From Blastococcus sp. TF02A-26 (GTDB lineage: Bacteria > Actinomycetota > Actinomycetes > Mycobacteriales > Geodermatophilaceae), in the NCBI RefSeq assembly GCF_003319125.1, contig NZ_QOHG01000006.1, positions 1 through 64,000 of the forward strand: a stretch of DNA of 64,000 nt. The letters are read 5' to 3'. Shown piece after piece: positions 1-64,000 of the stretch. Position 1 is the stretch's first letter. The number at the start of each line of letters is the position of its first letter. The position numbers were made by a program, and so were the translations under genes. The notes under the pieces are model-generated. The model was not told where the DNA came from and made no database searches. It saw only the letters and a list, made by a program, of their open reading frames with translations.

Positions 1-102
1 TGAGTCCTCTTCGGTGAGTTCCTTGGCGGGTACTCACAGAGCCTCACGCGGTGGCCCCTCGACGTCGGTGACCGACACGATCACCGAGGCCAGGGGCCCG
101 AT

Positions 103-1201
103 CTACACCACTCCAGGGGACTCACCCATCGGCACCAACTCGACGTTGACGTCCAGCGGCCGGCCGAGCCCAGGTGCAATCGGGTCGATCGCTCTCCCGT
201 CACGCTCCTCCTGTACCAGGGGAGCGATGATGTGAACGGCCAGGTCGTCCAGGCTGTCACCTGAGTAGACGGTTACCTGCCCTGTAGCTGTCACCGTCCG
301 CGTGACTCGGACATCGTCGACCGCCTCCGTGGGCGTGACTTCTCGAACAGCGAAGCGCACGTCTCGCACTATCGGCTCTGGACTGCCGTAACGCAGCTCT
401 CGCGCTGCCTTCGACTCGACTCTCTCAATCAGCCGCTCAACCCAATAGGTCGCGTCCGCCTGGAGGTCTGTCTCCCTGATGACGGGTGCCCCCTCAGGTA
501 GGGCTCTCTCGACTGCGACCCGGTGCATCTCGTAGAGCGACCCGTCGGCGAGTGTGATGGGAGCACGCCCTGCAGAACGAAGTGTGTGTCCTCCGACTCC
601 GGACCGCTCTCCGATGACCATCGCCCTCGTCCGTGCCGCCGATACCCAGCGGTCGCTGTACTGCGGGAGGTGAGTGCCAGCAGGAAGGACGACGACGACC
701 TCTCCAGAGTCAATCCCGGTCCGGGCCTCTCGCTCCGTCGGCGCATCCTGCGTCAGGTAGAACACTCGCTCCTGGCTCTCGGACGGCCGTTGCGACTCGA
801 TGTCAGACCACGACACTGCTCGGAACGTCGTTGGGGCATGCCGGACGAGGTGGCCGTTCACACGTTCAGCAAGCGGCAACCGATGCAGCGCGTCGGCGAG
901 GCGAGTTGCTAGACGAAGGTCGGCGGAGGCCCGTAGGTAGGCACGGTGAGCCTCGGCCGCTGTGAGGGCATGAGCCTCCTGCAGCCGGGATGACCGTCGT
1001 ACTGCCAGTTCCGCTCGTTCCAGTTGATTCAGGCTGACGGTGTCGTCTCCGGCGTCGAGACGAGCGTTCAGTGCGGCCAGCGCGACCCGTGCGTCCGCCT
1101 CCTCTGCGGCGGCCGTTGCGTGACGAGCCTCCGCATGCCGCCAAGCGTCGACGGCTGCGGCCGCGGCAGGGGGGGATGGCAGGCGGGGAGTTGACGGTCA
1201 T
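103..1201 (-). CDS. Hypothetical element protein, apparent frameshift near the N-terminus
   Basis: Function not recognised. An open frame runs without a stop from 1197 to 103, but its first usable start is a TTG at 879 with no ribosome binding site. A good ATG at 1201, preceded by GAAGGA, lies in a neighbouring frame. The two frames join if one base of the G7 run at 1169-1175 (C7 in the mRNA) is skipped or deleted, giving about 365 residues. The joined N-terminal part (about residues 12-110) is rich in Ala, Glu and Arg and looks like a long helix or coiled coil. The C-terminal part is mixed alpha/beta and Val-rich. A second ATG at 1285, in phase with 1201, also has a strong GGAAGGAA site, so the true start is uncertain. 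It may be a sequencing error, a broken gene or a +1 frameshift gene. Confidence 0.55.
1169..1175 (+). repeat. G7 homopolymer at the frame break
   Basis: There are seven consecutive G on the plus strand, so C7 followed by T in the minus-strand mRNA (codons CCC CCC T). It lies exactly where the coding frame of the neighbouring gene changes. Skipping one base joins an ATG with a ribosome binding site to the long downstream frame. Confidence 0.7.
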
Positions 1202-1285
1202 GTTGTTCCTTCTCGTTGAAGCCTCAGGATTCCGACTCCGCGGTTTACGCGTCGACGTCCGGACGACGCCTGGATGCTCGGTCAT

Positions 1286-1677
1286 GTGGTTCCTTCCTCA
1301 CAGTCCCGATGTATTTCGGGCATGCTGAATAGACCCGCTCTCGGCGGGCACTTTGTAGGGGTGCGCCTTGGGCGATGTGATCGACGCCTTATCGCCTTCA
1401 AGGCCGGGTGGTTAGGGCTAGGCCCCCGAGTCCGTCGGGGGCTCAGGCTGAAGCCCCTAGCAGGTCTGGCGCTTAGGCCTGTGGCCGCGCTCCGCGCGGC
1501 CCAGCGCGTTCATGCTTAAGTCGCTTAGCGCTTCTGGCCTTCCTTTGGTTGCTCCTTTCTCTGTTTCGCCGCTGCTCTAACTAGATAGAGAAGGGCAACC
1601 CTCAAACCCCGGGATTCCGGGGAAGTTGTAAACGCCTCGCGTGTATCGAGTACACGCCGTAGAGGTGGTGGTACTGG
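1286..1677. other. Non-coding, hairpin-rich regulatory or origin-like region
   Basis: No supportable gene. The stretch holds several perfect inverted repeats: 1422-1429 with 1435-1442 (8 bp), 1483-1490 with 1494-1501 (8 bp), an operator-like CTCTA/TAGAG pair at 1575-1590, and the 7-bp hairpin at 1639-1657. GCTTAG or GGCTAG-like words recur between 1411 and 1535. It lies upstream of the frameshifted gene, whose leader with two ribosome binding sites begins at about 1290, so a promoter or operator for that gene is likely. A replication or transfer origin is possible but not shown. Confidence 0.45.
1639..1657 (-). terminator. Small hairpin downstream of the HTH gene pair
   Basis: A perfect 7-bp inverted repeat GCGTGTA/TACACGC with a 5-base loop sits about 20 bases past the stop of the gene at 1678-2040. 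There is no U-tract, so a termination role is plausible but weak. An operator is the alternative. Confidence 0.35.
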
Positions 1678-2040
1678 TCAAGGCGTCCGGATTCCATGCC
1701 GCCCGCAGTGCATCGTCCCGCGGCCCTCCTTCTGGAATTGCCACCGGCCCACAACAAGGCATCCCGCACCCGACTCCGAGAGGATGAGCCCGAGCTTCTT
1801 TGCTCGGTCTATGGCATTGGTGACACTTTGGACGGTTCGCGCCTGCCCATCTCGGTCGCAAAGGATCCGCCCCAAAGCGCCTTCGCCGAACTCCGCATGA
1901 CCCAACCGATTCGCCCAGCCGAGCGCTGCAAAGTAGACGCGGTACGCCAACGGATGTCGCTCGTCTTGTGCCATGCGCCGGTATTCGAGCTGAGATACTG
2001 CCGCCCACGGGATGTTATGACCGAAATCGATACGAGCCAT
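1678..2040 (-). CDS. Small hypothetical protein of actinobacterial integrative elements
   Basis: A 120-residue soluble protein of unknown function. It begins MARIDFGHN and contains a compact helical central part (EYRRMA, then AYRVYFAALGWANR, then a Thr-Val-Gln-Ser/Ala-Lys-Lys-Leu segment) that could be a winged-helix DNA-binding fold like those of phage or plasmid replication proteins. That reading is inference. The ATG at 2040 was chosen over an in-frame GTG at 2052 because GGGAAG precedes it and the MARIDF beginning is the more natural N-terminus. It lies just downstream of the excisionase-like gene in the same direction, as expected for the control or replication module of an integrative element. 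Confidence 0.6.
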   Translation of the reverse strand: MARIDFGHNIPWAAVSQLEYRRMAQDERHPLAYRVYFAALGWANRLGHAEFGEGALGRILCDRDGQARTVQSVTNAIDRAKKLGLILSESGAGCLVVGRWQFQKEGRGTMHCGRHGIRTP

Positions 2041-2125
2041 CCAACTTCCCACTCATCAAGACTCACGAGACGCCCTGGACCTTGGCAATCGTCGACGAGG
2101 TGCAGGCGATTACACACGCCACGCC

Positions 2126-2392
2126 TTATGCAACCTCTGTCGTGCCGATACGACGACCTTCGACATAACGACGGAGCTCCGCCAGGTCGTACAGGGGGAT
2201 GCGCCCGATGCGATGGAACGACGGCCCTCTCCCAGCACTGGCCCAGTTGGCCAGTGTCCCGGTAGCCAGCCCGAGAAACCGCGCCGCGTCGTCCCGGCGC
2301 AGGTAGTGCCGTGGCAGGTGGTCGGCCGGCGCCTCAGGCTCCCCGCCCGGGATCAGGTAACCAGTGCCGCGCCGCGTGCTTGTAGGTGCCAT
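2126..2392 (-). CDS. Excisionase-like helix-turn-helix protein (MerR/AlpA type)
   Basis: An 88-residue protein with a single HTH_17-type domain in its C-terminal two thirds. The seen pattern is YLRRDDAARFLGLATGTLANW, a basic turn, GPSFHRIGRIPLYDLAELRRYVE. This layout (helix, turn, recognition helix with a Trp, then a beta wing) is that of excisionases and AlpA-like regulators of actinomycete integrative elements, which bend attachment-site DNA and favour excision. The ATG at 2392 was chosen over an upstream in-frame start at 2455 because the domain starts soon after it and GAGG lies upstream. No integrase follows it in the window. One would be expected further left. Confidence 0.8.
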   Translation of the reverse strand: MAPTSTRRGTGYLIPGGEPEAPADHLPRHYLRRDDAARFLGLATGTLANWASAGRGPSFHRIGRIPLYDLAELRRYVEGRRIGTTEVA

Positions 2393-2558
2393 GGTGCAGT
2401 GCTGCCTCTCCGTGTTGCTCACCTCGGCCGACACGAAGTGTGACCGGCCCCTCACGCAAGACGTTACACACCCGACTGGCCTAGGCGAAGCATCTGACCG
2501 GAACTCGTGAGGCAGGTCTCAGGCGGCAGCAAGGGAGTCGTCCAGGAAGCGCCCACGC

Positions 2559-3011
2559 TCAGTCGGCGCGGCGCTTGGCCGTCAGCCCCACCCGCGGCCG
2601 CCGGACGATGTCGTCGTCGTCGGGGAGGCGAGGCACCAGGCGGAAGCCCGCAGCGCTGTGCGGGTCGTAGGCGACAACGACGTCCTCCTCGGCCAGTCGA
2701 CGCATGAAGTTTCGGTGCCTGCTGGCGTCGATCTCCCGCACCGGCTCCCCGGCTCGGGCACGGGCCTCGAGACGGAGCATCTGTAGAGCGTGCGCCCCAC
2801 GATGCTCGGGTCGAATCGCCCATGGGATGAGGTCATGATCCCGTACGGTGCGCCGCGTCAGGCCTCGTCTGCGGCGGAAGTTTCCCCAGAGCGACGGCCT
2901 AGTCTCAATGTCGTACTTGCGCTTGTATTCCTCGCACATCCAGTCATAAGTGCGTCCTTCTTCGAACCAGCGGACAACTTCCTGCTCGTCGACAATCTTC
3001 CGCGCTGGCAT
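2559..3011 (-). CDS. Phage-type hypothetical protein, possible HTH
   Basis: A 150-residue protein resembling small proteins seen in actinophages and integrative elements, without an assigned function. The N-terminal half reads like a helix-turn-helix (EEVVRWFEEGRTYDWM, then SLWGNFRRRRGL as a possible recognition helix). The C-terminal half ends in a basic tail. It sits 65 bases upstream of nothing in its own direction but directly downstream of the Mod-Res pair, so it may be co-transcribed from the restriction genes and could act as a controller. That role is inference. The ATG at 3011 is the only good start. Confidence 0.65.
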   Translation of the reverse strand: MPARKIVDEQEVVRWFEEGRTYDWMCEEYKRKYDIETRPSLWGNFRRRRGLTRRTVRDHDLIPWAIRPEHRGAHALQMLRLEARARAGEPVREIDASRHRNFMRRLAEEDVVVAYDPHSAAGFRLVPRLPDDDDIVRRPRVGLTAKRRAD

Positions 3012-3076
3012 TACTCACCCCCTAGCGTCGTGTTGATGGGGACTTCGGTGAACCGAGGAGTCGCCGATACGAGGAC

Positions 3077-5824
3077 CTAGTGAGACCCGCTGCTCTTGTC
3101 GACGTCATAAACTTTCATGACTTCATCGCCGTAGTAGTTGATGACCTTGATGGCAATCTTGCCTGTAGAAGGTCTAGCGAAAGGTCGACTAACCGTCGAG
3201 TGCAACGTCTTCCAAGCGCTCTTATCGATCTCGCTCTGCAGCGCATCCGACAAGCGCTTGAAGGGTTCCTCGTCACCCGCGAAGTAGGCATGACGCACGA
3301 AGAAGCTCTCGTTGTTGTACTCCGTATCGATGAACCAGCAGTCGATGTGCGAGGTTGAGCGGCTACGCACCGATCCCGTGGTGGGATCGAAGACGTCGAC
3401 CCCGCGGATTTCGACCTTCAAATCGCCCTCAGGCGTATTTGCGATGTCGACGTCAGGCTCTCCGAACACCATGAACATGTTGCCCACTCCGGTGTTCTTG
3501 AGAAGCGTGTCGCCCATCTGCAGGTCCGGGTTCATGTGGACCAACAACACTGGGAGTTTGCCCATCTTCAATTCCTGCCGACGGACCGTGAAGGCGCTCT
3601 CGTCGGTTCTCACGTCGGGCGCGAACTCGGAAGCGACCTCGCCGGCACGCCCATCAAAGGCGAAGCCCAGGACGAGGAGTAGGTCGAATCCTGCACCGCG
3701 CAGCGCTTCCTTCGCGGCTTCCTTGATCTGCTCTGGGCCGACCGTGCCGTTGTGGGGGCCCAAGCTCACCGCGACGCGACGGGTGTAGCCATCGCTGGTC
3801 TCGTACTCGCCGGCCGCCTGAAGCCACGCACCCGGATGAGCTTCCAGCGTCTCGAACGTCAGACGCTCGTCCTTCACGGTGTTCTGAACGCCGGCCTTCC
3901 TCAGGTGGTCGAGAATCGTCTGCTCGTACGAGCTCCCTGACGACCACTCGCCGGACGCCTCTGTAACTGGTCGCTCCTCGGCAGGGTCCACAACGCGGTG
4001 TGGAGCCAAGCTCTCAACCGTGAACGGACCAGCCACGCGCACCCGCTTGCGATCCTCGTAGGGCTGATCGTGGAGGACCTCGAAGTCGGCGTGCCGACTG
4101 ATCGCCTCATCGACTTCCTCCCGGGTCATTCCTGGCTTGATGTCCGGGTTCTGAGCGATCGACCTGAGCGTGATGTGAGGGATGCGCTTGCAGACGAAGC
4201 CCTGCCGGATGTTGTCAGTTGGCGGGTCAACGTCGTCTGGCAAGCCGGCGCTGAGTTCGGCCTGGAGCTTCCTACCGGCCTCTGAATCCGCGAGTATGTA
4301 GTAGGGGAAGCGCGCCGACATCATCCGCGCACGCGTGATCGTCACTGCGACGCGTGATGTATCGACCGTAATCCACCGTCGCCCCCATTGCTCCGCAACA
4401 AAGGCCGTCGTACCGCTACCGCATGTGGGATCTAGGACAACGTCCCCAGGGTCCGTCGTCATGAGAAGGCACCGCTCGACAACCTTCGTGCTGGTTTGAA
4501 CCACGTATCGCTTCGAGGGACCGAACCCAGCGATCGTTGTGTCGTCCCACATGTTGGAAAGAGGGAAGACCGGAAAGTCATCCGCGAACCGGATGTATCC
4601 GAGGGTATTTCCAGAGTGACCGATACGGTCAGCGATCAGCAGGTTCTGCATCCCCGACTCGTTCGTCTTCCACCTGCTCTGCATAGAGGGCCGGAAAGTG
4701 CGATCTGCATACTCCACGGGGAACCAGGACGCAGCCCCCTCCCCCTTCTCCCGCCCCGCCGACTGGCTGGTGATGTTGTCAAGGCGAAAGATTCGAGCGC
4801 CCTCGGGAATCCCCTGCACCCGCTCGGTTCGAGTAACCCGGCGACGAGTGCCGTCAGGCAGCTCAATCTGCGAGTAGGGGCCGCTCAAGTCCTGCGGTCG
4901 GTTCTTGTACAGCTTGTTAAATTTGACCCTATTCCTGTCCTTCGCATACCAGACAAGGAAGTCGGTCGTGCCCGCCAACAGGTCACCAGTGGCGCTTGTC
5001 GTCTTCTTAAATGTGATGAGCGAGACGAAATTCTCCCGTCCGAAGACCTCGTCCATCAGGCTGCGAACAAGGTGAACGTTCTCGTCCCCGATCTGCACGA
5101 ATACACTGCCAGTTTCGTTCAGCAGCTGGTGAGTCACCATCAGTCGGTCGCGAAGATAACCTAGGTAGGTGTGGACGCCGTCGCGCCATGTATCCCGAAA
5201 GGCCCGGATTTGCTCCGGCTGCCTAGTCAGATCGGACTCGCGACCATCCTGAACCTCGCGGTTGTTCGTTGACTGTTGCCAATTGCTCCCAAACTTGATC
5301 CCATAGGGCGGGTCGATGAATACCGTTTGCACTTTGCCGCCTAGGCCCTCCTTCTCTGCCAGGCTCGTCATGGCAAGGAGGCTGTCGCCCAAGATCAGCC
5401 GGTTTGACCAATTGGCATTATGGTGGTAGAAGTCCACCAACTCATCGAAGTCCAGGCCGTCGAAGTCGTCGAAGAGGCTTGGGGATTCATCAGTGTCCAC
5501 ACTTCGGCGGCTGTATCGACGCAGGTCGTCGATCAGCGCTTGTGGCTTGACCTTCTCTTGAATGTAGATCGGCACAGAGGGGACCTGCAGGTCCGACTCG
5601 TCCTGTTCGTCCTTGCCGCGCCAAACCAGCTGAGGATCTGCTGCAGGGTCACGCGGATAGAGCAGCCGCCGCGCGAAGGACGCACTGCGTGGTTCGCGCT
5701 CGTCGTCCGCGACGAAGTCAGACAACTCACCGGTCGGGATGTTCGTGCGCTTGTCCGAATGCCGGAAGGCGTCGACTTCCGCGACGTCCGTTGTGTCCTC
5801 GTAGGTTGCGTCTTCAGCGGACAT
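3077..5824 (-). CDS. Type III-like restriction-modification methyltransferase (Mod)
   Basis: A DNA N6-adenine or N4-cytosine methyltransferase that would protect host DNA using S-adenosylmethionine. The 915-residue protein has DPPYG at about residues 171-175 (catalytic motif IV) and DPTCGSGTT at about 465-473 (AdoMet-binding motif I). With motif IV before motif I it is a beta-class enzyme, as in type III Mod and many type II enzymes. It is clearly longer than classical Mod subunits of roughly 600-650 residues. Some 350 extra C-terminal residues form an alpha/beta domain of unknown role, perhaps for target recognition or complex assembly. The start codon overlaps the stop of the helicase-nuclease gene as TGATG, so translation is coupled. 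It is likely the modification half of a defence module carried by the element. Confidence 0.9.
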   Translation of the reverse strand: MSAEDATYEDTTDVAEVDAFRHSDKRTNIPTGELSDFVADDEREPRSASFARRLLYPRDPAADPQLVWRGKDEQDESDLQVPSVPIYIQEKVKPQALIDDLRRYSRRSVDTDESPSLFDDFDGLDFDELVDFYHHNANWSNRLILGDSLLAMTSLAEKEGLGGKVQTVFIDPPYGIKFGSNWQQSTNNREVQDGRESDLTRQPEQIRAFRDTWRDGVHTYLGYLRDRLMVTHQLLNETGSVFVQIGDENVHLVRSLMDEVFGRENFVSLITFKKTTSATGDLLAGTTDFLVWYAKDRNRVKFNKLYKNRPQDLSGPYSQIELPDGTRRRVTRTERVQGIPEGARIFRLDNITSQSAGREKGEGAASWFPVEYADRTFRPSMQSRWKTNESGMQNLLIADRIGHSGNTLGYIRFADDFPVFPLSNMWDDTTIAGFGPSKRYVVQTSTKVVERCLLMTTDPGDVVLDPTCGSGTTAFVAEQWGRRWITVDTSRVAVTITRARMMSARFPYYILADSEAGRKLQAELSAGLPDDVDPPTDNIRQGFVCKRIPHITLRSIAQNPDIKPGMTREEVDEAISRHADFEVLHDQPYEDRKRVRVAGPFTVESLAPHRVVDPAEERPVTEASGEWSSGSSYEQTILDHLRKAGVQNTVKDERLTFETLEAHPGAWLQAAGEYETSDGYTRRVAVSLGPHNGTVGPEQIKEAAKEALRGAGFDLLLVLGFAFDGRAGEVASEFAPDVRTDESAFTVRRQELKMGKLPVLLVHMNPDLQMGDTLLKNTGVGNMFMVFGEPDVDIANTPEGDLKVEIRGVDVFDPTTGSVRSRSTSHIDCWFIDTEYNNESFFVRHAYFAGDEEPFKRLSDALQSEIDKSAWKTLHSTVSRPFARPSTGKIAIKVINYYGDEVMKVYDVDKSSGSH

Positions 5825-8800
5825 CAGGCCGCCCCCTCACTAACGTCTTCAAGAAGGTCCTGCACCTTGGCATGCAGGGCACTTAGGGCGGAAGTTGGAT
5901 CAGTGATCTGAAGGAAATCCCAGCGTCCTTCTTCGCCATAGTTGTTGATAGCCGGGAGCCACAGGTTCTTGGCGGCAGTCACTTTGGCAGCCTTGTCGGC
6001 CCGCCTCTCTCCGGTCACTTCCACGATCAGTGTGGTCCGCTTCCCACCCTCGGGCGAACTCAGCGCTGCGATGAAGTCAGGCTCATAAGTGCGTTGCTGA
6101 CCTTCAAAGGCATAGGGGATGTGAAAGCCAAGGCGGTCGTTCTTGACGTACTTCTCAATTCCGTGCGTTGCTTCAAGCGCCCGCGCGACGGTCTGCTCCC
6201 AACCGGAGTCGAGCGTGACGTAGTTTATGTGACACCGATCAGGATCCGTCTCATAGACGCGTCTTGTCGTGTCGAAAGAAACGGCGTCAGTCGTGCCAAT
6301 AGGGTCGTAGGGCCGCAGGATAGGCAGCAGGCGAGGGGATTCACCTTTCGAACCGGTAGCACCCCGCACGACTGCTTGGTAGATCCGCTGCACTGCCTCG
6401 GCCTTGCGCTGATCGAGGAGGACAAGTCCGGGGAACGCCCAATCAGCCAATTGGAGTTGGGTCTCGACCCATTCGCGAGCAATCCTTAAGAGCTGCGGAA
6501 ATAGCCACGGTCGCTCTCCTCCCGCCTCATCACGGAAGAGGACCAGCGCGCTCCGAGCAAGTTCGTACGCAATGCTCTGCGGGCGAATCCCTTCAAGGTC
6601 CTCAAGCCGGTGGAACTCGCGCTCGCCCACAACTCCCCGGACTTCTGTCTCTGTCGGCAGGTCCGCCACCGTCAGGCGCAGTTGTGAGTCCTCTGCGAAA
6701 GCGGCGACGAGACGCTGGTCGGGGATGTCGTACCGATACCCGGTCACCCGAGGGAACGTCATGGCCAGGTGACTCCGCTCGCTGAGCGCGCGCACACGAA
6801 CCACGGGCCGCGTAGGTGTCTCACGGGTCGTGCCCGACGACGCAATGAAGGAGAAGGGCACGCCGTAGACCTCGGCGTACTCAGGAGCGAAGTGACCGGA
6901 CTCCTCATCGACGGCATAAGAGCGACGCCTCAAGGCGCGGCCCACGACCTGCTCGCACAACAGTTGAGTCCCGAACGCTCGTACGCCCAGGACGTGGGTC
7001 ACCGTGTTCGCGTCCCATCCCTCAGTAAGCATGCTGACGGAGACGACGCAGCGCACCTGCTCCCCCAATCTTCCCGGGGACCCAACCGTATTGAGGACTT
7101 CTCGCAGGATGTCTTCGTCCGTCAGGGCATCCGCATTCCGGCCAGGAAAGCGCTCCCGGTATTCGGCTCGGAACTCAGCAATTTCCTTTGCCGCTACCTG
7201 CTTGAACTCCGACGACATGCCCTCGCCGGATTCGAGCTGCTGGCTATCCACGAGAATGGAACGGGGGCGGCTCAGCCAATTGCCTCGCTCGTCATCGTTC
7301 CGTAGAAGGTCTAGCGCGCCAGTATGCACGGTCTTTGTCTCACCGTCGGGTAAGAGCTTCTCCCAGCCGGCGACGTAGTCGTAAACCAACTTCGAGACGG
7401 CAGTGTTGTTGCAGACGACGATGAATACCGGAGGCGTCGACCCATGCGCGCGATCGGAATCCTCCCACCGTCTGAAGGAGCGCTCATAATCGCTGTACAG
7501 GCTGTGTAGCGCCGCCTTAAGGGCGTCCGGCAGTTCCGGCTCCGACTGACCCGCAAGTGCCTTGCGGCTCTTCTTGGGTAATCCCTCCCGGATGCGCGGC
7601 CAGAGATCCCGATAGGTGGGCATGTCAGCCGGCGCCGCATTGTCCGCGACCGGAAGGCGAGGAATCTTAACGATCCCCGCCTCGATCGCATCGATGAGAG
7701 AGAAATCGGATACGGTCCACGGGAAGAGGGTTCCCTCGCCGAAGCCCGAGCCCTTGAGGAAGAAGGGCGTAGCCGATAGGTCATAGACCTGCCGGATGCC
7801 GAACCGTTCGTTGACGGCCTTCAAGCCATTGATCCAGAGACGAGCGTCCCGCCGCCGAGCTTCGGCCTCCTTGCGCTCTTCGGCGGTCAGCTTCTCGCCA
7901 TCGGTGCTTTCGGGCCCCTGCCAACAGTGGTGCGCTTCGTCGTTCAGGACGACGATGTTTCGCTTTCCTCTGCTTCGCGACACAAGTTCCCTGCAGACAC
8001 GGCGCGCCATTTGTTCGGGTGTTTCAATGAACGGATCGGGCCCACCGTCAGTCAGGATTGACTTGGCGAGTCGTCCCGTAGGTACGGCGCCCGCGGCCTC
8101 CCTCTGCTTGAAGGCATGAAAGATGGTGATTGAGACTCTCGCCCTGGACATCGCAGATTCCAGATCTAGGGGAACGAGGTCGTTCGATCGGTAGTAGTTG
8201 TTGGGGTCCGTCGGGAGAAGGACCCGCAAACGGTCGCGAATAGTGATGCCTGGGGCGACCACAAGGAACGCGTCAGAGAATCGACGATCCTGGGGGTTGG
8301 CAGCTTTATTGCAGGTGTGCCAAGCGATCAGCATGGCCATGACCATGGTCTTACCGCTGCCAGTCGCCATCTTGTGCGCGAGTCGAGGCAGTGCATCATT
8401 GAATTGTTCGTTGGATTCTCGGAGCGCGTTAGCGACCCACGCGTCCCCCTTACCGGCAACCTCTGTGATCCAGATGGCTGTTTCCAGCGCCTCGACTTGG
8501 CAGAAGAAGAGAGGCCGCGCTCGGTCAGCGCTCAGCCAATGCGAAAGAAGTCTTCGACTCGTGGGGGTGATGCCCGGCCGGTTCATCCGGCGCCAGACGT
8601 CGAGCTTGGCCCGAATCAGATTGACTTGGTCGTTCGCTCGGCGGCGGTCGAGTGTCCAGTCCAAGCCGAGGGACAGCTGACCTGAGGATCGTCGCGCCTG
8701 CGGGACGGGGACGAAGTACTCCGAGGCCCGCCGTCCTTCGACTACCTCGTTGGTGATCCCTTCATCGTCGAACCGCCAGTGACGCGCTGGAACCGTGAAG

Positions 8801-8841
8801 GGTGAGTTCAAGATCGGGTTGTCGATGTCCCGCCCAGCCAC
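5824..8841 (-). CDS. Type III-like restriction helicase-endonuclease (Res)
   Basis: A DNA translocase and nuclease that would cut unmodified DNA together with the adjacent methyltransferase. The 1005-residue protein has an SF2 core: ATGSGKT at about 159-165 (Walker A), DEAH at about 301-304 (Walker B), and further helicase motifs up to VVGRALRRR. The C-terminal 90 residues carry YEPDF at about 919-923 and LIVEVTG at about 938-944, the layout of a PD-(D/E)xK nuclease. A Thr stands where the usual Lys would be. It resembles the long helicases annotated as BPTD_3080-type restriction endonucleases (from memory, not searched). It starts with a GTG, is upstream of Mod in the same transcript, and its stop overlaps the Mod start. 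Confidence 0.9.
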   Translation of the reverse strand: MAGRDIDNPILNSPFTVPARHWRFDDEGITNEVVEGRRASEYFVPVPQARRSSGQLSLGLDWTLDRRRANDQVNLIRAKLDVWRRMNRPGITPTSRRLLSHWLSADRARPLFFCQVEALETAIWITEVAGKGDAWVANALRESNEQFNDALPRLAHKMATGSGKTMVMAMLIAWHTCNKAANPQDRRFSDAFLVVAPGITIRDRLRVLLPTDPNNYYRSNDLVPLDLESAMSRARVSITIFHAFKQREAAGAVPTGRLAKSILTDGGPDPFIETPEQMARRVCRELVSRSRGKRNIVVLNDEAHHCWQGPESTDGEKLTAEERKEAEARRRDARLWINGLKAVNERFGIRQVYDLSATPFFLKGSGFGEGTLFPWTVSDFSLIDAIEAGIVKIPRLPVADNAAPADMPTYRDLWPRIREGLPKKSRKALAGQSEPELPDALKAALHSLYSDYERSFRRWEDSDRAHGSTPPVFIVVCNNTAVSKLVYDYVAGWEKLLPDGETKTVHTGALDLLRNDDERGNWLSRPRSILVDSQQLESGEGMSSEFKQVAAKEIAEFRAEYRERFPGRNADALTDEDILREVLNTVGSPGRLGEQVRCVVSVSMLTEGWDANTVTHVLGVRAFGTQLLCEQVVGRALRRRSYAVDEESGHFAPEYAEVYGVPFSFIASSGTTRETPTRPVVRVRALSERSHLAMTFPRVTGYRYDIPDQRLVAAFAEDSQLRLTVADLPTETEVRGVVGEREFHRLEDLEGIRPQSIAYELARSALVLFRDEAGGERPWLFPQLLRIAREWVETQLQLADWAFPGLVLLDQRKAEAVQRIYQAVVRGATGSKGESPRLLPILRPYDPIGTTDAVSFDTTRRVYETDPDRCHINYVTLDSGWEQTVARALEATHGIEKYVKNDRLGFHIPYAFEGQQRTYEPDFIAALSSPEGGKRTTLIVEVTGERRADKAAKVTAAKNLWLPAINNYGEEGRWDFLQITDPTSALSALHAKVQDLLEDVSEGAA

Positions 8842-9195
8842 AGGCCCGCCGTCCTCTCATCGTCCTTAGATCAGACACCGGAACCGTATGTCCCCGGTTG
8901 TGAGTCGCCGGTGTCAGGCTCACCGCACAGGGCCAGCGCGTCTGCCTGTGAGGACGCCTGAGGGCACACGGGCACCATCCTTCTCAGCGGACCTCCCGCT
9001 TGGCCCTCAAGTCACATCGGCGTGCGTGGAGGTCGGACTCCCGGCCGGGAGTTGCTTCGCCCGTTACCGAAGCCGTTACCGGTGAAGGCGTGAAGACCCG
9101 GTCTCTGCCGTGATGCCTGGGGATCCCACTCGTAGACAAATGCGCTGTTCAGAGGTCCAGCGGTTGACTTGGGGGCACTCCCGTGATGCGCGGCG
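8842..9195. other. Element right end, no gene seen
   Basis: No convincing coding frame. It must hold the promoter of the Res-Mod transcript, which runs left from 8841. A tandem pair CCGTTACCGAAG/CCGTTACCGGTG lies at 9060-9083, close to the attachment site, and could be an accessory recombinase or excisionase arm site (inference). The last bases before 9196 do not continue the tRNA sequence to the right. Confidence 0.5.
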
Positions 9196-9237
9196 CTTCT
9201 AAGCACTTGGTCGCAGGTTCGATCCCTGCCGGGCGCG
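9196..9237 (+). other. attR-like 3' fragment of a tRNA-Arg(TCT) gene
   Basis: From 9196 the sequence reads as the 3' half of a tRNA: anticodon loop CTTCTAA (anticodon TCT), 3' anticodon strand GCACT, variable loop TTGGT, T arm GCAGG-TTCGATC-CCTGC (9213-9229), acceptor 3' strand CGGGCGC (9230-9236) and discriminator G (9237). No matching 5' half exists: the bases before 9196 cannot pair with the anticodon or acceptor strands. This is the usual mark of integration into a tRNA 3' end. A full tRNA-Arg(TCT) starting GCGCCCG is expected at the other end of the element. Confidence 0.85.
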
Positions 9238-9277
9238 CTCCACCCCGTCCGTCGGTTCCCGCGGCTACGGTCCTGGC

Positions 9278-9481
9278 GTGCGGTACTGGGTGTACGAGGA
9301 CCGTCGCGGCGACCGGGCGACCATCCACCTCGCCCACTGCGCGCACTGCGACCACGGTCGGGGCAGGCAGGGGACGAGGCCGGAGAACGGCCGCTGGCAC
9401 GGGCCCTTCACCTCGCGCGACGGCGCGCACGTCGCGGCGACCGCCACGCACCGCGCCGTCCGGCGCTGCGCCCACTGCTGA
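9278..9481 (+). CDS. Small Cys/His-rich hypothetical protein
   Basis: A 67-residue protein beginning MRYWVYEDRRGDRATIH, with HCAHCDHG near residues 20-27 and CAHC at the extreme C-terminus. The spaced Cys-x-x-Cys pairs and His residues could bind zinc. The N-terminal pattern, a predicted strand-rich beginning followed by a charged NGRWHGP segment, recurs in small uncharacterised actinobacterial proteins. The start is a GTG. It is the first chromosomal gene to the right of the attachment site. Function unknown. Confidence 0.65.
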   Translation: MRYWVYEDRRGDRATIHLAHCAHCDHGRGRQGTRPENGRWHGPFTSRDGAHVAATATHRAVRRCAHC

Positions 9482-9494
9482 GGGCGAGCGCCGC

Positions 9495-10487
9495 TCAGCT
9501 CCGCGCCGGCTCGGATGCCGCGGATTCGCTCGCGACGGCCGTCCCGGGGAGGACGGCGACCGGGGCATCCGGTCCGGGCGAGCGCATCTCGTCGACCTGG
9601 ACCAGCCCGATGCCGCACAGGACCAGCAGTCCCCCGATCAGCTGCCACGGCGTGAGCCCCTGGCCGAGCAGCAGCCACGCGAACAGGACCGCGAACAGCA
9701 CCTCGGTGAGCCCGACGAACGAGGCGATCTTCGCCCCGAGCAGACGGGCACCGATGACGCCGGTGACGTAGGCGACGACGGCCGCGAGCAGCGAGAGCCC
9801 GAGCACCGGGACCAGCCAGCTGACCTCCTGGTCCAGCAGGACGACGGAGATGCGGGGCGCGGCGAGCGGCAGCACCCCGAGCGCCCCGGCGCCGGCCAGC
9901 ACCACGCCGCCGACGGCGAGTCCGCCCCAGGCCACGACCAGCGGCGGCAGCGCGTCGTCCTTCCCCGCGGAGAGCACGAAGTAGGTGGCGAGCCCGACGG
10001 CCGCGCCGAGGCCCCACAGCACCCCGACCGGATCGAGATCGGCCCCGCTGAACAGGTCCAGGACCAGCGCCAGGCCGGCCACGGCGACGGCGGCGCCCGC
10101 CACGGTCAGCGCCCGGGGCCGCTGCCCGTGGCGCAGCCACAGCCAGCCGACCACCAGCAGCGCGCCGGAGTACTCGAGCAGCAGGGCGACGGCGACCGAC
10201 AGGTGCTGGACGGCGTTGAAGTAGCACAGCTGCGCCCCGGCGACGGCCGCGACGCCGTAGACGGTCACGGTGCCGGCGTCCCGCCGCAGCCGGCCGAGCT
10301 GACCCCGGAGCAGGACCAGCGCCACGGGCGTCAGCACGAGGGCGGCGAGGACGACGCGGACCGTCACGGCCGCCCCCGGCGTCCACCCGGCCTCCAGCAG
10401 GCTGCCGGCGAACGCCCCGGAGGTGCCGAAGGTGGCCGCCGACAGCAGGGCCAGCCCCAGTCCCACCCCGCCTGTCCGCTGCTGCAT
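9495..10487 (-). CDS. EamA/DMT-family transporter
   Basis: An inner-membrane exporter of the drug/metabolite transporter superfamily, probably of amino acids or small metabolites. The 330 residues form about ten transmembrane helices in two EamA repeats (roughly residues 8-145 and 155-295), starting with the typical LLSAATFGTSGAFAGSLLEAG. A polar tail rich in Ala and Ser follows. It is divergent from the CGNR-type regulator, with a shared intergenic region holding a perfect inverted repeat, so that regulator may control it. The substrate cannot be told from sequence. Confidence 0.9.
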   Translation of the reverse strand: MQQRTGGVGLGLALLSAATFGTSGAFAGSLLEAGWTPGAAVTVRVVLAALVLTPVALVLLRGQLGRLRRDAGTVTVYGVAAVAGAQLCYFNAVQHLSVAVALLLEYSGALLVVGWLWLRHGQRPRALTVAGAAVAVAGLALVLDLFSGADLDPVGVLWGLGAAVGLATYFVLSAGKDDALPPLVVAWGGLAVGGVVLAGAGALGVLPLAAPRISVVLLDQEVSWLVPVLGLSLLAAVVAYVTGVIGARLLGAKIASFVGLTEVLFAVLFAWLLLGQGLTPWQLIGGLLVLCGIGLVQVDEMRSPGPDAPVAVLPGTAVASESAASEPARS

Positions 10488-10523
10488 CGCTCCGCCTCCG
10501 TCAGGGGTGAACTGCCTTATGAT

Positions 10524-10560
10524 CCTTACGCAACCTCACCGTAGGGGTGCCGGCGTAAGG
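10524..10560. promoter_or_regulatory. Inverted repeat, candidate operator of the CGNR regulator
   Basis: A perfect 8-bp inverted repeat, CCTTACGC (10524-10531) and GCGTAAGG (10553-10560), with a 21-base spacer, lies between the divergent EamA and CGNR genes. The right arm ends 8 bases before the CGNR start and contains its ribosome binding site (GTAAGGAG), so a bound protein would block that gene. A role as operator is inferred from position. Confidence 0.55.
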
Positions 10561-10567
10561 AGTCAAA

Positions 10568-11101
10568 GTGGTATTCGCACATGACACCGAACTCGCGCTG
10601 GTGGCTGCCGCGTCGCTGGTGAACACCGACCAGGCCGAGGGCGACGAGCTGGCGACGACGGCCGCGCTCGACGCCTTCGTCGAGCGGTGGGGATGGACCG
10701 GACGGCGGGCCGGTGACGTGGACGAGCTGGAGCAGGTGCGCGCGCTGCGGCCACGGCTGCGGGAGCTGTGGCAGCTCGACGAGGACGCCCAGGTCGAGCG
10801 GGTCAACGCGATGCTGCGTGACGCCCGGGCCCTGCCCCAGCTGGTCGAGCACGACGGCTACGGCTACCACCTGCACGCGACCCCCTCGGACGCCCCGCTC
10901 GCCGACCGGATGCTGGTCGAGGCCGCGATGGCGTTCGTGGACGTCGTCCGCCAGCAGGAGCGCGAGCGGCTGCGCGTCTGCGAGGCCGACGAGTGCGCCG
11001 ACGTGTACGTCGACCTGTCGCGCAACCGGTCCCGGCGCTACTGCAGCACCTCGTGCGGCAACCGGATGAACGTCGCCGCCTTCCGCGCCCGTCAGGGCTG
11101 A
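10568..11101 (+). CDS. ABATE/CGNR zinc-finger transcriptional regulator
   Basis: A 177-residue protein of the CGNR family of stress-linked actinobacterial regulators. The N-terminal and central part is a helical ABATE-type ligand-sensing domain. The C-terminus is a treble-clef zinc finger with Cys138, Cys143, Cys159 and Cys163, the last being the first residue of the signature CGNR (163-166). A basic segment NRSRR follows the first Cys pair and likely contacts DNA. The GTG start at 10568 follows GTAAGGAG. It is divergent from the EamA transporter, and an 8-bp inverted repeat in the shared promoter suggests autoregulation and control of the transporter (inference). Confidence 0.9.
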   Translation: MVFAHDTELALVAAASLVNTDQAEGDELATTAALDAFVERWGWTGRRAGDVDELEQVRALRPRLRELWQLDEDAQVERVNAMLRDARALPQLVEHDGYGYHLHATPSDAPLADRMLVEAAMAFVDVVRQQERERLRVCEADECADVYVDLSRNRSRRYCSTSCGNRMNVAAFRARQG

Positions 11102-11110
11102 CGTCCGCCG

Positions 11111-11842
11111 TCACCGCAGGTGCCGGCCCAAGAACCGCTTGACGGAGTCGCCCTCGAACGCCGGCACGCCGGTGTGCCCGCCCGTGTTGGCGTGCAGCGT
11201 CTTCTGCTCGGAGCCCAGGGCGTCGAAGAGGTCGAGGGCCATCTGCCGGTCGTTCCACTCGTCGTCCCACTGCAGCAGGACCAGCAGCGGGACGGTGACC
11301 AGCCGGGCCTCCGCGACCGTGGCGCGGGGCACGAAGCTCCCCGCGTACAGGACCGCGGCCGCGATGCGCGGCTCGACCAGCGCCATCCGGACGCCGATCG
11401 CGATCACCCCGCCCGACCAGCCGACCGGGCCGCCGAGCCCGGGGAGGGCGAGGAGGGCGTCGAGCGCGCTCCGCCACTCCGGGACCGAGCGTTCGACGAG
11501 CGGGACGACGAGGCGGTCGACGACGTCGTCCCCGACCCGGTCTCCCGCCGCCAGCGCCCGCTGGAGTTCCGCGCGGGCCCGGTCGACGTCCGGGAGCGGG
11601 GCCCGGCCCCCGGCTCCGGGCAGCTCGATGGTGGCCGCGGCGTAGCCCGCCGCCAGGCAGTCCCGGGCCCGGGCCTGGAGACGGGGGTACATCCGGTCCA
11701 GCCCGCCGGGATGGCCGAGCAGGACCAGTGGCGCTGCCGCGGATGAGGGCTCCGCGGTCCAGAGGAGGCCGGGGATGCCGTCGAGGGTGAAGGCGCGCTC
11801 GAGGACGTCGTCGTCGAGGGGTCGTTCGGAGGTGAAGTGCAC
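11111..11842 (-). CDS. Alpha/beta hydrolase (dienelactone-hydrolase-like)
   Basis: A soluble hydrolase of 243 residues. The nucleophile elbow is GWSGG in the second half, a variant of Gly-x-Ser-x-Gly. LLGHPGG near the first third may supply oxyanion-hole residues. The end carries GGHTG, with the likely catalytic His. The substrate is unknown. The GTG at 11842 was chosen because GAGAGG lies 8 bases upstream. An upstream in-frame start at 11920 would add a low-complexity leader. It ends 9 bases from the convergent CGNR gene. Confidence 0.8.
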   Translation of the reverse strand: MHFTSERPLDDDVLERAFTLDGIPGLLWTAEPSSAAAPLVLLGHPGGLDRMYPRLQARARDCLAAGYAAATIELPGAGGRAPLPDVDRARAELQRALAAGDRVGDDVVDRLVVPLVERSVPEWRSALDALLALPGLGGPVGWSGGVIAIGVRMALVEPRIAAAVLYAGSFVPRATVAEARLVTVPLLVLLQWDDEWNDRQMALDLFDALGSEQKTLHANTGGHTGVPAFEGDSVKRFLGRHLR

Positions 11843-12108
11843 GGTCGTACCTCTCGGGAGTGCGAACGGCGCTCCCGGACGACCTACCGCCCGACCGTGA
11901 CCCCGGAGGGGAGCACCCACGTCGACATCTGCACGGGTCCCACCTCCTCGTCCTCTCGCACGGCCGGCGGGAAGCTAGCGCGAGTCGCCGCTGCCCGCCG
12001 AGCGGTTTTCCTGCACCGCCCCGCGACCAGCACCGCAAGCGCGGTGCAAGTCGGCCCGAAGCGGCCCGCGGCACGGTCCTCCTGTCCGCCCCGACAGGAG
12101 GAAGAACG

Positions 12109-12729
12109 ATGACCCAGATCCAGCAGCCCCCGCAGTACGCCCCGCCGCAGCAGTACGCGCCCTTCCCCGTCGGCGGCTTCGGCTACCCGCCGCCCGCTCC
12201 GCCGCGCCGGCGCACCGGCCTGGTGGTCGGCTCGGTGGCCGGCGCCGTCGTCGTCGCCGGTGGACTGGGGGTCGGCGCCTTCCTCCTGTTCGGCGGCTCG
12301 ACGCTCGACGACGCCGACGCGGAGGGCCAGATCAGCGCCCGGGTCCAGGAGCAGACCGGTGTCGCGCCCGACGCCGTCGACTGCCCGTCGGGTGTGGACC
12401 TCGCCGAGGGGACGACGAGCACCTGCTCGGTCACGCTCCAGGGTCAGGCCTTCGACTACACGGTCACCCAGCTCGACGACGAGGGGAACGTCGAGTTCAG
12501 CAGCGACGCCGTCTACGTGCCGGTCGCCGACGTCGAGACGCTTCTCGCCGAGGCGTTCGCCGAGGAGAGCCTCGAGGTCGAGGCCAGCTGCGACGCCGGG
12601 GACCGCACCGTCCTCATCGCCGCCGACGGCCTGTCGATCCCGTGCACCGTGGTGAATGCCGAGGACTCGACCGACAGCGCCGACGTCACCGCGCTCCTCG
12701 ACGCCGCCGGGACGGTCACCTTCGAGTGA
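12109..12729 (+). CDS. DUF4333 membrane-anchored protein
   Basis: A 206-residue protein with a Pro/Gln/Tyr-rich cytoplasmic N-terminus (residues 1 to about 38), one transmembrane helix (about 39-65, TGLVVGSVAGAVVVAGG onward) and an extracytoplasmic part holding two DUF4333-like modules, each with a Cys pair. DUF4333 domains occur in exported or lipid-anchored actinobacterial proteins of unknown function. The start is fixed by the strong AGGAGGAAG ribosome binding site 6 bases before the ATG at 12109. An apparent in-frame extension upstream has no such signal. Confidence 0.85.
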   Translation: MTQIQQPPQYAPPQQYAPFPVGGFGYPPPAPPRRRTGLVVGSVAGAVVVAGGLGVGAFLLFGGSTLDDADAEGQISARVQEQTGVAPDAVDCPSGVDLAEGTTSTCSVTLQGQAFDYTVTQLDDEGNVEFSSDAVYVPVADVETLLAEAFAEESLEVEASCDAGDRTVLIAADGLSIPCTVVNAEDSTDSADVTALLDAAGTVTFE

Positions 12730-12738
12730 CCGGCCCGG

Positions 12739-13779
12739 TCAGCGCCCGCCGGGGGGCGCCCAGCCGATGGCCGGCGCGACGTGGCGGGCGATCGTCTCCA
12801 GCAGGGAGGCGTTGTGGTCGACGCCGAGCATGTTCGGGACGGTGAGGAGCAGGGTGTCGGCGTCGCGGACGGCGGCGTCCTTGGCGAGGGCCTCGGCGAG
12901 GACGTCGGGCTCGCCGGTGTAGCTCTTGCCGAACCGGGACCGCACCCCCTCCAGGAGACCGACCTGGTCCTCACCGGGGTCGTCGCCGAAGTACAGCCGG
13001 TCGGTGTCGGTGACGATCGGGAGCACGCTGCGGCTGACCGAGACCCGCGGCTCGCGGTCCCAGCCGGCGTCGGCCCACGCCTGGCGGAAGCGGGCGATCT
13101 GCTCGGCCTGCAGCTGGTCGAACGGGACGCCGGTGTCCTCCGACAGCAGCGTCGAGCTCATCAGGTTCATGCCCTGCTGGGCGGTCCACACCGCGGTGTC
13201 GAAGGTGCCCGACCCCCACCAGATCCGGTCGGCCAGACCCGGGGACTGCGGCTGGATCGGCAGCCGCGCCCGCTGGCCACCGGTCATCCGCGGATCGGCC
13301 TCGACCACCGACGCGCCACCGATCGCGGCGCGGAAGAGCTCGGTCTTGTCGCGGGCGAGGTCGGCGTCGGTCGTCCCCTCCGGCGGCACGTAGCCGAACG
13401 CGTGGGAGCCACGCAACGCGGTCTCCGGTGACCCCCGGCTGACGCCGAGCTGCAGCCGTCCGGCGCTGAGCAGGTCAGCCGCGGCGGCCTCCTCGGCCAT
13501 GTAGAGCGGGTTCTCGTAGCGCATGTCGATGACGCCGGTGCCGAGCTCGATGCGCGAGGTGCGCATCGCCATCGCCGTCAGCAGGGGGAACGGCGAGGCC
13601 AGCTGGCGGGCGAAGTGGTGCACCCGCACGTAGGCGCCGTCCAGCCCCAGCTCCTCCGCGGCGACGGCGAGCTCGACGCTCTGCATCAGCGCGTCGCGCG
13701 CCGTCCGCACCTGCGAGCCGGGGACGGGCTGCCAGTGCCCGAAGGAGAGGAACCCGATCCGCTTCGGCAGTGCGCTCAT
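12739..13779 (-). CDS. LLM-class flavin-dependent oxidoreductase
   Basis: A bacterial-luciferase-like TIM-barrel enzyme of 346 residues that would oxidise a small substrate using FMNH2 or possibly F420. The N-terminus is MSALPKRIGFLSFGHWQPV. The family pattern DGAYVRVHHFARQLASPFPLL, SRIELGTGVIDMRYENPLYMAEEAA and LGVSRGSPE is clear. FbiC for F420 synthesis lies 7 kb away, but the cofactor cannot be read from sequence. The ATG at 13779 fits the family N-terminus. An in-frame GTG at 13848 would add 23 residues of low conservation. It is divergent from a GGDEF-EAL gene. Confidence 0.88.
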   Translation of the reverse strand: MSALPKRIGFLSFGHWQPVPGSQVRTARDALMQSVELAVAAEELGLDGAYVRVHHFARQLASPFPLLTAMAMRTSRIELGTGVIDMRYENPLYMAEEAAAADLLSAGRLQLGVSRGSPETALRGSHAFGYVPPEGTTDADLARDKTELFRAAIGGASVVEADPRMTGGQRARLPIQPQSPGLADRIWWGSGTFDTAVWTAQQGMNLMSSTLLSEDTGVPFDQLQAEQIARFRQAWADAGWDREPRVSVSRSVLPIVTDTDRLYFGDDPGEDQVGLLEGVRSRFGKSYTGEPDVLAEALAKDAAVRDADTLLLTVPNMLGVDHNASLLETIARHVAPAIGWAPPGGR

Positions 13780-13935
13780 GGCCGGTGCAGCGGTGGAACG
13801 GGCACCGGGATTCCGCAGCGCTCGGAACCCCTCCGTCACACCACTCACTCGGGGCCCCCCTCCCCCGATTTCTCACGCAGTGTGATCGATTGACCACGAC
13901 ATACCGGGCACGGGTTCCGTCACTCCACGCCTCCG

Positions 13936-15993
13936 GTGCAGCACCCTGAGCGCGTGACCCTGCACGCCCACGACGTCCCCAGGCCCCGGTCGGGCGCCGG
14001 GCACGACCCGGCCGCCTCCCGGCTGCGTGCGATCGACACGCTGCTGGCCGACCGCGGTCAACTCTTCCGCGCGCTGTTCCTCACCGCACCGGTGCCCAAG
14101 GCGCTGGTCGACCTGGACGGACACTTCCTCGTCGTGAACGAGGCGCTGTGCGCGATGACCGGGCGCACCGTCGACGACCTCGTCGGCCGGCACGTCGATC
14201 TCCTCGCCCACCCCGACGAGGCGCCGGTCCCCGACCTGCCCGCGCCCCTGGACCCGTGGCTGCAGGTCGACGGCGAGCGGCGGCTGCGCCGGGCCGACGG
14301 CACCGAGCTGTTCGTGCTGCAGACCCACGAGGTCGTGCACCGCAGCGACGGGCAGCCGCACTTCGTCGTCCTCTCGCTCGTCGACGTCACCGACCGCCGC
14401 CGCGCCGAGGAGGACCTCGTCCGGCGTGCCTTCACCGACCCGCTGACCGGGCTGCCCAACCGGCGCGCCCTCGGCGACCGGCTGAACCACGCGCTCGCCC
14501 TCTCCAAGCGCCGCGGTCTGCAGGTCGGCCTGGTGCACCTGGACCTCGACCGGTTCCAGGCCGTGAACGACGCGCTCGGCCACGAGGCCGCCGACCAGGT
14601 GCTCATGCAGGTCGCCGACCGGCTGCGCTGGAGCACCCGGGTCGAGGACACCGCCGTCCGGTTGGGCGGCGACGAGTTCCTCATCCTGGCCGAGGACGTC
14701 GAGGACCTCGACGGCCTGCGCGCCCTGGCCGACCGCCTCCTGTCGGTCCTGGACGACCCGGTCGTCGTGGGCGAGCGGGAGATCGTCCTGTCGGCGAGCG
14801 TGGGGCTCACCCTCGGCTCCGACGTCGCCCCCGACGACCTGCTCCGCCAGGCGCACGGCGCCCTCATGCGGGCCAAGTCCGACGGCAGCCGGGCGCGCAT
14901 CGAGGTCTACGACGGCGTGCTGTCCGACGACGAGATCGACCAGCTGCAGCTCGAGGCCGACCTGCGGCACGCGCTGGAGGGCGACGAGCTGCGGCTCTTC
15001 TACCAGCCCATCGTGTCGCTCACCGACGAGACGCTGCTGGGCTACGAGGCGCTCATCCGCTGGCAGCACCCCACCCGGGGTCTGCTCATGCCCGGCGCCT
15101 TCCTCGCCTGCGCCGAGGACAACCGGCTGACGGCGAAGCTCGGTGCCTGGGTGCTCCGCCAGGCCTGCCACGACGCGGCCGGCTGGCCCGCCGGGCTGCG
15201 GGTGCACGTCAACGTCTCCGCCCGGCACCTGGCCGAGCCCGGGTTCACCGAGCTGGTGATCGCGGCGCTCGACGAGTCGGGCCTGCCGCCGGAGCGGCTG
15301 GAGCTGGAGATCACCGAGTCGACGGCGCTGTTCGCCGCCGACGCCACCCTGCAGGCCGTCAGCGAGGTCACCGACCACGGCGTGACCCTCGCGCTGGACG
15401 ACTTCGGCACCGGCTACTCGGCCATCACCGCGCTGCATCGGCTGCCGATCCACACCGTGAAGATCGACCGCTCGTTCGTCGCCGACGTGGTGACCGAGCC
15501 CTCCACCGCCGCGCTGGTGCAGGGGCTGGTGCAGCTCGGCCTCGGCATGGGGCTGCAGGTCATCGCGGAGGGCATCGAGGACCTCGACCAGGCCCACTGG
15601 CTGCGCGAGCACGGTTGCGCCATGGCGCAGGGCTACGCCTTCGGGCGGCCGGCGCCGCTGCCCGGGCCGAGCACGGTCAGCGAGGACGCCGCGGTCGAGC
15701 AGCTCGTCCCGGTCGAGGTGCGCAGCGACGCCCCGCTGACCGCGGAGGAGGTCATCGTCGCGGCCGACACGGCGCCGGCGACGCTGGAGGAGCCTGTCGC
15801 CGACGTGCTGGCCTTCCCGACGGCTGCCGCTCCGGCCGTCCAGCCGCCGACGGCGCAGTTCGACGCGCTCGCCGACTGGGACGGGGAGGACGACGACGCC
15901 GTGGTCCCCGCGCCGCGCGACGGGCTGCCCGACGTCCCGCACCTCTACGCCGTCCTCGACGACACCGGCGAGACCCCGCCCGTCCGGGACTAG
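13936..15993 (+). CDS. PAS-GGDEF-EAL cyclic-di-GMP signalling protein
   Basis: A cytoplasmic bifunctional protein of up to 685 residues. An N-terminal PAS domain covers about residues 40-155. The diguanylate cyclase domain (about 160-325) has an intact GGDEF at 244-248 and an RVED inhibitory site at 235-238, exactly five residues before it, so product inhibition is likely. The EAL phosphodiesterase domain (about 335-575) keeps EAL (371-373), NVSARHL, LELEITES, DDFGTGYS and AEGIE, so it also looks active. A disordered acidic tail of about 100 residues ends the protein. The start is uncertain between GTG 13936 and GTG 13954. No membrane segment is seen, so the signal is probably intracellular. 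Confidence 0.92.
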   Translation: MQHPERVTLHAHDVPRPRSGAGHDPAASRLRAIDTLLADRGQLFRALFLTAPVPKALVDLDGHFLVVNEALCAMTGRTVDDLVGRHVDLLAHPDEAPVPDLPAPLDPWLQVDGERRLRRADGTELFVLQTHEVVHRSDGQPHFVVLSLVDVTDRRRAEEDLVRRAFTDPLTGLPNRRALGDRLNHALALSKRRGLQVGLVHLDLDRFQAVNDALGHEAADQVLMQVADRLRWSTRVEDTAVRLGGDEFLILAEDVEDLDGLRALADRLLSVLDDPVVVGEREIVLSASVGLTLGSDVAPDDLLRQAHGALMRAKSDGSRARIEVYDGVLSDDEIDQLQLEADLRHALEGDELRLFYQPIVSLTDETLLGYEALIRWQHPTRGLLMPGAFLACAEDNRLTAKLGAWVLRQACHDAAGWPAGLRVHVNVSARHLAEPGFTELVIAALDESGLPPERLELEITESTALFAADATLQAVSEVTDHGVTLALDDFGTGYSAITALHRLPIHTVKIDRSFVADVVTEPSTAALVQGLVQLGLGMGLQVIAEGIEDLDQAHWLREHGCAMAQGYAFGRPAPLPGPSTVSEDAAVEQLVPVEVRSDAPLTAEEVIVAADTAPATLEEPVADVLAFPTAAAPAVQPPTAQFDALADWDGEDDDAVVPAPRDGLPDVPHLYAVLDDTGETPPVRD

Positions 15994-16002
15994 GTCCCAG
16001 CA

Positions 16003-16043
16003 CGCTCCGTCAGTGCCCCGCCCCGCGGGGCACTGACGGAGCG
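16003..16043 (+). terminator. Strong hairpin after the GGDEF-EAL gene
   Basis: A perfect 17-bp inverted repeat (16003-16019 with 16027-16043) around a 7-base loop begins 9 bases after the stop of the preceding gene. There is no U-tract, as is common for high-GC actinobacterial terminators. Confidence 0.8.
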
Positions 16044-16060
16044 CCGGAGAACCCCTCTGC

Positions 16061-16102
16061 GCTCGCTCGTGCTCTGCCCCGCCCTGGGGGCAGAGCAAGA
16101 GC
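16061..16102. repeat. Palindromic repeat, copy 1
   Basis: Its first 26 bases (16061-16086) are identical to 17376-17401. The element folds into a hairpin (stem 16065-16080 with 16087-16102, one mismatch). It lies 8 bases past the stop of the minus-strand gene at 16110, so this copy can act as its terminator. The second copy lies upstream of that gene pair. Confidence 0.8.
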
Positions 16103-16109
16103 AAGAGAA

Positions 16110-16760
16110 TCACTCCTTGATGAATGTCCCGCAGCGGTTGTTCTCGAAGTCCTGGCCCACGCTCAGCGTGACCGTCGGGAACCCACCGGTGACGATGTCG
16201 TTCTCGATGATGTCGTCACCGTTGGAGCCCGTCCGGTAAATGCCCCAATAGCAGTCCCCGGTAACGGCCTGGGCGGTGCGGTAGGTACCTGGCTCGATGT
16301 CGCGTCCGACGGTCCACGTGCCCTGACCGATGGAGGTCGCCGCGATGCGCTGCTCCACGACAGCGACGGCCTGCTCCCGTGCGGACACCTCGGCGTCGCG
16401 CTGCGCCAACTCGTCGGCGTATTGGGAAGCCGACGCTGCGGCGGCACTAGCTGAGGCCTCAGCGCTCTCGACCGCCGACCGGGCCTCGTCCTCGGTGGCT
16501 CGTTGGGCCTCCGACGCCTGCGACTGCTCCGCTGCCATTCGGCCCTCGAGGTCGCGGTACTCGTCAGACGTCGTGGGGTCGAGCGCAGCGACGGCGATCA
16601 CGGCCCCTACCGCCATGCCCAATAGCGCACCGCCCCCGCCGAGCGCCCATGGGAGCCAGCCGCCCAGGCGAGTGGCTTTCGTCGGTCCGGCAAGCACGCT
16701 CTGATGTGGGGCCGGGAGCAGCGCATCATTACCGGTATCCACCTTGTCGGGCCCGGTCAT
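16110..16760 (-). CDS. Membrane-anchored coiled-coil protein with C-terminal GTW-type domain
   Basis: A 216-residue protein of unknown function. Residues 1 to about 32 are cytoplasmic, followed by one transmembrane helix (about 33-60, with LPWALGGGGALLGMAVGAVI). A long Ala/Glu/Ser-rich coiled coil spans about 64-140. The C-terminal domain (about 145-216) starts GTWTVGRDIEPGTYRT and contains CYWGIYRTGS and NRCGTF. Similar beta-rich ends occur in many exported actinobacterial and phage proteins of unknown role, and the two Cys may form a disulphide. Its ATG overlaps the stop of the upstream gene by four bases (ATGA). Base composition is less G+C-rich than its neighbours. Confidence 0.7.
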   Translation of the reverse strand: MTGPDKVDTGNDALLPAPHQSVLAGPTKATRLGGWLPWALGGGGALLGMAVGAVIAVAALDPTTSDEYRDLEGRMAAEQSQASEAQRATEDEARSAVESAEASASAAAASASQYADELAQRDAEVSAREQAVAVVEQRIAATSIGQGTWTVGRDIEPGTYRTAQAVTGDCYWGIYRTGSNGDDIIENDIVTGGFPTVTLSVGQDFENNRCGTFIKE

Positions 16761-17230
16761 GACTGCTCCATGGTCTGCGGCGCCGTGCGGGCGGTGTGCG
16801 GATCTCCGGCCGCGCCGGCGGGTGCGGAGTACCCGCTGGCGGTCGTGAACCCCGACGTACCGGCGACGAGCGCAAGACCGACGACAGCCAAGGCGGCGAA
16901 GGCAGGAATCCGGTCGTCCCGAGGCACGATCGGCGTGACAGTTGCGGCGACCTCCGGACGGGTCAGTGCCTCGTTCTGCTGCTCGGCGATGATCGTGAGC
17001 AAGTCCTTGGCGACCCAGCCGTTGACGACGGCTTGCTGCGGCGCGCCCGCGGTACGGGCATCGTTGAGCTCGTAGTCGGCCAGCGCGGCGTCGATCTCAT
17101 TGCCCCGGTCGCGAACCTGCTCCTGCGTCTGCGGCTCTGGGCTCCGGACCTCGTCCGGAGCCATGAGGAACCAGACGGCGAGGGCAGCCACCGCCAAGAT
17201 GGCGGCCCCCGCACGGCGGACGATGATCAT
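16757..17230 (-). CDS. Two-helix small membrane protein
   Basis: A 157-residue hypothetical protein with a membrane helix or uncleaved signal at residues 5-23 (RAGAAILAVAALAVWFLM). A charged extracytoplasmic or loop segment covers about 27-105, and a second helix sits at about 108-126. The Ala/Gly/Thr-rich tail follows. It is co-transcribed with and overlaps (ATGA) the coiled-coil protein downstream, so the two probably form a membrane complex (inference). Both are bracketed by copies of one palindromic repeat. Confidence 0.65.
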   Translation of the reverse strand: MIIVRRAGAAILAVAALAVWFLMAPDEVRSPEPQTQEQVRDRGNEIDAALADYELNDARTAGAPQQAVVNGWVAKDLLTIIAEQQNEALTRPEVAATVTPIVPRDDRIPAFAALAVVGLALVAGTSGFTTASGYSAPAGAAGDPHTARTAPQTMEQS

Positions 17231-17375
17231 TGCTCTGAGCTCCCGGTCTCAGGGGAGTATCGCGTACCGATACTTCTTCGTTCCGGTCTTCGGTCGCTGT
17301 CCGCAGAAGTGAAGCTGACCGCCGCAGCCCATCGACAACACCGGTGCAACCCCTCCGGTCCGCGATTGGGTCCTC

Positions 17376-17417
17376 GCTCGCTCGTGCTCTGCCCCGCCCT
17401 GCGGGCAGAGCACGAGC
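17376..17417. repeat. Palindromic repeat, copy 2
   Basis: It shares 26 identical bases with 16061-16086 and forms a perfect 15-bp stem (17380-17394 with 17403-17417) with an 8-base loop. It lies between two divergent genes, where a terminator would not be needed for either, so it looks like an interspersed repeat rather than a gene-specific terminator. Confidence 0.8.
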
Positions 17418-17524
17418 GTGCGCGGAGCACCTCAGGTCCGCTCCGCGTGACCGGCGCATGACGTCTGGGGAACGGTCGCGTTCCCGACCGGCGACCGGGC
17501 CCGGCGCGGGTGAGGATGCCGCGC

Positions 17525-18310
17525 ATGCCCACCGACGTCGCCGCCACCATGACCGTCTCCTCGACCGGCCCCGCGACGGCGTTGCTGCAGGTCGCGGTCG
17601 CGTCGCCGCTGACGGAGACGCTCACCGTGCTGTGCGACGGCGAGCCGCTGGAGCCCGAGGAGTTCGCCGTCGGCGAGGCCCGGGTGCACCGCGTCGAGCT
17701 CCGCGCGGGGACGACGACCGTGGCCTACACGGCCGCCGTCGACCCGGCCGGTCCGCCGCGGGCGGTCACCCCGGCGGCGTGGGCCGAGGCGCTGCGGCCC
17801 AGCCGCTACTGCCCGTCGGACCAGCTGGAGGGGTACGCCGCCGCCGAGTTCGACCGGACGCTGCCGCGCGCGGAGCTGGTCGGTGCCGTCGCGACCTGGG
17901 TGCACGACCGGCTGAGCTACGTGTCGGGCGCGAGCCGGCCGGTCGACACCGCCGTCGACACGCTGCTGCTCGGCCAGGGCGTCTGCCGGGACTACGCACA
18001 CCTCACCGCCACGCTGCTGCGCGCCCTCGAGGTGCCCGCCCGGCTGGTCGCGGTCTACGCGCCCGGACTGGACCCGATGGACTTCCACGCGGTCGTCGAG
18101 GCCGACGTCGACGGCACCTGGTGCGTCGTCGACGCCACGCGGCTGGCGCCGACCGGCGCGCTGGTGCGCATCTGCTCCGGCCGCGACGCCGCGGACACCG
18201 CGTTCCTCACCCTGCTCGACGGCGTGGCGCGGTTCGAGTCGATGACCGTCACCGCGACCGTGGACGGCGACCTGCCCGCGCCCGCGGACGCGCCGTTCCC
18301 GCTGCCGTGA
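17525..18310 (+). CDS. Transglutaminase-like (papain-fold) protein
   Basis: A 261-residue protein of the bacterial transglutaminase-like family, often a cysteine protease or amidase. A beta-sandwich-like N-terminal part (about 1-95) precedes the catalytic core. The core contains the nucleophile in GQGVCRDYAHL, the His in DFHAVVEA and the Asp in VVDATRLAP, so the Cys-His-Asp triad is complete. No signal peptide or membrane segment is seen, so it is likely cytoplasmic. The ATG at 17525 was chosen because GTGAGG lies 9 bases upstream. An in-frame GTG at 17510 and ATG at 17516 are alternatives. Confidence 0.87.
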   Translation: MPTDVAATMTVSSTGPATALLQVAVASPLTETLTVLCDGEPLEPEEFAVGEARVHRVELRAGTTTVAYTAAVDPAGPPRAVTPAAWAEALRPSRYCPSDQLEGYAAAEFDRTLPRAELVGAVATWVHDRLSYVSGASRPVDTAVDTLLLGQGVCRDYAHLTATLLRALEVPARLVAVYAPGLDPMDFHAVVEADVDGTWCVVDATRLAPTGALVRICSGRDAADTAFLTLLDGVARFESMTVTATVDGDLPAPADAPFPLP

Positions 18311-18311
18311 G

Positions 18312-19745
18312 TCAGCCGCGCCAGGTCTCCAGCAGCCGCAGCCACACCTCGCTGATCGTCGGGTAGGCCGGCACGGCGTGCCACAGTCGGGCGATCGGCA
18401 CCTCGCCGGCGACCGCGATGACCGCGGAGTGAAGCAGCTCGGCGACGTCGTACCCGACGAAGGTCGCCCCCAGCAGCACCTCGCGCTCGGTGTCGACGAC
18501 CGCGATCGCCGTCCCCTCGTAGCCGTCGCGGTGCACCGAGGCGCCGGCGACCGAGCCGATCGGGTACTCCACGACCCGGTGCGGGCGGCCGGACTCGGCG
18601 GCCTTGGTGCTGGTCATGCCGACGCTGGCCACCTGCGGGTCGGTGAAGACGACCGAGGGCACAGCGTGGGTGTCGGCGGTGGCGACGAAGGGCGACCAGT
18701 CCGCGGTGTCCACGTCCTGCCCCGTGGCCCGGGCGACGATGGCGGCGCCGGCCTGGCGGGCCTGGTACTTGCCCATGTGGGTCAGGAGCGCGCGGCCGTT
18801 CACGTCACCCACGCCGTAGAGCCACGGGACGCCGCGGACCTGCAGGGTGTCGTCGACGTCGAGGAAGCCCTCGCCCTCGAGGCCCACGGTCTCCAGGCCG
18901 ATGTCGTGGGTGCGGGCGCGACGGCCGGCGGCGACGAGCACCTGGTCGCCGCGGATCTCCTCGGCCGGCCCGTCGCCCGCGGCCACCGTGACCACGACCT
19001 CGCCGCCCTCGCGCCGGGCGGACTGCACGGCGGTCCGCAGCCGGACGTCGACCCCGGCCGCGCGCAGCGCCGCGGTGACGGCGTCCCCGGCCGCGGGCTC
19101 GGCACCGCCCAGCACCCGCTCCCCACGCTCGATCACCGTGACGGTCGAACCGAGCGCGCTCCAGGCCGTGGCCATCTCGCAGCCGACGTAGCCGCCGCCG
19201 ATCACGACGAGCCGGCCGGGCACCTCCTTGGCGCTGGTGGCGTCCCGCGGGGTCCACGGCTCGACGTCGCGCAGCCCGTCGACCGGCGGGACCGACGCCT
19301 CGGAGCCGGTGCACAACGCGACCGCGTGGGTGGCGGTCAGCCGGGTCTCGGCGCCCTCGGCGTCGGTGACGACGACGGTGCGCTCGCCGTCCAGGCGCGC
19401 ACTGCCGCGCACCAGGTCGATGCCGGCGCCGCGCACCCACTCGACCTGCGAGTCGTCGGACCAGTTCGAGGTGAACGAGTCGCGGCGGGCGAGGGTCGCC
19501 GCGGCGTCCTGCTCGCCGGTGACCGCGGCCGAAGCACCGGACACGGCACGCGCGGCGGAGATCGCCTCCGTGCCGCGCAGCAGCGCCTTGCTCGGCATGC
19601 AGGCCCAGTAGGAGCACTCACCGCCGACGAGCTCGGCCTCCACGAGCACCGCGGACAGCCCGCCGCGGACGACGATGTCGGCCACGTTCTCACCGGTCGA
19701 GCCGGCCCCCACCACGACGACGTCGTACGTCCGCTCCTCGGTCAC
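18312..19745 (-). CDS. Pyridine nucleotide-disulphide oxidoreductase, not a canonical lipoamide dehydrogenase
   Basis: A 477-residue FAD and NAD(P)H-dependent flavoprotein. The FAD-binding GAGSTGENVAD is at about 13-23. The redox-active disulphide is Cys44/Cys49 in GGECSYWACMPSK. A second GxGxxG motif appears as VIGGGYVGCEMA. The dimerisation domain ends with WHAVPAYPTISEVW. The His of the HPT motif that serves as acid-base catalyst in lipoamide dehydrogenase is here a Tyr (about 461), so the electron acceptor is probably different. The GTG at 19745 follows GAGG at ideal spacing, whereas the ATG at 19754 has none. It is divergent from a flavin reductase-like gene with 36 bases between. Confidence 0.9.
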   Translation of the reverse strand: MTEERTYDVVVVGAGSTGENVADIVVRGGLSAVLVEAELVGGECSYWACMPSKALLRGTEAISAARAVSGASAAVTGEQDAAATLARRDSFTSNWSDDSQVEWVRGAGIDLVRGSARLDGERTVVVTDAEGAETRLTATHAVALCTGSEASVPPVDGLRDVEPWTPRDATSAKEVPGRLVVIGGGYVGCEMATAWSALGSTVTVIERGERVLGGAEPAAGDAVTAALRAAGVDVRLRTAVQSARREGGEVVVTVAAGDGPAEEIRGDQVLVAAGRRARTHDIGLETVGLEGEGFLDVDDTLQVRGVPWLYGVGDVNGRALLTHMGKYQARQAGAAIVARATGQDVDTADWSPFVATADTHAVPSVVFTDPQVASVGMTSTKAAESGRPHRVVEYPIGSVAGASVHRDGYEGTAIAVVDTEREVLLGATFVGYDVAELLHSAVIAVAGEVPIARLWHAVPAYPTISEVWLRLLETWRG

Positions 19746-19781
19746 ACGGCCCATCCTCGCCGGTGTGGTCGACTGACCGCC

Positions 19782-20282
19782 ATGCCGCCGGTCGACCCCG
19801 CCGAGTACGCCGCCGCGCTGCGCTCCTACGCCGCCGGCGTCGCGCTGATGACGGTGCGCGACGACATCGACGACGTGGGCACCACCGTCTCCTCGGTGAT
19901 GAGCGTGTCCGCGACCCCGCCGCTGGTCGCGGTCGGGCTGACCGCCGCGGGGTACCCGCGCGAGGTGCTGGAGGACGTCGGCCGGTGCGGGATCACCGTC
20001 CTGGCCGCCGGGCAGGCGATCCTGGCCAGCCGGTTCTCCTCGGCCGGCCGACCCAGCGCCCGCCACCTGCTCGAGTCGGTGCCGTGGTCGCGGGCGGCGG
20101 AGAGCGAGGCGATCGTGCTCGACGGCGGTCTGGTCGCGCTGGACTGCCTGCTCGAGCGCGTGGTGGAGGCCGGGGACCACGTGCTGGCGCTGCTGGAGGT
20201 GGTCGGCGTGCCGGTCCCGCCGTCCTCGGGCGACCCGCTGGTGCGCTTCCGCGGCCGTTACGTGCCCGTTCCGCCGTCCTGA
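19782..20282 (+). CDS. Flavin reductase-like domain protein
   Basis: A 166-residue split-barrel flavoprotein of the flavin reductase-like family, expected to bind FMN or FAD and reduce it with NAD(P)H, often to supply a partner monooxygenase. The typical start is seen: LRSYAAGVALMTV, then VSSVMSVSATPPLVAVGL, and LVRFRGRY near the end. No partner oxygenase is adjacent. The nearest luciferase-like enzyme is 6 kb away. Confidence 0.87.
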   Translation: MPPVDPAEYAAALRSYAAGVALMTVRDDIDDVGTTVSSVMSVSATPPLVAVGLTAAGYPREVLEDVGRCGITVLAAGQAILASRFSSAGRPSARHLLESVPWSRAAESEAIVLDGGLVALDCLLERVVEAGDHVLALLEVVGVPVPPSSGDPLVRFRGRYVPVPPS

Positions 20283-20365
20283 CGGGGCATTTCGCGCGCG
20301 GAAGTCCCCCGCGATCCGGTCGGGGCAACGGACCGGACACCTCCCGGGGTTAGCGTGCAGGGGCC

Positions 20366-22978
20366 ATGAGTTCGCAGCCCGCGCCCGACGGTGCCCCCAG
20401 CCACGCCCTCCGCCGCGCCCTCGCCCGTGCGGAACGAGGCGTCGCGCTCGACGCGGCCGAGGCCGAGGCGCTGCTCTCGGCGCGCGGCCTGGCCGAGGGG
20501 GAACCGCTGGACCGGCTGCTCACCGCGGCCTCCCGCGTCCGCGACGCCGGCCTGGCGTCGGCCGGCCGACCGGGCGTGGTCACCTACAGCCGCAAGGTGT
20601 TCATCCCGCTCACGCACCTGTGCCGCGACCGCTGCCACTACTGCACGTTCGTGACCACGCCGGGCCGGCTCCGCACGGAGGGCAGGGCGCCGTTCCTCTC
20701 CCCCGACGAGGTGCTCGACATCGCCCGCGCGGGGGCGGCGATGGGGTGCAAGGAGGCGCTGTTCACCCTCGGCGACCGTCCCGAGGCGCGCTGGCCGGTG
20801 GCTGCCGAGTGGCTGGAGGCGCACGGGTTCGACTCGACGCTGGGCTACCTGCGGGCGATGGCGATCCGGGTGCTGGAGGAGACCGGGCTGCTCCCCCACC
20901 TCAACCCCGGCGTGCTGTCGTGGGAGGAGATCCAGCGGCTCAAGCCCGTCGCCGCGTCGATGGGGATGATGCTGGAGACCACCGCGACCCGGCTGTGGTC
21001 GCAGCCCGGTGGCCCGCACTTCGGCTCCCCGGACAAGGAGCCCGCGGTCCGGCTGCGGGTGCTCGAGGACGCCGGCCGCTCCGCCGTCCCGTTCACCACC
21101 GGCGTGCTGCTGGGCATCGGCGAGACGCCGGCCGAGCGCATCGACGCCGTCCTGCAGATCCGCGGCACGCACCAGCGGCACGGGCACGTGCAGGAGACGA
21201 TCGTCCAGAACTTCCGCGCCAAGCCGCGGACCGCGATGGCCGCCGCCGACGACCTGGAACTGCAGGAGTACGTCGCCGCCGTCGCCGTCACCCGGTTGCT
21301 GCTCGGGCCGAAGGCGCGGGTCCAGGCGCCGCCGAACCTGTCGGACTCCACCGAGCTCGGGCTGCTGCTGCGCGCCGGCGTCGACGACTGGGGCGGGGTC
21401 TCGCCACTCACGCCGGACCACGTGAACCCCGAGCGGCCCTGGCCGAACATCGACAAGCTCGCCGAGCTGACCGCAGACGCCGGGCTGACGCTGCGCGAGC
21501 GGCTGGCCGCCCAGCCCCCGTACGTGCTGCAGCCCGAGCCGTGGCTGGACCCGCGGGTGCGCCCGCACGTGTCCGCGCTGGCCGGGCCGGACGGGCTCGC
21601 CGTCGAGGGCCGCATCCCGGCCGGGTTGCCGTGGCAGGAGCCGGACGAGGCGTGGACGTCGTCCGGCCGGGTCGACCTGCACGTGGAGGTCGACACCGTC
21701 GGTCGGACCGACGACCGGCGCAGCGACTTCGACGCGGTCTACGGCGACTGGTCGGAGCTACGCGACCGCACGACCAGCGCCCGCGACGGGCACTCCACCG
21801 CGATCGCCGCCGGCGACCCCGAGGTGCGCGCCGCCCTGGCGCACGCCGAGCGCGACCCCGCCGGGCTGTCGGACACCGAGTACCTGGCGCTGCTCGGCGC
21901 CGACGGCCCGGACCTGGAAGCGCTCGCCGCGCTCGCCGACGCCGTGCGCACGGACGTCAACGGCGACGACGTCACCTACGTCGTGAACCGGAACATCAAC
22001 TTCACCAACGTCTGCTACACCGGCTGCCGGTTCTGCGCCTTCGCCCAGCGGCGCACCGACGCCGACGCGTACACGCTGTCGCTGACCGAGGTCGGCGACC
22101 GGGTGGACCGCGCGTGGGCCGCGGGCGCGACCGAGATCTGCATGCAGGGCGGCATCCACCCCGACCCGCCGGGCACCGCCTACTTCGACCTGGCGCGCGA
22201 GGTGAAGAAGCGCCAGCCCGACATCCACCTGCACGCGTTCTCGCCGATGGAGATCGTGAACGGCTCGGCGCGGACGGGTCTGTCGTTCGAGGAGTTCCTC
22301 ACGGCGGCTCGCGAGGCCGGGCTCGATTCCGTCCCGGGGACGGCGGCGGAGATCCTCGACGACGACGTCCGCTGGGTGCTGACCAAGGGCAAGCTCCCGG
22401 CCGCGACGTGGGTGGAGATCATCTCGACCGCGCACCGCGTCGGGATCCCGACGACGTCGACCATGATGTACGGCCACGTCGACACCCCCGCGCACTGGGT
22501 GGCGCACCTGCGCACGCTGGCCGCCATCCAGGACGAGACCGGCGGCTTCACCGAGTTCGTGCTGCTGCCGTTCGTGCACCACAACGCGCCGATCTACCTC
22601 GCCGGTGTCGCGCGGCCGGGGCCGACGGTGCGGGAGAACCGGGCGATCCACGCGGTGGCACGACTGCTGCTGCACGGCCGCATCCCGAACATCCAGACCT
22701 CGTGGGTCAAGCTCGCCGAGGCCGGCACGAAGGCCGTGCTCCAGGGCGGCGTCAACGACCTGGGCGGCACGCTGATGGAGGAGACGATCAGCCGGATGGC
22801 CGGCAGCGAGAACGGCTCGCTGAAGACCATCGCCGAGCTCGAGGCGATCGCCGCCTCGATCGGCCGGCCCGCCCGTCAGCGGACGACCGAGTACGGCACC
22901 CCATCAGCGGAGCGGCTGGCCACGGCGCGCTCCGACGAGGGCCGCCGCAACCTCAGCCTGTCCATCACCCCGGTCTGA
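20366..22978 (+). CDS. fbiC: Bifunctional FO synthase FbiC (CofG/CofH fusion)
   Basis: It makes 7,8-didemethyl-8-hydroxy-5-deazariboflavin (FO), the chromophore of coenzyme F420, from the riboflavin precursor 5-amino-6-ribitylaminouracil and tyrosine. The 870-residue protein has two radical-SAM halves. The N-terminal CofG-like half has C86-R-D-R-C90-H-Y-C93, and the C-terminal CofH-like half has CYTGCRFC with Cys at 550, 554 and 557. Each binds a 4Fe-4S cluster. The length and order are those of the fused actinobacterial enzyme. It stands alone, without fbiA, fbiB or fbiD nearby. It shows the host makes F420, used by many flavin-like oxidoreductases. Confidence 0.97.
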
Positions 22979-22992
22979 GGCGCCGTAGCGGG

Positions 22993-23277
22993 TCAGCAGT
23001 CGCCGGGCCACTCACAGCTGTCGTAGCCGTAGTAGTCCGAGTACTGCTCGAGCTCGCTGATGCTGATGCCGCTGCCGCTCTCGAAGAGCCGCGCGACGTC
23101 GTCGTCCGACCCGGTGTCGGACGAGCCGACGGACAGCCCGATCGTCAGTGCGACCACGGCGAGCAGGACGGCGACGACGACCGTCCACACCTGCGCCGGG
23201 TCGAACCGCGACGAGTGCGGCACCGGCGCCCAGCCGGACTGCGGGGCGTAGGAGTACTGGGGCGCGGTGGTGGTCAT
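22993..23277 (-). CDS. Small single-pass membrane protein
   Basis: A 94-residue hypothetical protein with a Tyr/Gln/Pro-rich N-terminus, one transmembrane helix at about residues 30-52 (VWTVVVAVLLAVVALTIGL) and an acidic outer tail ending DSCEWPGDC with two Cys. The start is set by AGGAGAAGCC directly before the ATG. It is 26 bases downstream of the membrane GGDEF-EAL gene on the same strand and is probably co-transcribed with it. Function unknown. Confidence 0.75.
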   Translation of the reverse strand: MTTTAPQYSYAPQSGWAPVPHSSRFDPAQVWTVVVAVLLAVVALTIGLSVGSSDTGSDDDVARLFESGSGISISELEQYSDYYGYDSCEWPGDC

Positions 23278-23303
23278 GGCTTCTCCTGGAGCGGTGGATC
23301 GGG

Positions 23304-25172
23304 TCAGTGCGCGAAGAGCTCGGCCGGGTCGTCCGGCGCGGCGGGCAGCGACTCGGAGCCGGCGGCCTGCGGACGGCCGAAGAGGTAGCCCTGGGCGTGC
23401 GAGCAGGCGAGTTCGGTGAGCACCGCGCTCTGCTGCGAGGTCTCCACGCCCTCGGCGACCACGGACAGCCGAAGGCTGCGGGCCAGCTCGATGATCGAGG
23501 CGACCAGCGTGGTCGACCGGCCACCGGCGTCGAGGTCCTGCACGAAGCTCTGGTCGATCTTGATGATGTCGGCCGGGAGCCGGCGCAGGTAGGACAGGCT
23601 CGAGTAGCCGGTCCCGAAGTCGTCGATGGCGATCCGGACGCCCAGCCGGCGCAGCGCCTGGAGCTGGTCGATCACGGCGTCGATGTCGTGCACGAGCACG
23701 CCCTCGGTGACCTCGAGCGTGAGCTGCCCGGCCGGGAGCCCGCTCGCCGTCAGGACGTCGCGCACGGTCGCGACGACGTCGTCGTCGGCCAGCTGCCGCG
23801 GCGACAGGTTCACCGCCATCTCCACGGGCTCGCCGGCCTCGGCGGACCACGCCACGGCCTGCTGCACGGCCTGCTCGAGAACCCAGCGGCCGATCTCGAC
23901 GATCAGGCCGCCCTCCTCGGCGAGCGGGATGAACTCGCCGGGCGGCACGAGCCCGCGCTGCGGGTGCTCCCAGCGCAGCAGCGCCTCGTACCCGGTGGTC
24001 CGCCCGTCCGACAGGCGGATGGTGGGCTGGTAGTGCACGCGCAGCTGGCCGCCGGCCACGGCGCCGGCGAGGTCCTCGAGCAGACGGACCTTCTCCTCGG
24101 CCGCCTGGGCCATGCCGTCGGCGTAGTGGACCAGCCGGTTCTTGCCGAGGGCCTTGGCCATGTACATCGCCAGGTCGGCGTTGCGCAGCAGCACCCCGGC
24201 GTCCCGCTCGGGCGAGGAGGTGGTGCTCGCGGCCCCGATGCTCACGTGCGGCACGTGCGGGCGACCCTCGATGACCATGGGGTCGGCCAGCGCGACGAGC
24301 ATCCGCTGCCCGATCGCGGTCGCGATCTCGGGCCCCCCGGAGACGACGACGGCGAACTCGTCGCCGCCGATCCGCGCCACCTGGTCGCTGGGCCGCACGC
24401 AGCTGCTCAGCCGCCGGGCGATCTCGGCCAGCAGCATGTCGCCGGCCGCGTGGCCGCGGGAGTCGTTGACGTCCTTGAAGTCGTCCAGGTCGAGGAACAG
24501 CATGCTGACCTCGCCGGAGGTGCGGATGAGCAGCCGGTCGGTCGTCTCCATGAGCAGCGTGCGGTTGGCGAGCCCGGTCAGCGGGTCGCGCAGCCCCTGC
24601 TGCTCGTTGAGCCGCCAGGCGGCGAGGTGGGTCAGGCTCGCCGCGAGCACGAACGCCGCGTGGATCCCCGCCCACGTCCACGGGTCCTGGTGGGCCGCGG
24701 AGTGCCCGAACACCGAGTGCGGCAGCAGCGTGCCGAGGACCCCGTGGTGCAGGACGACGACCAGCAGCGCCACGCCGAACGGCACCCAGTGCTGGTACAG
24801 CGACACCAGGCCGATGACGACGAAGAAGTGGAAGTGCGCCTCGGTCTGCCCGTCCATCAGGTAGACCAGCAGCACCGACGCGGCCAGCAGGCTCAACGTG
24901 GCCGCGCCCGCGCGCAGCGTGCGCCCGGCCCCGGGGAGCAGCGCGAAGGCCAGCGGGTAGAGGACCGCTGCGGTCTCCATCATCGCGGCGGCCGCCCCCT
25001 CACCGAGGGCCAGCGCGAGGAACCCCAGCGCGACGGCCTGGGCCGCGGCGACGGTGAGGACGATCCGGTGCCGACGGTGCCAGACGTCGTCGGGCAGCAC
25101 GCGCCCCTCCGGGAGGAGGGCCACGAGGCGTGCGGGCAGTCGGGGGCTCACCCCGCTTGCATCGACCCCCAC
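23304..25172 (-). CDS. Membrane GGDEF-EAL protein with His-rich sensor region
   Basis: A 622-residue cyclic-di-GMP enzyme. The N-terminal 190 residues form about five transmembrane helices rich in His, including EAHFHFF (His113, His115), YQHW (His128) and LHHG (His142, His143). The cyclase domain has GGDEF at 269-273 and an RPSD inhibitory site at 260-263. The EAL domain starts at about 370 with EAL at 396-398 and keeps NLSPRQL, LTLEVTEG, DDFGTGYS and AEGVE, so both activities look intact. The His-rich helices could bind a metal or haem and sense redox state or gas (inference). The small membrane protein downstream may be a partner. Confidence 0.92.
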   Translation of the reverse strand: MGVDASGVSPRLPARLVALLPEGRVLPDDVWHRRHRIVLTVAAAQAVALGFLALALGEGAAAAMMETAAVLYPLAFALLPGAGRTLRAGAATLSLLAASVLLVYLMDGQTEAHFHFFVVIGLVSLYQHWVPFGVALLVVVLHHGVLGTLLPHSVFGHSAAHQDPWTWAGIHAAFVLAASLTHLAAWRLNEQQGLRDPLTGLANRTLLMETTDRLLIRTSGEVSMLFLDLDDFKDVNDSRGHAAGDMLLAEIARRLSSCVRPSDQVARIGGDEFAVVVSGGPEIATAIGQRMLVALADPMVIEGRPHVPHVSIGAASTTSSPERDAGVLLRNADLAMYMAKALGKNRLVHYADGMAQAAEEKVRLLEDLAGAVAGGQLRVHYQPTIRLSDGRTTGYEALLRWEHPQRGLVPPGEFIPLAEEGGLIVEIGRWVLEQAVQQAVAWSAEAGEPVEMAVNLSPRQLADDDVVATVRDVLTASGLPAGQLTLEVTEGVLVHDIDAVIDQLQALRRLGVRIAIDDFGTGYSSLSYLRRLPADIIKIDQSFVQDLDAGGRSTTLVASIIELARSLRLSVVAEGVETSQQSAVLTELACSHAQGYLFGRPQAAGSESLPAAPDDPAELFAH

Positions 25173-25255
25173 CAGGGAGAACTCGCGCGCCCGGCCACCG
25201 CACTCACCCCGACGGGGGACGGCGTGAGGGAGCGGTCAGCGGGTACGGCGGGGCG

Positions 25256-26269
25256 GTGCGCGCGATCACCTACACCGAGAACGGCGGACCCGAGGTCCTC
25301 CGGCTGACCGACTCCCCCACCCCTGACCCGGGCCCCGGCGAGGTCCGCGTCCGGCTGGCGCTGGCCGGCGTCAACCCCACCGACTGGAAGTCCCGGCAGG
25401 GCACGCCGCCCGTCGGCGGCACGCAGGTCCCCGGGCAGGACGGCGCCGGGACGGTCGACGCCGTCGGCCAGGGGGTCGACCCCGGGGTGCTCGGCCAGCG
25501 CGTGTGGGTGTGGGAGGCCGCGTGGCAGCGCCCGCACGGGACGGCGGCCGAGTACACCGTCGTCCCCCTGCGGCAGGCCGTGCTGCTCGGTCCCGACGCC
25601 TCCTTCGAGCTGGGCGCGGCGCTCGGCATCCCCTTCCTCACCGCGCACCGCTGCCTCACCCTCGGTGAGTCGGTGCCCGACCGGCTCGGCCCGGGCGCGC
25701 TCACCGGCCGGACGGTGCTGGTGCAGGGCGGCGCCGGCGCGGTCGGCAACGCGGCCGTCCAGCTCGCCCGGTGGGCCGACGCCACCGTGATCGCCACCGT
25801 GAGCAGCCCCCGCAAGGCCCAGCTGGCCGCCGCCGCGGGCGCCGACCACGTCGTGGACTACCGGCAGCAGGACGTCGTCGCGGTCGTCCGCGAGGTCGCG
25901 CCGAAGGGCGTCGACGTGATCGTCGAGGTCTCCGCGGCCCGCAACGCCGGCGTCGACGCGCAGGTCGTCGGCATGCACGGCGCCGTCGCCATGTACGCCG
26001 ACGACGGCGGCGCGGAGGTGACCATCCCGGTCCGCGCCCAGATGGGCCCGAACGCCCGGTGGAACTTCGTCCTCGTCTACACCCAGCCGGAGCGGTCCAA
26101 GGTGCTCGGCGTCGAGGACGTGAACGCCGCGGTGCTCGACGGCGCCATCCGCGTCGGGGAGGGGGCCGGCCTGCCGCTGCACGTCTTCCCGCTCGCGGAG
26201 ACCGCCGGCGCCCACCGCGCGGTCGCCGACGGCGCCGTCGGCAAGGTCCTCGTCGACGTGACCGCCTGA
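25256..26269 (+). CDS. NADPH:quinone reductase / zinc-less MDR alcohol dehydrogenase
   Basis: A medium-chain dehydrogenase/reductase of 337 residues resembling zeta-crystallin-type quinone oxidoreductases. It starts MRAITYTENGGPEVLRL. The GroES-like domain reads VRVRLALAGVNPTDWKSRQG and PGQDGAGTVDAVG. The NADPH site is VLVQGGAGAVGNAAVQLA, followed by a Rossmann fold. The structural zinc Cys cluster of alcohol dehydrogenases is missing. The GTG at 25256 gives the family start. It is convergent with the acyl-CoA dehydrogenase operon, with a strong bidirectional hairpin between them. Confidence 0.9.
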   Translation: MRAITYTENGGPEVLRLTDSPTPDPGPGEVRVRLALAGVNPTDWKSRQGTPPVGGTQVPGQDGAGTVDAVGQGVDPGVLGQRVWVWEAAWQRPHGTAAEYTVVPLRQAVLLGPDASFELGAALGIPFLTAHRCLTLGESVPDRLGPGALTGRTVLVQGGAGAVGNAAVQLARWADATVIATVSSPRKAQLAAAAGADHVVDYRQQDVVAVVREVAPKGVDVIVEVSAARNAGVDAQVVGMHGAVAMYADDGGAEVTIPVRAQMGPNARWNFVLVYTQPERSKVLGVEDVNAAVLDGAIRVGEGAGLPLHVFPLAETAGAHRAVADGAVGKVLVDVTA

Positions 26270-26273
26270 GGGT

Positions 26274-26312
26274 GGAGGAGATCCGTGGGCGTCACGCCCA
26301 CGGATCTCCTCC
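26274..26312. terminator. Bidirectional terminator between convergent genes
   Basis: A perfect 18-bp inverted repeat (26274-26291 with 26295-26312) and a 3-base loop fill the gap between the quinone reductase stop and the acyl-CoA dehydrogenase stop. It can serve both directions. Confidence 0.88.
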
Positions 26313-26317
26313 GGGGG

Positions 26318-27481
26318 TCAGCCGACGCCGAGGTCGCGGGCGATGAGCATCCGCTGCACCTCGCTGGTGCCCTCGCCGATCTCCAGGATCTTCGCGTCGC
26401 GGTAGAAGCGGCCGACCGGGTACTCGTTCATGAACCCGTACCCGCCGTGCACCTGGGTGGCGGCGCGGGCGTTGTCCATCGCCACCTCGGAGCTGTAGAG
26501 CTTGGCGATCGACGCCTCGCGCTTGAACGGCTCGCCGCGCAGCATCCGCTCGGCGGCCCGGTAGTAGGCCAGCCGCGCGGTGGAGGCCCGCACCTCCATG
26601 TCGGCGATCATGAACTGGATCGCCTGGTTGGCGCCGATCGGCCGGCCGAACGCCTCCCGCTCGCCGGCGTACCGCACCGACTCGTCGACGCACCCCTGCG
26701 CCAGGCCCACCGACAGCGCGGAGATCGCGATCCGCCCCTCGTCGAGGATCGACAGGAACTGCGCGTACCCGCGGCCCCGCTCCCCCACCAGGTTCTCCGC
26801 CGGCACGTGCACGTCGGTGAACGACAGCTCCCGGGTGTCCGAGGCGTTCCACCCCACCTTGGAGTACCGCTTGCCGACGACGAAGCCGGGCGTTCCCGAC
26901 GGGACGGCGATCGCGGAGATCTCCTTGCTGCCGTCGGCGCGGGTCCCGGTCACCGCGGTCACCGTGACCAGCTCGGTGAGGTCGGTCCCGGAGTTGGTGA
27001 TGAAGGACTTGCTGCCGTTCAGCACCCACTCGCCGCCGTCCAGCCGGGCGGTGGTGCGGGTGGCGCCGGCGTCGGACCCGCCGCCGGCCTCGGTCAGCCC
27101 GAAGGCGGCCAGCGCCTGGCCCGAGCACAGCCGTGGCAGCCAGCGCTGCTTCTGCTCCTCGCTGCCGAAGCGGAAGATCGGCATCGCGCCCAGCGACACC
27201 CCCGCCTCGAGCGTGATCGCCACCGAGCTGTCGACCCGGCCCAGCTCCTCCAGCGCCACGCACAGATCGAAGTAGGTGCCGCCACCCCCGCCGTACTCCT
27301 CGGGGAAGGGCAGGCCGAACAGCCCGAGCTCCCCCATCTGCCGCACGATCGCGGTGGGGAACTCGTCGCGCTCGTAGAACTCCCCGATCTGCGGGGCCAC
27401 GACCTCCCGGGCGAACTCCCGGACCGTCGTCCGCAGCGCTTCGGTCTCCTCGTCGAGCCGGTAGTCCAGCACTCGCCTCAC
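26318..27481 (-). CDS. Acyl-CoA dehydrogenase
   Basis: An FAD enzyme of 387 residues that introduces an alpha-beta double bond into a short or branched acyl-CoA, passing electrons to electron-transfer flavoprotein. All family signatures are present: [44 protein letters not shown] and [18 protein letters not shown]. The C-terminal IGEGTSEVQ places a Glu at the catalytic position of medium- and short-chain enzymes. Classical isovaleryl-CoA dehydrogenases have Gly or Ala there. The carboxylase subunits upstream nevertheless suggest leucine or isovalerate breakdown. The GTG at 27481 overlaps the upstream stop (GTGA) and has GAGGGGG before it. GTG 27472 is an alternative. Confidence 0.93.
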
Positions 27482-29469
27482 TCCCCCTCGGGGGCCGACG
27501 GGGTCACCACGGCCACCCGCTCGTCCAGCCGGACCGGTCGGCCCGCCGTCACCGGGAGCTCGGTGACCGTCCCCGCGACGGGGGCGGTCAGCACGTGCTC
27601 CATCTTCATCGCCTCGACGACCAGCAGCGGGGTCCCCGCCTCCACCCGGTCGCCGACCGCCGCGCGGACGACCGTCACCGTGCCCGGCATGGGCGCGGTC
27701 ACCACGCCGCTGCCGGCCGCGCCCTCGCTCGCCGCGTGCAGCCGCTCGTGCTCGCGCAGCGCGACGGTGTGCCCGCCGCCGGCGAGCCAGACCGTCCCGC
27801 CGTCGTGCGCGAGCAGCCAGCGGGCCGTCGTCCCGTCGAGGGTCACGGTCAGCTCGTCCCCCGCCCGGCTCGCGGAGGCCCGGACGGCGTCGCCGTCGCC
27901 CACCCGCACCTCCGCGTCGGCGGCTCGACCGCGCACGCGGACCTCGACCGGCTCCCCGCCGGCGGCCTGCAGCCGGCGCAGCGTCCAGGCCGGCTCGCCG
28001 AGCCGCCACCCGTCGGGCACGTCCCAGGGGTCGACGACGGCGGCGCCCGGCTCCGCCTCGAGCAGCAGCGCCAGGGCGGCCGCGGCGTGGGCGTCGACGG
28101 GCACCTCGCCCGCCGCGGTCAGCGACGCGCCCCGTCGCTCGATCAGCCCGGTGTCCAGTCGTCCGGCCGCCACGTCGGGATCGGCGAGCAGCGCCCGCAG
28201 GAAGGCGGTGTTGGTCGGCACGCCGAGCACCTGCGCCCCGCCCAGCGCGGCGAGAAGCCGGGTCCGGGCGGTCTCCCGGTCCGGCCCCCACGTGACGACC
28301 TTCGCCAGCATCGGGTCGTAGTCGGTGCCGACGACGGAGCCGGCCGCCAGCGAGCCGTCCACCCGCACCCCCGGCCCGGTCGGCTCGCGCAGCCCGAGCA
28401 CGGTGCCGCTCTGCGGGAGGAAGCCGCGGGCCGGGTCCTCGGCGTAGACGCGGGCCTCGATCGCGTGCCCGTCCAGCCGGACGTCGTCCTGGCCGAACGG
28501 CAGCGGCTCGCCGGCGGCCACCCGCAGCTGCAGCTCCACCAGGTCCAGACCGGTGACGGCCTCGGTGACCGGGTGCTCCACCTGGAGCCGGGTGTTCATC
28601 TCGAGGAAGAAGAAGTCGTCCGGGCGCTCGGCGTCGACGATGAACTCGACGGTGCCGGCGCCGGTGTAGCCGACGGCGCGGGCCGCCTCGACCGCGGCGG
28701 TGCCCATGGCCGCGCGCTGCGCCGAGGACAGCAGCGGGGACGGCGCCTCCTCGATCACCTTCTGGTGCCGCCGCTGGAGGCTGCACTCCCGCTCGCCCAG
28801 GTGGACGACGGCGCCGTGCGCGTCACCGAGCACCTGCACCTCGATGTGCCGGGCGGCGCCGATGTAGCGCTCGACCAGCAGGGTGTCGTCGCCGAACGAG
28901 CCGCGGGCCTCCCGGCGGGCGGCCGCGATCTGCTCGGGCAGCCCGGTGGCGTCCCGGACCACCCGCATGCCCTTGCCGCCCCCACCCGCCGAGGGCTTGA
29001 GCAGCACCGGGAAGCCGGCCTCGACCGCGGCGGCGGCGACCGCGGCGTCGTCCATGCCGGGCTCGGTGCGGCCCGGGACGACCGGCACGCCCGCGGCGCT
29101 CACGGTCTGCTTGGCGCGGATCTTGTCGGCCATCGCCTCGATCGCGGCGACCGGCGGGCCGATGAAGACGATCCCCGCCGCCTCGCACGCGCGGGCGAAG
29201 TCGACGTTCTCGGACAGGAAGCCGTAGCCCGGGTGCACCGCCTGGGCGCCGGTGCGCACGGCGGCCTCCACCACCCGCTCGATCGACAGGTAGCTCTCGG
29301 CGGCGGGTGCGGGGCCGAGGCGGACGGCGACGTCGGCGACCCGGGTGTGCAGCGCCCCGGCGTCGGCGTCGGAGTACACGGCGACCGAGCGGATGCCCAT
29401 CGCCCGGAGCGTGCGGACGACCCGGACGGCGATCTCGCCCCGGTTGGCGACGAGGACGGTGTCGAACAT
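27478..29469 (-). CDS. Acyl-CoA carboxylase alpha subunit (biotin carboxylase + biotin carrier)
   Basis: The ATP-dependent biotin carboxylase half of an acyl-CoA carboxylase, probably methylcrotonyl-CoA carboxylase. The 663-residue protein has an N-terminal biotin carboxylase (about 1-445) with [10 protein letters not shown] as the ATP-grasp loop, [14 protein letters not shown] and [17 protein letters not shown] linking domain follows, and a biotin carrier domain at the C-terminus has the biotinylated Lys in EAMKMEH. The ATG follows GAGG. It is 8 bases downstream of the carboxyltransferase gene and overlaps the next gene, so the three form one operon under the divergent TetR gene. Confidence 0.94.
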
Positions 29470-29477
29470 CGAGGTCC

Positions 29478-31091
<1,614 letters not shown>

Positions 31092-31099
31092 CCCGCGGA

Positions 31100-31135
31100 G
31101 GTTAACGACGGTTCACAGCGAGGTCAACGGCGGTT
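31100..31135. promoter_or_regulatory. Direct repeat, candidate TetR operator
   Basis: GGTTAACGACGGTT (31100-31113) and GGTCAACGGCGGTT (31122-31135) are 12/14 identical and exactly 22 bases apart, so on the same face of the helix. A further GGTTAAC follows. They fill the 56-base gap between the divergent carboxylase operon and TetR gene, the natural position for the repressor to control both. Confidence 0.65.
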
Positions 31136-31147
31136 AACATCGCCCGC

Positions 31148-31759
31148 GTGACCAGGGCCGACGCCGTCCAGCAGGCAGACACCGCGCTGCATGCCGACGC
31201 GACCCGGCCGTCCCGGCGCGAGCAGATCCTGCGGGCGGCGGCGCAGCTCTTCGCCGAGCGCGGGTCACGGGCCGTGGGTGTGGACGACGTCGGGGCCGCG
31301 GTGGGCGTCACCGGCCCCGCCATCTACCGCCACTTCGCCAGCAAGGACGCGATGCTGGCCGAGATGCTGCTGCGGATCAGCGAGCGACTGCTGGCCGGCG
31401 GCACCGCCGAGGTCGCCGCGGCCGGCCCCGACCCCCTGGCGCAGCTGCGGGCGCTGATCGCCTTCCAGGTCGACTTCGCGCTGGACAACCCCGCCCTGAT
31501 CACCGTGCAGGACCGCGACCTGCAGAACGTCCCCGACGCCGACGCGCACGAGGTCCGCCGGCTGCAGCGGCGCTACGTCGAGGTGTGGGTGGGCGTGCTG
31601 ACCGCGCTGCACCCCGCGGCCGGCGTCGAGGCCTGCCGGGCGCGGGCGCACGCGGTGTTCGGGCTGGTCAACTCGACCCCGCACAGCGGTGGACGGCTCC
31701 CCCGCGCGCGGATGGCCGAGCTCCTGACCGCGATGGCCGAGGCCGCCGCGACGTCCTAG
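31148..31759 (+). CDS. TetR/AcrR-family regulator
   Basis: A 203-residue repressor-type protein. The N-terminal HTH (about residues 22-68) reads RREQILRAAAQLFAERG, then VDDVGAAVGVTGPAIYRHFASKDAML, the standard TetR signature. The rest is a helical ligand-binding domain. It is divergent from the carboxylase/acyl-CoA dehydrogenase operon and only 56 bases from it, so it most likely represses that operon and itself, with an acyl-CoA as inducer (inference). Starts with GTG. Confidence 0.92.
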   Translation: MTRADAVQQADTALHADATRPSRREQILRAAAQLFAERGSRAVGVDDVGAAVGVTGPAIYRHFASKDAMLAEMLLRISERLLAGGTAEVAAAGPDPLAQLRALIAFQVDFALDNPALITVQDRDLQNVPDADAHEVRRLQRRYVEVWVGVLTALHPAAGVEACRARAHAVFGLVNSTPHSGGRLPRARMAELLTAMAEAAATS

Positions 31760-31818
31760 GCATGGGTACCGATACCGGCGTCGAGACGCGCAGCGAAGGG
31801 GGTATCGGTACCCATGCC
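31759..31818. terminator. Bidirectional hairpin between TetR gene and membrane protein gene
   Basis: A perfect 18-bp inverted repeat (31759-31776 with 31801-31818) with a 24-base loop begins on the last base of the TetR stop codon. It lies between convergent genes. Confidence 0.7.
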
Positions 31819-31826
31819 CCAGGGGG

Positions 31827-33611
31827 TCAGGGGGTGGGGTCGGGCATCTCCAGGGCGAGGGCGAGACCGGCCACCCGGTCCAGGTCCTGCGCCGAACCGC
31901 TCCCCGGGCCGGCCCAGGCGGTCTCCACGATCGTGACCTCGCCACCCTGCGCGGGAGAGCTGGCGTACTGGGCGCCGGTCAGCCGCGCCGGCGCCCCCGG
32001 GTAGCTCTCGCCCTCGCGCAGGAGGTCGTTCACGTTGCCGCTGCCGTCGGTGTCCACCAGCGTCTTGAGCTCACCGGCCCGGGCCGCGTCGCCCATGTCG
32101 ACGGTGGCGATCGAGACGACGACCGGCTGCCCGTCGACCTCGGTGGAGTACAGCGCCCGCGCGAGCCCGGCGCAGTCGCCCGCCGCGAAGAAGTCCGCGA
32201 CGTCGCCGTACGCGTGGTCGGCGCAGGTGTCGTCCTGCTGCACCACCTGCGCGGTGAACGTGAGGTCGTCCAGCGGCGTCTGCTCGCCGGCGGAGGGGCC
32301 GGCGGCGGACGGGGCGGCGGTCGTCGGAGAGGGGTCCGCGCTACCGGACCCGCCGTCGTCGTCGCCGCCGGTCAGCAACGAGATCGCCACGACCAGCAGG
32401 ACGACGACGAGGACGGCGGCCGCAGCGGCCAGCGCCAGCCGCCGGGTGCGGTCCGGACGCCGGCGGGCGACCACCAGCGGCATCCCCGGCGGCCGCTCCC
32501 AGCGCGTGGCAGTCGGCACGGTGGGCGCGACCAGGGTCGGGGGCTGGGCCGGCGCGCCGGGGTCGGTGGAGTCGGCTGCGCCGAACAGGCCGCCGATCCC
32601 GTCGGTCTCGTCCCGCGCGACCGGGGCCGGGGCCACCGGAGCGGGCGCCTGCTGCACCGGAGGCCGGGGAGCGGGAGCGGAGGGAGCCGGTGCGGTGGCT
32701 GCGTGCTGCTGGGCGGCCGCGGCCGCCTCGTCGGCCCGGATCGCGGCCGCGGCGACCGCGGCGGCGGCTGCGGGGTCGATCCGCGGGCCGTCCGGGTGCG
32801 GGGCCACGAAGCCGCCGGTGACCGGCGGGACGGCCGGCGCGGGGATGGCCGGTGGCACGACCGGGGGCGCAGCGGGGGCCGGCGGGGCCACGGGAGGGGC
32901 GTGCTCGGCGGCCGAGGCGGCGTTCATGGCGGCGGGCGTGAGCAGCTCGCGGCGGCGCAGCACGTACGGGGAGTACGGGAAGCCCTCGCCGTTGAGCTCC
33001 TCCACCGAGGGACCGCGACCGGGGAGGCCCAGGACCTCCAGTGCGGTCCGCACGTCGGCGGTCGTCCAGTACCGGGGGTTGGCGACGCCGGTGTAGTGCG
33101 CCGCGCGGGCGATCCCCAGCAGCAGCGAGCGGGTGTCGAGCAGGGCCACCTGGTCGCCCTCACCGAGGTCGCCGTCCTCGGGCCGCAGGCCGGTGACGTC
33201 GCCGACGAGCACCGTGAGCCGCGCGATCCGCCCGGGCTCCAGACCCGCCTGGCGCAGCTTGAGTGCGGCGTCCATGCCCGCGCGCATCAGCCCGTCGAGC
33301 GGGGAGGAGCCGCCGCCGGCGATCTGCAGCACCTCGCCGGGACCGCCGTCGGGCGCGATGCTCCAGGCGCCCTCGGGCACCGCGGTGACGATGCCGCGCT
33401 GCTTCGGGACCTCGGCGATGCGCACCACCGCGAGCCCCTCGGGCACGAAGAGGACGGCGTCGGAGATCCGACGACCCATCGGTCCGTCGACCAGCGGCAG
33501 CGACGCCACGATGGCCGAGCGCACCGTCCCGCCGGTGTCCCACCGGGCGAGCTCGGCGAAGACGGCACGCTCCCCCGCCGTCCTCAGCGGCTCGGGGGTG
33601 AGGGCCAGCAC
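31827..33611 (-). CDS. Single-pass membrane protein with degenerate NERD-like N-terminal domain
   Basis: A 594-residue protein of unknown function. Residues 1 to about 230 form a globular cytoplasmic domain. Its start (GERAVFAELARW, then SLPLVDGPMGRRISDAVLFVPEGLAVVRI) resembles the order of motifs in NERD nuclease-related domains, but the catalytic Glu-x-Lys is replaced by RIAEV, so nuclease activity is unlikely (inference). A long Ala/Pro-rich disordered linker runs from about 235 to 385. One transmembrane helix sits at about 396-418 (LALAAAAAVLVVVLLVVAI), and a Cys-containing extracytoplasmic domain follows (CADHAYGDVADFFAAGDC). It stands alone on its strand. Confidence 0.7.
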   Translation of the reverse strand: MLALTPEPLRTAGERAVFAELARWDTGGTVRSAIVASLPLVDGPMGRRISDAVLFVPEGLAVVRIAEVPKQRGIVTAVPEGAWSIAPDGGPGEVLQIAGGGSSPLDGLMRAGMDAALKLRQAGLEPGRIARLTVLVGDVTGLRPEDGDLGEGDQVALLDTRSLLLGIARAAHYTGVANPRYWTTADVRTALEVLGLPGRGPSVEELNGEGFPYSPYVLRRRELLTPAAMNAASAAEHAPPVAPPAPAAPPVVPPAIPAPAVPPVTGGFVAPHPDGPRIDPAAAAAVAAAAIRADEAAAAAQQHAATAPAPSAPAPRPPVQQAPAPVAPAPVARDETDGIGGLFGAADSTDPGAPAQPPTLVAPTVPTATRWERPPGMPLVVARRRPDRTRRLALAAAAAVLVVVLLVVAISLLTGGDDDGGSGSADPSPTTAAPSAAGPSAGEQTPLDDLTFTAQVVQQDDTCADHAYGDVADFFAAGDCAGLARALYSTEVDGQPVVVSIATVDMGDAARAGELKTLVDTDGSGNVNDLLREGESYPGAPARLTGAQYASSPAQGGEVTIVETAWAGPGSGSAQDLDRVAGLALALEMPDPTP

Positions 33612-33733
33612 GTCGTCGTCCTCCGGGCGGGTCTCGGGTCTGGGGGCGCGGGCGCTCGGGCACCGCGACGCGAGGCGGGCCGCCCGGCAGGGCGCGCTCC
33701 GACGCTACGTCATGTGACGGCTCGGTCCGTCGC

Positions 33734-34945
33734 TCAGCGCAGGGACGCGCCGCCCACCGCGGCCGGGACCGGCGCCTCGGCGGCGCAAGGCTCCACCGGC
33801 TCCCGCCAGGCGGCGAACCAGGTGCTGCGCGCCACCGCGTCCACCGCCGACCACAGCACGGTGAAGGAGGCGACGACGAGGGCGATCGACCACCAGGACC
33901 AGTTCCACGGCGGCAGCAGGTCGGCGGCGTCCTGCAGCCAGCCGGCGCCGTAGACCGCCAGGGCCGTGACAGGTGCGGCGCTCCAGCCGGGCAGGCCGTA
34001 GGTGACGGCGAGGTCGATGCACAGCGCGCCGACCAGCATCACCAGCGGCAGCACCGAGGCCGGGAAGCCCATGCCCACCAGCGCCAGCCACATCACCGCG
34101 CGGTAGGCCAGGTACACGCCGACGACCGTGGTCGCCGTGAAGCGCAGACCGACCACCTTGCGGGCGACGACCAGCGACAGCAGGCCGGCGCAGATGATCC
34201 AGGCCGGGTGCACCCAGGAGGGCACCGGCAGCATGAACATCGTCGGCGTCTGGCCCTGCGAGGCGGCGAAGTCCAGCAGCTGCTGCTCGGCGGTCGTCTC
34301 GCCGGCGTCGTAGGCCCGCAGCGACAGGACGCCGTACTCCTGGTGCTGGTTGGGGAAGACGACGTTCTCGACGAAGAACAGCCACAGGCCCAGCGACACC
34401 AGGTCGCGCACCCGGCCCGGCGCGGCGTAGAGCCACCAGCCGCGGATCGCGCCGGCCAGCATGATCGCCGTCCCGATGTAGAGCAGCGCGTGGCTGGGGC
34501 TCCAGCTGGTGATGTCCAGGCCGTTGATTCGGTGGTTGAGGATGTCGATCGGGATGGCGACGAGGAACGTCGCGATGCCGACCTGCATGAGGCGCAGCGC
34601 CCGGCGGTCGACGCCGTAGCCGCTGTAGCTGTGGAAGACGACGAGCGCGATGACCACGGCGGTGCCGGCGGAGTTCAGCAGGTGCGGCGGCGCCAGGTCG
34701 TCGCGCAGCCACTTGAAGTGCCAGGAGACGTCCCACGACGAGCCGAGCATCTTCAGCAGGAAGGCGCCGAGCCAGGCGGTGTAGATCCACCGCAGTTCCT
34801 GCTCCGCCGTCGGCCGGCCGGGCCGCCCCGGGGTCATGTAGGCGAGCCACAGCCACCGCAGGGTCGCGAACGGGTGACGGGCGGCGGCGCCGAACGAGCC
34901 GGGGGGCGCGGGAACCGTGCGGACGGCGGTCGCGGAGCTGGGCAC
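33734..34945 (-). CDS. Multi-pass integral membrane protein
   Basis: A 403-residue protein with about ten hydrophobic helices from residue 45 onward. The first helix is followed by [25 protein letters not shown], which is rich in Trp and His. Other marked loops are [12 protein letters not shown], and [15 protein letters not shown], which precedes a short extracytoplasmic segment. The His/Trp content and helix number recall copper- or haem-related membrane proteins, but no family is recognised with confidence. The GTG at 34945 was chosen because CAGGGAG lies at good spacing. It is divergent from oligoribonuclease. Function unknown. Confidence 0.75.
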
Positions 34946-35096
34946 GGGGGTGCTCCCTGCAGATCGGGGTGGGGGCACGGGGAGCGTAACCGCGCAGCGT
35001 CGCGAAACCGACCCTCCGAGTGGTCCCGACGCGGCGCATGCGCTAGGGGCGGGCAGGCGGGGCGCGCGGGACGGGCGGTGCGTAGGGTCCTGCCCC

Positions 35097-35759
35097 GTGG
35101 CGGAGAGTGCGGGACACCTGGTCTGGATCGACTGCGAGATGACCGGGCTGGACTTACAGAAGGACGAGCTGATCGAGGTCGCCGTCCTCGTGACCGACTC
35201 CGACCTCAACGTCCTCGACCCCGGGCTGGACCTCGTGATCCACGCCGACGACGAGGCGCTGGCCGGCATGGTCGACGTCGTCCAGGAGATGCACCGCAAG
35301 TCCGGGCTGACCGAGGCCGTCCGCGCCTCGACCCTCACCGTCGCGGAGGCCGAGCAGCAGGTGCTGGCCTACGTCAAGCGCTTCGTGCCCGACCGGCGGA
35401 CCGCCCCGCTGTGCGGCAACTCCATCGGCACCGACCGCGGCTTCCTCGCCCGCGACATGCCCGAGCTCGACGACCACCTGCACTACCGGATGGTCGACGT
35501 CTCCTCGGTGAAGGAGCTCGCCCGGCGCTGGTTCCCCCGCGTCTACTTCGCCCAGCCGCCCAAGGGGCTGGCCCACCGCGCGCTGGCCGACATCATCGAG
35601 TCGGTCCGCGAACTGGCCTACTACCGGAAGACGCTCTTCGTCGACGGGTCCGGCCCGTCCTCGGCCGAGGCCCAGGCGGCGGCCGGTCAGGTGACCGAGA
35701 CGTTCGCCTCCGTCCTGGCTGCGGGCGACGCCACGCCGCCCACGGCGCCGGGCGCCTGA
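35097..35759 (+). CDS. orn: Oligoribonuclease
   Basis: A 3'-5' exonuclease of the DEDDh group that degrades short RNA such as pGpG, the product of EAL phosphodiesterases, to mononucleotides. The 220-residue protein has Exo I in [29 protein letters not shown] (Exo II) and [14 protein letters not shown] (Exo III with the catalytic His and Asp). The GTG at 35097 gives the family N-terminus. A short Ala-rich tail extends the usual length. It is followed by tRNA-His. Its presence fits the two intact EAL proteins elsewhere in the window. Confidence 0.96.
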
Positions 35760-35813
35760 ACCGCTCGGGTATCGTTGCCCCGTTCCCGGGGTGACGTCGC
35801 CGCGGGAGCACGC

Positions 35814-35890
35814 GGTGGGTGTAGCTCAGCTGGTAGAGCACCAGGTTGTGATCCTGGGTGTCGCGGGTTCGAGCCCCGTCACTCACCCCA
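35814..35890 (+). tRNA. tRNA-His(GTG)
   Basis: A complete cloverleaf. Acceptor GTGGGTG pairs with CACTCAC, the anticodon loop TTGTGAT has GTG, and the T arm is GCGGG-TTCGAGC-CCCGT. The extra G at position -1 (35814) opposite discriminator C73 (35887) is the identity mark of tRNA-His. CCA is encoded (35888-35890). Confidence 0.97.
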
Positions 35891-35894
35891 CGTC

Positions 35895-35929
35895 GAGAGG
35901 CCCTGGCCGGTCACCGGCCAGGGCCTCTC
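35895..35929 (+). terminator. Terminator after tRNA-His
   Basis: A perfect 16-bp inverted repeat (35895-35910 with 35914-35929) with a 3-base loop begins 5 bases after the tRNA. It can also end transcription of the convergent metallo-hydrolase gene. Confidence 0.88.
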
Positions 35930-35942
35930 TGCTCCCGCGGGC

Positions 35943-36731
35943 TCAGCCGTCCGCGCCGACGGCCACGCCGAGGGGCAGCCAGTGGACCGTCCGGTGCACG
36001 TCCGGGGCCCGGGCGAACTCCCGGTCCGCGGCCTCCCTGCCCTCCGTGAAGTGGGACCACCCCTCGTAGTGCACGGGGACGACGGCGCGGGGACGCAGCT
36101 CCCGGCACAGCCGCACGGCGTCGCGGGCGGTCATCGTGTAGTCCACGGGTCCCGTGATGCCGAACCGCACGCGCCCGAGGTGCAGCAGCGCGGTGTCCAC
36201 GCGCAGCCGTCGCGCCACCTCGCGGAGCCCGCCGAAGAGCACCGTGTCCCCGCTGATCCACAGCACACCGTCGTCCTGACCGGGCCAGCGCAGCGCGAAG
36301 CCGGTGGCGTCCCCGACGATCGGCCGGCTCAGCGGTGGACCGTGCCGGGCCGGCGTCGCCGTGACCTCGATCGTCGGGCGTCCCGGCGCCGCCAGCTCCG
36401 TCGTCGCCCACGGGGTGAGACCGACGGCCGGGCGCTCCAGCCGGGACGCCGCCGACGGCGTGGTGACCACGGTGTCCACCGACGCGAGCAGGGCCCGCCC
36501 CGCCTCGTCGAGGTTGTCGCCGTGCTGGTCGTGGGTGAGCAGCACGGCGTCCACCGGCCCGACATCGGCGACCGGGAGCGCCGGCCCGGTCAGCTTCCGC
36601 GAGGAGCTGCCCCAGCCGAACGACCAGCGGCGACCGGGCGGGTCGAAGGTCGGATCGGTGAGCAGCCGCCAGCCGGCCACCTCGACGAGGACCGTCGGAC
36701 CGCCCACGTGGGTGAGCCGGACGCCGTCCAC
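35943..36731 (-). CDS. MBL-fold metallo-hydrolase
   Basis: A cytoplasmic metal-dependent hydrolase of 262 residues in the metallo-beta-lactamase superfamily, related to UlaG/NAPE-PLD-type proteins. It begins VRLTHVGGPTVLVEVAGWRLLTDPTFDPPG, and the metal motif is LLTHDQHGDNLD, with Gln in place of one His, as seen in this subgroup. WISGDT and VPVHYEGWSHF supply later ligands. The substrate is unknown. The GTG start lies one base from the stop of the alpha/beta hydrolase gene, so the two are translated from one message. Confidence 0.88.
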   Translation of the reverse strand: MDGVRLTHVGGPTVLVEVAGWRLLTDPTFDPPGRRWSFGWGSSSRKLTGPALPVADVGPVDAVLLTHDQHGDNLDEAGRALLASVDTVVTTPSAASRLERPAVGLTPWATTELAAPGRPTIEVTATPARHGPPLSRPIVGDATGFALRWPGQDDGVLWISGDTVLFGGLREVARRLRVDTALLHLGRVRFGITGPVDYTMTARDAVRLCRELRPRAVVPVHYEGWSHFTEGREAADREFARAPDVHRTVHWLPLGVAVGADG

Positions 36732-36732
36732 C

Positions 36733-37605
36733 TCACTGCGCGCCGGCGACCTCGGCCCGCGGCCGGGCGTGCTGCACCGCCCAGTCGAGGACGTGGTCGG
36801 CGATCTCCTGCCAGCCCTCCTGCGCCGGCAGGAGGTGCGCGTACCCGTCGCGCACCTCGACCTCGGTGACCGTGTCGCCCTTGTAGTGCTTGGCGTTCGA
36901 CCGCTGCACGCTCGGCGGCATGATGTGGTCCTCGCTGCCCGAGACGAACAGCAGCGGCGGCCGGTCGGGGTTGCGGTAGTCCACCGCGGCGTCCTGCGGG
37001 CCGGGCATGAAGTTGGCGAGCACCGAGCTCCACAGGATCCGGCCGGGGGCCGGCACGTGGTAGCGCTGGTAGAGGCGCAGGGACTCCTCCTCGCTGAACG
37101 TGTTGGTGAAGGCGTAGTGCCACTGCTCGGGGCTCAGCCCGACGGCGCGGTGCCGGTTGGCCGGGTTCTTGAACGCCACGAACGTCGACCGCAGCTGCGA
37201 CAGCGGGAGCACCCGCACGCCCTCGGTGGGTGCCGAGTTGAGCGTCACGCCCACGGCGCCGTAGCCGCGGTCGAGGAGGATCTGGACCAGCGTCCCGCCG
37301 GCTGAGTGCCCGATGAGGATCGGCGGCTCCTCGAGCGCCCCGATGACCGAGGCGAGCGAGTCGACGACCTGCGGCAGGGTCAGTTCCGCGATGGGCGTCG
37401 GGTCCGCGTTGAGCGCCTCGACCTCGACCTCGAAGCCCGGGTAGGCGGGGGTGAGCACCCGGTAGCCCCGCGCCTCGTAGTGGGCCTTCCACTCCGCCCA
37501 GCTGCGGGGGGTCACCCAGAAGCCGTGGACCAGGACGATCGTGTCCGGTCCGCCGGGCGCGGGACCGGCGGGGGCCGGGCGGGGGGCGGGGACGGCGTCG
37601 GTCAT
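36733..37605 (-). CDS. Alpha/beta hydrolase
   Basis: A 290-residue soluble hydrolase. A short Pro/Ala-rich leader precedes TIVLVHGFWVTPRSWAEW (oxyanion region). The nucleophile is Ser in GHSAGGT, the acid is probably in SGSEDHI, and the His is in GYAHLLPAQEGW. It resembles esterase or haloalkane-dehalogenase-like proteins without a known substrate. The ATG has AGGAGA 8 bases upstream. It leads a two-gene operon with the MBL-fold protein and is divergent from an AraC-type regulator, which probably controls it. Confidence 0.9.
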   Translation of the reverse strand: MTDAVPAPRPAPAGPAPGGPDTIVLVHGFWVTPRSWAEWKAHYEARGYRVLTPAYPGFEVEVEALNADPTPIAELTLPQVVDSLASVIGALEEPPILIGHSAGGTLVQILLDRGYGAVGVTLNSAPTEGVRVLPLSQLRSTFVAFKNPANRHRAVGLSPEQWHYAFTNTFSEEESLRLYQRYHVPAPGRILWSSVLANFMPGPQDAAVDYRNPDRPPLLFVSGSEDHIMPPSVQRSNAKHYKGDTVTEVEVRDGYAHLLPAQEGWQEIADHVLDWAVQHARPRAEVAGAQ

Positions 37606-37693
37606 GGTCGGTCTCCTGTCGGTGAGCCGGGCGGTCGTGCAGCGGGGTGCCGCGGCGCCGACCCTGGCAGCGCCCGACGGCGCGGGATGGCCG

Positions 37694-37725
37694 CTGAACG
37701 CACGCCTCTGGCCCCTGAGTGCACG
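37694..37725. promoter_or_regulatory. Direct repeat, candidate AraC-type operator
   Basis: CTGAACGCACG (37694-37704) and CTGAGTGCACG (37715-37725) are 9/11 identical and 21 bases apart, the spacing typical for two AraC-family half-sites on one face of DNA. They lie in the 231-base gap between the hydrolase operon and the divergent AraC gene. Confidence 0.5.
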
Positions 37726-37836
37726 GCCGGCCGGCAACGGCGAGTTCACCTGCGCGCGCTTCCCCGTGCCCGCCGGCTCTGCCAGGCTGGTCGGCCACCC
37801 GGGGTCCACGCACCGGTCGTCCGGCGGGAGGTCGCC

Positions 37837-38784
37837 ATGTTGCTGCTCGACACCGCGACCGTGCTCCCCGAGGACCGGGTCGGCGCCTTCCGGGCCGCCT
37901 TCGACCAGGCCTCCGTGCCCTGTCGCATCGAGCACCTCGATCCGCCCGACCGCGTCCACTCCCGCATGCACCTGTGGTCCTTCGGGGCGGCGAACGTCTT
38001 CACCACCGACGCCTCGGGCTTCCGCCTCGTGCGCACGCCGAGACACGTGCGCAGGGAGAGCCCGGCCATCGTGGCCCTGGCCGTCCAGAGCCGGGGCGAG
38101 GGCCGCTTCCACCAGTTCGGCACCGACGCCGTGGTGCCGGCCGGTGAGCTCATGCTCAGCGACCTGACCGCCCCGTACCAGTTCTCCTGGGCGGGCAGCG
38201 GCGGATCGCGGGCCTTCCAGATTCCGTACGAGCTCCTCGGGCTGCCACCCGACGTGGTCCGCGCCGGCGCGCCGCGGCTGCGCTCGAGCCCGCTGTACGG
38301 CCTGGTCCGCGAGCACCTGGAGCGGCTGACCGGCAGCGCGGACCGGCTCTCCGCCGACCCGGGGGCGGCGGCCCTCGGGACGGCCACGGTCGGTCTGGTC
38401 CGGGCCCTGCTGGTCTCCGCCGCCGGCCGCGACGACCTGGTCGGCCCGGCGTGGGAGGAGACACTGGTGACCCGGGTGCGGGCGTACGCGAGCCGGCACC
38501 TGACCGACCCCGCGCTGACCCCCGGAGTGCTCGCCGCCGCGCACAACGTCTCCGTGCGCCGGCTGTACCAGGCCTTCGCCGACGCCGGGATCAGCCTCGA
38601 GCAGGAGCTGATCGGTCAGCGGCTGGAGGCGGCGCGGGCCGCCCTGGTGTCACCGGCAGGACTGCGCCGGTCGATCGAGGCGGTCGCGCGGGCCTGCGGC
38701 TTCGACAGCCCGAGCCACTTCTCCCGCCGCTTCCGGCAGGCCTACGGCCTCACACCGCGGGAGTGGCGCCAGCAGCACCGGTGA
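37837..38784 (+). CDS. AraC-family transcriptional regulator
   Basis: A 315-residue activator-type protein. The N-terminal two thirds form an AraC-binding-like domain (ligand or partner sensing, similar in arrangement to NahR/EutR-like Fe-S-free sensors). The C-terminal third holds two HTH motifs: ALTPGVLAAAHNVSVRRLYQAF and IEAVARACGFDSPSHFSRRFRQAYGLTPREWR, the AraC signature. GGGAGG precedes the ATG. Divergent from the alpha/beta hydrolase-MBL operon, its likely target. Confidence 0.92.
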   Translation: MLLLDTATVLPEDRVGAFRAAFDQASVPCRIEHLDPPDRVHSRMHLWSFGAANVFTTDASGFRLVRTPRHVRRESPAIVALAVQSRGEGRFHQFGTDAVVPAGELMLSDLTAPYQFSWAGSGGSRAFQIPYELLGLPPDVVRAGAPRLRSSPLYGLVREHLERLTGSADRLSADPGAAALGTATVGLVRALLVSAAGRDDLVGPAWEETLVTRVRAYASRHLTDPALTPGVLAAAHNVSVRRLYQAFADAGISLEQELIGQRLEAARAALVSPAGLRRSIEAVARACGFDSPSHFSRRFRQAYGLTPREWRQQHR

Positions 38785-38900
38785 CCTCCACCTCGCCACC
38801 GCACGCTGCTGTGCCCCCACCGGCGGTTAACCTGGGTGTGCGCCGGGCCGCGTGGCCGTCACGGTCCGCTCCGCGGCGCGTCGTCAGGGAGACCCCACCC

Positions 38901-40508
38901 GTGAGCACCCCCGCTTCCACGCTGCCGTCGCCGGCCGACGTCCTCTCCGAGGCACGCCGCCGCCGGACCTTCGCCGTCATCAGCCACCCGGACGCCGGCA
39001 AGTCGACGCTGACCGAGGCCCTAACCCTGCACGCCCGCGTCATCGGCTCGGCCGGCGCCGTGCACGGCAAGGCCGGCCGCCGCGGCACGGTCAGCGACTG
39101 GATGGACATGGAGCGCGACCGCGGCATCTCGATCACCTCTGCGGCGCTGCAGTTCTCCTACCGCGACGCCGTGGTGAACCTGCTCGACACCCCCGGCCAC
39201 GCAGACTTCTCCGAGGACACCTACCGGGTGCTCACCGCGGTCGACGCCGCCGTGATGCTGATCGACGCCGCCAAGGGCCTCGAGACGCAGACGATGAAGC
39301 TCTTCGCCGTCTGCAAGCACCGCGGCATCCCGATCATCACCGTGGTCAACAAGTGGGACCGCCCGGGCATGGACGCCCTCGCGCTCATGGACGAGATCAC
39401 CGAGCGGACCGGCCTCACCCCGACCCCGCTGACCTGGCCGGTCGGCATCGCCGGCGACTTCCGCGGCGTGCTGGACCGCCGTGACGGCACCTACCGGCAC
39501 TTCACCCGCACCGCCGGCGGCGCGACCATCGCCCCGGAGGAGGTGTTCCCCGCCGAGGCCGCGGCCGCCCGCGAGGGCGACGCCTGGACGCAGGCCGTCG
39601 AGGAGTCCGAGCTGCTCGAGGAGACCGGCGCCCAGCACGACCAGGAGCTGTTCCTGTCCGGCGTCACCACCCCGGTGCTGTTCGCCTCCGCCGTCTCCAA
39701 CTTCGGCGTCGGCCAGCTGCTCGACGTCCTGGTGGACCTGGCGCCCGCTCCCACCCCGGTGCCCGACGCCGAGGGCGAGCCGCACCCGCTCGACGCGCCG
39801 TTCAGCGCGTTCGTGTTCAAGGTGCAGGCCGGGATGGACGCCGGGCACCGCGACCGGCTGGCCTACATGCGGGTCTGCTCGGGCGTCTTCGAGCGCGGGA
39901 TGGTGGTCACGAACGCGTCCACCGGCCGCCCGTTCGCCACCAAGTACGCCCAGCAGGTCTTCGGCCGCGACCGGGAGACGATCGAGACGGCCTGGCCCGG
40001 GGACGTCGTCGGCCTGGTCAACGCCGCGGCCCTCGGCGTGGGCGACACGCTCTACGTCGACCGGCCGGTCCGCTATCCCCCGGTCACCACGTTCTCCCCC
40101 GAGCACTTCGCTGTCGCCCGGGTGGCCGACACCAGCAAGTACAAGCAGTTCCGCAAGGGCGTCGAGACCCTCGCCGGCGAGGGCGTGGTGCAGGTGCTCA
40201 TCTCCGAGCGGCGGGGCGACGGCGCACCGGTGTTCGCCGTCGTCGGCCCGATGCAGTTCGAGGTGGCCAGCCACCGCATGGAGCACGAGTTCGGCGCGCG
40301 GATCTCGCTCGACTCGCTGCCCTACTCGCTGGCCATGCGCACCGACGAGGCGTCGGTGCCCGCCATCCTCGCCAGCAGCGGCACCGAGGTGATGAAGCGC
40401 GCGGACGGGGAGCTGCTCGCGCTGTTCACCACCAAGTGGGTGATGGGGATGGTCCGGGAGAAGCCGGGCGTCACCCTCGAACCGCTGGTCGCCGCCCAGC
40501 TCGGCTGA
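38901..40508 (+). CDS. prfC: Peptide chain release factor 3
   Basis: A translational GTPase that removes RF1 or RF2 from the ribosome after termination. The 535-residue protein has the G domain with SHPDAGKST (P-loop), GRRGTVSDWMDMERDRGISITS (switch I), LLDTPGHADFSEDT (switch II) and VVNKWDRPG (NKxD). The RF3-specific second and third domains follow, with GPMQFEVASHRMEHEFGA. The GTG at 38901 follows AGGGAG. It is a single-gene unit. Confidence 0.96.
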   Translation: MSTPASTLPSPADVLSEARRRRTFAVISHPDAGKSTLTEALTLHARVIGSAGAVHGKAGRRGTVSDWMDMERDRGISITSAALQFSYRDAVVNLLDTPGHADFSEDTYRVLTAVDAAVMLIDAAKGLETQTMKLFAVCKHRGIPIITVVNKWDRPGMDALALMDEITERTGLTPTPLTWPVGIAGDFRGVLDRRDGTYRHFTRTAGGATIAPEEVFPAEAAAAREGDAWTQAVEESELLEETGAQHDQELFLSGVTTPVLFASAVSNFGVGQLLDVLVDLAPAPTPVPDAEGEPHPLDAPFSAFVFKVQAGMDAGHRDRLAYMRVCSGVFERGMVVTNASTGRPFATKYAQQVFGRDRETIETAWPGDVVGLVNAAALGVGDTLYVDRPVRYPPVTTFSPEHFAVARVADTSKYKQFRKGVETLAGEGVVQVLISERRGDGAPVFAVVGPMQFEVASHRMEHEFGARISLDSLPYSLAMRTDEASVPAILASSGTEVMKRADGELLALFTTKWVMGMVREKPGVTLEPLVAAQLG

Positions 40509-40518
40509 CCCGAGGCCC

Positions 40519-40550
40519 CTCCCGCCGCTCCCCCGGGTGGGCGGCGGGGG
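40519..40550. terminator. GC-rich hairpin between prfC and apbE
   Basis: CCCGCCGC (40521-40528) pairs with GCGGCGGG (40541-40548), with two further pairs outside, one a G-T. It lies in the short gap between convergent genes. Confidence 0.55.
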
Positions 40551-40551
40551 C

Positions 40552-41340
40552 TCAGCGCGACGACGGCAGGACCGGCTCCACCGTGGTGGTCGAGCCGTCG
40601 TCCCAGACGACGAGACCCGAGCGACCGGGACGCGCCTCCAGCCAGCGCGCTGCCTCCGGGCCGAGCGCGAAGGCCGTGGTCGCGTCGATGTCGGCGTCGG
40701 TGAGCGACCCCGCCACCACGGTCACCGAGGCGACGCCCGAGGGCGGCCGGCCGGTGCGCCCGTCCACGATGTGCGCCCCCCGGTGCGCCGTCCCGGAGGT
40801 CGCCACGGCGCCGCTGTGCACCGGGACGACCGCCACGAGCCGCCGCGGGTCCACGGGGTCCTCCACCCCGATCCGCCACGGCGCACCGTCGGGGTCGACG
40901 GTCCGGCAGGTGAGATCGCCACCGGCGGCGAGGCAGAAGTCGGTCGCCGGGAGGTCCCGGAAGGCTGCCGCCGCGCGTTCCACCGCCCAGCCCTTGACCA
41001 CGCCGCTGGGGTCCAGGACGACGCCGCCGTCGGGGCCGGGCCGGCGCACGGTGAACGCGCCCCCCGACTGCTCCTCGGCCTCCGCACCGAGCGCGAGGAC
41101 CTCCGCGACCTCCGGCGGGCAGTGCTCGATGCCGATCTCGCCGCGGCCGAGACGGGAGATGCAGGAGTCCGCCCGGTAGGTGCTGAACACCCGGTCCGCC
41201 TCCCGCAGCACCGCGAGCGCGTCGTCCCAGGCGCCCTGCGCGCGCTGGTCCTCGGTGTGCCGGCCACGCAGCGCGAGGCTGATCGGCATGCCCATGACGT
41301 GCTCGACCCGGCGGGCGGTCGTGGGCCGCGCGACCGTCAC
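40552..41340 (-). CDS. apbE: FAD:protein FMN transferase (ApbE)
   Basis: It attaches FMN through a phosphoester bond to a Thr or Ser of target flavoproteins. The 262-residue protein has the ApbE order: HVMGMPISL, FSTYRADSCISRL, LDPSGVVKGWAVERAAAAF, AAGGDL, SGTAHRGAHIVDGRTGRP (substrate and metal site) and DADIDATTAFALG. No signal peptide is seen, so it probably acts inside, unlike lipoprotein ApbEs. Its GTG overlaps the stop of the FMN-binding gene (GTGA), so the likely substrate is that neighbour. Confidence 0.93.
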   Translation of the reverse strand: MTVARPTTARRVEHVMGMPISLALRGRHTEDQRAQGAWDDALAVLREADRVFSTYRADSCISRLGRGEIGIEHCPPEVAEVLALGAEAEEQSGGAFTVRRPGPDGGVVLDPSGVVKGWAVERAAAAFRDLPATDFCLAAGGDLTCRTVDPDGAPWRIGVEDPVDPRRLVAVVPVHSGAVATSGTAHRGAHIVDGRTGRPPSGVASVTVVAGSLTDADIDATTAFALGPEAARWLEARPGRSGLVVWDDGSTTTVEPVLPSSR

Positions 41341-41801
41341 AACCCCGCCTCGTCGAGCGCGCTCTGCAGTGACTGGAGGTAGCCGCGGCTGGCGACCGTG
41401 GCGCCGCTGACCATGTCGATGTCCGATCCCTGGGCGTCGAGGGTCTCGCGCACGAGGATGGGCAGCGCTCGGGCGTTGATCTCCCGGTCCCTGCCGTTGT
41501 CGTCCGGGTACTGGAGGACCGAGACGGCGGTGATGGCGCCGTCCTGCACGCTCAGCTCGACCTGGACCGGCCCCCAGCGGGTCTGGACGGCGTCCCCCGT
41601 GACCGTGTCCACCGCACCACCGGCGCCCTCCTGCGACGTGGCGGCCGCGGTGCCCGACGGGACGGAGCCGATGACCGGCGCGAGGACCGACGAGTCGGCC
41701 ACCGGCGTGTGCGACGAGGTGGACGTGTGGTAACCGAAGACCAGCACCAGCACGGTCAGGGTGCTCATGAACCAGAGGACGATGCGGCGCATCGCGGTCA
41801 C
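41337..41801 (-). CDS. FMN-binding domain protein
   Basis: A 154-residue exported or membrane-anchored electron carrier. A transmembrane or signal segment covers about residues 5-24 (RRIVLWFMSTLTVLVLVFG). The FMN-binding domain ends with DMVSGATVASRGYLQSL, in which the Thr of S-G-A-T is the usual site of covalent FMN attachment by ApbE. The GTG at 41801 overlaps the stop of the ferric-reductase-like gene (GTGA). An ATG at 41792 is an alternative start. With its neighbours it would form a chain from NAD(P)H through a membrane flavohaem protein to an external flavin. Confidence 0.9.
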   Translation of the reverse strand: MTAMRRIVLWFMSTLTVLVLVFGYHTSTSSHTPVADSSVLAPVIGSVPSGTAAATSQEGAGGAVDTVTGDAVQTRWGPVQVELSVQDGAITAVSVLQYPDDNGRDREINARALPILVRETLDAQGSDIDMVSGATVASRGYLQSLQSALDEAGL

Positions 41802-43204
41802 CACCCGAAGCTCTCGACGTGGAAGCGGTCCGGGGGGAGCCCCGCGGCCAGACAGGTGCGGCGGACGTCGGCCGCCCAGGCCTCGGGTCCGCAGACGAAC
41901 ACGTCGCGCTCGGCGAGGTCCGGCAGCCAGGAGGTCAGCACCGCCACATCGGGTGCCGAGCCGACCGAGGACCCGAGCCACGAACCCGGCGCGCGCCGGT
42001 GTCCGGGCACCGCGACGACCTGCAGGCCCCGATGGGCGGCGAGCCACGCGAGCTCCGACGGGAACAGCGGCGTGCCGGTGTAGCGGTGGATCAGGGCGGC
42101 GTCTCCCGGCACGTACTCCAGCGCCTCGGCCAGGGCCCGCAACGGGGTGATGCCGACCCCGGCCCCGATCAGCGCCACCCGCGGCCGGGTGCGGGCCCGG
42201 GCCGAGAGCCGGCCGTAGGGCCCCTCGACGAGCACCCGCGTCCCCGGCCGCAGCGACCGCAGCTCGGCGCTGCCGTCGCCGACGACCCGGACGGTGATCC
42301 GCAGGCTGGTCCCGTCCGGCGCGGCGGAGAGCGAGTAGGGGTGGGCCCGGGTCCAGCCGCGGCCGGAGAGGAAGCGGAAGCCGTAGAACTGCCCGGCCTC
42401 TGCGGTGACGCCGCCCGGACGCCCGGTCATGTACACGCTGACGACGTCGTCGGCCTCGGGCACCACCGCCGTGACGCGCAAGCCGGCCCGGACGGTGCGC
42501 CAGGCCGGCAGCCCGACCCGCCACATCAGGACCGCGCCCGTGGCGGCCAGGTACAGACCCCACCAGAACACCGTGCGGCCGGTCGAGCCGGTGAAGTCCT
42601 GCCCGGTCCACAGCTGGTGCGGCAACGCGAGGCCGACCCCGAGGTAGGCGTACAGGTGCAGCAGGTGCCAGGACTCGTAGCGCAACCGCCGCCGGGCGGC
42701 CCGCACGCTGGTGACGACGACCAGGACCAGGCAGACGGTGCCGGTGACCGCGAGCAGCATCCCCGGGTGGTCGACGGTCAGCTCCCACAGCGTGGCCGGC
42801 GTCCGGGACAGCTCACCGGCCGCGTAGCCCCAGGTGATGAGGACGACGTGGGCGAGCATCAGGTCGAACGACGTGAATCCCACCCAGCGGTGGACCCGCG
42901 CCAGCCGCTCCTGCCCGAAGGCACGCTCGAGCACCGGCACGCGGGCCATCAGCAGCACCTGGACCAGGAGCAGCAGCGACGCCTGCAGCCCGGTGAGCCG
43001 GCCGGCCGAGTCGAGCGCGGTCTCCGGACCGCCGCCCAGGTCCTGGATGCCGCCGTCCGCCGCCCACCAGTACGTGACGAGCAGTGCTCCCCCCCCCCAC
43101 AGGACCGTGAGCGCGGCTGCCCGGACGGCCGCGTCGACACGCGCACGGCGCGTCGGCACCGTCACCGGCGGCCGGGTCAGCGGCGGAGGCGCGAGCGTGG
43201 GCAT
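41798..43204 (-). CDS. Ferric-reductase-like transmembrane NAD(P)H oxidoreductase
   Basis: A 468-residue membrane flavocytochrome. The N-terminal half has about six helices with spaced His residues (RVHRWVGF, MLAHVVLITWGY, ESWHLLHLYAYLG), the pattern for two b haems in ferric-reductase-like domains. The C-terminal half is an FNR-type module: HPYSLSAAP (FAD), IGAGVGITPLRALAE (NAD(P)H) and VFVCGPEAW. It would move electrons from cytoplasmic NAD(P)H across the membrane. ATG 43204 was chosen, though no strong ribosome binding site is seen. A G10 tract interrupts the coding part near residue 36. First gene of a three-gene operon. Confidence 0.9.
   Translation of the reverse strand: MPTLAPPPLTRPPVTVPTRRARVDAAVRAAALTVLWGGGALLVTYWWAADGGIQDLGGGPETALDSAGRLTGLQASLLLLVQVLLMARVPVLERAFGQERLARVHRWVGFTSFDLMLAHVVLITWGYAAGELSRTPATLWELTVDHPGMLLAVTGTVCLVLVVVTSVRAARRRLRYESWHLLHLYAYLGVGLALPHQLWTGQDFTGSTGRTVFWWGLYLAATGAVLMWRVGLPAWRTVRAGLRVTAVVPEADDVVSVYMTGRPGGVTAEAGQFYGFRFLSGRGWTRAHPYSLSAAPDGTSLRITVRVVGDGSAELRSLRPGTRVLVEGPYGRLSARARTRPRVALIGAGVGITPLRALAEALEYVPGDAALIHRYTGTPLFPSELAWLAAHRGLQVVAVPGHRRAPGSWLGSSVGSAPDVAVLTSWLPDLAERDVFVCGPEAWAADVRRTCLAAGLPPDRFHVESFGW
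43089..43098. repeat. C10/G10 homopolymer inside a coding region
   Basis: There are ten consecutive C on the plus strand, so G10 on the coding strand of the ferric-reductase-like gene, within its Trp-Gly-Gly-Gly codons near residue 36. The gain or loss of one base would shift the frame early in the protein. Confidence 0.85.
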
Positions 43205-43295
43205 GCCGACCACGGTGGGCGACGCCCCTGTGACCGCGGCTCGGAGTTCGCTGTGAGCCGCCTGCGAGCCCTCGCTCCCCGGGGGGCGGGGGAGG

Positions 43296-43685
43296 TCAGC
43301 CGATCTGCACCGTCGTCCGGCCGCGCAGGACCCAGCGACCGTCGCGGCGCTCGACCGCCGGGGGAGGGGTGTCCGCGGGCCGGGGCGTGCCGGCGACACG
43401 GGCGAACGGGCGGGTCACGTCGGTGCCGAGCAGGTCGCGGCCGCGGGCGCTCAGCGCGAAGGTCTCCGTCACCTGACCCGGCTCCCGCGGCAGCGACTCG
43501 AGGTACCCCGCCTCGTGGGCACGGGTGAAGCAGCCCAGCAGCTCGACCTGGCGCAGCCGCCAGGCAGTCGCGTCGCCGTCGGCCGGCCGCGGGTTGAGCC
43601 GCTGCAGCAGCGCGAACATCGTCACCGGCTGGTCGGCGGCGTGCAGTGCCTCGAGGACGGGACGGACGTCGGCGCGGAGGGACAT
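43296..43685 (-). CDS. Hypothetical protein, possible winged helix
   Basis: A 129-residue soluble protein. The N-terminal half (VRPVLEALHAADQPVTMFALLQRLN, then RLRQVELLGCFTRAHEAGYLES) looks like a small winged-helix domain. TETFALSARGRDLLG fits the wing and last helix seen in such regulators. The C-terminus is Pro-rich and basic. No family is recognised. It lies 91 bases upstream of the ferric-reductase operon on the same strand and could be part of it or its regulator (inference). Confidence 0.65.
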   Translation of the reverse strand: MSLRADVRPVLEALHAADQPVTMFALLQRLNPRPADGDATAWRLRQVELLGCFTRAHEAGYLESLPREPGQVTETFALSARGRDLLGTDVTRPFARVAGTPRPADTPPPAVERRDGRWVLRGRTTVQIG

Positions 43686-43905
43686 GTCGGGAACGCTAGG
43701 CGCACCCGGCGGGCGATCCCAGGGCGCTGACCTGCCGAAACTCGCCCCGAACCGTGGGGAGAGGTGCCATGCGCCCCGAGTGGACACCTGACCGCGCGCG
43801 CGTCCGGTGACGCCGCCGGGAGAGGTGGGGCACGTGGGGCGGGCGGGCCGGACACGCCCGCCCCGGGTACTGGTCCGCCCCTCCCCCGACTCGGACCCTG
43901 GCGAC

Positions 43906-44151
43906 ATGACGACGGCCTACGCGTACGGCACCGCGCACGCGGTGGTCATGGTCGGTGCGGTCGGCACCGCCGACGGCCTGCAGCCGCGACGGATCGGCCC
44001 GCTGCATGCCACGATCGGCCGGGTGCACGGGCGCAGCCGCAAGTCGCTGTGCGGCGCCTACGTCGCCGTGGACGAGCAGACGCCGTGGCCGCCGCAGGGT
44101 TACGACGACGAGCAGCTGTGCCCGGAGTGCGCGGAGCTCGCCACCCTCTGA
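43906..44151 (+). CDS. Small Cys-containing hypothetical protein
   Basis: An 81-residue protein, MTTAYAYGTAHAVVMVGAVG at the start, with one Cys in SLCGAYV and a Cys-x-x-Cys in LCPECAEL at the C-terminus. A zinc-binding site is possible. Similar short proteins occur in related actinobacteria without a known role. It is convergent with the MoaD-like gene, 7 bases away. Confidence 0.6.
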   Translation: MTTAYAYGTAHAVVMVGAVGTADGLQPRRIGPLHATIGRVHGRSRKSLCGAYVAVDEQTPWPPQGYDDEQLCPECAELATL

Positions 44152-44158
44152 CCGGCGC

Positions 44159-44434
44159 TCAGCCGCCCGCCACCGACGGCAGCACCTGCACCACCGCACC
44201 GTCGGACACCGGCGTGTCCAGTCCCCGCCCGAAGCGGACGTCGTCGCCGTCCACGTAGACGTTGACGAACCGGCGCACCGCTCCGGTCTCGTCGCGGATC
44301 CGGCGGCCCAGCAGCGGGTGCTCGGCGGCGACCCGGTCGAGCACCTCGGCGACCGTCCCGCCGTCCACGCTCAGGTGCTTCGCGCCGCCCGCCAGGTCGG
44401 CCAGGACACCGGGCAGCACCACCTCGGCCGTCAC
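44159..44434 (-). CDS. MoaD/ThiS-family sulphur-carrier protein
   Basis: A 91-residue ubiquitin-fold protein ending in the required Gly-Gly (SVAGG), the tail that is adenylated and thiocarboxylated in sulphur transfer. Typical segments are LADLAGGAKHLSV, VAEVLDRVAAEHPLLGRRI and VNVYVDGDDVRF. No E1-like partner or molybdopterin gene lies nearby, so its pathway is unknown. The GTG overlaps the stop of the BNR-propeller gene (GTGA), showing that the two are made together. Confidence 0.9.
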   Translation of the reverse strand: MTAEVVLPGVLADLAGGAKHLSVDGGTVAEVLDRVAAEHPLLGRRIRDETGAVRRFVNVYVDGDDVRFGRGLDTPVSDGAVVQVLPSVAGG

Positions 44435-45513
44435 GGCAGCCGCGCGGCGCGGACGACGAGGACGTCGGGCAGGTGGGCGGCGACGGTGGTGAAGGTGTCC
44501 CCCTCGTCGGCCGAGGCGTAGACGCAGCCGTCGCGGGTGCCCACGTAGACGCCCGTCGGGTCGCCCTCGTCCACGCAGGCGGCATCGCGCATGACCGCCG
44601 CCCAGCTGGCGTCCGGCAACCCCTCTCCGAGCTCCGTCCACGTCGCGCCGGCGTCCCGGGTGCGGTGCACGCGCAGCCGGCCGCCCGGCGGGAGCCGCTC
44701 CATGTCGGCGACCAGCGGCACCACCCACGCCGTCCCCGGCTCGCGGGGCGAGGAGACCATCGGGAAACCGAAGTCCGCCGGCAGACCGTCGGCGATCGAC
44801 TGCCAGGAGACGCCGGCGTCCTCGGTGCGGAAGACGCCGAAGTGGTTCTGCGCGTACATCCGGTCCGGATCGCCGGCGTCGACGGCGACCTTGTGCACGC
44901 ACTGGCCGTACTCCGGCAGCTCGTCGGGCAGGAAGACGGCGGTGATGCCCCTGTTGCGCGGCTGCCACGAGCCGCCGGCGTCGTCGCTCAGGTAGACGCC
45001 GCCGGTGCTCATGGCCACCGTCACCCGGTCCGACGCGGGGTCGGGGAGCACCGTGTGCACCGCTCCCCCGCCGCCGCCGGGCTCCCAGGTGGGCCGGTGC
45101 GGGTGGTCCCACAGACCGCGGACCAGGGCGAAGGTGCAGCCGCCGTCCTCGCTGCGCCACAGCGAGTGCGGCTCGCACCCCGCCCAGACGACGCCGGGGC
45201 GGTCGGCGGAGTCCGGGCGCAGCTGCCACACCCGGGCCAGTGCCGCGCCGGTGTCCTCGGGGAAGCGGATGGCGCCGGACTCGGTCTCCTGCCACGTGCG
45301 GCCCAGGTCGTCGGAGCGCATGACCGTCGGGCCCCAGTGGCCGTACTGGATGCCGGCGAGCACCCGGGGCGCGGGACCGCGGGTGTCGATCGAGACGGAG
45401 GCCACCTCCTGCGCGAGGAGGTGCGGTCCGTCGAGGGTCCAGCTGCGGCGGTCGTCGTCGCTGCGCGCGAGCCACAGCCCCTTGCGCGTGCCGATGGCGA
45501 TCAGGTCGGTCAT
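44431..45513 (-). CDS. BNR/sialidase-like beta-propeller protein
   Basis: A 360-residue cytoplasmic beta-propeller with repeated Asp-box motifs (RSDDLGRTWQ, RSEDGGCTF, SDDAGGSWQ, RTEDAGVSWQ, RTRDAGATWT, SADEGDTF), about six blades, as in sialidases and VPS10/photosynthesis-assembly-like proteins. It starts MTDLIAIGTRKGLWLAR without a signal peptide. Sialidase catalytic Arg triads cannot be confirmed, so it may be a binding scaffold. GGGAGGCGTC precedes the ATG. Translationally coupled to the MoaD-like gene. Confidence 0.88.
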   Translation of the reverse strand: MTDLIAIGTRKGLWLARSDDDRRSWTLDGPHLLAQEVASVSIDTRGPAPRVLAGIQYGHWGPTVMRSDDLGRTWQETESGAIRFPEDTGAALARVWQLRPDSADRPGVVWAGCEPHSLWRSEDGGCTFALVRGLWDHPHRPTWEPGGGGGAVHTVLPDPASDRVTVAMSTGGVYLSDDAGGSWQPRNRGITAVFLPDELPEYGQCVHKVAVDAGDPDRMYAQNHFGVFRTEDAGVSWQSIADGLPADFGFPMVSSPREPGTAWVVPLVADMERLPPGGRLRVHRTRDAGATWTELGEGLPDASWAAVMRDAACVDEGDPTGVYVGTRDGCVYASADEGDTFTTVAAHLPDVLVVRAARLP

Positions 45514-45580
45514 GACGCCTCCCGGTGTCGGGGGCGCGGCCGCGCCCCTCGCCGGTGCAGACCGGCGAGGGGCCCCGAAG

Positions 45581-45967
45581 TCATCGGCGGGTGGCGCCAC
45601 CCTCGGGGTGCGTCGGCCGCTCGGTCGTCAGGTCGGGGGCGAGCCGCTGGGCCTTGGCGCGCAGCTCCTCGGCGGCGGTGGCGTGCTCGTGCGCGGAGGC
45701 GGCGCGCTGCTGGGCCTCCTGCTCGGCCAGCCGGGTGCGCTCCTCCACCTCGGCGCGCTCGCGACGGGCGCGGGCGGCCTGCTCCTCGGCGAGGGCCTGT
45801 TCCTTCTCCGCCTGCACGCCGCGCAGCTGCGCCTCCTGCAGGTGCTCGCGGGCCTGCTCCCGCTTCCGGACGGCCCCCACCCGCCGGCGCTTGGCCAGGG
45901 CCAGCGCGAGCGCGGCCAGCAGCAGGACGGCGACCACGACGATCAGCACGATCACCCAGGTGTCCAC
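45581..45967 (-). CDS. Membrane-anchored coiled-coil protein
   Basis: A 128-residue protein with an N-terminal transmembrane helix (residues 3-25, WVIVLIVVVAVLLLAALALAL) followed by a basic stop-transfer segment and a long Glu/Gln/Ala/Arg-rich coiled coil to about residue 110. A Thr/Pro tail ends it. The GTG follows GAGGAGGAA. Function unknown. Such proteins often organise the envelope or the inner face of the membrane. Confidence 0.78.
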   Translation of the reverse strand: MDTWVIVLIVVVAVLLLAALALALAKRRRVGAVRKREQAREHLQEAQLRGVQAEKEQALAEEQAARARRERAEVEERTRLAEQEAQQRAASAHEHATAAEELRAKAQRLAPDLTTERPTHPEGGATRR

Positions 45968-46042
45968 GGGGTTCCTCCTCGATGGGGTGGACCCCGGTGG
46001 TTCCCGCCACGGACCCCCGGTAACCGCCGGTCCGTGCGGGGG

Positions 46043-47230
46043 CTACTGCAGGGCGCTCCCCGCCCGCCACTCGTCCCAGGAGATCGTCCAGTCGTAGATG
46101 TCGCCGTCGGCCCGGCTCAGCGGCGGGCCGATCGAGTTCTTGATCTCCACGACGTCGCCGGCCTGGGAGAAGCTGAAGAACCACGCGGCGCGTTCGGTCG
46201 ACATGTTGATGCAGCCGTGGGAGACGTTCGCCCGGCCCTGCTGGGCGACCGACCACGGGGCCGCGTGCACGAACTCGCCATTGTTCGAGATCCGGACGGC
46301 GTACTCGACCGGCGTGCGGTAGCCACCGGGGCTGTCGGCCGGCACGCCGTAGGTGCTGGAGTCCATGACCCGGTTGCGGTTGAGCTCGGTCACCACGTGG
46401 ATGCCGTTGTGGCTCGGGTTGTCGTCGCTGCCGGCGCTGATCGGGTAGGTCTGCACGAGGCGGTCGTCCTCGTAGACCTCCATCGTGTGCGAGGCGGCGT
46501 CGGCGACCGAGACGTGCTTGTCGCCGATGCGGAAGGAGATGGTGCGGTCCTTCTCGCCCCAGACGCCGCCGCCGAAGTCCACGCCGTACAGGTCGGCGTG
46601 CAGCGTGACGTCGGTGTTGGCCGGCCAGTAGGTCGAGGGCCGGAAGTGCACCTCGGAGTCGCTCATCCAGCTCCAGACGCCGTCGGTCGGCGTCGAGCTC
46701 TCGACCAGCAGATGGCTCTCCACGGCGGCCTGGTCGACGACGGGCTCGTCGAAGTAGACCCGGATCGGCAGGCCCACGCCGACCGTCTGCCCGTCCAGGG
46801 GCCCGATGTCGGGCGTCGACACCTCGCCCGGGGTGACCGTGGTGAAGGTCGCCTTCTGCTCGACCACGTCCTCGTCCGCGCCCTCGGCGCTGGCCGTCAG
46901 GGTGTAGGTGGAGCCGTAGGCCAGCTCGACGTCCGGCGTCCACACGTCGACGGCGGGGTCCTCCGCCGAGTCGGCGACGCTGCCCGGCACGGGGGCACCC
47001 GCCCCGTCGGTCACCACGACCTCGGTCAGCTCGCCGTCGGCGACGGTGATCTCCAGGGGCACGACCGGGGAGACGTCGGCGCTGCCGTCCGCGGGGCTGA
47101 GCGACACCGTGGCCGGCACGGCCTCCGCGCTGCTGGACGCCCCGGACGAGCTCCCGCCGCCCCCGTCGTCCTGGCACCCCGCGAGCAGGAGCATCGCCCC
47201 CGCCATGGCCACTGCCGCAGTCCGTCGCAC
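46043..47230 (-). CDS. L,D-transpeptidase lipoprotein with Ig-like domains
   Basis: A cell-wall enzyme that forms 3-3 crosslinks in peptidoglycan. The 395-residue protein has a lipobox LLLAGC with Cys19 for lipid anchoring, a Gly/Ser-rich linker, two Ig-like domains (about 45-240) and a C-terminal YkuD domain with the catalytic Cys340 in SHGCINMS and the His in FVHAAPWS. The layout matches actinobacterial LdtMt2-type enzymes. The GTG at 47230 gives a proper signal peptide. An upstream in-frame extension to 47413 runs into the tRNA and is not credible. Confidence 0.94.
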   Translation of the reverse strand: MRRTAAVAMAGAMLLLAGCQDDGGGGSSSGASSSAEAVPATVSLSPADGSADVSPVVPLEITVADGELTEVVVTDGAGAPVPGSVADSAEDPAVDVWTPDVELAYGSTYTLTASAEGADEDVVEQKATFTTVTPGEVSTPDIGPLDGQTVGVGLPIRVYFDEPVVDQAAVESHLLVESSTPTDGVWSWMSDSEVHFRPSTYWPANTDVTLHADLYGVDFGGGVWGEKDRTISFRIGDKHVSVADAASHTMEVYEDDRLVQTYPISAGSDDNPSHNGIHVVTELNRNRVMDSSTYGVPADSPGGYRTPVEYAVRISNNGEFVHAAPWSVAQQGRANVSHGCINMSTERAAWFFSFSQAGDVVEIKNSIGPPLSRADGDIYDWTISWDEWRAGSALQ

Positions 47231-47406
47231 TCGGTCCTTCTCCCCCTCGGTCCCCGCCGGCCCCGCTTCCGGGACCGCCCGGTCCAGGCTCCCACGAGAT
47301 GGCGGAACGGGAACGGCCGCCGGACGCCGTCTCGGAGGGCCCCCGACCGGTCGCTGCTCCGGCGCTGGTATCGTTCTCCCTCGTCGCCCGGGCAGCCGGG
47401 AGACAC

Positions 47407-47479
<73 letters not shown>

Positions 47480-47485
47480 CCCACC

Positions 47486-47522
47486 ACGAAGGGCCCCTCC
47501 GCAGTGCGGAGGGGCCCTTCGT
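47486..47522 (+). terminator. Terminator after tRNA-Lys
   Basis: A perfect 17-bp inverted repeat (47486-47502 with 47506-47522) and a 3-base loop begin 6 bases after the tRNA. Confidence 0.9.
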
Positions 47523-47588
47523 CGTCCCGGGGTGTGAACCTGGTCGCAGTGCGTGCGGGCGCCGACCCGCGCGGGCACGCCGCGGGGT

Positions 47589-47777
47589 GTGACTGCCGAG
47601 TTCCGCTACACCCGCGAGGAGGCCGAGCGGGACCGGATCGGCTGGTGCCGCTGCGGACTGTCCGGCCGCCAGCGCCACCGCCGGGTGACCGCGACCGGCG
47701 TCGAGCCGCCGCTGTTCGTCCGCAGCGACTGGGTCTGCCGGGGCACGTGGCCGGGCGAGCACCTCCGCCGCAACTGA
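47589..47777 (+). CDS. Small hypothetical protein
   Basis: A possible 62-residue protein starting with GTG, with WCRCGLSGRQRHRR near the middle (a Cys-x-Cys and a basic run) and SDWVCRG toward the end. Three Cys and conserved-looking aromatic residues suggest a real small protein, possibly metal-binding, but no strong ribosome binding site is seen and no family is recognised. It is convergent with the amidohydrolase. Confidence 0.45.
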   Translation: MTAEFRYTREEAERDRIGWCRCGLSGRQRHRRVTATGVEPPLFVRSDWVCRGTWPGEHLRRN

Positions 47778-47787
47778 CCGCCCGGGG

Positions 47788-48966
47788 TCACCAGAGGCGG
47801 TAGAGCTCCGCCGCGTTGCCGCCCATGACCGCGAGCTGGGTCTCCGGGCGGAGCGCGCTGATCGTCTCCTTGACCATGTCGAGCGGGTTCGGGTGCAGGG
47901 ACGTCGGGTGCGGGAAGTCGGTCTCGAACATGACGTTCCCCTCGCCGACGGTGTCGATCAGGTGCTGCAGGTCGCCGCGGCCGCGCTCGAACCAGAAGGT
48001 GGCGTACCAGTTGTCGCGGAAGTACTCCGACGGCCGCTTCTGCAGCTTGTCGAACCACTCGGGAGCGTTCTCCTCGAGCTCGTAGTCCATCGCCTCGAGC
48101 ATGAACGGCACCCAGCCGATGCCGCTCTCGACGGAGACCATCTTCAGCCCGGGGTGCCGGTCGAACATGCCGGAGTAGGCGCTGTTGAGCAGCACCTGGG
48201 AGTTGTTGAGGAACAGGGAGGCGCCGCCGATCGCGGGCTTCACGTACTCGTCCTGGCTGGGCCAGTAGGTGGTGCCGAAGTACGACAGCGAGGTCTGGCT
48301 GGCCCCGATGTGGAAGTGGACGGGCAGCCGCATGCCGTCGCAGACCTCCCAGAACGGGTCCCACGCCGGGTCGCCGAGGTCCGCGGAGCCGGCGTCCTGC
48401 GGGTGGGCGGTCATGTTGACCCCGCGCATGCCCATCTCGGCGCAGCGCTGCGCCTCGCGCACGCAGGCGTCGATGTCCCACGCCGGCATGATCGGCATCG
48501 GAAGCAGCCGGTTGCCCGACGCGGCCTGCACCTCGGCCATGTGGTCGTTGTAGATCTCGACGACCAGGCGCAGCAGCGCGGGGTCGGAACCGGACTTGGC
48601 GAAGTTCTGCCCGCCCAGGCCGATCGCGTTCGGGTAGATGACCTGGCTGTGGATGCCGAGCTCGTCCATGAGCTCGATCCGGGCCTCCGGGTCCCACGCG
48701 GCCCTGTGCACGTCCTGGATGCCCCAGGACCCGCCCTGCGAGTCCCGCCACGGGTGCTTCCTGCCCTCGTGGTCGATGGTCCCGCCCGAGCCGGCGCGAC
48801 CGAACGTCCTGCCCTCGATGACCCACATGTCCACGCCGTCGATGCGCTCGACGTGGGGCACACGATCCTCGTACCCCTTCGGCGCCCGGGCGGTGAACAG
48901 GTCGTGGCGCTCCGTCATGTGGGCGTCGGCGTCGACCACCCGCAGACCCTCGACCAGCGCGGTCAT
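47788..48966 (-). CDS. Amidohydrolase-family protein (ACMSD-like)
   Basis: A metal-dependent TIM-barrel hydrolase or decarboxylase of 392 residues, of the amidohydrolase-2 branch that includes ACMSD and gamma-resorcylate decarboxylase. Seen: VVDADAHMTE (metal ligands near the N-terminus), LGIHSQVIYPNA, PVHFHIGAS with the barrel His, SVESGIGWVPFMLEAMDYE, and MFETDFPHPTS with the catalytic Asp. These enzymes often act on carboxylated aromatic or cyclic intermediates. The upstream TetR gene on the same strand suggests regulation, and the catabolic locus to the right suggests a shared pathway (inference). Confidence 0.9.
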   Translation of the reverse strand: MTALVEGLRVVDADAHMTERHDLFTARAPKGYEDRVPHVERIDGVDMWVIEGRTFGRAGSGGTIDHEGRKHPWRDSQGGSWGIQDVHRAAWDPEARIELMDELGIHSQVIYPNAIGLGGQNFAKSGSDPALLRLVVEIYNDHMAEVQAASGNRLLPMPIMPAWDIDACVREAQRCAEMGMRGVNMTAHPQDAGSADLGDPAWDPFWEVCDGMRLPVHFHIGASQTSLSYFGTTYWPSQDEYVKPAIGGASLFLNNSQVLLNSAYSGMFDRHPGLKMVSVESGIGWVPFMLEAMDYELEENAPEWFDKLQKRPSEYFRDNWYATFWFERGRGDLQHLIDTVGEGNVMFETDFPHPTSLHPNPLDMVKETISALRPETQLAVMGGNAAELYRLW

Positions 48967-49039
48967 GCGTGCCTCCTCGTGCGGCGGGGCGCGTCCCCAC
49001 CCTGGAACCGACGCTACGGACGCCGCACGAGGATTACAA

Positions 49040-49055
49040 CAGTTGATTTAAACTG
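49040..49055. promoter_or_regulatory. Small inverted repeat between TetR and amidohydrolase genes
   Basis: CAGTT (49040-49044) and AACTG (49051-49055) flank a 6-base A/T-rich centre, overlapping the TetR stop codon. It is the most A/T-rich spot nearby and lies upstream of the amidohydrolase. It is a possible operator or promoter element. The evidence is positional only. Confidence 0.35.
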
Positions 49056-49719
49056 GATCGCTCACCGGCGCGAGCCACAGCCCGACCACCGCGTCGACGA
49101 TGCCGGTCGCCGCCTCCTGCCAGCTCGCCCGCGGCGTGGGGCGCCCCTCGGCGAGGGCCCGCTCCCGGTCGGCGCAGCCGTGCACCAGCAGCTGCACCTC
49201 CATCGCGCGGCGCTCGTCGTACACGGCGTCGGGGAGGTCCCGCACGCACCCGCGCAGCCCCTCCACCACGCGCCGGAGCGCCGGCGACCGCGCGCTGTCC
49301 TCGAGCGCCAGCTCGCGCAGGGCGGGATCGGTGACCACCTGCGCGCGGAACCGGGCGAACCAGGTCGGGTCGCCGAGCTCGGCGAGATGGTCGGTGGAGG
49401 GGCAGACCAGGCACGCGACCCAGTCCCGGAGGTCCGGCTCGGGACCGAGGGCGTCGACCATCTCCTGGCGGCGCCGCTCGATCGGCTCGGAGTGGCTGCG
49501 CAGGATGGCCTGCACGAGTTCGGGCTTGGTCCCGAAGTGGTAGCCGACGGCGGCGCTGTTGCGCTGACCCGCGGCCTCGCTGATGTGCCGGTGGGACACC
49601 GCGGTGACGCCCCGCTCGGCGAAGAGCCGCTCGGCGGTCGCGAGGATCAGCTGCCGGGAGGCGGCGCTGCGCTCCATCCGCACCCGCCCCTCGGGTCGGG
49701 TCTCCTGCGCGTCGCTCAC
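49048..49719 (-). CDS. TetR-family regulator
   Basis: A 223-residue regulator. The HTH spans about residues 20-66: SRQLILATAERLFAERG, VSHRHISEAAGQRNSAAVGYHFGTKPELV. The C-terminal helical domain contains PDLRDWVACLVCP and a YDERRAMEVQLLVHG segment, typical of the TetR subgroup with TetR_C domains. It lies 81 bases upstream of the amidohydrolase on the same strand, which it probably regulates. The GTG at 49719 was chosen. An internal ATG 14 codons later is possible. Confidence 0.9.
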   Translation of the reverse strand: MSDAQETRPEGRVRMERSAASRQLILATAERLFAERGVTAVSHRHISEAAGQRNSAAVGYHFGTKPELVQAILRSHSEPIERRRQEMVDALGPEPDLRDWVACLVCPSTDHLAELGDPTWFARFRAQVVTDPALRELALEDSARSPALRRVVEGLRGCVRDLPDAVYDERRAMEVQLLVHGCADRERALAEGRPTPRASWQEAATGIVDAVVGLWLAPVSDPV

Positions 49720-49756
49720 GCGGGCGAGGCTAGCGGCGCAGGCCGCCGGACCTGTT

Positions 49757-50500
49757 TCAGGCGACCCCGCCCGCTGCCCGGTCCTGCGCCTGGCGCGCCT
49801 GCCACCGCGCCAGCCGCGTGCGCACCAACCGGACGTGGCGGGCGGTGACACGCTCGGCCTCGTCGGCGTCGCCGCTGGTGATCGCCCGGGCGATGTCGTG
49901 GTGCTCGGCCACCGACAGCCGCGCGTACTCCGGGTTCGCCCACCCGCTGGGGAAGGCCAGGTTCGTCCGCGACGACCAGGCGGCCAGGGTGTCGCACAGC
50001 ACCCGGTTGCCCGCCGCCCGGTGGATGTAGGAGTGGAAGGCGCGGTCGAGCTCCATCAGCGTGGACTCCTCGGCGAGGACCGGGCCCGCGACCGCGCGGT
50101 CCTGCTCGACGAGCATCGCCTCGAGGCGTTCGACGTCGGCCTGGCTGAACCGAGCCGTCGCCAGGCGCGAGGCGAGGGCCTCCAGTGGCTCCTTGACCTC
50201 GTAGATCTCCATGAGCTCCCGACGGTCGAGCTCGACCACCTGGGCCCCGCGGTGCGGCACGTGGGTGGCCAGGCCGTCGTGGATGAGCCGCTGCACCGCC
50301 TCGCGGACGGGACTGCGACTGAGGCCCATGTCGCGCGCCAGCGCGGAGACGCTGAGCGGCGACCCCGGGGGCCGCTGGCCGGAGAGCACACTGCGCCTCA
50401 GCTGCCGGTAGGCCGTGTCGGCGAGCGACCCACCGATCGCGTCCTCACCACCCTGGGTCTGCGCGGCCTGCGCGAACGGGACGACGCCCTGCTCGGCCAT
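49757..50500 (-). CDS. GntR-family regulator, FadR subfamily (FCD)
   Basis: A 247-residue regulator. The N-terminal winged helix (about 28-95) reads DTAYRQLRRSVLSGQRPPGSPLSVSALARDMGLSRSPVREAVQRL. The C-terminal FCD domain (about 105-230) keeps the metal-binding pattern: FHSYIHRAAGN, and EHHDIARAITSGDADEAERVTARH with its two His. Such regulators sense small organic acids. The ATG has GGAGGCGGT before it. It is divergent from the FAD-linked oxidase operon, with TGCATGCA palindromes between, so that operon is the probable target. Confidence 0.93.
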   Translation of the reverse strand: MAEQGVVPFAQAAQTQGGEDAIGGSLADTAYRQLRRSVLSGQRPPGSPLSVSALARDMGLSRSPVREAVQRLIHDGLATHVPHRGAQVVELDRRELMEIYEVKEPLEALASRLATARFSQADVERLEAMLVEQDRAVAGPVLAEESTLMELDRAFHSYIHRAAGNRVLCDTLAAWSSRTNLAFPSGWANPEYARLSVAEHHDIARAITSGDADEAERVTARHVRLVRTRLARWQARQAQDRAAGGVA

Positions 50501-50545
50501 GACGACCGCCTCCCTCCGGTTGACCAGGCGCCGAGCATAGCCACC

Positions 50546-50553
50546 TGCATGCA
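50546..50553. promoter_or_regulatory. TGCATGCA palindrome, copy 1
   Basis: An 8-base palindrome in the context CCTGCATGCAGTT, 46 bases before the GntR start. It matches the second copy at 50773, and a half copy (ACATGCAG) lies at 50643. Candidate operator for the GntR protein, inferred from position. Confidence 0.5.
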
Positions 50554-50772
50554 GTTGATCTGCCCGCGCGTCTCAGCGGTTCGGTGGATCCGAGGAGCGG
50601 GCAGCCGATCTCGCATAGCCACGGATCTCGGTCGTCGGTCTACATGCAGCCCATCCGCGACCTGCGGCCGCCCGGCATGGCCGGAAAGGCGCGTTGCCGC
50701 ACGTAACGCAGTGTTGACGAGGCGAGCGCCCAGCCGAAACGGGAGCGCCCTTGACTCCGCTGCAGCCGGGAT

Positions 50773-50780
50773 TGCATGCA
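50773..50780. promoter_or_regulatory. TGCATGCA palindrome, copy 2
   Basis: The same 8-base palindrome followed by GT, 43 bases before the oxidase ATG at 50823. Together with copy 1 it brackets the otherwise empty 322-base gap between the GntR gene and the FAD-oxidase operon. No gene is supported in that gap. Confidence 0.5.
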
Positions 50781-50822
50781 GTCACCGACGCGATCAGCCC
50801 GCCACCGGATGAAAGAGCACCC

Positions 50823-52268
50823 ATGACCCTCTCCACCAGGCCCCGGTCCGCCTCCTTCGTCGACGCGCTGGTCGACGCGCTCGGTGAGAGCCGCGTGGTC
50901 GAGGACCGGGCCAAGATCGGTCGCTACCTGCGGGACTTCTCCTGGTACAGCCCGATCCTCGAGTCCGCGCTCGCCGACACCACCGTGACGGCGGTCGCCA
51001 AGCCCGACTCGCTCGAGGCGCTGCGCGAGACGGTCGCGATCGCGGCGCGGAACCGGGTGCCGCTCACGATGCGCGGCGCCGGCACCGGGAACTACGGCCA
51101 GTCCCTCCCGCTCGAGGACGGGCTGGTGGTCGACGTGAAGGGCGTGGCCGGCGTCCTCGACGTCAGCGAGGGACGCATCGCCGTCCTCCCCGGGACCACG
51201 CTCAAGGCGGCCGAGGAGGCGGCCCGGCAGACCGGCCAGGAGCTCGCGGTCATGCCCAGCACCTACCGCGTCGCCACCGCCTCCGGCTTCATCTGCGGCG
51301 GCTCCGGCGGCATCGGCGCCTCGGCGCACGGCGACCTGTGGAGCGGCAACGTCCTCGCCGTCGAGCTGCTCACCGTGACCGACGCCCCGGAACCGGTGCG
51401 CCTCGAGGGAGACCAGGTCAACGCCGTCCTGCACACCTACGGGACGATCGGCGTGATCACGCGGGTGGAGCTGCGGCTGGTCCCCCGGCACGAGTACACC
51501 GCCTCGTTCGTGACGTTCGGCGACTTCGCCGACGCCTGCGCCTTCGGCTGGGACCTCGTGGACTCCGCCGTGCACACCCGCCTCGCCTCGGTGCAGCAGG
51601 CACCGATCGGCGGCATGTTCACGCCCCTCGCCGAGCTCGTGGGCGACACCGGCCACGTGGTGCTGGTGTGGAGCGACGTCGAGGACGACGCCGCACTCGA
51701 CGAGCTCGTCGCCCGGCACCGCGGCACCCGCGCGTCGTGGCCCGACGGCGCTCCGCACATCACCCAGTTCCCGTACAGCCACACGATCCTCTGGTCGCGC
51801 CGGGCCGATCCCTCGTCCTCGTGGCTGCAGTGCGAGTACGCCGCAGACGACCGCGGCCGCTTCCTCGATCAGGTCGCCGCGCTCACCGAGCGGTTCCCCG
51901 GCGTCTTCCTCCAGCACGTGGAGATCAACAAGTCGCGGGACGGCGGAGTGCGGTGCATGGGCATCCCGCCCCTGATGGGACTGCCCGACCACGCCGGCGC
52001 CCTGGACGAGCTGATCGCCTTCTGCACCGGCATCGGCGTCGTCGTCCTCAACCCGCACAGCTACGTGGTCGAGGAGGGCGGGTTCGTCGGGGACGTCGCC
52101 GAGACGCTCGCGCTCAAGGAGCGCTGCGACCCGCTCGGGATCCTCAACCCCGGGAAGCTCGGCGCCAGCTTCTTCGCCGCCCGCCGGTCCGTCTCCGACG
52201 CCGGGGACCTCGACCTCCGCTCCCCCGAACAGCTCGACGACCCGGACGGAGCCGGCGCCCAGCGCTGA
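50823..52268 (+). CDS. FAD-binding oxidoreductase (GlcD/PCMH type)
   Basis: A flavin-linked oxidase or dehydrogenase of 481 residues. The N-terminal FAD-binding (PCMH) domain shows PDSLEALRETVAIAARNRVPLTMRGAGTGNYGQ, VVDVKG and ATASGFICGGSGGIGA. The C-terminal substrate domain ends with LALKERCDPLGILNPGKLG, as in glycolate and D-lactate oxidase-like enzymes. The substrate is probably a 2-hydroxy acid or alcohol, but this is not fixed by sequence. The ATG at 50823 is preceded by GAAAGAG. It heads a run of six plus-strand genes controlled by the divergent GntR gene. Confidence 0.9.
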   Translation: MTLSTRPRSASFVDALVDALGESRVVEDRAKIGRYLRDFSWYSPILESALADTTVTAVAKPDSLEALRETVAIAARNRVPLTMRGAGTGNYGQSLPLEDGLVVDVKGVAGVLDVSEGRIAVLPGTTLKAAEEAARQTGQELAVMPSTYRVATASGFICGGSGGIGASAHGDLWSGNVLAVELLTVTDAPEPVRLEGDQVNAVLHTYGTIGVITRVELRLVPRHEYTASFVTFGDFADACAFGWDLVDSAVHTRLASVQQAPIGGMFTPLAELVGDTGHVVLVWSDVEDDAALDELVARHRGTRASWPDGAPHITQFPYSHTILWSRRADPSSSWLQCEYAADDRGRFLDQVAALTERFPGVFLQHVEINKSRDGGVRCMGIPPLMGLPDHAGALDELIAFCTGIGVVVLNPHSYVVEEGGFVGDVAETLALKERCDPLGILNPGKLGASFFAARRSVSDAGDLDLRSPEQLDDPDGAGAQR

Positions 52269-52324
52269 ACCGCCCCCTCCCCAGCCGGTCGATCCGCCCA
52301 CCCGACGCGACCCGAGGACCCCCC

Positions 52325-53419
52325 ATGCGCACACGCACCCTGCCCACCACCACGTCTCTCGCGCTCGCAGCAGTGCTGGTGCTGTCCGCCTGCGGCAGCG
52401 AGGACGACCCCGAGCCGGCGGCCGCGACCGACCTGGTCTCCGCCGAGCGCTGCCAGGCGAACCGGGACGCCGGCCCCATCACCTACCTGTCGTCGTTCGA
52501 CCTCGGCGGCAGCGTCGCGATCCTCAACGTGCTCGCCGCCGAGGAGCTCGGCTACTTCGACGACCTGTGCCTCGACGTCGAGCTCCAGCCCTCGGCGGAG
52601 AACAACGCCCAGCTGCTCTCCGCCGGGACCGCGCAGATCGCGGGCATGGGCAGTGCCAGCGACGTGATGACCGCCATCGCCAACGGTGCCCGGATCACCG
52701 GCGTCGCCACCTACGGCGCGGTCGGGCAGGTCGCACTGATGACCCGGGCCGGTGAGATCACGTCGCTCGACCAGCTGGCGGGCCGGACCCTCGGCTACAA
52801 GATCGTGATGCCGGCGCAGGTGCGGGCCATGCTGGAGAGCGAGGGCGTGGACCTCGGCGAGCTGGACCTGGTGTCGGTGGGCTTCGACCCCACGATCCTG
52901 CCCAACGGCGACGTCGACGCCCTGACCGGTTACAAGGACAACGAACCCGGGGTCCTGGACCGCTCGGGGCACGACGTCGACGTCTGGTCGCCGACCGACT
53001 ACGGCGTCGAGGGAACGTTCTCGGTCGTGGCCACCAACACCGACTGGGCGGTCGAGCACCCCACCGCCGTGGAGGACTTCCTGCGGGCGTCGTTCCAGGC
53101 CTACTCCTGGATCGAGGAGGACGAGGCCCACCTCGACGAGGCGATCGGCTGGGCGGAGGACCGCGCCACGTCCGGGTTCGACGCGACCAACCAGCGGGCC
53201 CGGTGGGTCGCGGGTGCGCAGCTCATCGAGGACAACCTGCTCGAGGGACACGGGCTCGGCTACCAGACGCCCGAGTTGTGGGCGCCCGAGGCCGAACTGA
53301 TCTCCCGGTACGGCATCGTCGACGACGAGGTGGACCCCGCGGCCGCGCTCACCACCGAGTACCTCGACGCCATCTACGACGGCGACCAGCTCGTCTGGCC
53401 CCCGGCCGCGGGGAACTGA
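52325..53419 (+). CDS. ABC transporter substrate-binding lipoprotein (NitT/TauT/NMT1 type)
   Basis: The extracytoplasmic receptor of an importer for a small organic compound, of the group that carries nitrate, taurine, sulphonates or thiamine-precursor pyrimidines. The 364-residue protein has a lipoprotein signal with VLVLSACGS (lipid-anchored Cys in the first 25 residues), then ILNVLAAEELGYFDD and LSAGTAQIAGMGSASDVMTAI, the NMT1 pattern. A loop of Asp/Glu-rich residues ends it. It is 56 bases downstream of the oxidase and is followed by the ATPase and permease genes. Confidence 0.93.
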   Translation: MRTRTLPTTTSLALAAVLVLSACGSEDDPEPAAATDLVSAERCQANRDAGPITYLSSFDLGGSVAILNVLAAEELGYFDDLCLDVELQPSAENNAQLLSAGTAQIAGMGSASDVMTAIANGARITGVATYGAVGQVALMTRAGEITSLDQLAGRTLGYKIVMPAQVRAMLESEGVDLGELDLVSVGFDPTILPNGDVDALTGYKDNEPGVLDRSGHDVDVWSPTDYGVEGTFSVVATNTDWAVEHPTAVEDFLRASFQAYSWIEEDEAHLDEAIGWAEDRATSGFDATNQRARWVAGAQLIEDNLLEGHGLGYQTPELWAPEAELISRYGIVDDEVDPAAALTTEYLDAIYDGDQLVWPPAAGN

Positions 53420-53424
53420 GCCCG

Positions 53425-54291
53425 ATGGCCACCCGGACCTCGCCGACGCCGACGCCGACCCTGCCGGCCGCCGTGCCGGCGCCGCTCCCCCCGCCCCCCT
53501 CGGACGACGCCTGCATCCGCGTGCGGGGCGTCTCGCGGAGCTTCCCCGGCCGGGGCAGCGACGTGCTGGTCCTCGACGGGGTGGACCTGACCGTCCCGCA
53601 GGGCAGCTTCGTCACCCTCTTCGGGCCGTCGGGGTGCGGCAAGACCACGCTGCTGCGGATCCTCGCCGGGCTGCAGACCCAGGACGAGGGCGAGGTCCGG
53701 CTCTTCGGGCAGACCCCCGGCCAGGCCGCGAAGGACAAGAACATCGCCTGGATCCCCCAGTCCTCCGCGCTCCTCCCCTGGGCCGGCGCCCGCCGCAACG
53801 CCGACCTGTCTCGGCGGGTCAACCGCCGGGCCGGCCGCCGCGACGCGGACCGGCGGGCCCCGGGCGACCCGGTGGCCGTGCTGGGCGAGATGGGGCTGGC
53901 CGGCTCGGTCGACCTGCTCCCGCACCAGCTCTCCGGCGGCATGCGGCAGCGGGTGTCCCTCGCCCGCGGCTTCGTGCAGTCGGCCCCGCTGATGCTCATG
54001 GACGAGCCGTTCTCCGCACTCGACGAGCTCACCCGTGAGGGCCTGCGCTACCAGCTGCTGGACACCTGGGAACGCCACCGCAGGACCGTCGTGTTCGTGA
54101 CGCACTCGGCCACCGAGGCCGTCCTCCTGTCGGACACCGTCGTGGTGATGTCGGCCCGGCCCGGCCGGATCTCGACCGTCATCGACGTGGACCTCCCCCG
54201 CCCGCGGCCCGCCGGCATCGACGCGTCGCCCGAGTTCCACCGGACCGTGGCCCGGCTGCGGGCCGCCGTCGACGCGGGGAGGACGGCATGA
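53425..54291 (+). CDS. ABC transporter ATP-binding protein (NitT/TauT type)
   Basis: The ATPase of the importer, 288 residues. After a Pro/Thr-rich leader it has Walker A GPSGCGKTT, a Q-loop (IPQSSALLPW), the signature LSGGMRQRVSLARG, Walker B LMLMDEPF, a D-loop SALDE and the switch His in VTHSATEA. The segment between the Q-loop and signature is unusually rich in Arg (about 12 in 30 residues). It lies 5 bases after the receptor stop and overlaps the permease start by 4 bases. Confidence 0.95.
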   Translation: MATRTSPTPTPTLPAAVPAPLPPPPSDDACIRVRGVSRSFPGRGSDVLVLDGVDLTVPQGSFVTLFGPSGCGKTTLLRILAGLQTQDEGEVRLFGQTPGQAAKDKNIAWIPQSSALLPWAGARRNADLSRRVNRRAGRRDADRRAPGDPVAVLGEMGLAGSVDLLPHQLSGGMRQRVSLARGFVQSAPLMLMDEPFSALDELTREGLRYQLLDTWERHRRTVVFVTHSATEAVLLSDTVVVMSARPGRISTVIDVDLPRPRPAGIDASPEFHRTVARLRAAVDAGRTA

Positions 54292-55112
54292 CCACCGGGA
54301 TCGCCACCGCTTCCCCCTCGACCAGCACGGACGTGCCGCGGCCGGCCCCGGCGGCGCCGCGGCCCCGCCGCCGCCGCCGTCGGTGGCCGCGGACCGTGCT
54401 GCCCCCGCTGGTCACCTTCGCGCTGCTCGCCGTGCTCTGGGAGTGGGTCGCCACCGTGCAGGCCAGCGTGCTGCCGAGGCTCCCCGACGTCGCCACCGCC
54501 CTCGCCGAGGAGCCCGACCTGTTCCTGTCCAACCTCGGCTACACGCTGGGCTCGGCGGCCCTCGGGTTCGTCATCGGGGTCTCGGTGGCGTTGGTGCTGG
54601 CCGTGCTCGTCGTGCACGTACCCCTGCTGCACGCGGCGATCATGCCGGTGGCCGTGCTGATCCACGCCACGCCCGTGCTCGCCATCGCCCCGGCCCTGAT
54701 CGTGGCGTTCGGCTTCGGGAAGCTGCCGCACGTCCTCATCGTCGCGCTGATCACGTTCTTCCCGATGCTGATCAACGCCATCGCGGGTCTGCGGTCGGTG
54801 TCCACGGAGCTGCTCGACGTGTTCCGCTCGATGGCGGCCGGCCGGATGGAGGTCTTCTGGCAGCTGCGGCTGCCCTCGAGCCTGCCGTTCCTGTTCGCCG
54901 CCGGGAAGACCTGCGCGACGCTGGCGATCATCGGCGCGATCGTCTCCGAGTTCACCGGCTCGGTCGAGGGCATCGGCGCGGTGATCATCACCTCGACGAA
55001 GTACCTGGACCTGCCGCAGATGTGGGCCGCCATCTTCCTCTCCGCGTTCGTCTCCCTGCTCTGCCTCGGCGCCGTCGGCCTGGCCGAGCGCCTCGTCGTC
55101 CGCTGGCGCTGA
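54288..55112 (+). CDS. ABC transporter permease (NitT/TauT type)
   Basis: The membrane channel of the importer, 274 residues. A basic N-terminus (PRPRRRRRRWPR) is followed by about six transmembrane helices. The binding-protein-dependent transport EAA-like loop is FRSMAAGRMEVFWQLRLPSSLPFLFAAG, which contacts the ATPase. Its ATG overlaps the ATPase stop (ATGA). Only one permease is present, so the channel is probably a homodimer. Confidence 0.95.
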   Translation: MTTGIATASPSTSTDVPRPAPAAPRPRRRRRRWPRTVLPPLVTFALLAVLWEWVATVQASVLPRLPDVATALAEEPDLFLSNLGYTLGSAALGFVIGVSVALVLAVLVVHVPLLHAAIMPVAVLIHATPVLAIAPALIVAFGFGKLPHVLIVALITFFPMLINAIAGLRSVSTELLDVFRSMAAGRMEVFWQLRLPSSLPFLFAAGKTCATLAIIGAIVSEFTGSVEGIGAVIITSTKYLDLPQMWAAIFLSAFVSLLCLGAVGLAERLVVRWR

Positions 55113-55146
55113 CGGCACTCCCCACCCCGACACCGGAGGAACGACC

Positions 55147-56187
55147 ATGTCCCCCCTCGCACCCCCCGACCTCGTGCCGGTCATCGACATCAGCGGCTTC
55201 GTCGCCGGCACCGACCTCGAGACAGCTCCCCGCCTCATCCGGGAGGCGGCCACGACCACCGGCTTCTTCCAGGTCGTCGGCCACGGGATCGACCCCGCCC
55301 ACTTCGACGCCGCCTACGCCGTCGCCGAGGTCCTCATGGCCCTGCCGGAGGAGGTCAAGGCCACGCTCGGGTCGCCGTCCGGGCACCCCTACCGCGGCCT
55401 CATGCGCAACTACGACAAGCAGGGCGCCCTCGTCTCCGAGGGCTTCACCATCGCCCGCTTCGACGGTCCGGACGACGCCCGGGCGCACGGCGTCCCCGAG
55501 GAGTACCTGGGCTTCTTCGTCGAGAACGTCTGGCCCCCCGTCGAGGGGTTCGCCGACGCGATGGGCGAGCTGGCCCGGCACACCCGGGGCGTCGGTCGGC
55601 AGCTGATGAGCGCGTTCGCCCTCGCTCTGGACCTGCCGGCCGACCACTTCGACGAGGGCCTGGTCCTCGACACGACGACCTCGACCATCCGCTCCTACCC
55701 GCCGCACCGGGACGCGTCGCGCACCGGCGAGTCGGTCGTCTTCGACTCCCACTTCGACGGCGGCATGCTCACCCTGCTGCACCAGCGCGGGACCTACGAC
55801 GGGTTGCAGATCCTCGCGCAGGACGGCGAGTGGTACACGGTGCCGACCGACGACGCGGCGTTCGTCATCAACATCGGCGAGCTCATGCACCGCTGGACCA
55901 ACGGGCGCTGGCCGGCGACCCGGCACCGGGTGGTGTCGGCGTCCGACCCCGACGGCCACCGGTTCACGCTCCCGACGTTCTACCGGGCCTCGGTGGACAC
56001 GGTGGTGGCGCCGCTGGAGACGCAGATCGGTCCGGAGGGCGCGCTCTTCGAGCCCGTCACGGTCCTGAGCTGGGAGGGCCGGCACATCCTCTCCAGCTTC
56101 CGCGAGCGCGAGCACACGAGCGCGCACCCGGCCTCGGAGGCCTACGTGGCCCGCCTGGAGGCCGCGGTCGGGGCATCGAGGGCCTGA
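55147..56187 (+). CDS. Isopenicillin-N-synthase-family 2-oxoglutarate/Fe(II) oxygenase
   Basis: A non-haem iron oxygenase of 346 residues. The DIOX_N-type start is PVIDISGF, with TTGFFQVVGHGID. The iron ligands are His and Asp of DSHFDGG and the His of ATRHRVV, with the 2-oxoglutarate-binding Arg in HRFTLP. All are present, so it should be active, by hydroxylation, ring opening or desaturation of a small substrate. The GGAGGAACG ribosome binding site is strong. It lies 34 bases after the permease, so the imported compound or its product is the likely substrate. Its stop overlaps the next start. Confidence 0.9.
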   Translation: MSPLAPPDLVPVIDISGFVAGTDLETAPRLIREAATTTGFFQVVGHGIDPAHFDAAYAVAEVLMALPEEVKATLGSPSGHPYRGLMRNYDKQGALVSEGFTIARFDGPDDARAHGVPEEYLGFFVENVWPPVEGFADAMGELARHTRGVGRQLMSAFALALDLPADHFDEGLVLDTTTSTIRSYPPHRDASRTGESVVFDSHFDGGMLTLLHQRGTYDGLQILAQDGEWYTVPTDDAAFVINIGELMHRWTNGRWPATRHRVVSASDPDGHRFTLPTFYRASVDTVVAPLETQIGPEGALFEPVTVLSWEGRHILSSFREREHTSAHPASEAYVARLEAAVGASRA

Positions 56188-56591
56188 TGGCGGTGCCGCT
56201 CGCGCTGCCCCTGGACCACACCGGGCTGGAGACCTCGAGGATCGAGGCCGACGTCGCCGGCTACGCGGCGCTGGGCGCGCGCCTCATCCGGTGGGGCCTG
56301 CACGCCCCCACCGGGGGACGCATCGCCATGCTCCGCGCCCCGGGCGGGACGAAGATCGAGCTGATCGAGGTGCACGACGGCGACGGCACCTGGGCGCACA
56401 CGGCCTTCCTGGTGACCGACCCGGACGACCTCGCCGGGACCCACGACCGCCTGGTGGCGGCCGGTCTGGTCGAGGTCCGGCCGCCGTTCGCGATCCCCGC
56501 CGCGCGGGCGGAGAGCTCGTTCCTCCGCACCCCGGGTGGCTCGTCCATCCAGCTCATCGCCTACCACCCCGGGAGCCCGGACCTGCCCTGA
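56187..56591 (+). CDS. VOC-family (glyoxalase-like) protein
   Basis: A 134-residue metal-dependent protein of the vicinal-oxygen-chelate fold. Two beta-alpha-beta-beta-beta units are seen: LDHTGLETSRIEADVAGY, with GGTKIELIEV, then HTAFLVTDPDD, and FLRTPGGSSIQLIAYH at the end. The His and Glu ligand positions are kept. It could be a lyase, isomerase or dioxygenase acting on the oxygenase product. The ATG overlaps the upstream stop (TGATG), so it is translated together with the oxygenase. Confidence 0.87.
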   Translation: MAVPLALPLDHTGLETSRIEADVAGYAALGARLIRWGLHAPTGGRIAMLRAPGGTKIELIEVHDGDGTWAHTAFLVTDPDDLAGTHDRLVAAGLVEVRPPFAIPAARAESSFLRTPGGSSIQLIAYHPGSPDLP

Positions 56592-56613
56592 CCGGACGCG
56601 CCACGGTCCCGGC

Positions 56614-58131
56614 TCACCGGGCGCCGACGCGCTCCGCAGCCAGCCGGGACCGGTTGATCTTGCCGGCGCCGGTGCGCGGCAGCTCGTCGACGATCTCGAA
56701 GGACTTGGGCACCTTCGGCCCGGCCAGCCGCTCCTTGCACCACGCCCGCAGCTCGCCGGCGGTCGGCGGCTCCGCCGCCGACCGCGGCTGGACGACGGCG
56801 TGCACGGCACGCTGCCACTCCGGGTCCGGGACGCCGACCACCGCGACGTCGGCGACCTCGGGGTGCTCCGAGAGGGCGGCCTCGACCTCGGCCGGGAAGA
56901 CGTTCACCCCGCCGGTGACGATCATGTCCTGCCGGCGGTCGGCGATGTAGAGGTAGCCCTCGGCGTCCAGCCGGCCCATGTCGCCGAAGCTGCGCCACCC
57001 GCCGTCGGCCGGAGCCGGCGTCTCGGCCCCGACGTAGCGGAAGGGGTCGCTCTCCCCCGACCGCAGCCGCAGCCAGATCTCGCCGATCTCCCCCGGCGGC
57101 AGGTCGCGTCCGTCGGCGTCCCGGACGGCGACGTCGCAGTCGGCGCCGCGCCCCGTCGTGCCGGGGTGGTCCAGCCACTCGCGGCCGGTGCAGGCGACGA
57201 TCCCCAGCCCCTCGCTGCCGCCGTACGTGAACAGGAACCGTTCGGGCGGCACGAGGTCGAGCCAGGTGCGCGCCACCCACTCCGGCAGCACCGCGGCGCC
57301 GTAGACGACCCGCTGGAGGCTGGAGAAGTCGCGGTCGCGGACGCCGTCGAGCCGGGCGATCCGCTGCAGCATCGTCGGCACCATGATCGCCGCGGAGACG
57401 CGGTGCCGTTCGACCAGGTCGACCACCCGGGCGGCGTCGAACCGCTCGACGAGCACCACCGGGTCGCCGGCCAGCAGCGTCGTGTAGCAGGAGGCGTAGC
57501 CGTTGGCGTGGTACAGCGGGCACACCGCCAGCACCCGCTGCCCGGCCGGGATGACGCCCGGACCGGCCGGCACGTAGCGGGCCGGGGAGGGCGCCACGAT
57601 GATCTTCGGCGTCCCCGTGGAGCCCGACGTGGCGATCAGCCGCGCGTACGGCGGCATGCGGTCCCCGGGCGGCGGGGTGTCGTCCTCGTCCGTCGTGGCA
57701 CGGACGTCGGCGAGGGCCAGCGTGCCGGGCGGTGGATCGGGCCAGTCCCCCACGAGCAGTCGCGGCTCGGCCAGGGCCAGCAGCCGGTCGCGCTCCCAGC
57801 CCGGCAGCTCCGGGCGCAGCGGGAGGACGGCGGCGCCGAGCTTCCAGGCCGCGAACGTCGTCATCACGTGCTCGGCGTTGCTCGGCAAGCCGACCGCGAC
57901 GAGGTCGCCCTCGCCGACCCCGGCGCGGGCCAGCCGGTGCGCGACCTGGTTGGCGCGACGCTCCAGGGTCGCCCACCCGTAGCGCTGCTCCGAGCCGTCC
58001 GCGGCGGCCACCACCAGCGCGGTGTGCTCGCCCAGCTCCGTGGCCAGCTCGGTCAGCCTGCGCCCGTACGGGATCCCCTCGTCGGCCCCCACTCCGCCTC
58101 CTCCGCGCGCTCCCGGCGTGTCGACCCTCAC
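56614..58131 (-). CDS. AMP-dependent acyl-CoA synthetase/ligase
   Basis: An adenylate-forming ligase of 505 residues that makes a CoA thioester from an acid. Seen: TSGSTGTPKI (P-loop-like ATP site), YGGSEGLG, DRRQDMIVTGGVNVFPAEVE and the catalytic Lys in PRTGAGKINRS. N-terminal length and motifs fit the fatty-acid or aromatic-acid group rather than acetyl-CoA synthetase. It converges on the oxygenase-VOC pair and could activate an acid product of that pathway. Starts with GTG, 47 bases from the divergent MFS gene. Confidence 0.92.
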   Translation of the reverse strand: MRVDTPGARGGGGVGADEGIPYGRRLTELATELGEHTALVVAAADGSEQRYGWATLERRANQVAHRLARAGVGEGDLVAVGLPSNAEHVMTTFAAWKLGAAVLPLRPELPGWERDRLLALAEPRLLVGDWPDPPPGTLALADVRATTDEDDTPPPGDRMPPYARLIATSGSTGTPKIIVAPSPARYVPAGPGVIPAGQRVLAVCPLYHANGYASCYTTLLAGDPVVLVERFDAARVVDLVERHRVSAAIMVPTMLQRIARLDGVRDRDFSSLQRVVYGAAVLPEWVARTWLDLVPPERFLFTYGGSEGLGIVACTGREWLDHPGTTGRGADCDVAVRDADGRDLPPGEIGEIWLRLRSGESDPFRYVGAETPAPADGGWRSFGDMGRLDAEGYLYIADRRQDMIVTGGVNVFPAEVEAALSEHPEVADVAVVGVPDPEWQRAVHAVVQPRSAAEPPTAGELRAWCKERLAGPKVPKSFEIVDELPRTGAGKINRSRLAAERVGAR

Positions 58132-58178
58132 ACGGGAAGCCTCTCCGGTCCAGGTCCGCCGGGTGCGACCATCGATCT

Positions 58179-59561
58179 GTGGCGCGGCGGAGGTGGATCA
58201 CCGCCGCCCTGCTGCTGGGGCTCTTCACCACCGCCTTCCCCTCGACGATCCTCACCATCGCCGTCCAGCCGATCGCCGAGGACCTGGACGCGTTGCCCTC
58301 GACCGTCGTCTGGGTGACCACCGCACCGCTGCTGGCCGCGGCCGTCACCACCCCGCTGTTCGGCCGGCTGGGCGACCTCTACGGGCACCGCCGGATCTAC
58401 CTCGCCGGCATCGTCGTCGCGACCGTCTTCGCCGCGGCCAGCGCCCTGGCCTGGGACGCGACCAGCCTCATCGCCGCCCGCACCCTGTCGCAGGCGGGCG
58501 CGGCCGCCACGGTGCCGACCGCCGTCGCGCTGCTGTTCCGGGTGTCCCCGCCCGGCGAGCGGATGCGGGCCGGCGCCCGGGTCGGCGCCGTCACCTCGGC
58601 CGCGGCGGTGATCGGGGTCGTGGTCGGCGGTCCGCTGGTCGACCTCGTGGGCTGGCGGGCGATCTTCGCCGGCCAGGTCACATTCTGCGTGGTCGCGCTG
58701 GTCCTCTCCCTGCTGGTGACGCCGACCGACGGGGAACGGGCGGCCGGCTCGCTCGACGTGCCCGGCGCGCTCGCGCTGGCCGGCACGACTCTGGCGCTCA
58801 CGTTCGGCGTCAACCGGCTCGCCGTCTGGGGCTGGTCCCCGCTGCCGGTCGCCTGCCTGGCGCTGGTGCCCCTGGGCATCTGGCTGCTCGTGCGGGTCGA
58901 GCGCCGGGCCGCGTCCCCCCTGCTGCCGGTGCGCGTGCTCGGCTCGCGGAACGTCCGGGTCGTGACCGGCGCCAGCCTGCTGCTGGGCGCGGCCTACATG
59001 GGCAACTTCGTGGTCACGCCGCTGTACCTGCAGGGCGTCCTCGGCCTCACCGCCGCGGCGACCTCGCTGCTCTCCGTGCCCCGCGCCTTCTCCATCCTGC
59101 TGGCCACCCCCACCGCCGGCCGCTGGGGCACGCGCTTCGGCGAGCGGCGCGTGGTGCTCGTGGCCAGTGCCGTCTTCGCCGCCGTCCTGGCCGCGATGGC
59201 CGCCGGGGCCTGGGCGCACTCGCTGGTCGCCGTGGCCGTCGCCATCGCCCTGAGCGGCTACGCCCACGGCCACGTCGCCCCGGGCCTGCTCGCCGCGCAG
59301 GGCGCCGCGGTCGATCCGCGCGACATCGGCCTGGCCGCCTCCCTGCAGCAGACCGGCTTCCAGATCGGCGCGGTCATCGGCATCGGCCTGTTCACCGCAC
59401 TCGCCGGCGACGCGACGACGGCGGGGCCGTTCGCCATCGTGTTCCTGCTGACCGCCGGCTGCGCGCTGGCCGCGACCGTCCTGCTGGTCCGCATGCAGGA
59501 CGGCCGGACGTCCCCGGCAGAGACCGCGCCCGACCGCCTCCCGGACCAGATCGACGCCTGA
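58179..59561 (+). CDS. MFS transporter (DHA2-like)
   Basis: A 460-residue major facilitator with about 12-14 transmembrane helices. It carries TTAPLLAAAVTTPLFGRLGDLYGHRR (the loop 2-3 signature Gly-Arg-Leu-Gly-Asp with Arg-Arg), and a motif-C-like GAVTSAAAVIGVVVGGPLVD in helix 5. Motif C marks exporters of drugs or metabolites. Starts with GTG and is divergent from the acyl-CoA synthetase, so it may export or import a pathway compound (inference). Confidence 0.92.
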   Translation: MARRRWITAALLLGLFTTAFPSTILTIAVQPIAEDLDALPSTVVWVTTAPLLAAAVTTPLFGRLGDLYGHRRIYLAGIVVATVFAAASALAWDATSLIAARTLSQAGAAATVPTAVALLFRVSPPGERMRAGARVGAVTSAAAVIGVVVGGPLVDLVGWRAIFAGQVTFCVVALVLSLLVTPTDGERAAGSLDVPGALALAGTTLALTFGVNRLAVWGWSPLPVACLALVPLGIWLLVRVERRAASPLLPVRVLGSRNVRVVTGASLLLGAAYMGNFVVTPLYLQGVLGLTAAATSLLSVPRAFSILLATPTAGRWGTRFGERRVVLVASAVFAAVLAAMAAGAWAHSLVAVAVAIALSGYAHGHVAPGLLAAQGAAVDPRDIGLAASLQQTGFQIGAVIGIGLFTALAGDATTAGPFAIVFLLTAGCALAATVLLVRMQDGRTSPAETAPDRLPDQIDA

Positions 59562-59601
59562 GCGGACCAGCGCGCGGGCCCGTTCCGGCGGGTGGTGCAC
59601 G

Positions 59602-60426
59602 ATGCCAGCCGTGCCCGATGCCGAGCCCACGCTGCCGTCCGAGGTCGTCGTCGACGGCGTGCCGATCCGGTACGGCGTGACCGGCACCGGCCCCGGGAGC
59701 CTGGTCCTCGTCCACGGCCACGGCGCCCACCACGTGTGGTGGCACGCCGTCGTCCCGCTGCTGGCCGACCGCTGGCGGGTGGTGACCCTCGACCTCAGCG
59801 GGCACGGGGACAGCGGCCACCGCCCGGAGTACTCCGGGCCGCAGTGGGCCCGCGAGGTCGTGGCGGTCGCCGAGGCCGCCGGCGCCGAACGCCCGGTGGT
59901 CGTCGGACACAGCCTCGGCGGCCGGGTCGCGCTGCTCGCCGCCGGGCTGCACCCCGACCGCGTCGCCGGCCTGGTGCTGCTCGACTGCGGGATCCTGCTG
60001 CCGGACACCCTGCGCGGCCGCACGCTGCCGCCGCCCCGGCCGTCGAAGGTGTACCCGACCCGCGAGGCCGCCGTCGCGGCGTTCCGCGTCGCGCCGCCGC
60101 AGCCGGAGCCGCCGGCCGAGCTGCTCGCCCCGGTCGCCGCGTACTCGGTGCACGCGGTCGAGGGCGGCTGGACCTGGAAGCACGGCGGCCAGCAGTTCCC
60201 CACGCTGTACGACGACGAGGTCATGGCCGCGGCGCGGACCCTGTCGGTCCCGGTCGCGTACGTCTCCGGCGGCGCGAGCCTGGTGGTGGACGACGTCAAG
60301 GCCGCCGCGGTGGCCGGGATGCTGCCCGGCGTCCGCACCGCCCGGGTACCCGGCCTCCACCACCACCTCGTGCTCGAGGACCCGGCGACCGTCGCGCGCC
60401 TGATCGACGAGCTGGCCCGGGTCTGA
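59602..60426 (+). CDS. Alpha/beta hydrolase
   Basis: A 274-residue soluble hydrolase. Seen: LVLVHGHGAHHVWWHAVVPLL, DLSGHGDSGH, the nucleophile in VVVGHSLGGRVALL, and the catalytic His in GLHHHLVLEDP. It resembles lactonases or non-haem peroxidase-like hydrolases of secondary metabolism and catabolism. Whether it belongs to the pathway upstream is open. It lies 40 bases after the MFS gene and is followed by a strong hairpin. The ATG at 59602 or a GTG at 59611 may be the start. Confidence 0.87.
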   Translation: MPAVPDAEPTLPSEVVVDGVPIRYGVTGTGPGSLVLVHGHGAHHVWWHAVVPLLADRWRVVTLDLSGHGDSGHRPEYSGPQWAREVVAVAEAAGAERPVVVGHSLGGRVALLAAGLHPDRVAGLVLLDCGILLPDTLRGRTLPPPRPSKVYPTREAAVAAFRVAPPQPEPPAELLAPVAAYSVHAVEGGWTWKHGGQQFPTLYDDEVMAAARTLSVPVAYVSGGASLVVDDVKAAAVAGMLPGVRTARVPGLHHHLVLEDPATVARLIDELARV

Positions 60427-60433
60427 ACGCGCG

Positions 60434-60467
60434 GAGGGGCCGGTGCGGCGTACCGCACCGGCCCCTC
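60434..60467 (+). terminator. Hairpin after the hydrolase gene
   Basis: A perfect 15-bp inverted repeat (60434-60448 with 60453-60467) with a CGTA loop begins 7 bases after the stop. Confidence 0.85.
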
Positions 60468-60491
60468 GCGTTCCCCCTCGACCGGACGCTG

Positions 60492-60582
60492 CGTCCCCCC
60501 GTGCATCGCAGATCCCGGTCGTGTCCCTGCTCCCCGCGGACCCGGGTCCCCCCGGTCGGCGGCTCCGTCCCCCCGTGCGTCG
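60492..60582. repeat. Direct repeat with C6 core
   Basis: CGTCCCCCCGTGCATCG (60492-60508) and CGTCCCCCCGTGCGTCG (60566-60582) differ by one base and are 74 bases apart. Another C6 run lies between. They fill the gap between the terminator and the TasA-like gene stop. Role unknown. Confidence 0.65.
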
Positions 60583-60619
60583 GAGACGCCGGCCGAACCG
60601 GATCCGCGAGGTGCTGGCT

Positions 60620-61237
60620 CTATCGCGCGGCGCCGTCCCGCTGGACCGCGGTGAAGGTGAAGTCCAGGGCGCTGGCCGCCCCACCGGCGGTCGCCGTCGA
60701 CGGCAGCGAGGCCGTCAGCAGCAGGTGGTCCACCCCGCCGGGCGCCAGGCTGTCGACCCCGGGCAGCGCCGAGTCGAGCAGGATCCGGCCGGAGTAGAGC
60801 GTCGCGGCGGCGCCCGAGCAGCTCCACGCGCCGTCCACCTTCGCCCAGTCCACCGAGCAGTCGCGGACGGTCAGCTGCAGCCCGTTCACCGGGTCGGTGT
60901 CCAGCGCGCTGGAGGTGGTGGCCCGCGAGGCGAGCGACACCGCCGAGAGCGCGGTCGTGCCGTCGTTGACCAGGTCGACCGGGCTGCTCTCCGAGTCGCC
61001 GGCCAGGAAGCCGCCGTTCGGGAAGAGCTCGATCGTGGCGGCGCCGGCCGCCGTGCCCAGGTCGATCGACAGCACGCCGGTCCCGGTCGTGGTGACCACC
61101 GGGCTCGTGCTGTCGGTGAAGGTGCCGTAGGTCGCGAGGCCGGCGACGGCGCCGGTGACACCCAGGACGGCGACCGAGGCCGCGACGCGGGCACGAGTCC
61201 GGCGCCGGCGGGCGGTCGGAGCGGTCTGGCTGGTCAC
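60620..61237 (-). CDS. TasA/camelysin-like exported protein
   Basis: A 205-residue secreted protein with a SipW-dependent-type signal region (basic N-terminus TARRRRTRARVAASVAVLG, hydrophobic core, then GLATYGTFTDSTSP). The mature part is Thr/Ser/Ala-rich beta structure with one Cys pair (DCSVDWAKVDGAWSC), as in TasA and camelysin proteins that form envelope fibres or act in biofilm. No SipW-type signal peptidase is in the window. The GTG at 61237 follows AAGGAGAA. Confidence 0.8.
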   Translation of the reverse strand: MTSQTAPTARRRRTRARVAASVAVLGVTGAVAGLATYGTFTDSTSPVVTTTGTGVLSIDLGTAAGAATIELFPNGGFLAGDSESSPVDLVNDGTTALSAVSLASRATTSSALDTDPVNGLQLTVRDCSVDWAKVDGAWSCSGAAATLYSGRILLDSALPGVDSLAPGGVDHLLLTASLPSTATAGGAASALDFTFTAVQRDGAAR

Positions 61238-61381
61238 TGCGGTTCTCCTTCGTCGTCCTCGTCGCGGGTGCTCCCGGCGACAGGACAGACTCTGGGCGCC
61301 GAACCGCAGGGGTCCCGCCCGGCGACCGCAAGGTCCCCGCAAGAAGCGGAAGCCCCGTGGCCGCCAGGGCGTTGACCAGCC

Positions 61382-62449
61382 GTGAGCGCATCCCGGGAGG
61401 TCGACGTCGTCGTGATCGGCGCCGGCCAGGGCGGCCTGAGCACCGGCTTCCACCTGGCCCGGCTGGGCTTCGACCGGGAGACCGGGTTCGTCGTGCTGGA
61501 CGGTGACGACGGCCCGGGCGGCGCGTGGCGGCACCGGTGGCCGTCCCTGACCGTCGGCACCACCCACCGGGTGCACGACCTGCCCGGCCTGCACTTCCCC
61601 GGCGAGGGCGAGCAGCCGGCGGCCGAGGCGGTGCCGGCGTACTTCGCCGAGTACGAGCGCCGCTTCGACCTGCCGGTGCACCGCCCGGTGCGGGTGACCG
61701 CCGTCCGCCGGAACGGCGCCGGCTTCCTCGTCGAGACCTCCGACGGCGACTGGTCGGCCCGGGCCGTCGTCAACGCGACCGGCACCTGGACCCGCCCGTT
61801 CGTGCCGCGCTACCCCGGTCAGGAGACGTTCCGCGGCCGGCAGCTGCACACCGTCGACTACCGCTCGGCGCGGGAGTTCGCCGGGCAGTCGGTGGTCGTG
61901 GTCGGGGGCGGGGCGTCGGCCGTCCAGCTGCTCGGGGAGATCAGCGAGGTCGCCGACACCACCTGGGTCACCCGCCGGCCGCCGCGCTGGCGGGAGGAGC
62001 CCTTCGCCGAGGAGGCGGGCCGTGAGGCGGTGGCGCGGGTGGCGGCGGCGGTCCGCGAGGGCCGCTCCCCCGGCAGCGTCGTCGGCGCCACCGGCCTCGT
62101 CGTCACGCCCTGGATCCGCGAGGCCCGGGAGCGCGGTGTCCTGGAGCGGCTGCCGGTGTTCGACCGGATCACCCCCGACGGCGTGGCCTGGGACGACGGC
62201 CGCAGCGTCCGCGCCGACGCGATCCTCTGGGCGACCGGCTTCCGCGCCGCCGTCGCCCACCTGGCCCCGCTGCGCCTGCGCGCGTCCGGGGGCGCGATCC
62301 CCGTCGAGGGCACGCAGGTCATCGGGGAGCCCCTGCTGCACCTCGTCGGCTACGGCCCGACCGCCAGCACGATCGGCGCCAACCGGGGTGGCCGCGCGGC
62401 CGCCGTCGACCTGGCCCGCCGGCTCCTCCCCCGCCGCGCCGCCGCCTGA
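61382..62449 (+). CDS. Flavin-containing monooxygenase-like NAD(P)/FAD oxidoreductase
   Basis: A 355-residue flavoprotein. Seen: VVVIGAGQGGLSTGFHLARLG (FAD dinucleotide-binding fold), GGAWRHRWPSL, ATGTWTRPFVPRYPGQ, VVVVGGGASAVQLLGEI (NADPH site) and LWATGFRAAVAHL. It matches the short form of class B-like monooxygenases that oxidise heteroatoms or ketones. Starts with GTG and is divergent from the TasA-like gene. Confidence 0.88.
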   Translation: MSASREVDVVVIGAGQGGLSTGFHLARLGFDRETGFVVLDGDDGPGGAWRHRWPSLTVGTTHRVHDLPGLHFPGEGEQPAAEAVPAYFAEYERRFDLPVHRPVRVTAVRRNGAGFLVETSDGDWSARAVVNATGTWTRPFVPRYPGQETFRGRQLHTVDYRSAREFAGQSVVVVGGGASAVQLLGEISEVADTTWVTRRPPRWREEPFAEEAGREAVARVAAAVREGRSPGSVVGATGLVVTPWIREARERGVLERLPVFDRITPDGVAWDDGRSVRADAILWATGFRAAVAHLAPLRLRASGGAIPVEGTQVIGEPLLHLVGYGPTASTIGANRGGRAAAVDLARRLLPRRAAA

Positions 62450-62519
62450 TCCGCGGGACCTGTGAACATCCGGCCCGTGCCGGACAGAAGACCTGCGTGA
62501 ACCCCGAGAGATCCCGGAC

Positions 62520-63026
62520 GTGACCCCCGAGCACGAGGTCGAGGGCTGGTACCGGGCGCACTACTGGGCGGTCACCCGCTACGTGGCCCGGCGGCTGACC
62601 GACCAGCCCGAGGACGTGCGCGACGTCGTGGCCGAGGTCTTCGCGACCGCGTGGCGCCGCCGGTCGGCCGTGCCCCCCGAGGTGCTGCCGTGGCTGTACG
62701 GCGTCGCCGCCAACGTGCTGGCCAACGAGCGGCGCCGCCGCGCCCGGTCCACCCGCCTGGCCGAACGCCTGGCCCGGGAACCCGCCGGGCCCGAGCAGCC
62801 GCCGGAGCTGCCCGACGCGGTCGACCGCGCCATGGCACAGCTCTCCGACGCCGACCGGGAGGTCCTGCGCCTGGCCGCCTGGGAGCAGCTCACCACCGAC
62901 GAGCTGGCGCTGGCGCTGCGCTGTTCGCGGTCGGCGGCCGCGATGCGACTGAGCCGCGCCCGCACCCGGCTGCGCGAGCGGCTGGCCGCCTCGCCCACCA
63001 CCGCTTCGCTGAGAGGAACCCCGTGA
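62520..63026 (+). CDS. RNA polymerase ECF sigma factor
   Basis: A 168-residue extracytoplasmic-function sigma factor. The region 2 helices bear DVRDVVAEVFATAWRR, which binds the -10 element and core. Region 4 is LTTDELALALRCSRSAAAMRLSRARTRLRERL, the HTH for the -35 element. The GTG at 62520 lacks a strong ribosome binding site. GTGAAC occurs twice upstream (62463 and 62492), perhaps in the promoter. Its stop overlaps the next gene (GTGA), which is its likely anti-sigma or target partner. Confidence 0.92.
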   Translation: MTPEHEVEGWYRAHYWAVTRYVARRLTDQPEDVRDVVAEVFATAWRRRSAVPPEVLPWLYGVAANVLANERRRRARSTRLAERLAREPAGPEQPPELPDAVDRAMAQLSDADREVLRLAAWEQLTTDELALALRCSRSAAAMRLSRARTRLRERLAASPTTASLRGTP

Positions 63027-64000
63027 ACCCGGTCGGAGAACGCGACGAACTGGCCCTGCTGCGCGACCGGGACCCGTTCCCGGCCGGCGCCGGCAGCTAC
63101 CCGGACGGCCCGCTCGACGCCCGCGCCGCGCGGGAACTGGCGCACCTGCTCTCCGGTGCCCCCGTGCGGACCGCCGCGCGGCGGCGCCGACCCCGGCTGC
63201 GGCTCCTGCTCGCCGTCCCGGTCGTGGCCGCCGCGGCTCTGGTCGCCTCCCTGACGGTGGACGCGAGCGATCCCCGCGGCGGAGGTCCTGCCCCCGAGGC
63301 CGACGGCGGCGCGCTCCGGCTGTCCGGCCTCGAGGCGACCGTCGTGCTGGACCGCGCCGCGACGGGCGCGGACGCGCAGCCGCCACTCGTCCCCCGGGCC
63401 GACCAGTTCTGGTACATGCGCAGCGTCGTGGTGCAGAACGCGGGGCGGTACGAGGGGCCGGTCGAGCTCGGGGACCCGGTCGACCGGGAGGCCTGGCTGC
63501 CGCAGGGCCCCGTCGACGGGTGGATCGTCGAGGACGGCGTCGGCTACCGGCTGGTGAACGCGATCAGCGAGGAGCAGCCCTCCGGAGGGGAGCCGACGAC
63601 CACCTACGCCCGCATGGCGCAGCTGCCCCTGGACCCCGCCACCCTGCTCGAGGCCCTGCGCGCCGAGGCCGGACGCTGGGGCTACGAGGACACCGATCTG
63701 GGGGCGTTCGTCGCGGCCGGCGACTGGCTGCACACGGGCATGTCCCCGCCGGGCACCGTGGCCGCGCTCTACCGGGCGGTCGCCGAGATCCCCGGCGTGG
63801 TCGTGGTGGAGGACGCCGTCGACGCCGCGGGACGGCACGGTCTCGGTCTCTCCCTGACCGCCCCGGCCGTCGCGACCCGCTACGAGTGGGTGATCGACCC
63901 GACCACCTGGACCTTCCTCGGCGACAACAGCTACCTCGTCGAGGGCAGCGACCGAGGGGCGGCGGGCAGCTCCGCCGGCGGCAGCGCGCTGCTGGCCCGC
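63023..64000 (+). CDS. Sigma-coupled membrane protein (CU044_5270-like), cut by window end
   Basis: A partial gene, open to the right edge (at least 326 codons). A cytoplasmic part of about 60 residues is followed by one transmembrane helix (LRLLLAVPVVAAAALVASLTV). The extracytoplasmic domain contains QFWYMRSVVVQN, WIVEDGVGYR and a YEWVIDPTTWTF segment typical of CU044_5270-type proteins encoded next to ECF sigma factors. It overlaps the sigma gene by four bases and may regulate that sigma factor, although no classical zinc anti-sigma motif is seen. Confidence 0.85.
   Translation, partial: MNPVGERDELALLRDRDPFPAGAGSYPDGPLDARAARELAHLLSGAPVRTAARRRRPRLRLLLAVPVVAAAALVASLTVDASDPRGGGPAPEADGGALRLSGLEATVVLDRAATGADAQPPLVPRADQFWYMRSVVVQNAGRYEGPVELGDPVDREAWLPQGPVDGWIVEDGVGYRLVNAISEEQPSGGEPTTTYARMAQLPLDPATLLEALRAEAGRWGYEDTDLGAFVAAGDWLHTGMSPPGTVAALYRAVAEIPGVVVVEDAVDAAGRHGLGLSLTAPAVATRYEWVIDPTTWTFLGDNSYLVEGSDRGAAGSSAGGSALLAR

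Follow-up and report, generated by a model that had tools for sequence, protein, structure and literature searches.

Within the window analysed here (the whole 64,000-nucleotide stretch from Blastococcus sp. TF02A-26), a 6.88 kb piece (~49750-56627) is a single seven-gene cassette, comprising a GntR/FCD regulator, a FAD-linked oxidase, an NMT1-type importer of three genes, a 2OG/Fe(II) oxygenase and a VOC protein. Judging from sequence comparison, we give an even chance to the interpretation that this cassette is a satellite module that would import and oxidise a fused dioxopyrimidine, most likely one derived from purines. It is compact, comes with an importer, a regulator and likely operators of its own, and is missing from two sequenced congeners, which makes its function testable in a single cloning experiment.

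Two units within one interval

The preliminary description had read positions 47788-59561 as one uptake and catabolic locus, and all eight gene types that it named are indeed present. Pfam matches for ten proteins (Amidohydro_2, TetR_N, GntR+FCD, FAD_binding_4, NMT1, ABC_tran, BPD_transp_1, DIOX_N+2OG-FeII_Oxy, Glyoxalase and AMP-binding), together with MFS_1, give the following layout:

47788..48966, minus strand: Amidohydrolase_2 protein (PF04909), which in both congeners (G109, G110) adjoins the TetR and acyl-CoA synthetase genes; neighbouring unit, outside the cassette
49048..49677, minus strand: TetR regulator (PF00440), 85-92% identical in congeners; neighbouring unit
49750..56627, no strand: seven-gene cassette, GntR to VOC; missing at the equivalent congener sites, contiguous in Blastococcus endophyticus (L029)
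49757..50500, minus strand: GntR/FCD-type transcription regulator (PF00392, PF07729), 83% identical in L029
50545..50554, no strand: operator-like palindrome CTGCATGCAG, a YTGCATGCAR site
50772..50781, no strand: operator-like palindrome TTGCATGCAG, a YTGCATGCAR site
50823..52268, plus strand: FAD-linked oxidase (FADox1; PF01565)
52325..53419, plus strand: NMT1/THI5-like substrate-binding lipoprotein (PF09084), lipoprotein being our reading of the N-terminus
53425..54291, plus strand: ABC importer ATPase (PF00005)
54288..55112, plus strand: ABC importer permease (PF00528), its start overlapping the ATPase stop
55147..56187, plus strand: IPNS-family 2OG/Fe(II) oxygenase (PF14226, PF03171)
56187..56591, plus strand: small VOC-fold protein (PF00903)
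56614..58131, minus strand: acyl-CoA synthetase (PF00501), 85-87% identical in congeners; neighbouring unit
58179..59561, plus strand: MFS transporter (MFS_1), a backbone gene; the GTG start is our choice

The interval is two units, the seven-gene cassette and a neighbouring unit, that had been merged into one. Congeners G109 and G110 have the amidohydrolase, TetR and acyl-CoA synthetase genes side by side, and the order amidohydrolase-TetR-synthetase-MFS is kept without the cassette, the equivalent site spanning 18 bp in G110 and 73 bp in G109 versus 6.88 kb in the window. Conversely, B. endophyticus, the one other genome found to keep the whole block, holds all seven cassette genes intact and contiguous (67-83% identical) at a different genomic place, and the 21 kb covered at this locus contain no amidohydrolase, TetR or acyl-CoA synthetase match. 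Inspection by eye showed no repeats at the borders of the insert. Treated as one locus, the two units would both have been annotated misleadingly, an error that separating them corrects. The TetR gene (49048-49677, minus strand), which lies inside the interval, was missing from the earlier gene list, and an alpha/beta-hydrolase-like frame (59602-60426, plus strand; assigned by reading the sequence, with no profile) lies just beyond it.

A single pathway over 47788-59561, with CoA activation and an ACMSD-like hydrolase as later steps, draws on proximity and on the MFS and alpha/beta-hydrolase genes that also lie less than 4 kb from the cassette in B. endophyticus, where the MFS gene is on the opposite side. 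We nonetheless consider it extremely unlikely: the MFS transporter, like the rest of the neighbouring unit, occurs in congeners that have no cassette, and the B. endophyticus cassette does without the amidohydrolase, TetR and synthetase. On the empty cassette site in congeners we reject one pathway over the whole interval; the idea of a CoA pathway is likewise not supported.

Coupled genes for uptake and oxidation

The proposed coupling of genes through overlapping stops and starts holds for two pairs. An ATGA is common to the ATPase stop and the permease start (54288-54291), and a TGATG to the oxygenase stop and the VOC start at 56187; the receptor and ATPase genes are separated by 5 bases, and the permease and oxygenase genes by 34. 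As both overlapping pairs lie in one same-strand run (50823-56591), we regard the coupling as real. The idea that a dedicated importer is tied to oxidative enzymes and plausibly serves a small ring compound is supported. No deaminase or creatininase is found among the Pfam matches inside the cassette, which speaks against the purine reading.

In our proposed route, the NMT1-type receptor and ABC importer would bring in a heterocycle built on a dioxopyrimidine ring (a purine or purine derivative is the likeliest candidate), which the 2OG/Fe(II) oxygenase would hydroxylate or demethylate. The FAD-linked oxidase would then dehydrogenate the oxygenase product, and the step after that, a metal-dependent rearrangement or ring reaction, would fall to the VOC protein. 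The product would feed a purine-type core cluster elsewhere in the host genome, on contig 9, and from there uricase and allantoinase.

The oxidase and VOC pair in purine-type clusters

Outside the host, FADox1 and the VOC gene are located within a large purine-type cluster. Orthologues of FADox1 (61-64% identical) are present in six genomes of g10 and in one of another family, G204, sharing their clusters with VOC orthologues (48-53% identical); the two genes have an identical distribution, 7 of the 112 family genomes and 2 of the 394 class genomes (with only the best candidates per genome scored in the class searches, 10 for VOC and 4 for FADox). All six g10 genomes having the pair, as well as G204, cluster it with creatininase-, 8-oxoguanine-deaminase- and cytosine-deaminase-like genes, enzyme names that, both here and in the host core cluster, stand for weak profile matches below curated cut-offs. 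Gene calls in the relatives rest on homology and profile checks more than on frames, as a simple gene caller errs; moreover, the six g10 genomes are related to one another, and the co-occurrence counts therefore represent fewer independent events than rows. The search for co-occurrence suggested in the preliminary description bears out the oxidase and VOC genes as companions, and in one other genome the whole seven-gene block. The strict pairing of oxidase and VOC points to a single, as yet unassigned reaction.

The best PDB match of FADox1 is 6v42 (3e-68), and we take the protein to be a VAO-type oxidase. In the VOC protein, H, E, H and Q at the likely metal positions are unchanged in 9 of 9 aligned rows, window included; a search of plasmids gave no VOC match at 1e-10. 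The core cluster on host contig 9 contains a second FAD oxidase, cytosine-deaminase-like and 8-oxoguanine-deaminase-like hydrolases, a creatininase-like hydrolase and a second NMT1 importer; it yielded no orthologue of FADox1 or VOC. An 8-oxoguanine/guanine-deaminase-like hydrolase is present both in this cluster and in those holding the FADox1 and VOC orthologues, and the host further has uricase, MoCoBD_1 and allantoinase matches.

Oxygenase relatives and guanidine riboswitches

The oxygenase has H202, D204, H260 and R272 at the usual iron/2OG positions, an HxD...H triad plus arginine (13 aligned rows, window included). In a 105-row tree it groups with the oxygenases of Klenkia/Modestobacter clusters (SH-aLRT 100), and the contig-9 oxygenase of the host groups with a Klebsiella oxygenase that follows a xanthine riboswitch (SH-aLRT 100). 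Even the nearest non-cassette relatives share only 36-44% identity with the window oxygenase, whose long branch was flagged by the tree program. The tree omits loci L001-L020 and L095-L115, the duplicates L030, L033-L035 and L137, matches covering less than 60% of the query, proteins outside 230-480 aa, and oxygenases gathered after it was built (e.g., L176).

Oxygenase relatives lie with Rieske and nucleobase-symporter genes on three plasmids, one of which also has hpxO, and in G607 a window-type importer, a creatininase, a Rieske enzyme and an IPNS-type oxygenase are encoded together in one same-strand run. No purine genes were seen at two more oxygenase loci on plasmids (L143, L146), and other relatives lie among guanidine riboswitches; the family is therefore not purine-specific. 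Indeed, guanidine-I riboswitches were found near 6 of the 16 related oxygenase loci scanned from genome_contigs (five Pseudomonas-type, one Poseidonibacter), and the best PDB match of the oxygenase is a 2OG-dependent ethylene/succinate-forming enzyme, both of which would suit the oxidation of guanidino compounds, the oxygenase making or using a guanidine-type substrate. This is very unlikely, given that the guanidine oxygenases sit on another branch of the 105-row tree (17 rows labelled guanidine, 6 loci scanned), our main ground for rejecting it, that receptors of guanidine loci are far from the window receptor, and that the window has no guanidine riboswitch. An early idea, a thymine hydroxylase with an isoorotate-decarboxylase-like amidohydrolase, was abandoned: thymine dioxygenase comes well behind other PDB matches, and the amidohydrolase lies outside the cassette.

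What the receptor suggests about the substrate

At E 0.001 the receptor has one PDB sequence match, the pyrimidine-binding protein 3ix1, which is presumably ThiY. The preliminary description had allowed for a sulphonate, and uptake of sulphonate or taurine followed by desulphonation would accord with the NitT/TauT-type importer and with a weak SsuA-family match of the receptor (31 bits against a cut-off of 163.5). We give this next to no probability, since models of sulphonate and taurine receptors score far under their cut-offs, the Pfam matches of the oxygenase are DIOX_N and 2OG-FeII_Oxy, and those of the cassette include neither an SsuD-kind monooxygenase nor a flavin reductase; we reject a sulphonate substrate on oxygenase type and receptor match.

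In a tree of 25 hand-picked rows, the receptor falls outside the receptor clade of purine clusters and is not of the same clade as the riboswitch-linked receptors, which counts against a straightforward purine substrate; it groups instead with importers adjacent to ribF and with a Maritalea operon. Its nearest relatives beyond B. endophyticus are flavin-linked: one at 41% in a luciferase-type monooxygenase/isochorismatase/FMN-reductase locus (L175), three at 30-42% in importers adjoining ribF, and one at 33% in the Maritalea operon (L141), which has NtaA/DmoA monooxygenase, ribokinase, flavin reductase and riboflavin kinase genes and whose monooxygenase we take to be RcaE. Perhaps, then, a flavin-type ring (riboflavin, lumichrome or lumazine) serves as substrate, brought in by a RibXY-relative importer and attacked by the oxygenase at a ring methyl, with oxidase and VOC acting downstream in a flavin-ring route distinct from the published lum pathway. 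The RibXY family (COG0600/COG0715) occurs in Actinobacteria and probably varies in substrate, according to the excerpted text of PMC4418817. We hold this flavin substrate to be unlikely, however: FADox1 and VOC belong to a purine-type cluster, the ribF neighbours are convergent, not co-directional, no FMN riboswitch was found in window positions 44000-64000 or in the seven loci L175-L181, and no Lum enzyme named in the excerpt of PMC12746152 (P450, TPP decarboxylase, etc.) is in the cassette.

We also propose, tentatively and as a rather doubtful possibility, an undescribed oxidative route that combines a flavin-type importer with purine-type pathway enzymes, in which an obligatory FAD-oxidase/VOC pair would carry out a ring reaction that has no assignment in the pathways consulted; example substrates would be lumichrome, lumazines, and damaged or methylated purines.

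Comparison with known systems

Of known systems, the module that we propose resembles the purine-oxidation genes under xanthine (NMT1-motif) riboswitches in Proteobacteria, and we found no closer description of creatininase/IPNS/NMT1 gene clusters in the literature than PMC7373994. In the excerpted text of that paper, such riboswitches precede genes for IPNS-like dioxygenases, for ABC proteins of the NMT1/THI5-like and tauA types and for guanine-deaminase-like amidohydrolases, and the assignment to purine oxidation is made from gene context and similarity. The cassette shares with this set an IPNS-type (pcbC-like) oxygenase alongside NMT1/tauA ABC genes, to which relatives add Rieske enzymes and hydrolases resembling guanine deaminase. 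It differs in having an adjoining GntR regulator in place of a riboswitch, a FAD oxidase and VOC pair, a receptor from another clade and a compact, actinobacterial, satellite form, and no guanine/8-oxoguanine-deaminase-like hydrolase is found among its Pfam matches. No riboswitch was detected in window positions 44000-64000 (RF03054 without a match up to E=1). A xanthine riboswitch was detected in 1 of 36 related loci scanned, a Klebsiella locus (1 of 5 plasmid FADox loci, L136-L140) where it adjoins a FADox relative; the 16 oxygenase loci drawn from genome_contigs in addition to that of B. endophyticus had none.

An Agrobacterium plasmid carries creatininase, FADox, substrate-binding protein, permease, ATPase and IPNS oxygenase genes on one strand (L139), with the same kinds of oxidase, importer and oxygenase as the cassette; unlike the cassette, this run has a creatininase and lacks VOC and GntR, and its proteins are distant (FADox 35%, oxygenase 28%, receptor 25% over 323 aa with E 0.70). 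RibXY-type riboflavin importers, as presented in the excerpt of PMC4418817, share the COG0600/0715-type ABC importer, and the three ribF-adjoining importers are receptor relatives; the cassette, however, has no FMN riboswitch and no flavin gene adjoining or within its block. Riboflavin/lumichrome (Rca/Lum) catabolism, in the excerpted account of PMC12746152, breaks down a fused dioxopyrimidine oxidatively and then hydrolytically, as proposed for the cassette, and the related importer in the riboflavin-degradation-type Maritalea operon is a further tie. The Lum enzymes given there (P450, TPP decarboxylase, xanthine-oxidase type, Rieske and catechol dioxygenases) have no counterpart in the cassette.

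A candidate operator pair

The cassette's own GntR/FCD regulator would control it via a pair of TGCATGCA palindromes, which we regard as putative operators. YTGCATGCAR has five sites in the 4.68 Mb host genome, two of which lie inside the 322-bp gap between the GntR and FADox genes. The B. endophyticus locus has TGCATGCA sites at 5413 and 5696, the only two in its 21 kb, so that the palindrome pair sits between the regulator and oxidase genes in both genomes.

Results

The gene content of the preliminary description for 47788-59561 proved correct by sequence and profile matches:

47788-48966, minus strand: amidohydrolase, left of the cassette
49048-49677, minus strand: TetR regulator, left of the cassette
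49757-50500, divergent from the 50823-56591 run: GntR/FCD regulator
50823-56591, plus strand: FAD-linked oxidase (FADox1), NMT1-type receptor, ATPase, permease, 2OG/Fe(II) oxygenase and VOC protein, in that order
56614-58131, minus strand: acyl-CoA synthetase, right of the cassette
beyond the acyl-CoA synthetase, plus strand: MFS transporter, then an alpha/beta-hydrolase-like gene

Within the cassette, ATPase and permease overlap at ATGA and oxygenase and VOC gene at TGATG, and the oxygenase has its catalytic residues. The proposal of a single unit across the interval is contradicted by the two other same-genus genomes (G110 and G109) among the 112 family genomes searched, in both of which the amidohydrolase, TetR, CoA synthetase and MFS genes lie directly next to one another. 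On the left, window 47786-49749 aligns to 3692-5709 of locus L116 (G110); on the right, alignment begins at window 56628 and L116 5728, so that L116 has 18 bp between the flanking alignments where the window has 6,878 bp. The G109 alignments end at window 49734 and restart at 56622, and 73 bp separate them. The segment absent from the G110/G109 site runs from the GntR gene to the VOC gene. All seven cassette genes are conserved together in one other genome, that of Blastococcus endophyticus (locus L029; now Trujillonella endophytica in NCBI taxonomy), at 67-83% identity, adjoining a flavoprotein-like gene and with MFS and alpha/beta-hydrolase genes upstream; no match to the amidohydrolase, TetR or CoA synthetase was found in the 21 kb of L029. 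Since the site is empty in the congeners and the cassette lies elsewhere in L029, the cassette changes place; it may have been gained in the window or lost in the congeners. No repeats were seen by eye at its borders, and its G+C is 0.729 versus 0.75 in the flanks taken. The cassette is a real, compact module.

The amidohydrolase-TetR-acyl-CoA synthetase set (47788-49677 and 56614-58131) is conserved in both congeners, and G109 has two further copies. The best PDB matches of the amidohydrolase, PtmU3 and DitZ, suggest that it acts on a CoA-activated compound.

Co-occurrence supports the expected grouping in part, holding for the whole block in L029 and for the FAD oxidase and VOC protein, with the amidohydrolase and CoA synthetase standing apart from the cassette. 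Oxidase orthologues (E <= 1.1e-170; next match 4.5e-51) and VOC matches (E <= 1e-12) occur in the identical 7 of 112 family genomes, and both genes in the same two of 394 class genomes, scored by best candidates per genome: the host and G204, from another family, where they adjoin. Fisher's test among family genomes without the host gives 4e-10, which overstates independence because the six genomes are kin. The oxidase and VOC protein are a pair. H, E, H and Q at the likely metal positions are kept in all nine VOC rows aligned and would bind the metal.

Three copies of TGCATGCA occur in the window versus 0.32 expected, two of them in the GntR-FADox gap, and both TGCATGCA sites in the 21 kb of L029 lie within its own GntR-FADox gap. 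The gap pair accounts for two of the five YTGCATGCAR sites in the 4.68 Mb host genome, the other three lying near genes without a plain link to the cassette pathway; because the backwards control pattern gave six sites, the total is ordinary and placement alone is notable. The palindromes fit a putative operator pair for GntR.

In six of six genomes of group g10 having the pair, and in G204, the oxidase/VOC pair sits inside a larger cluster with creatininase-like, 8-oxoguanine-deaminase-like, second related amidohydrolase and cytosine-deaminase-like genes (purine-type names being NCBIfam matches below curated cut-offs), a second FAD oxidase and an NMT1-type importer. Several Modestobacter/Klenkia clusters add RutB/biuret-hydrolase-like, HpxZ-AtzE-like, ureidoglycine-aminohydrolase-like and Rieske genes, and in genome G092 the cluster adjoins a molybdopterin hydroxylase of xanthine-dehydrogenase type. 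The host itself has a purine-type core cluster on contig 9 (71838-84495; L120, L127), comprising a second FAD oxidase, cytosine- and 8-oxoguanine-deaminase-like genes, a creatininase-family gene, another NMT1 importer and a 2OG oxygenase; neither FADox1 nor the VOC protein had an orthologue match there. Elsewhere in the host genome are a uricase, an allantoinase scoring above its cut-off and six MoCoBD_1 matches.

Discussion

Flavins and purines have a dioxopyrimidine ring in common, and for this reason we take the likely substrate to be a fused dioxopyrimidine, more probably of purine type than of flavin type. The NMT1-type importer would bring in the heterocycle, the 2OG/Fe(II) oxygenase would hydroxylate or demethylate it, the FAD oxidase would dehydrogenate it and the VOC protein may perform a metal-dependent ring step, the product perhaps being handed over to the host core cluster, with GntR presumably acting on the palindromes.

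One relative of the core cluster, on a Klebsiella plasmid, bears a xanthine riboswitch (RF03054, 63 bits vs 36) immediately ahead of a run of receptor, amidohydrolase and 2OG oxygenase genes, adjoining a divergent block with FAD oxidase and creatininase; it is the only one among 36 related loci scanned and among five plasmid FADox loci. PMC7373994 reports that riboswitches of this class bind xanthine and urate and precede IPNS-like dioxygenases and NMT1/THI5-like and tauA-type genes, with Rieske and guanine-deaminase-like amidohydrolase genes. In a 105-row oxygenase tree, the host contig-9 oxygenase groups with the Klebsiella one (SH-aLRT 100) and the window oxygenase with those of Klenkia, Modestobacter and Pseudofrankia (SH-aLRT 100). 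Further oxygenase relatives, Paraburkholderia caffeinilytica included, lie on plasmids that also carry Rieske and nucleobase-symporter genes, and one of these has hpxO in addition; two others, on Sinorhizobium and Mesorhizobium plasmids, have no Rieske, nucleobase-symporter or hpxO genes.

The window receptor falls outside the clade of riboswitch and core-cluster receptors in a 25-row tree, joining (support 100/99) L175, Maritalea, G607, G532 and three ribF neighbours. L175 has luciferase-type monooxygenase, isochorismatase and FMN-reductase genes, and the Maritalea relative lies within a riboflavin-type operon; no FMN riboswitch was found near window-clade importers in the loci scanned. In G607, a distant actinobacterium (L176, 6278-12561), importer, creatininase, Rieske and IPNS-type oxygenase genes form one same-strand run, with a receptor that shares 37% identity with that of the window. 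In G532 (L179, 8943-17683) the importer and a GntR/FCD gene are divergently oriented, and a VOC-like frame and genes for hydantoinase A and B come next. Because it shares neither the riboswitch nor the receptor clade, the cassette is a variant of the xanthine-riboswitch purine-oxidation gene sets rather than a member. A proteobacterial look-alike is the creatininase-FAD oxidase-receptor-permease-ATPase-IPNS oxygenase run of Agrobacterium plasmid locus L139 (9069-15017).

Guanidine-I riboswitches occur in six of the 16 genome-contig oxygenase loci scanned, which argues for several nitrogen-rich substrates across the oxygenase family. In the Pseudomonas-type and Poseidonibacter loci L086, L062, L063, L064, L068 and L074, IPNS-family oxygenases lie a few kb from guanidine-I riboswitches, five of the six also having a guanidine-II riboswitch. 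Acidimicrobiia loci (L038, L040, L041 and similar) have two to four IPNS-type oxygenases in tandem beside NMT1-type importer genes. Window 1-8000, with G+C of 0.59-0.64 versus 0.71-0.78 from 10 kb on, is possibly acquired DNA.
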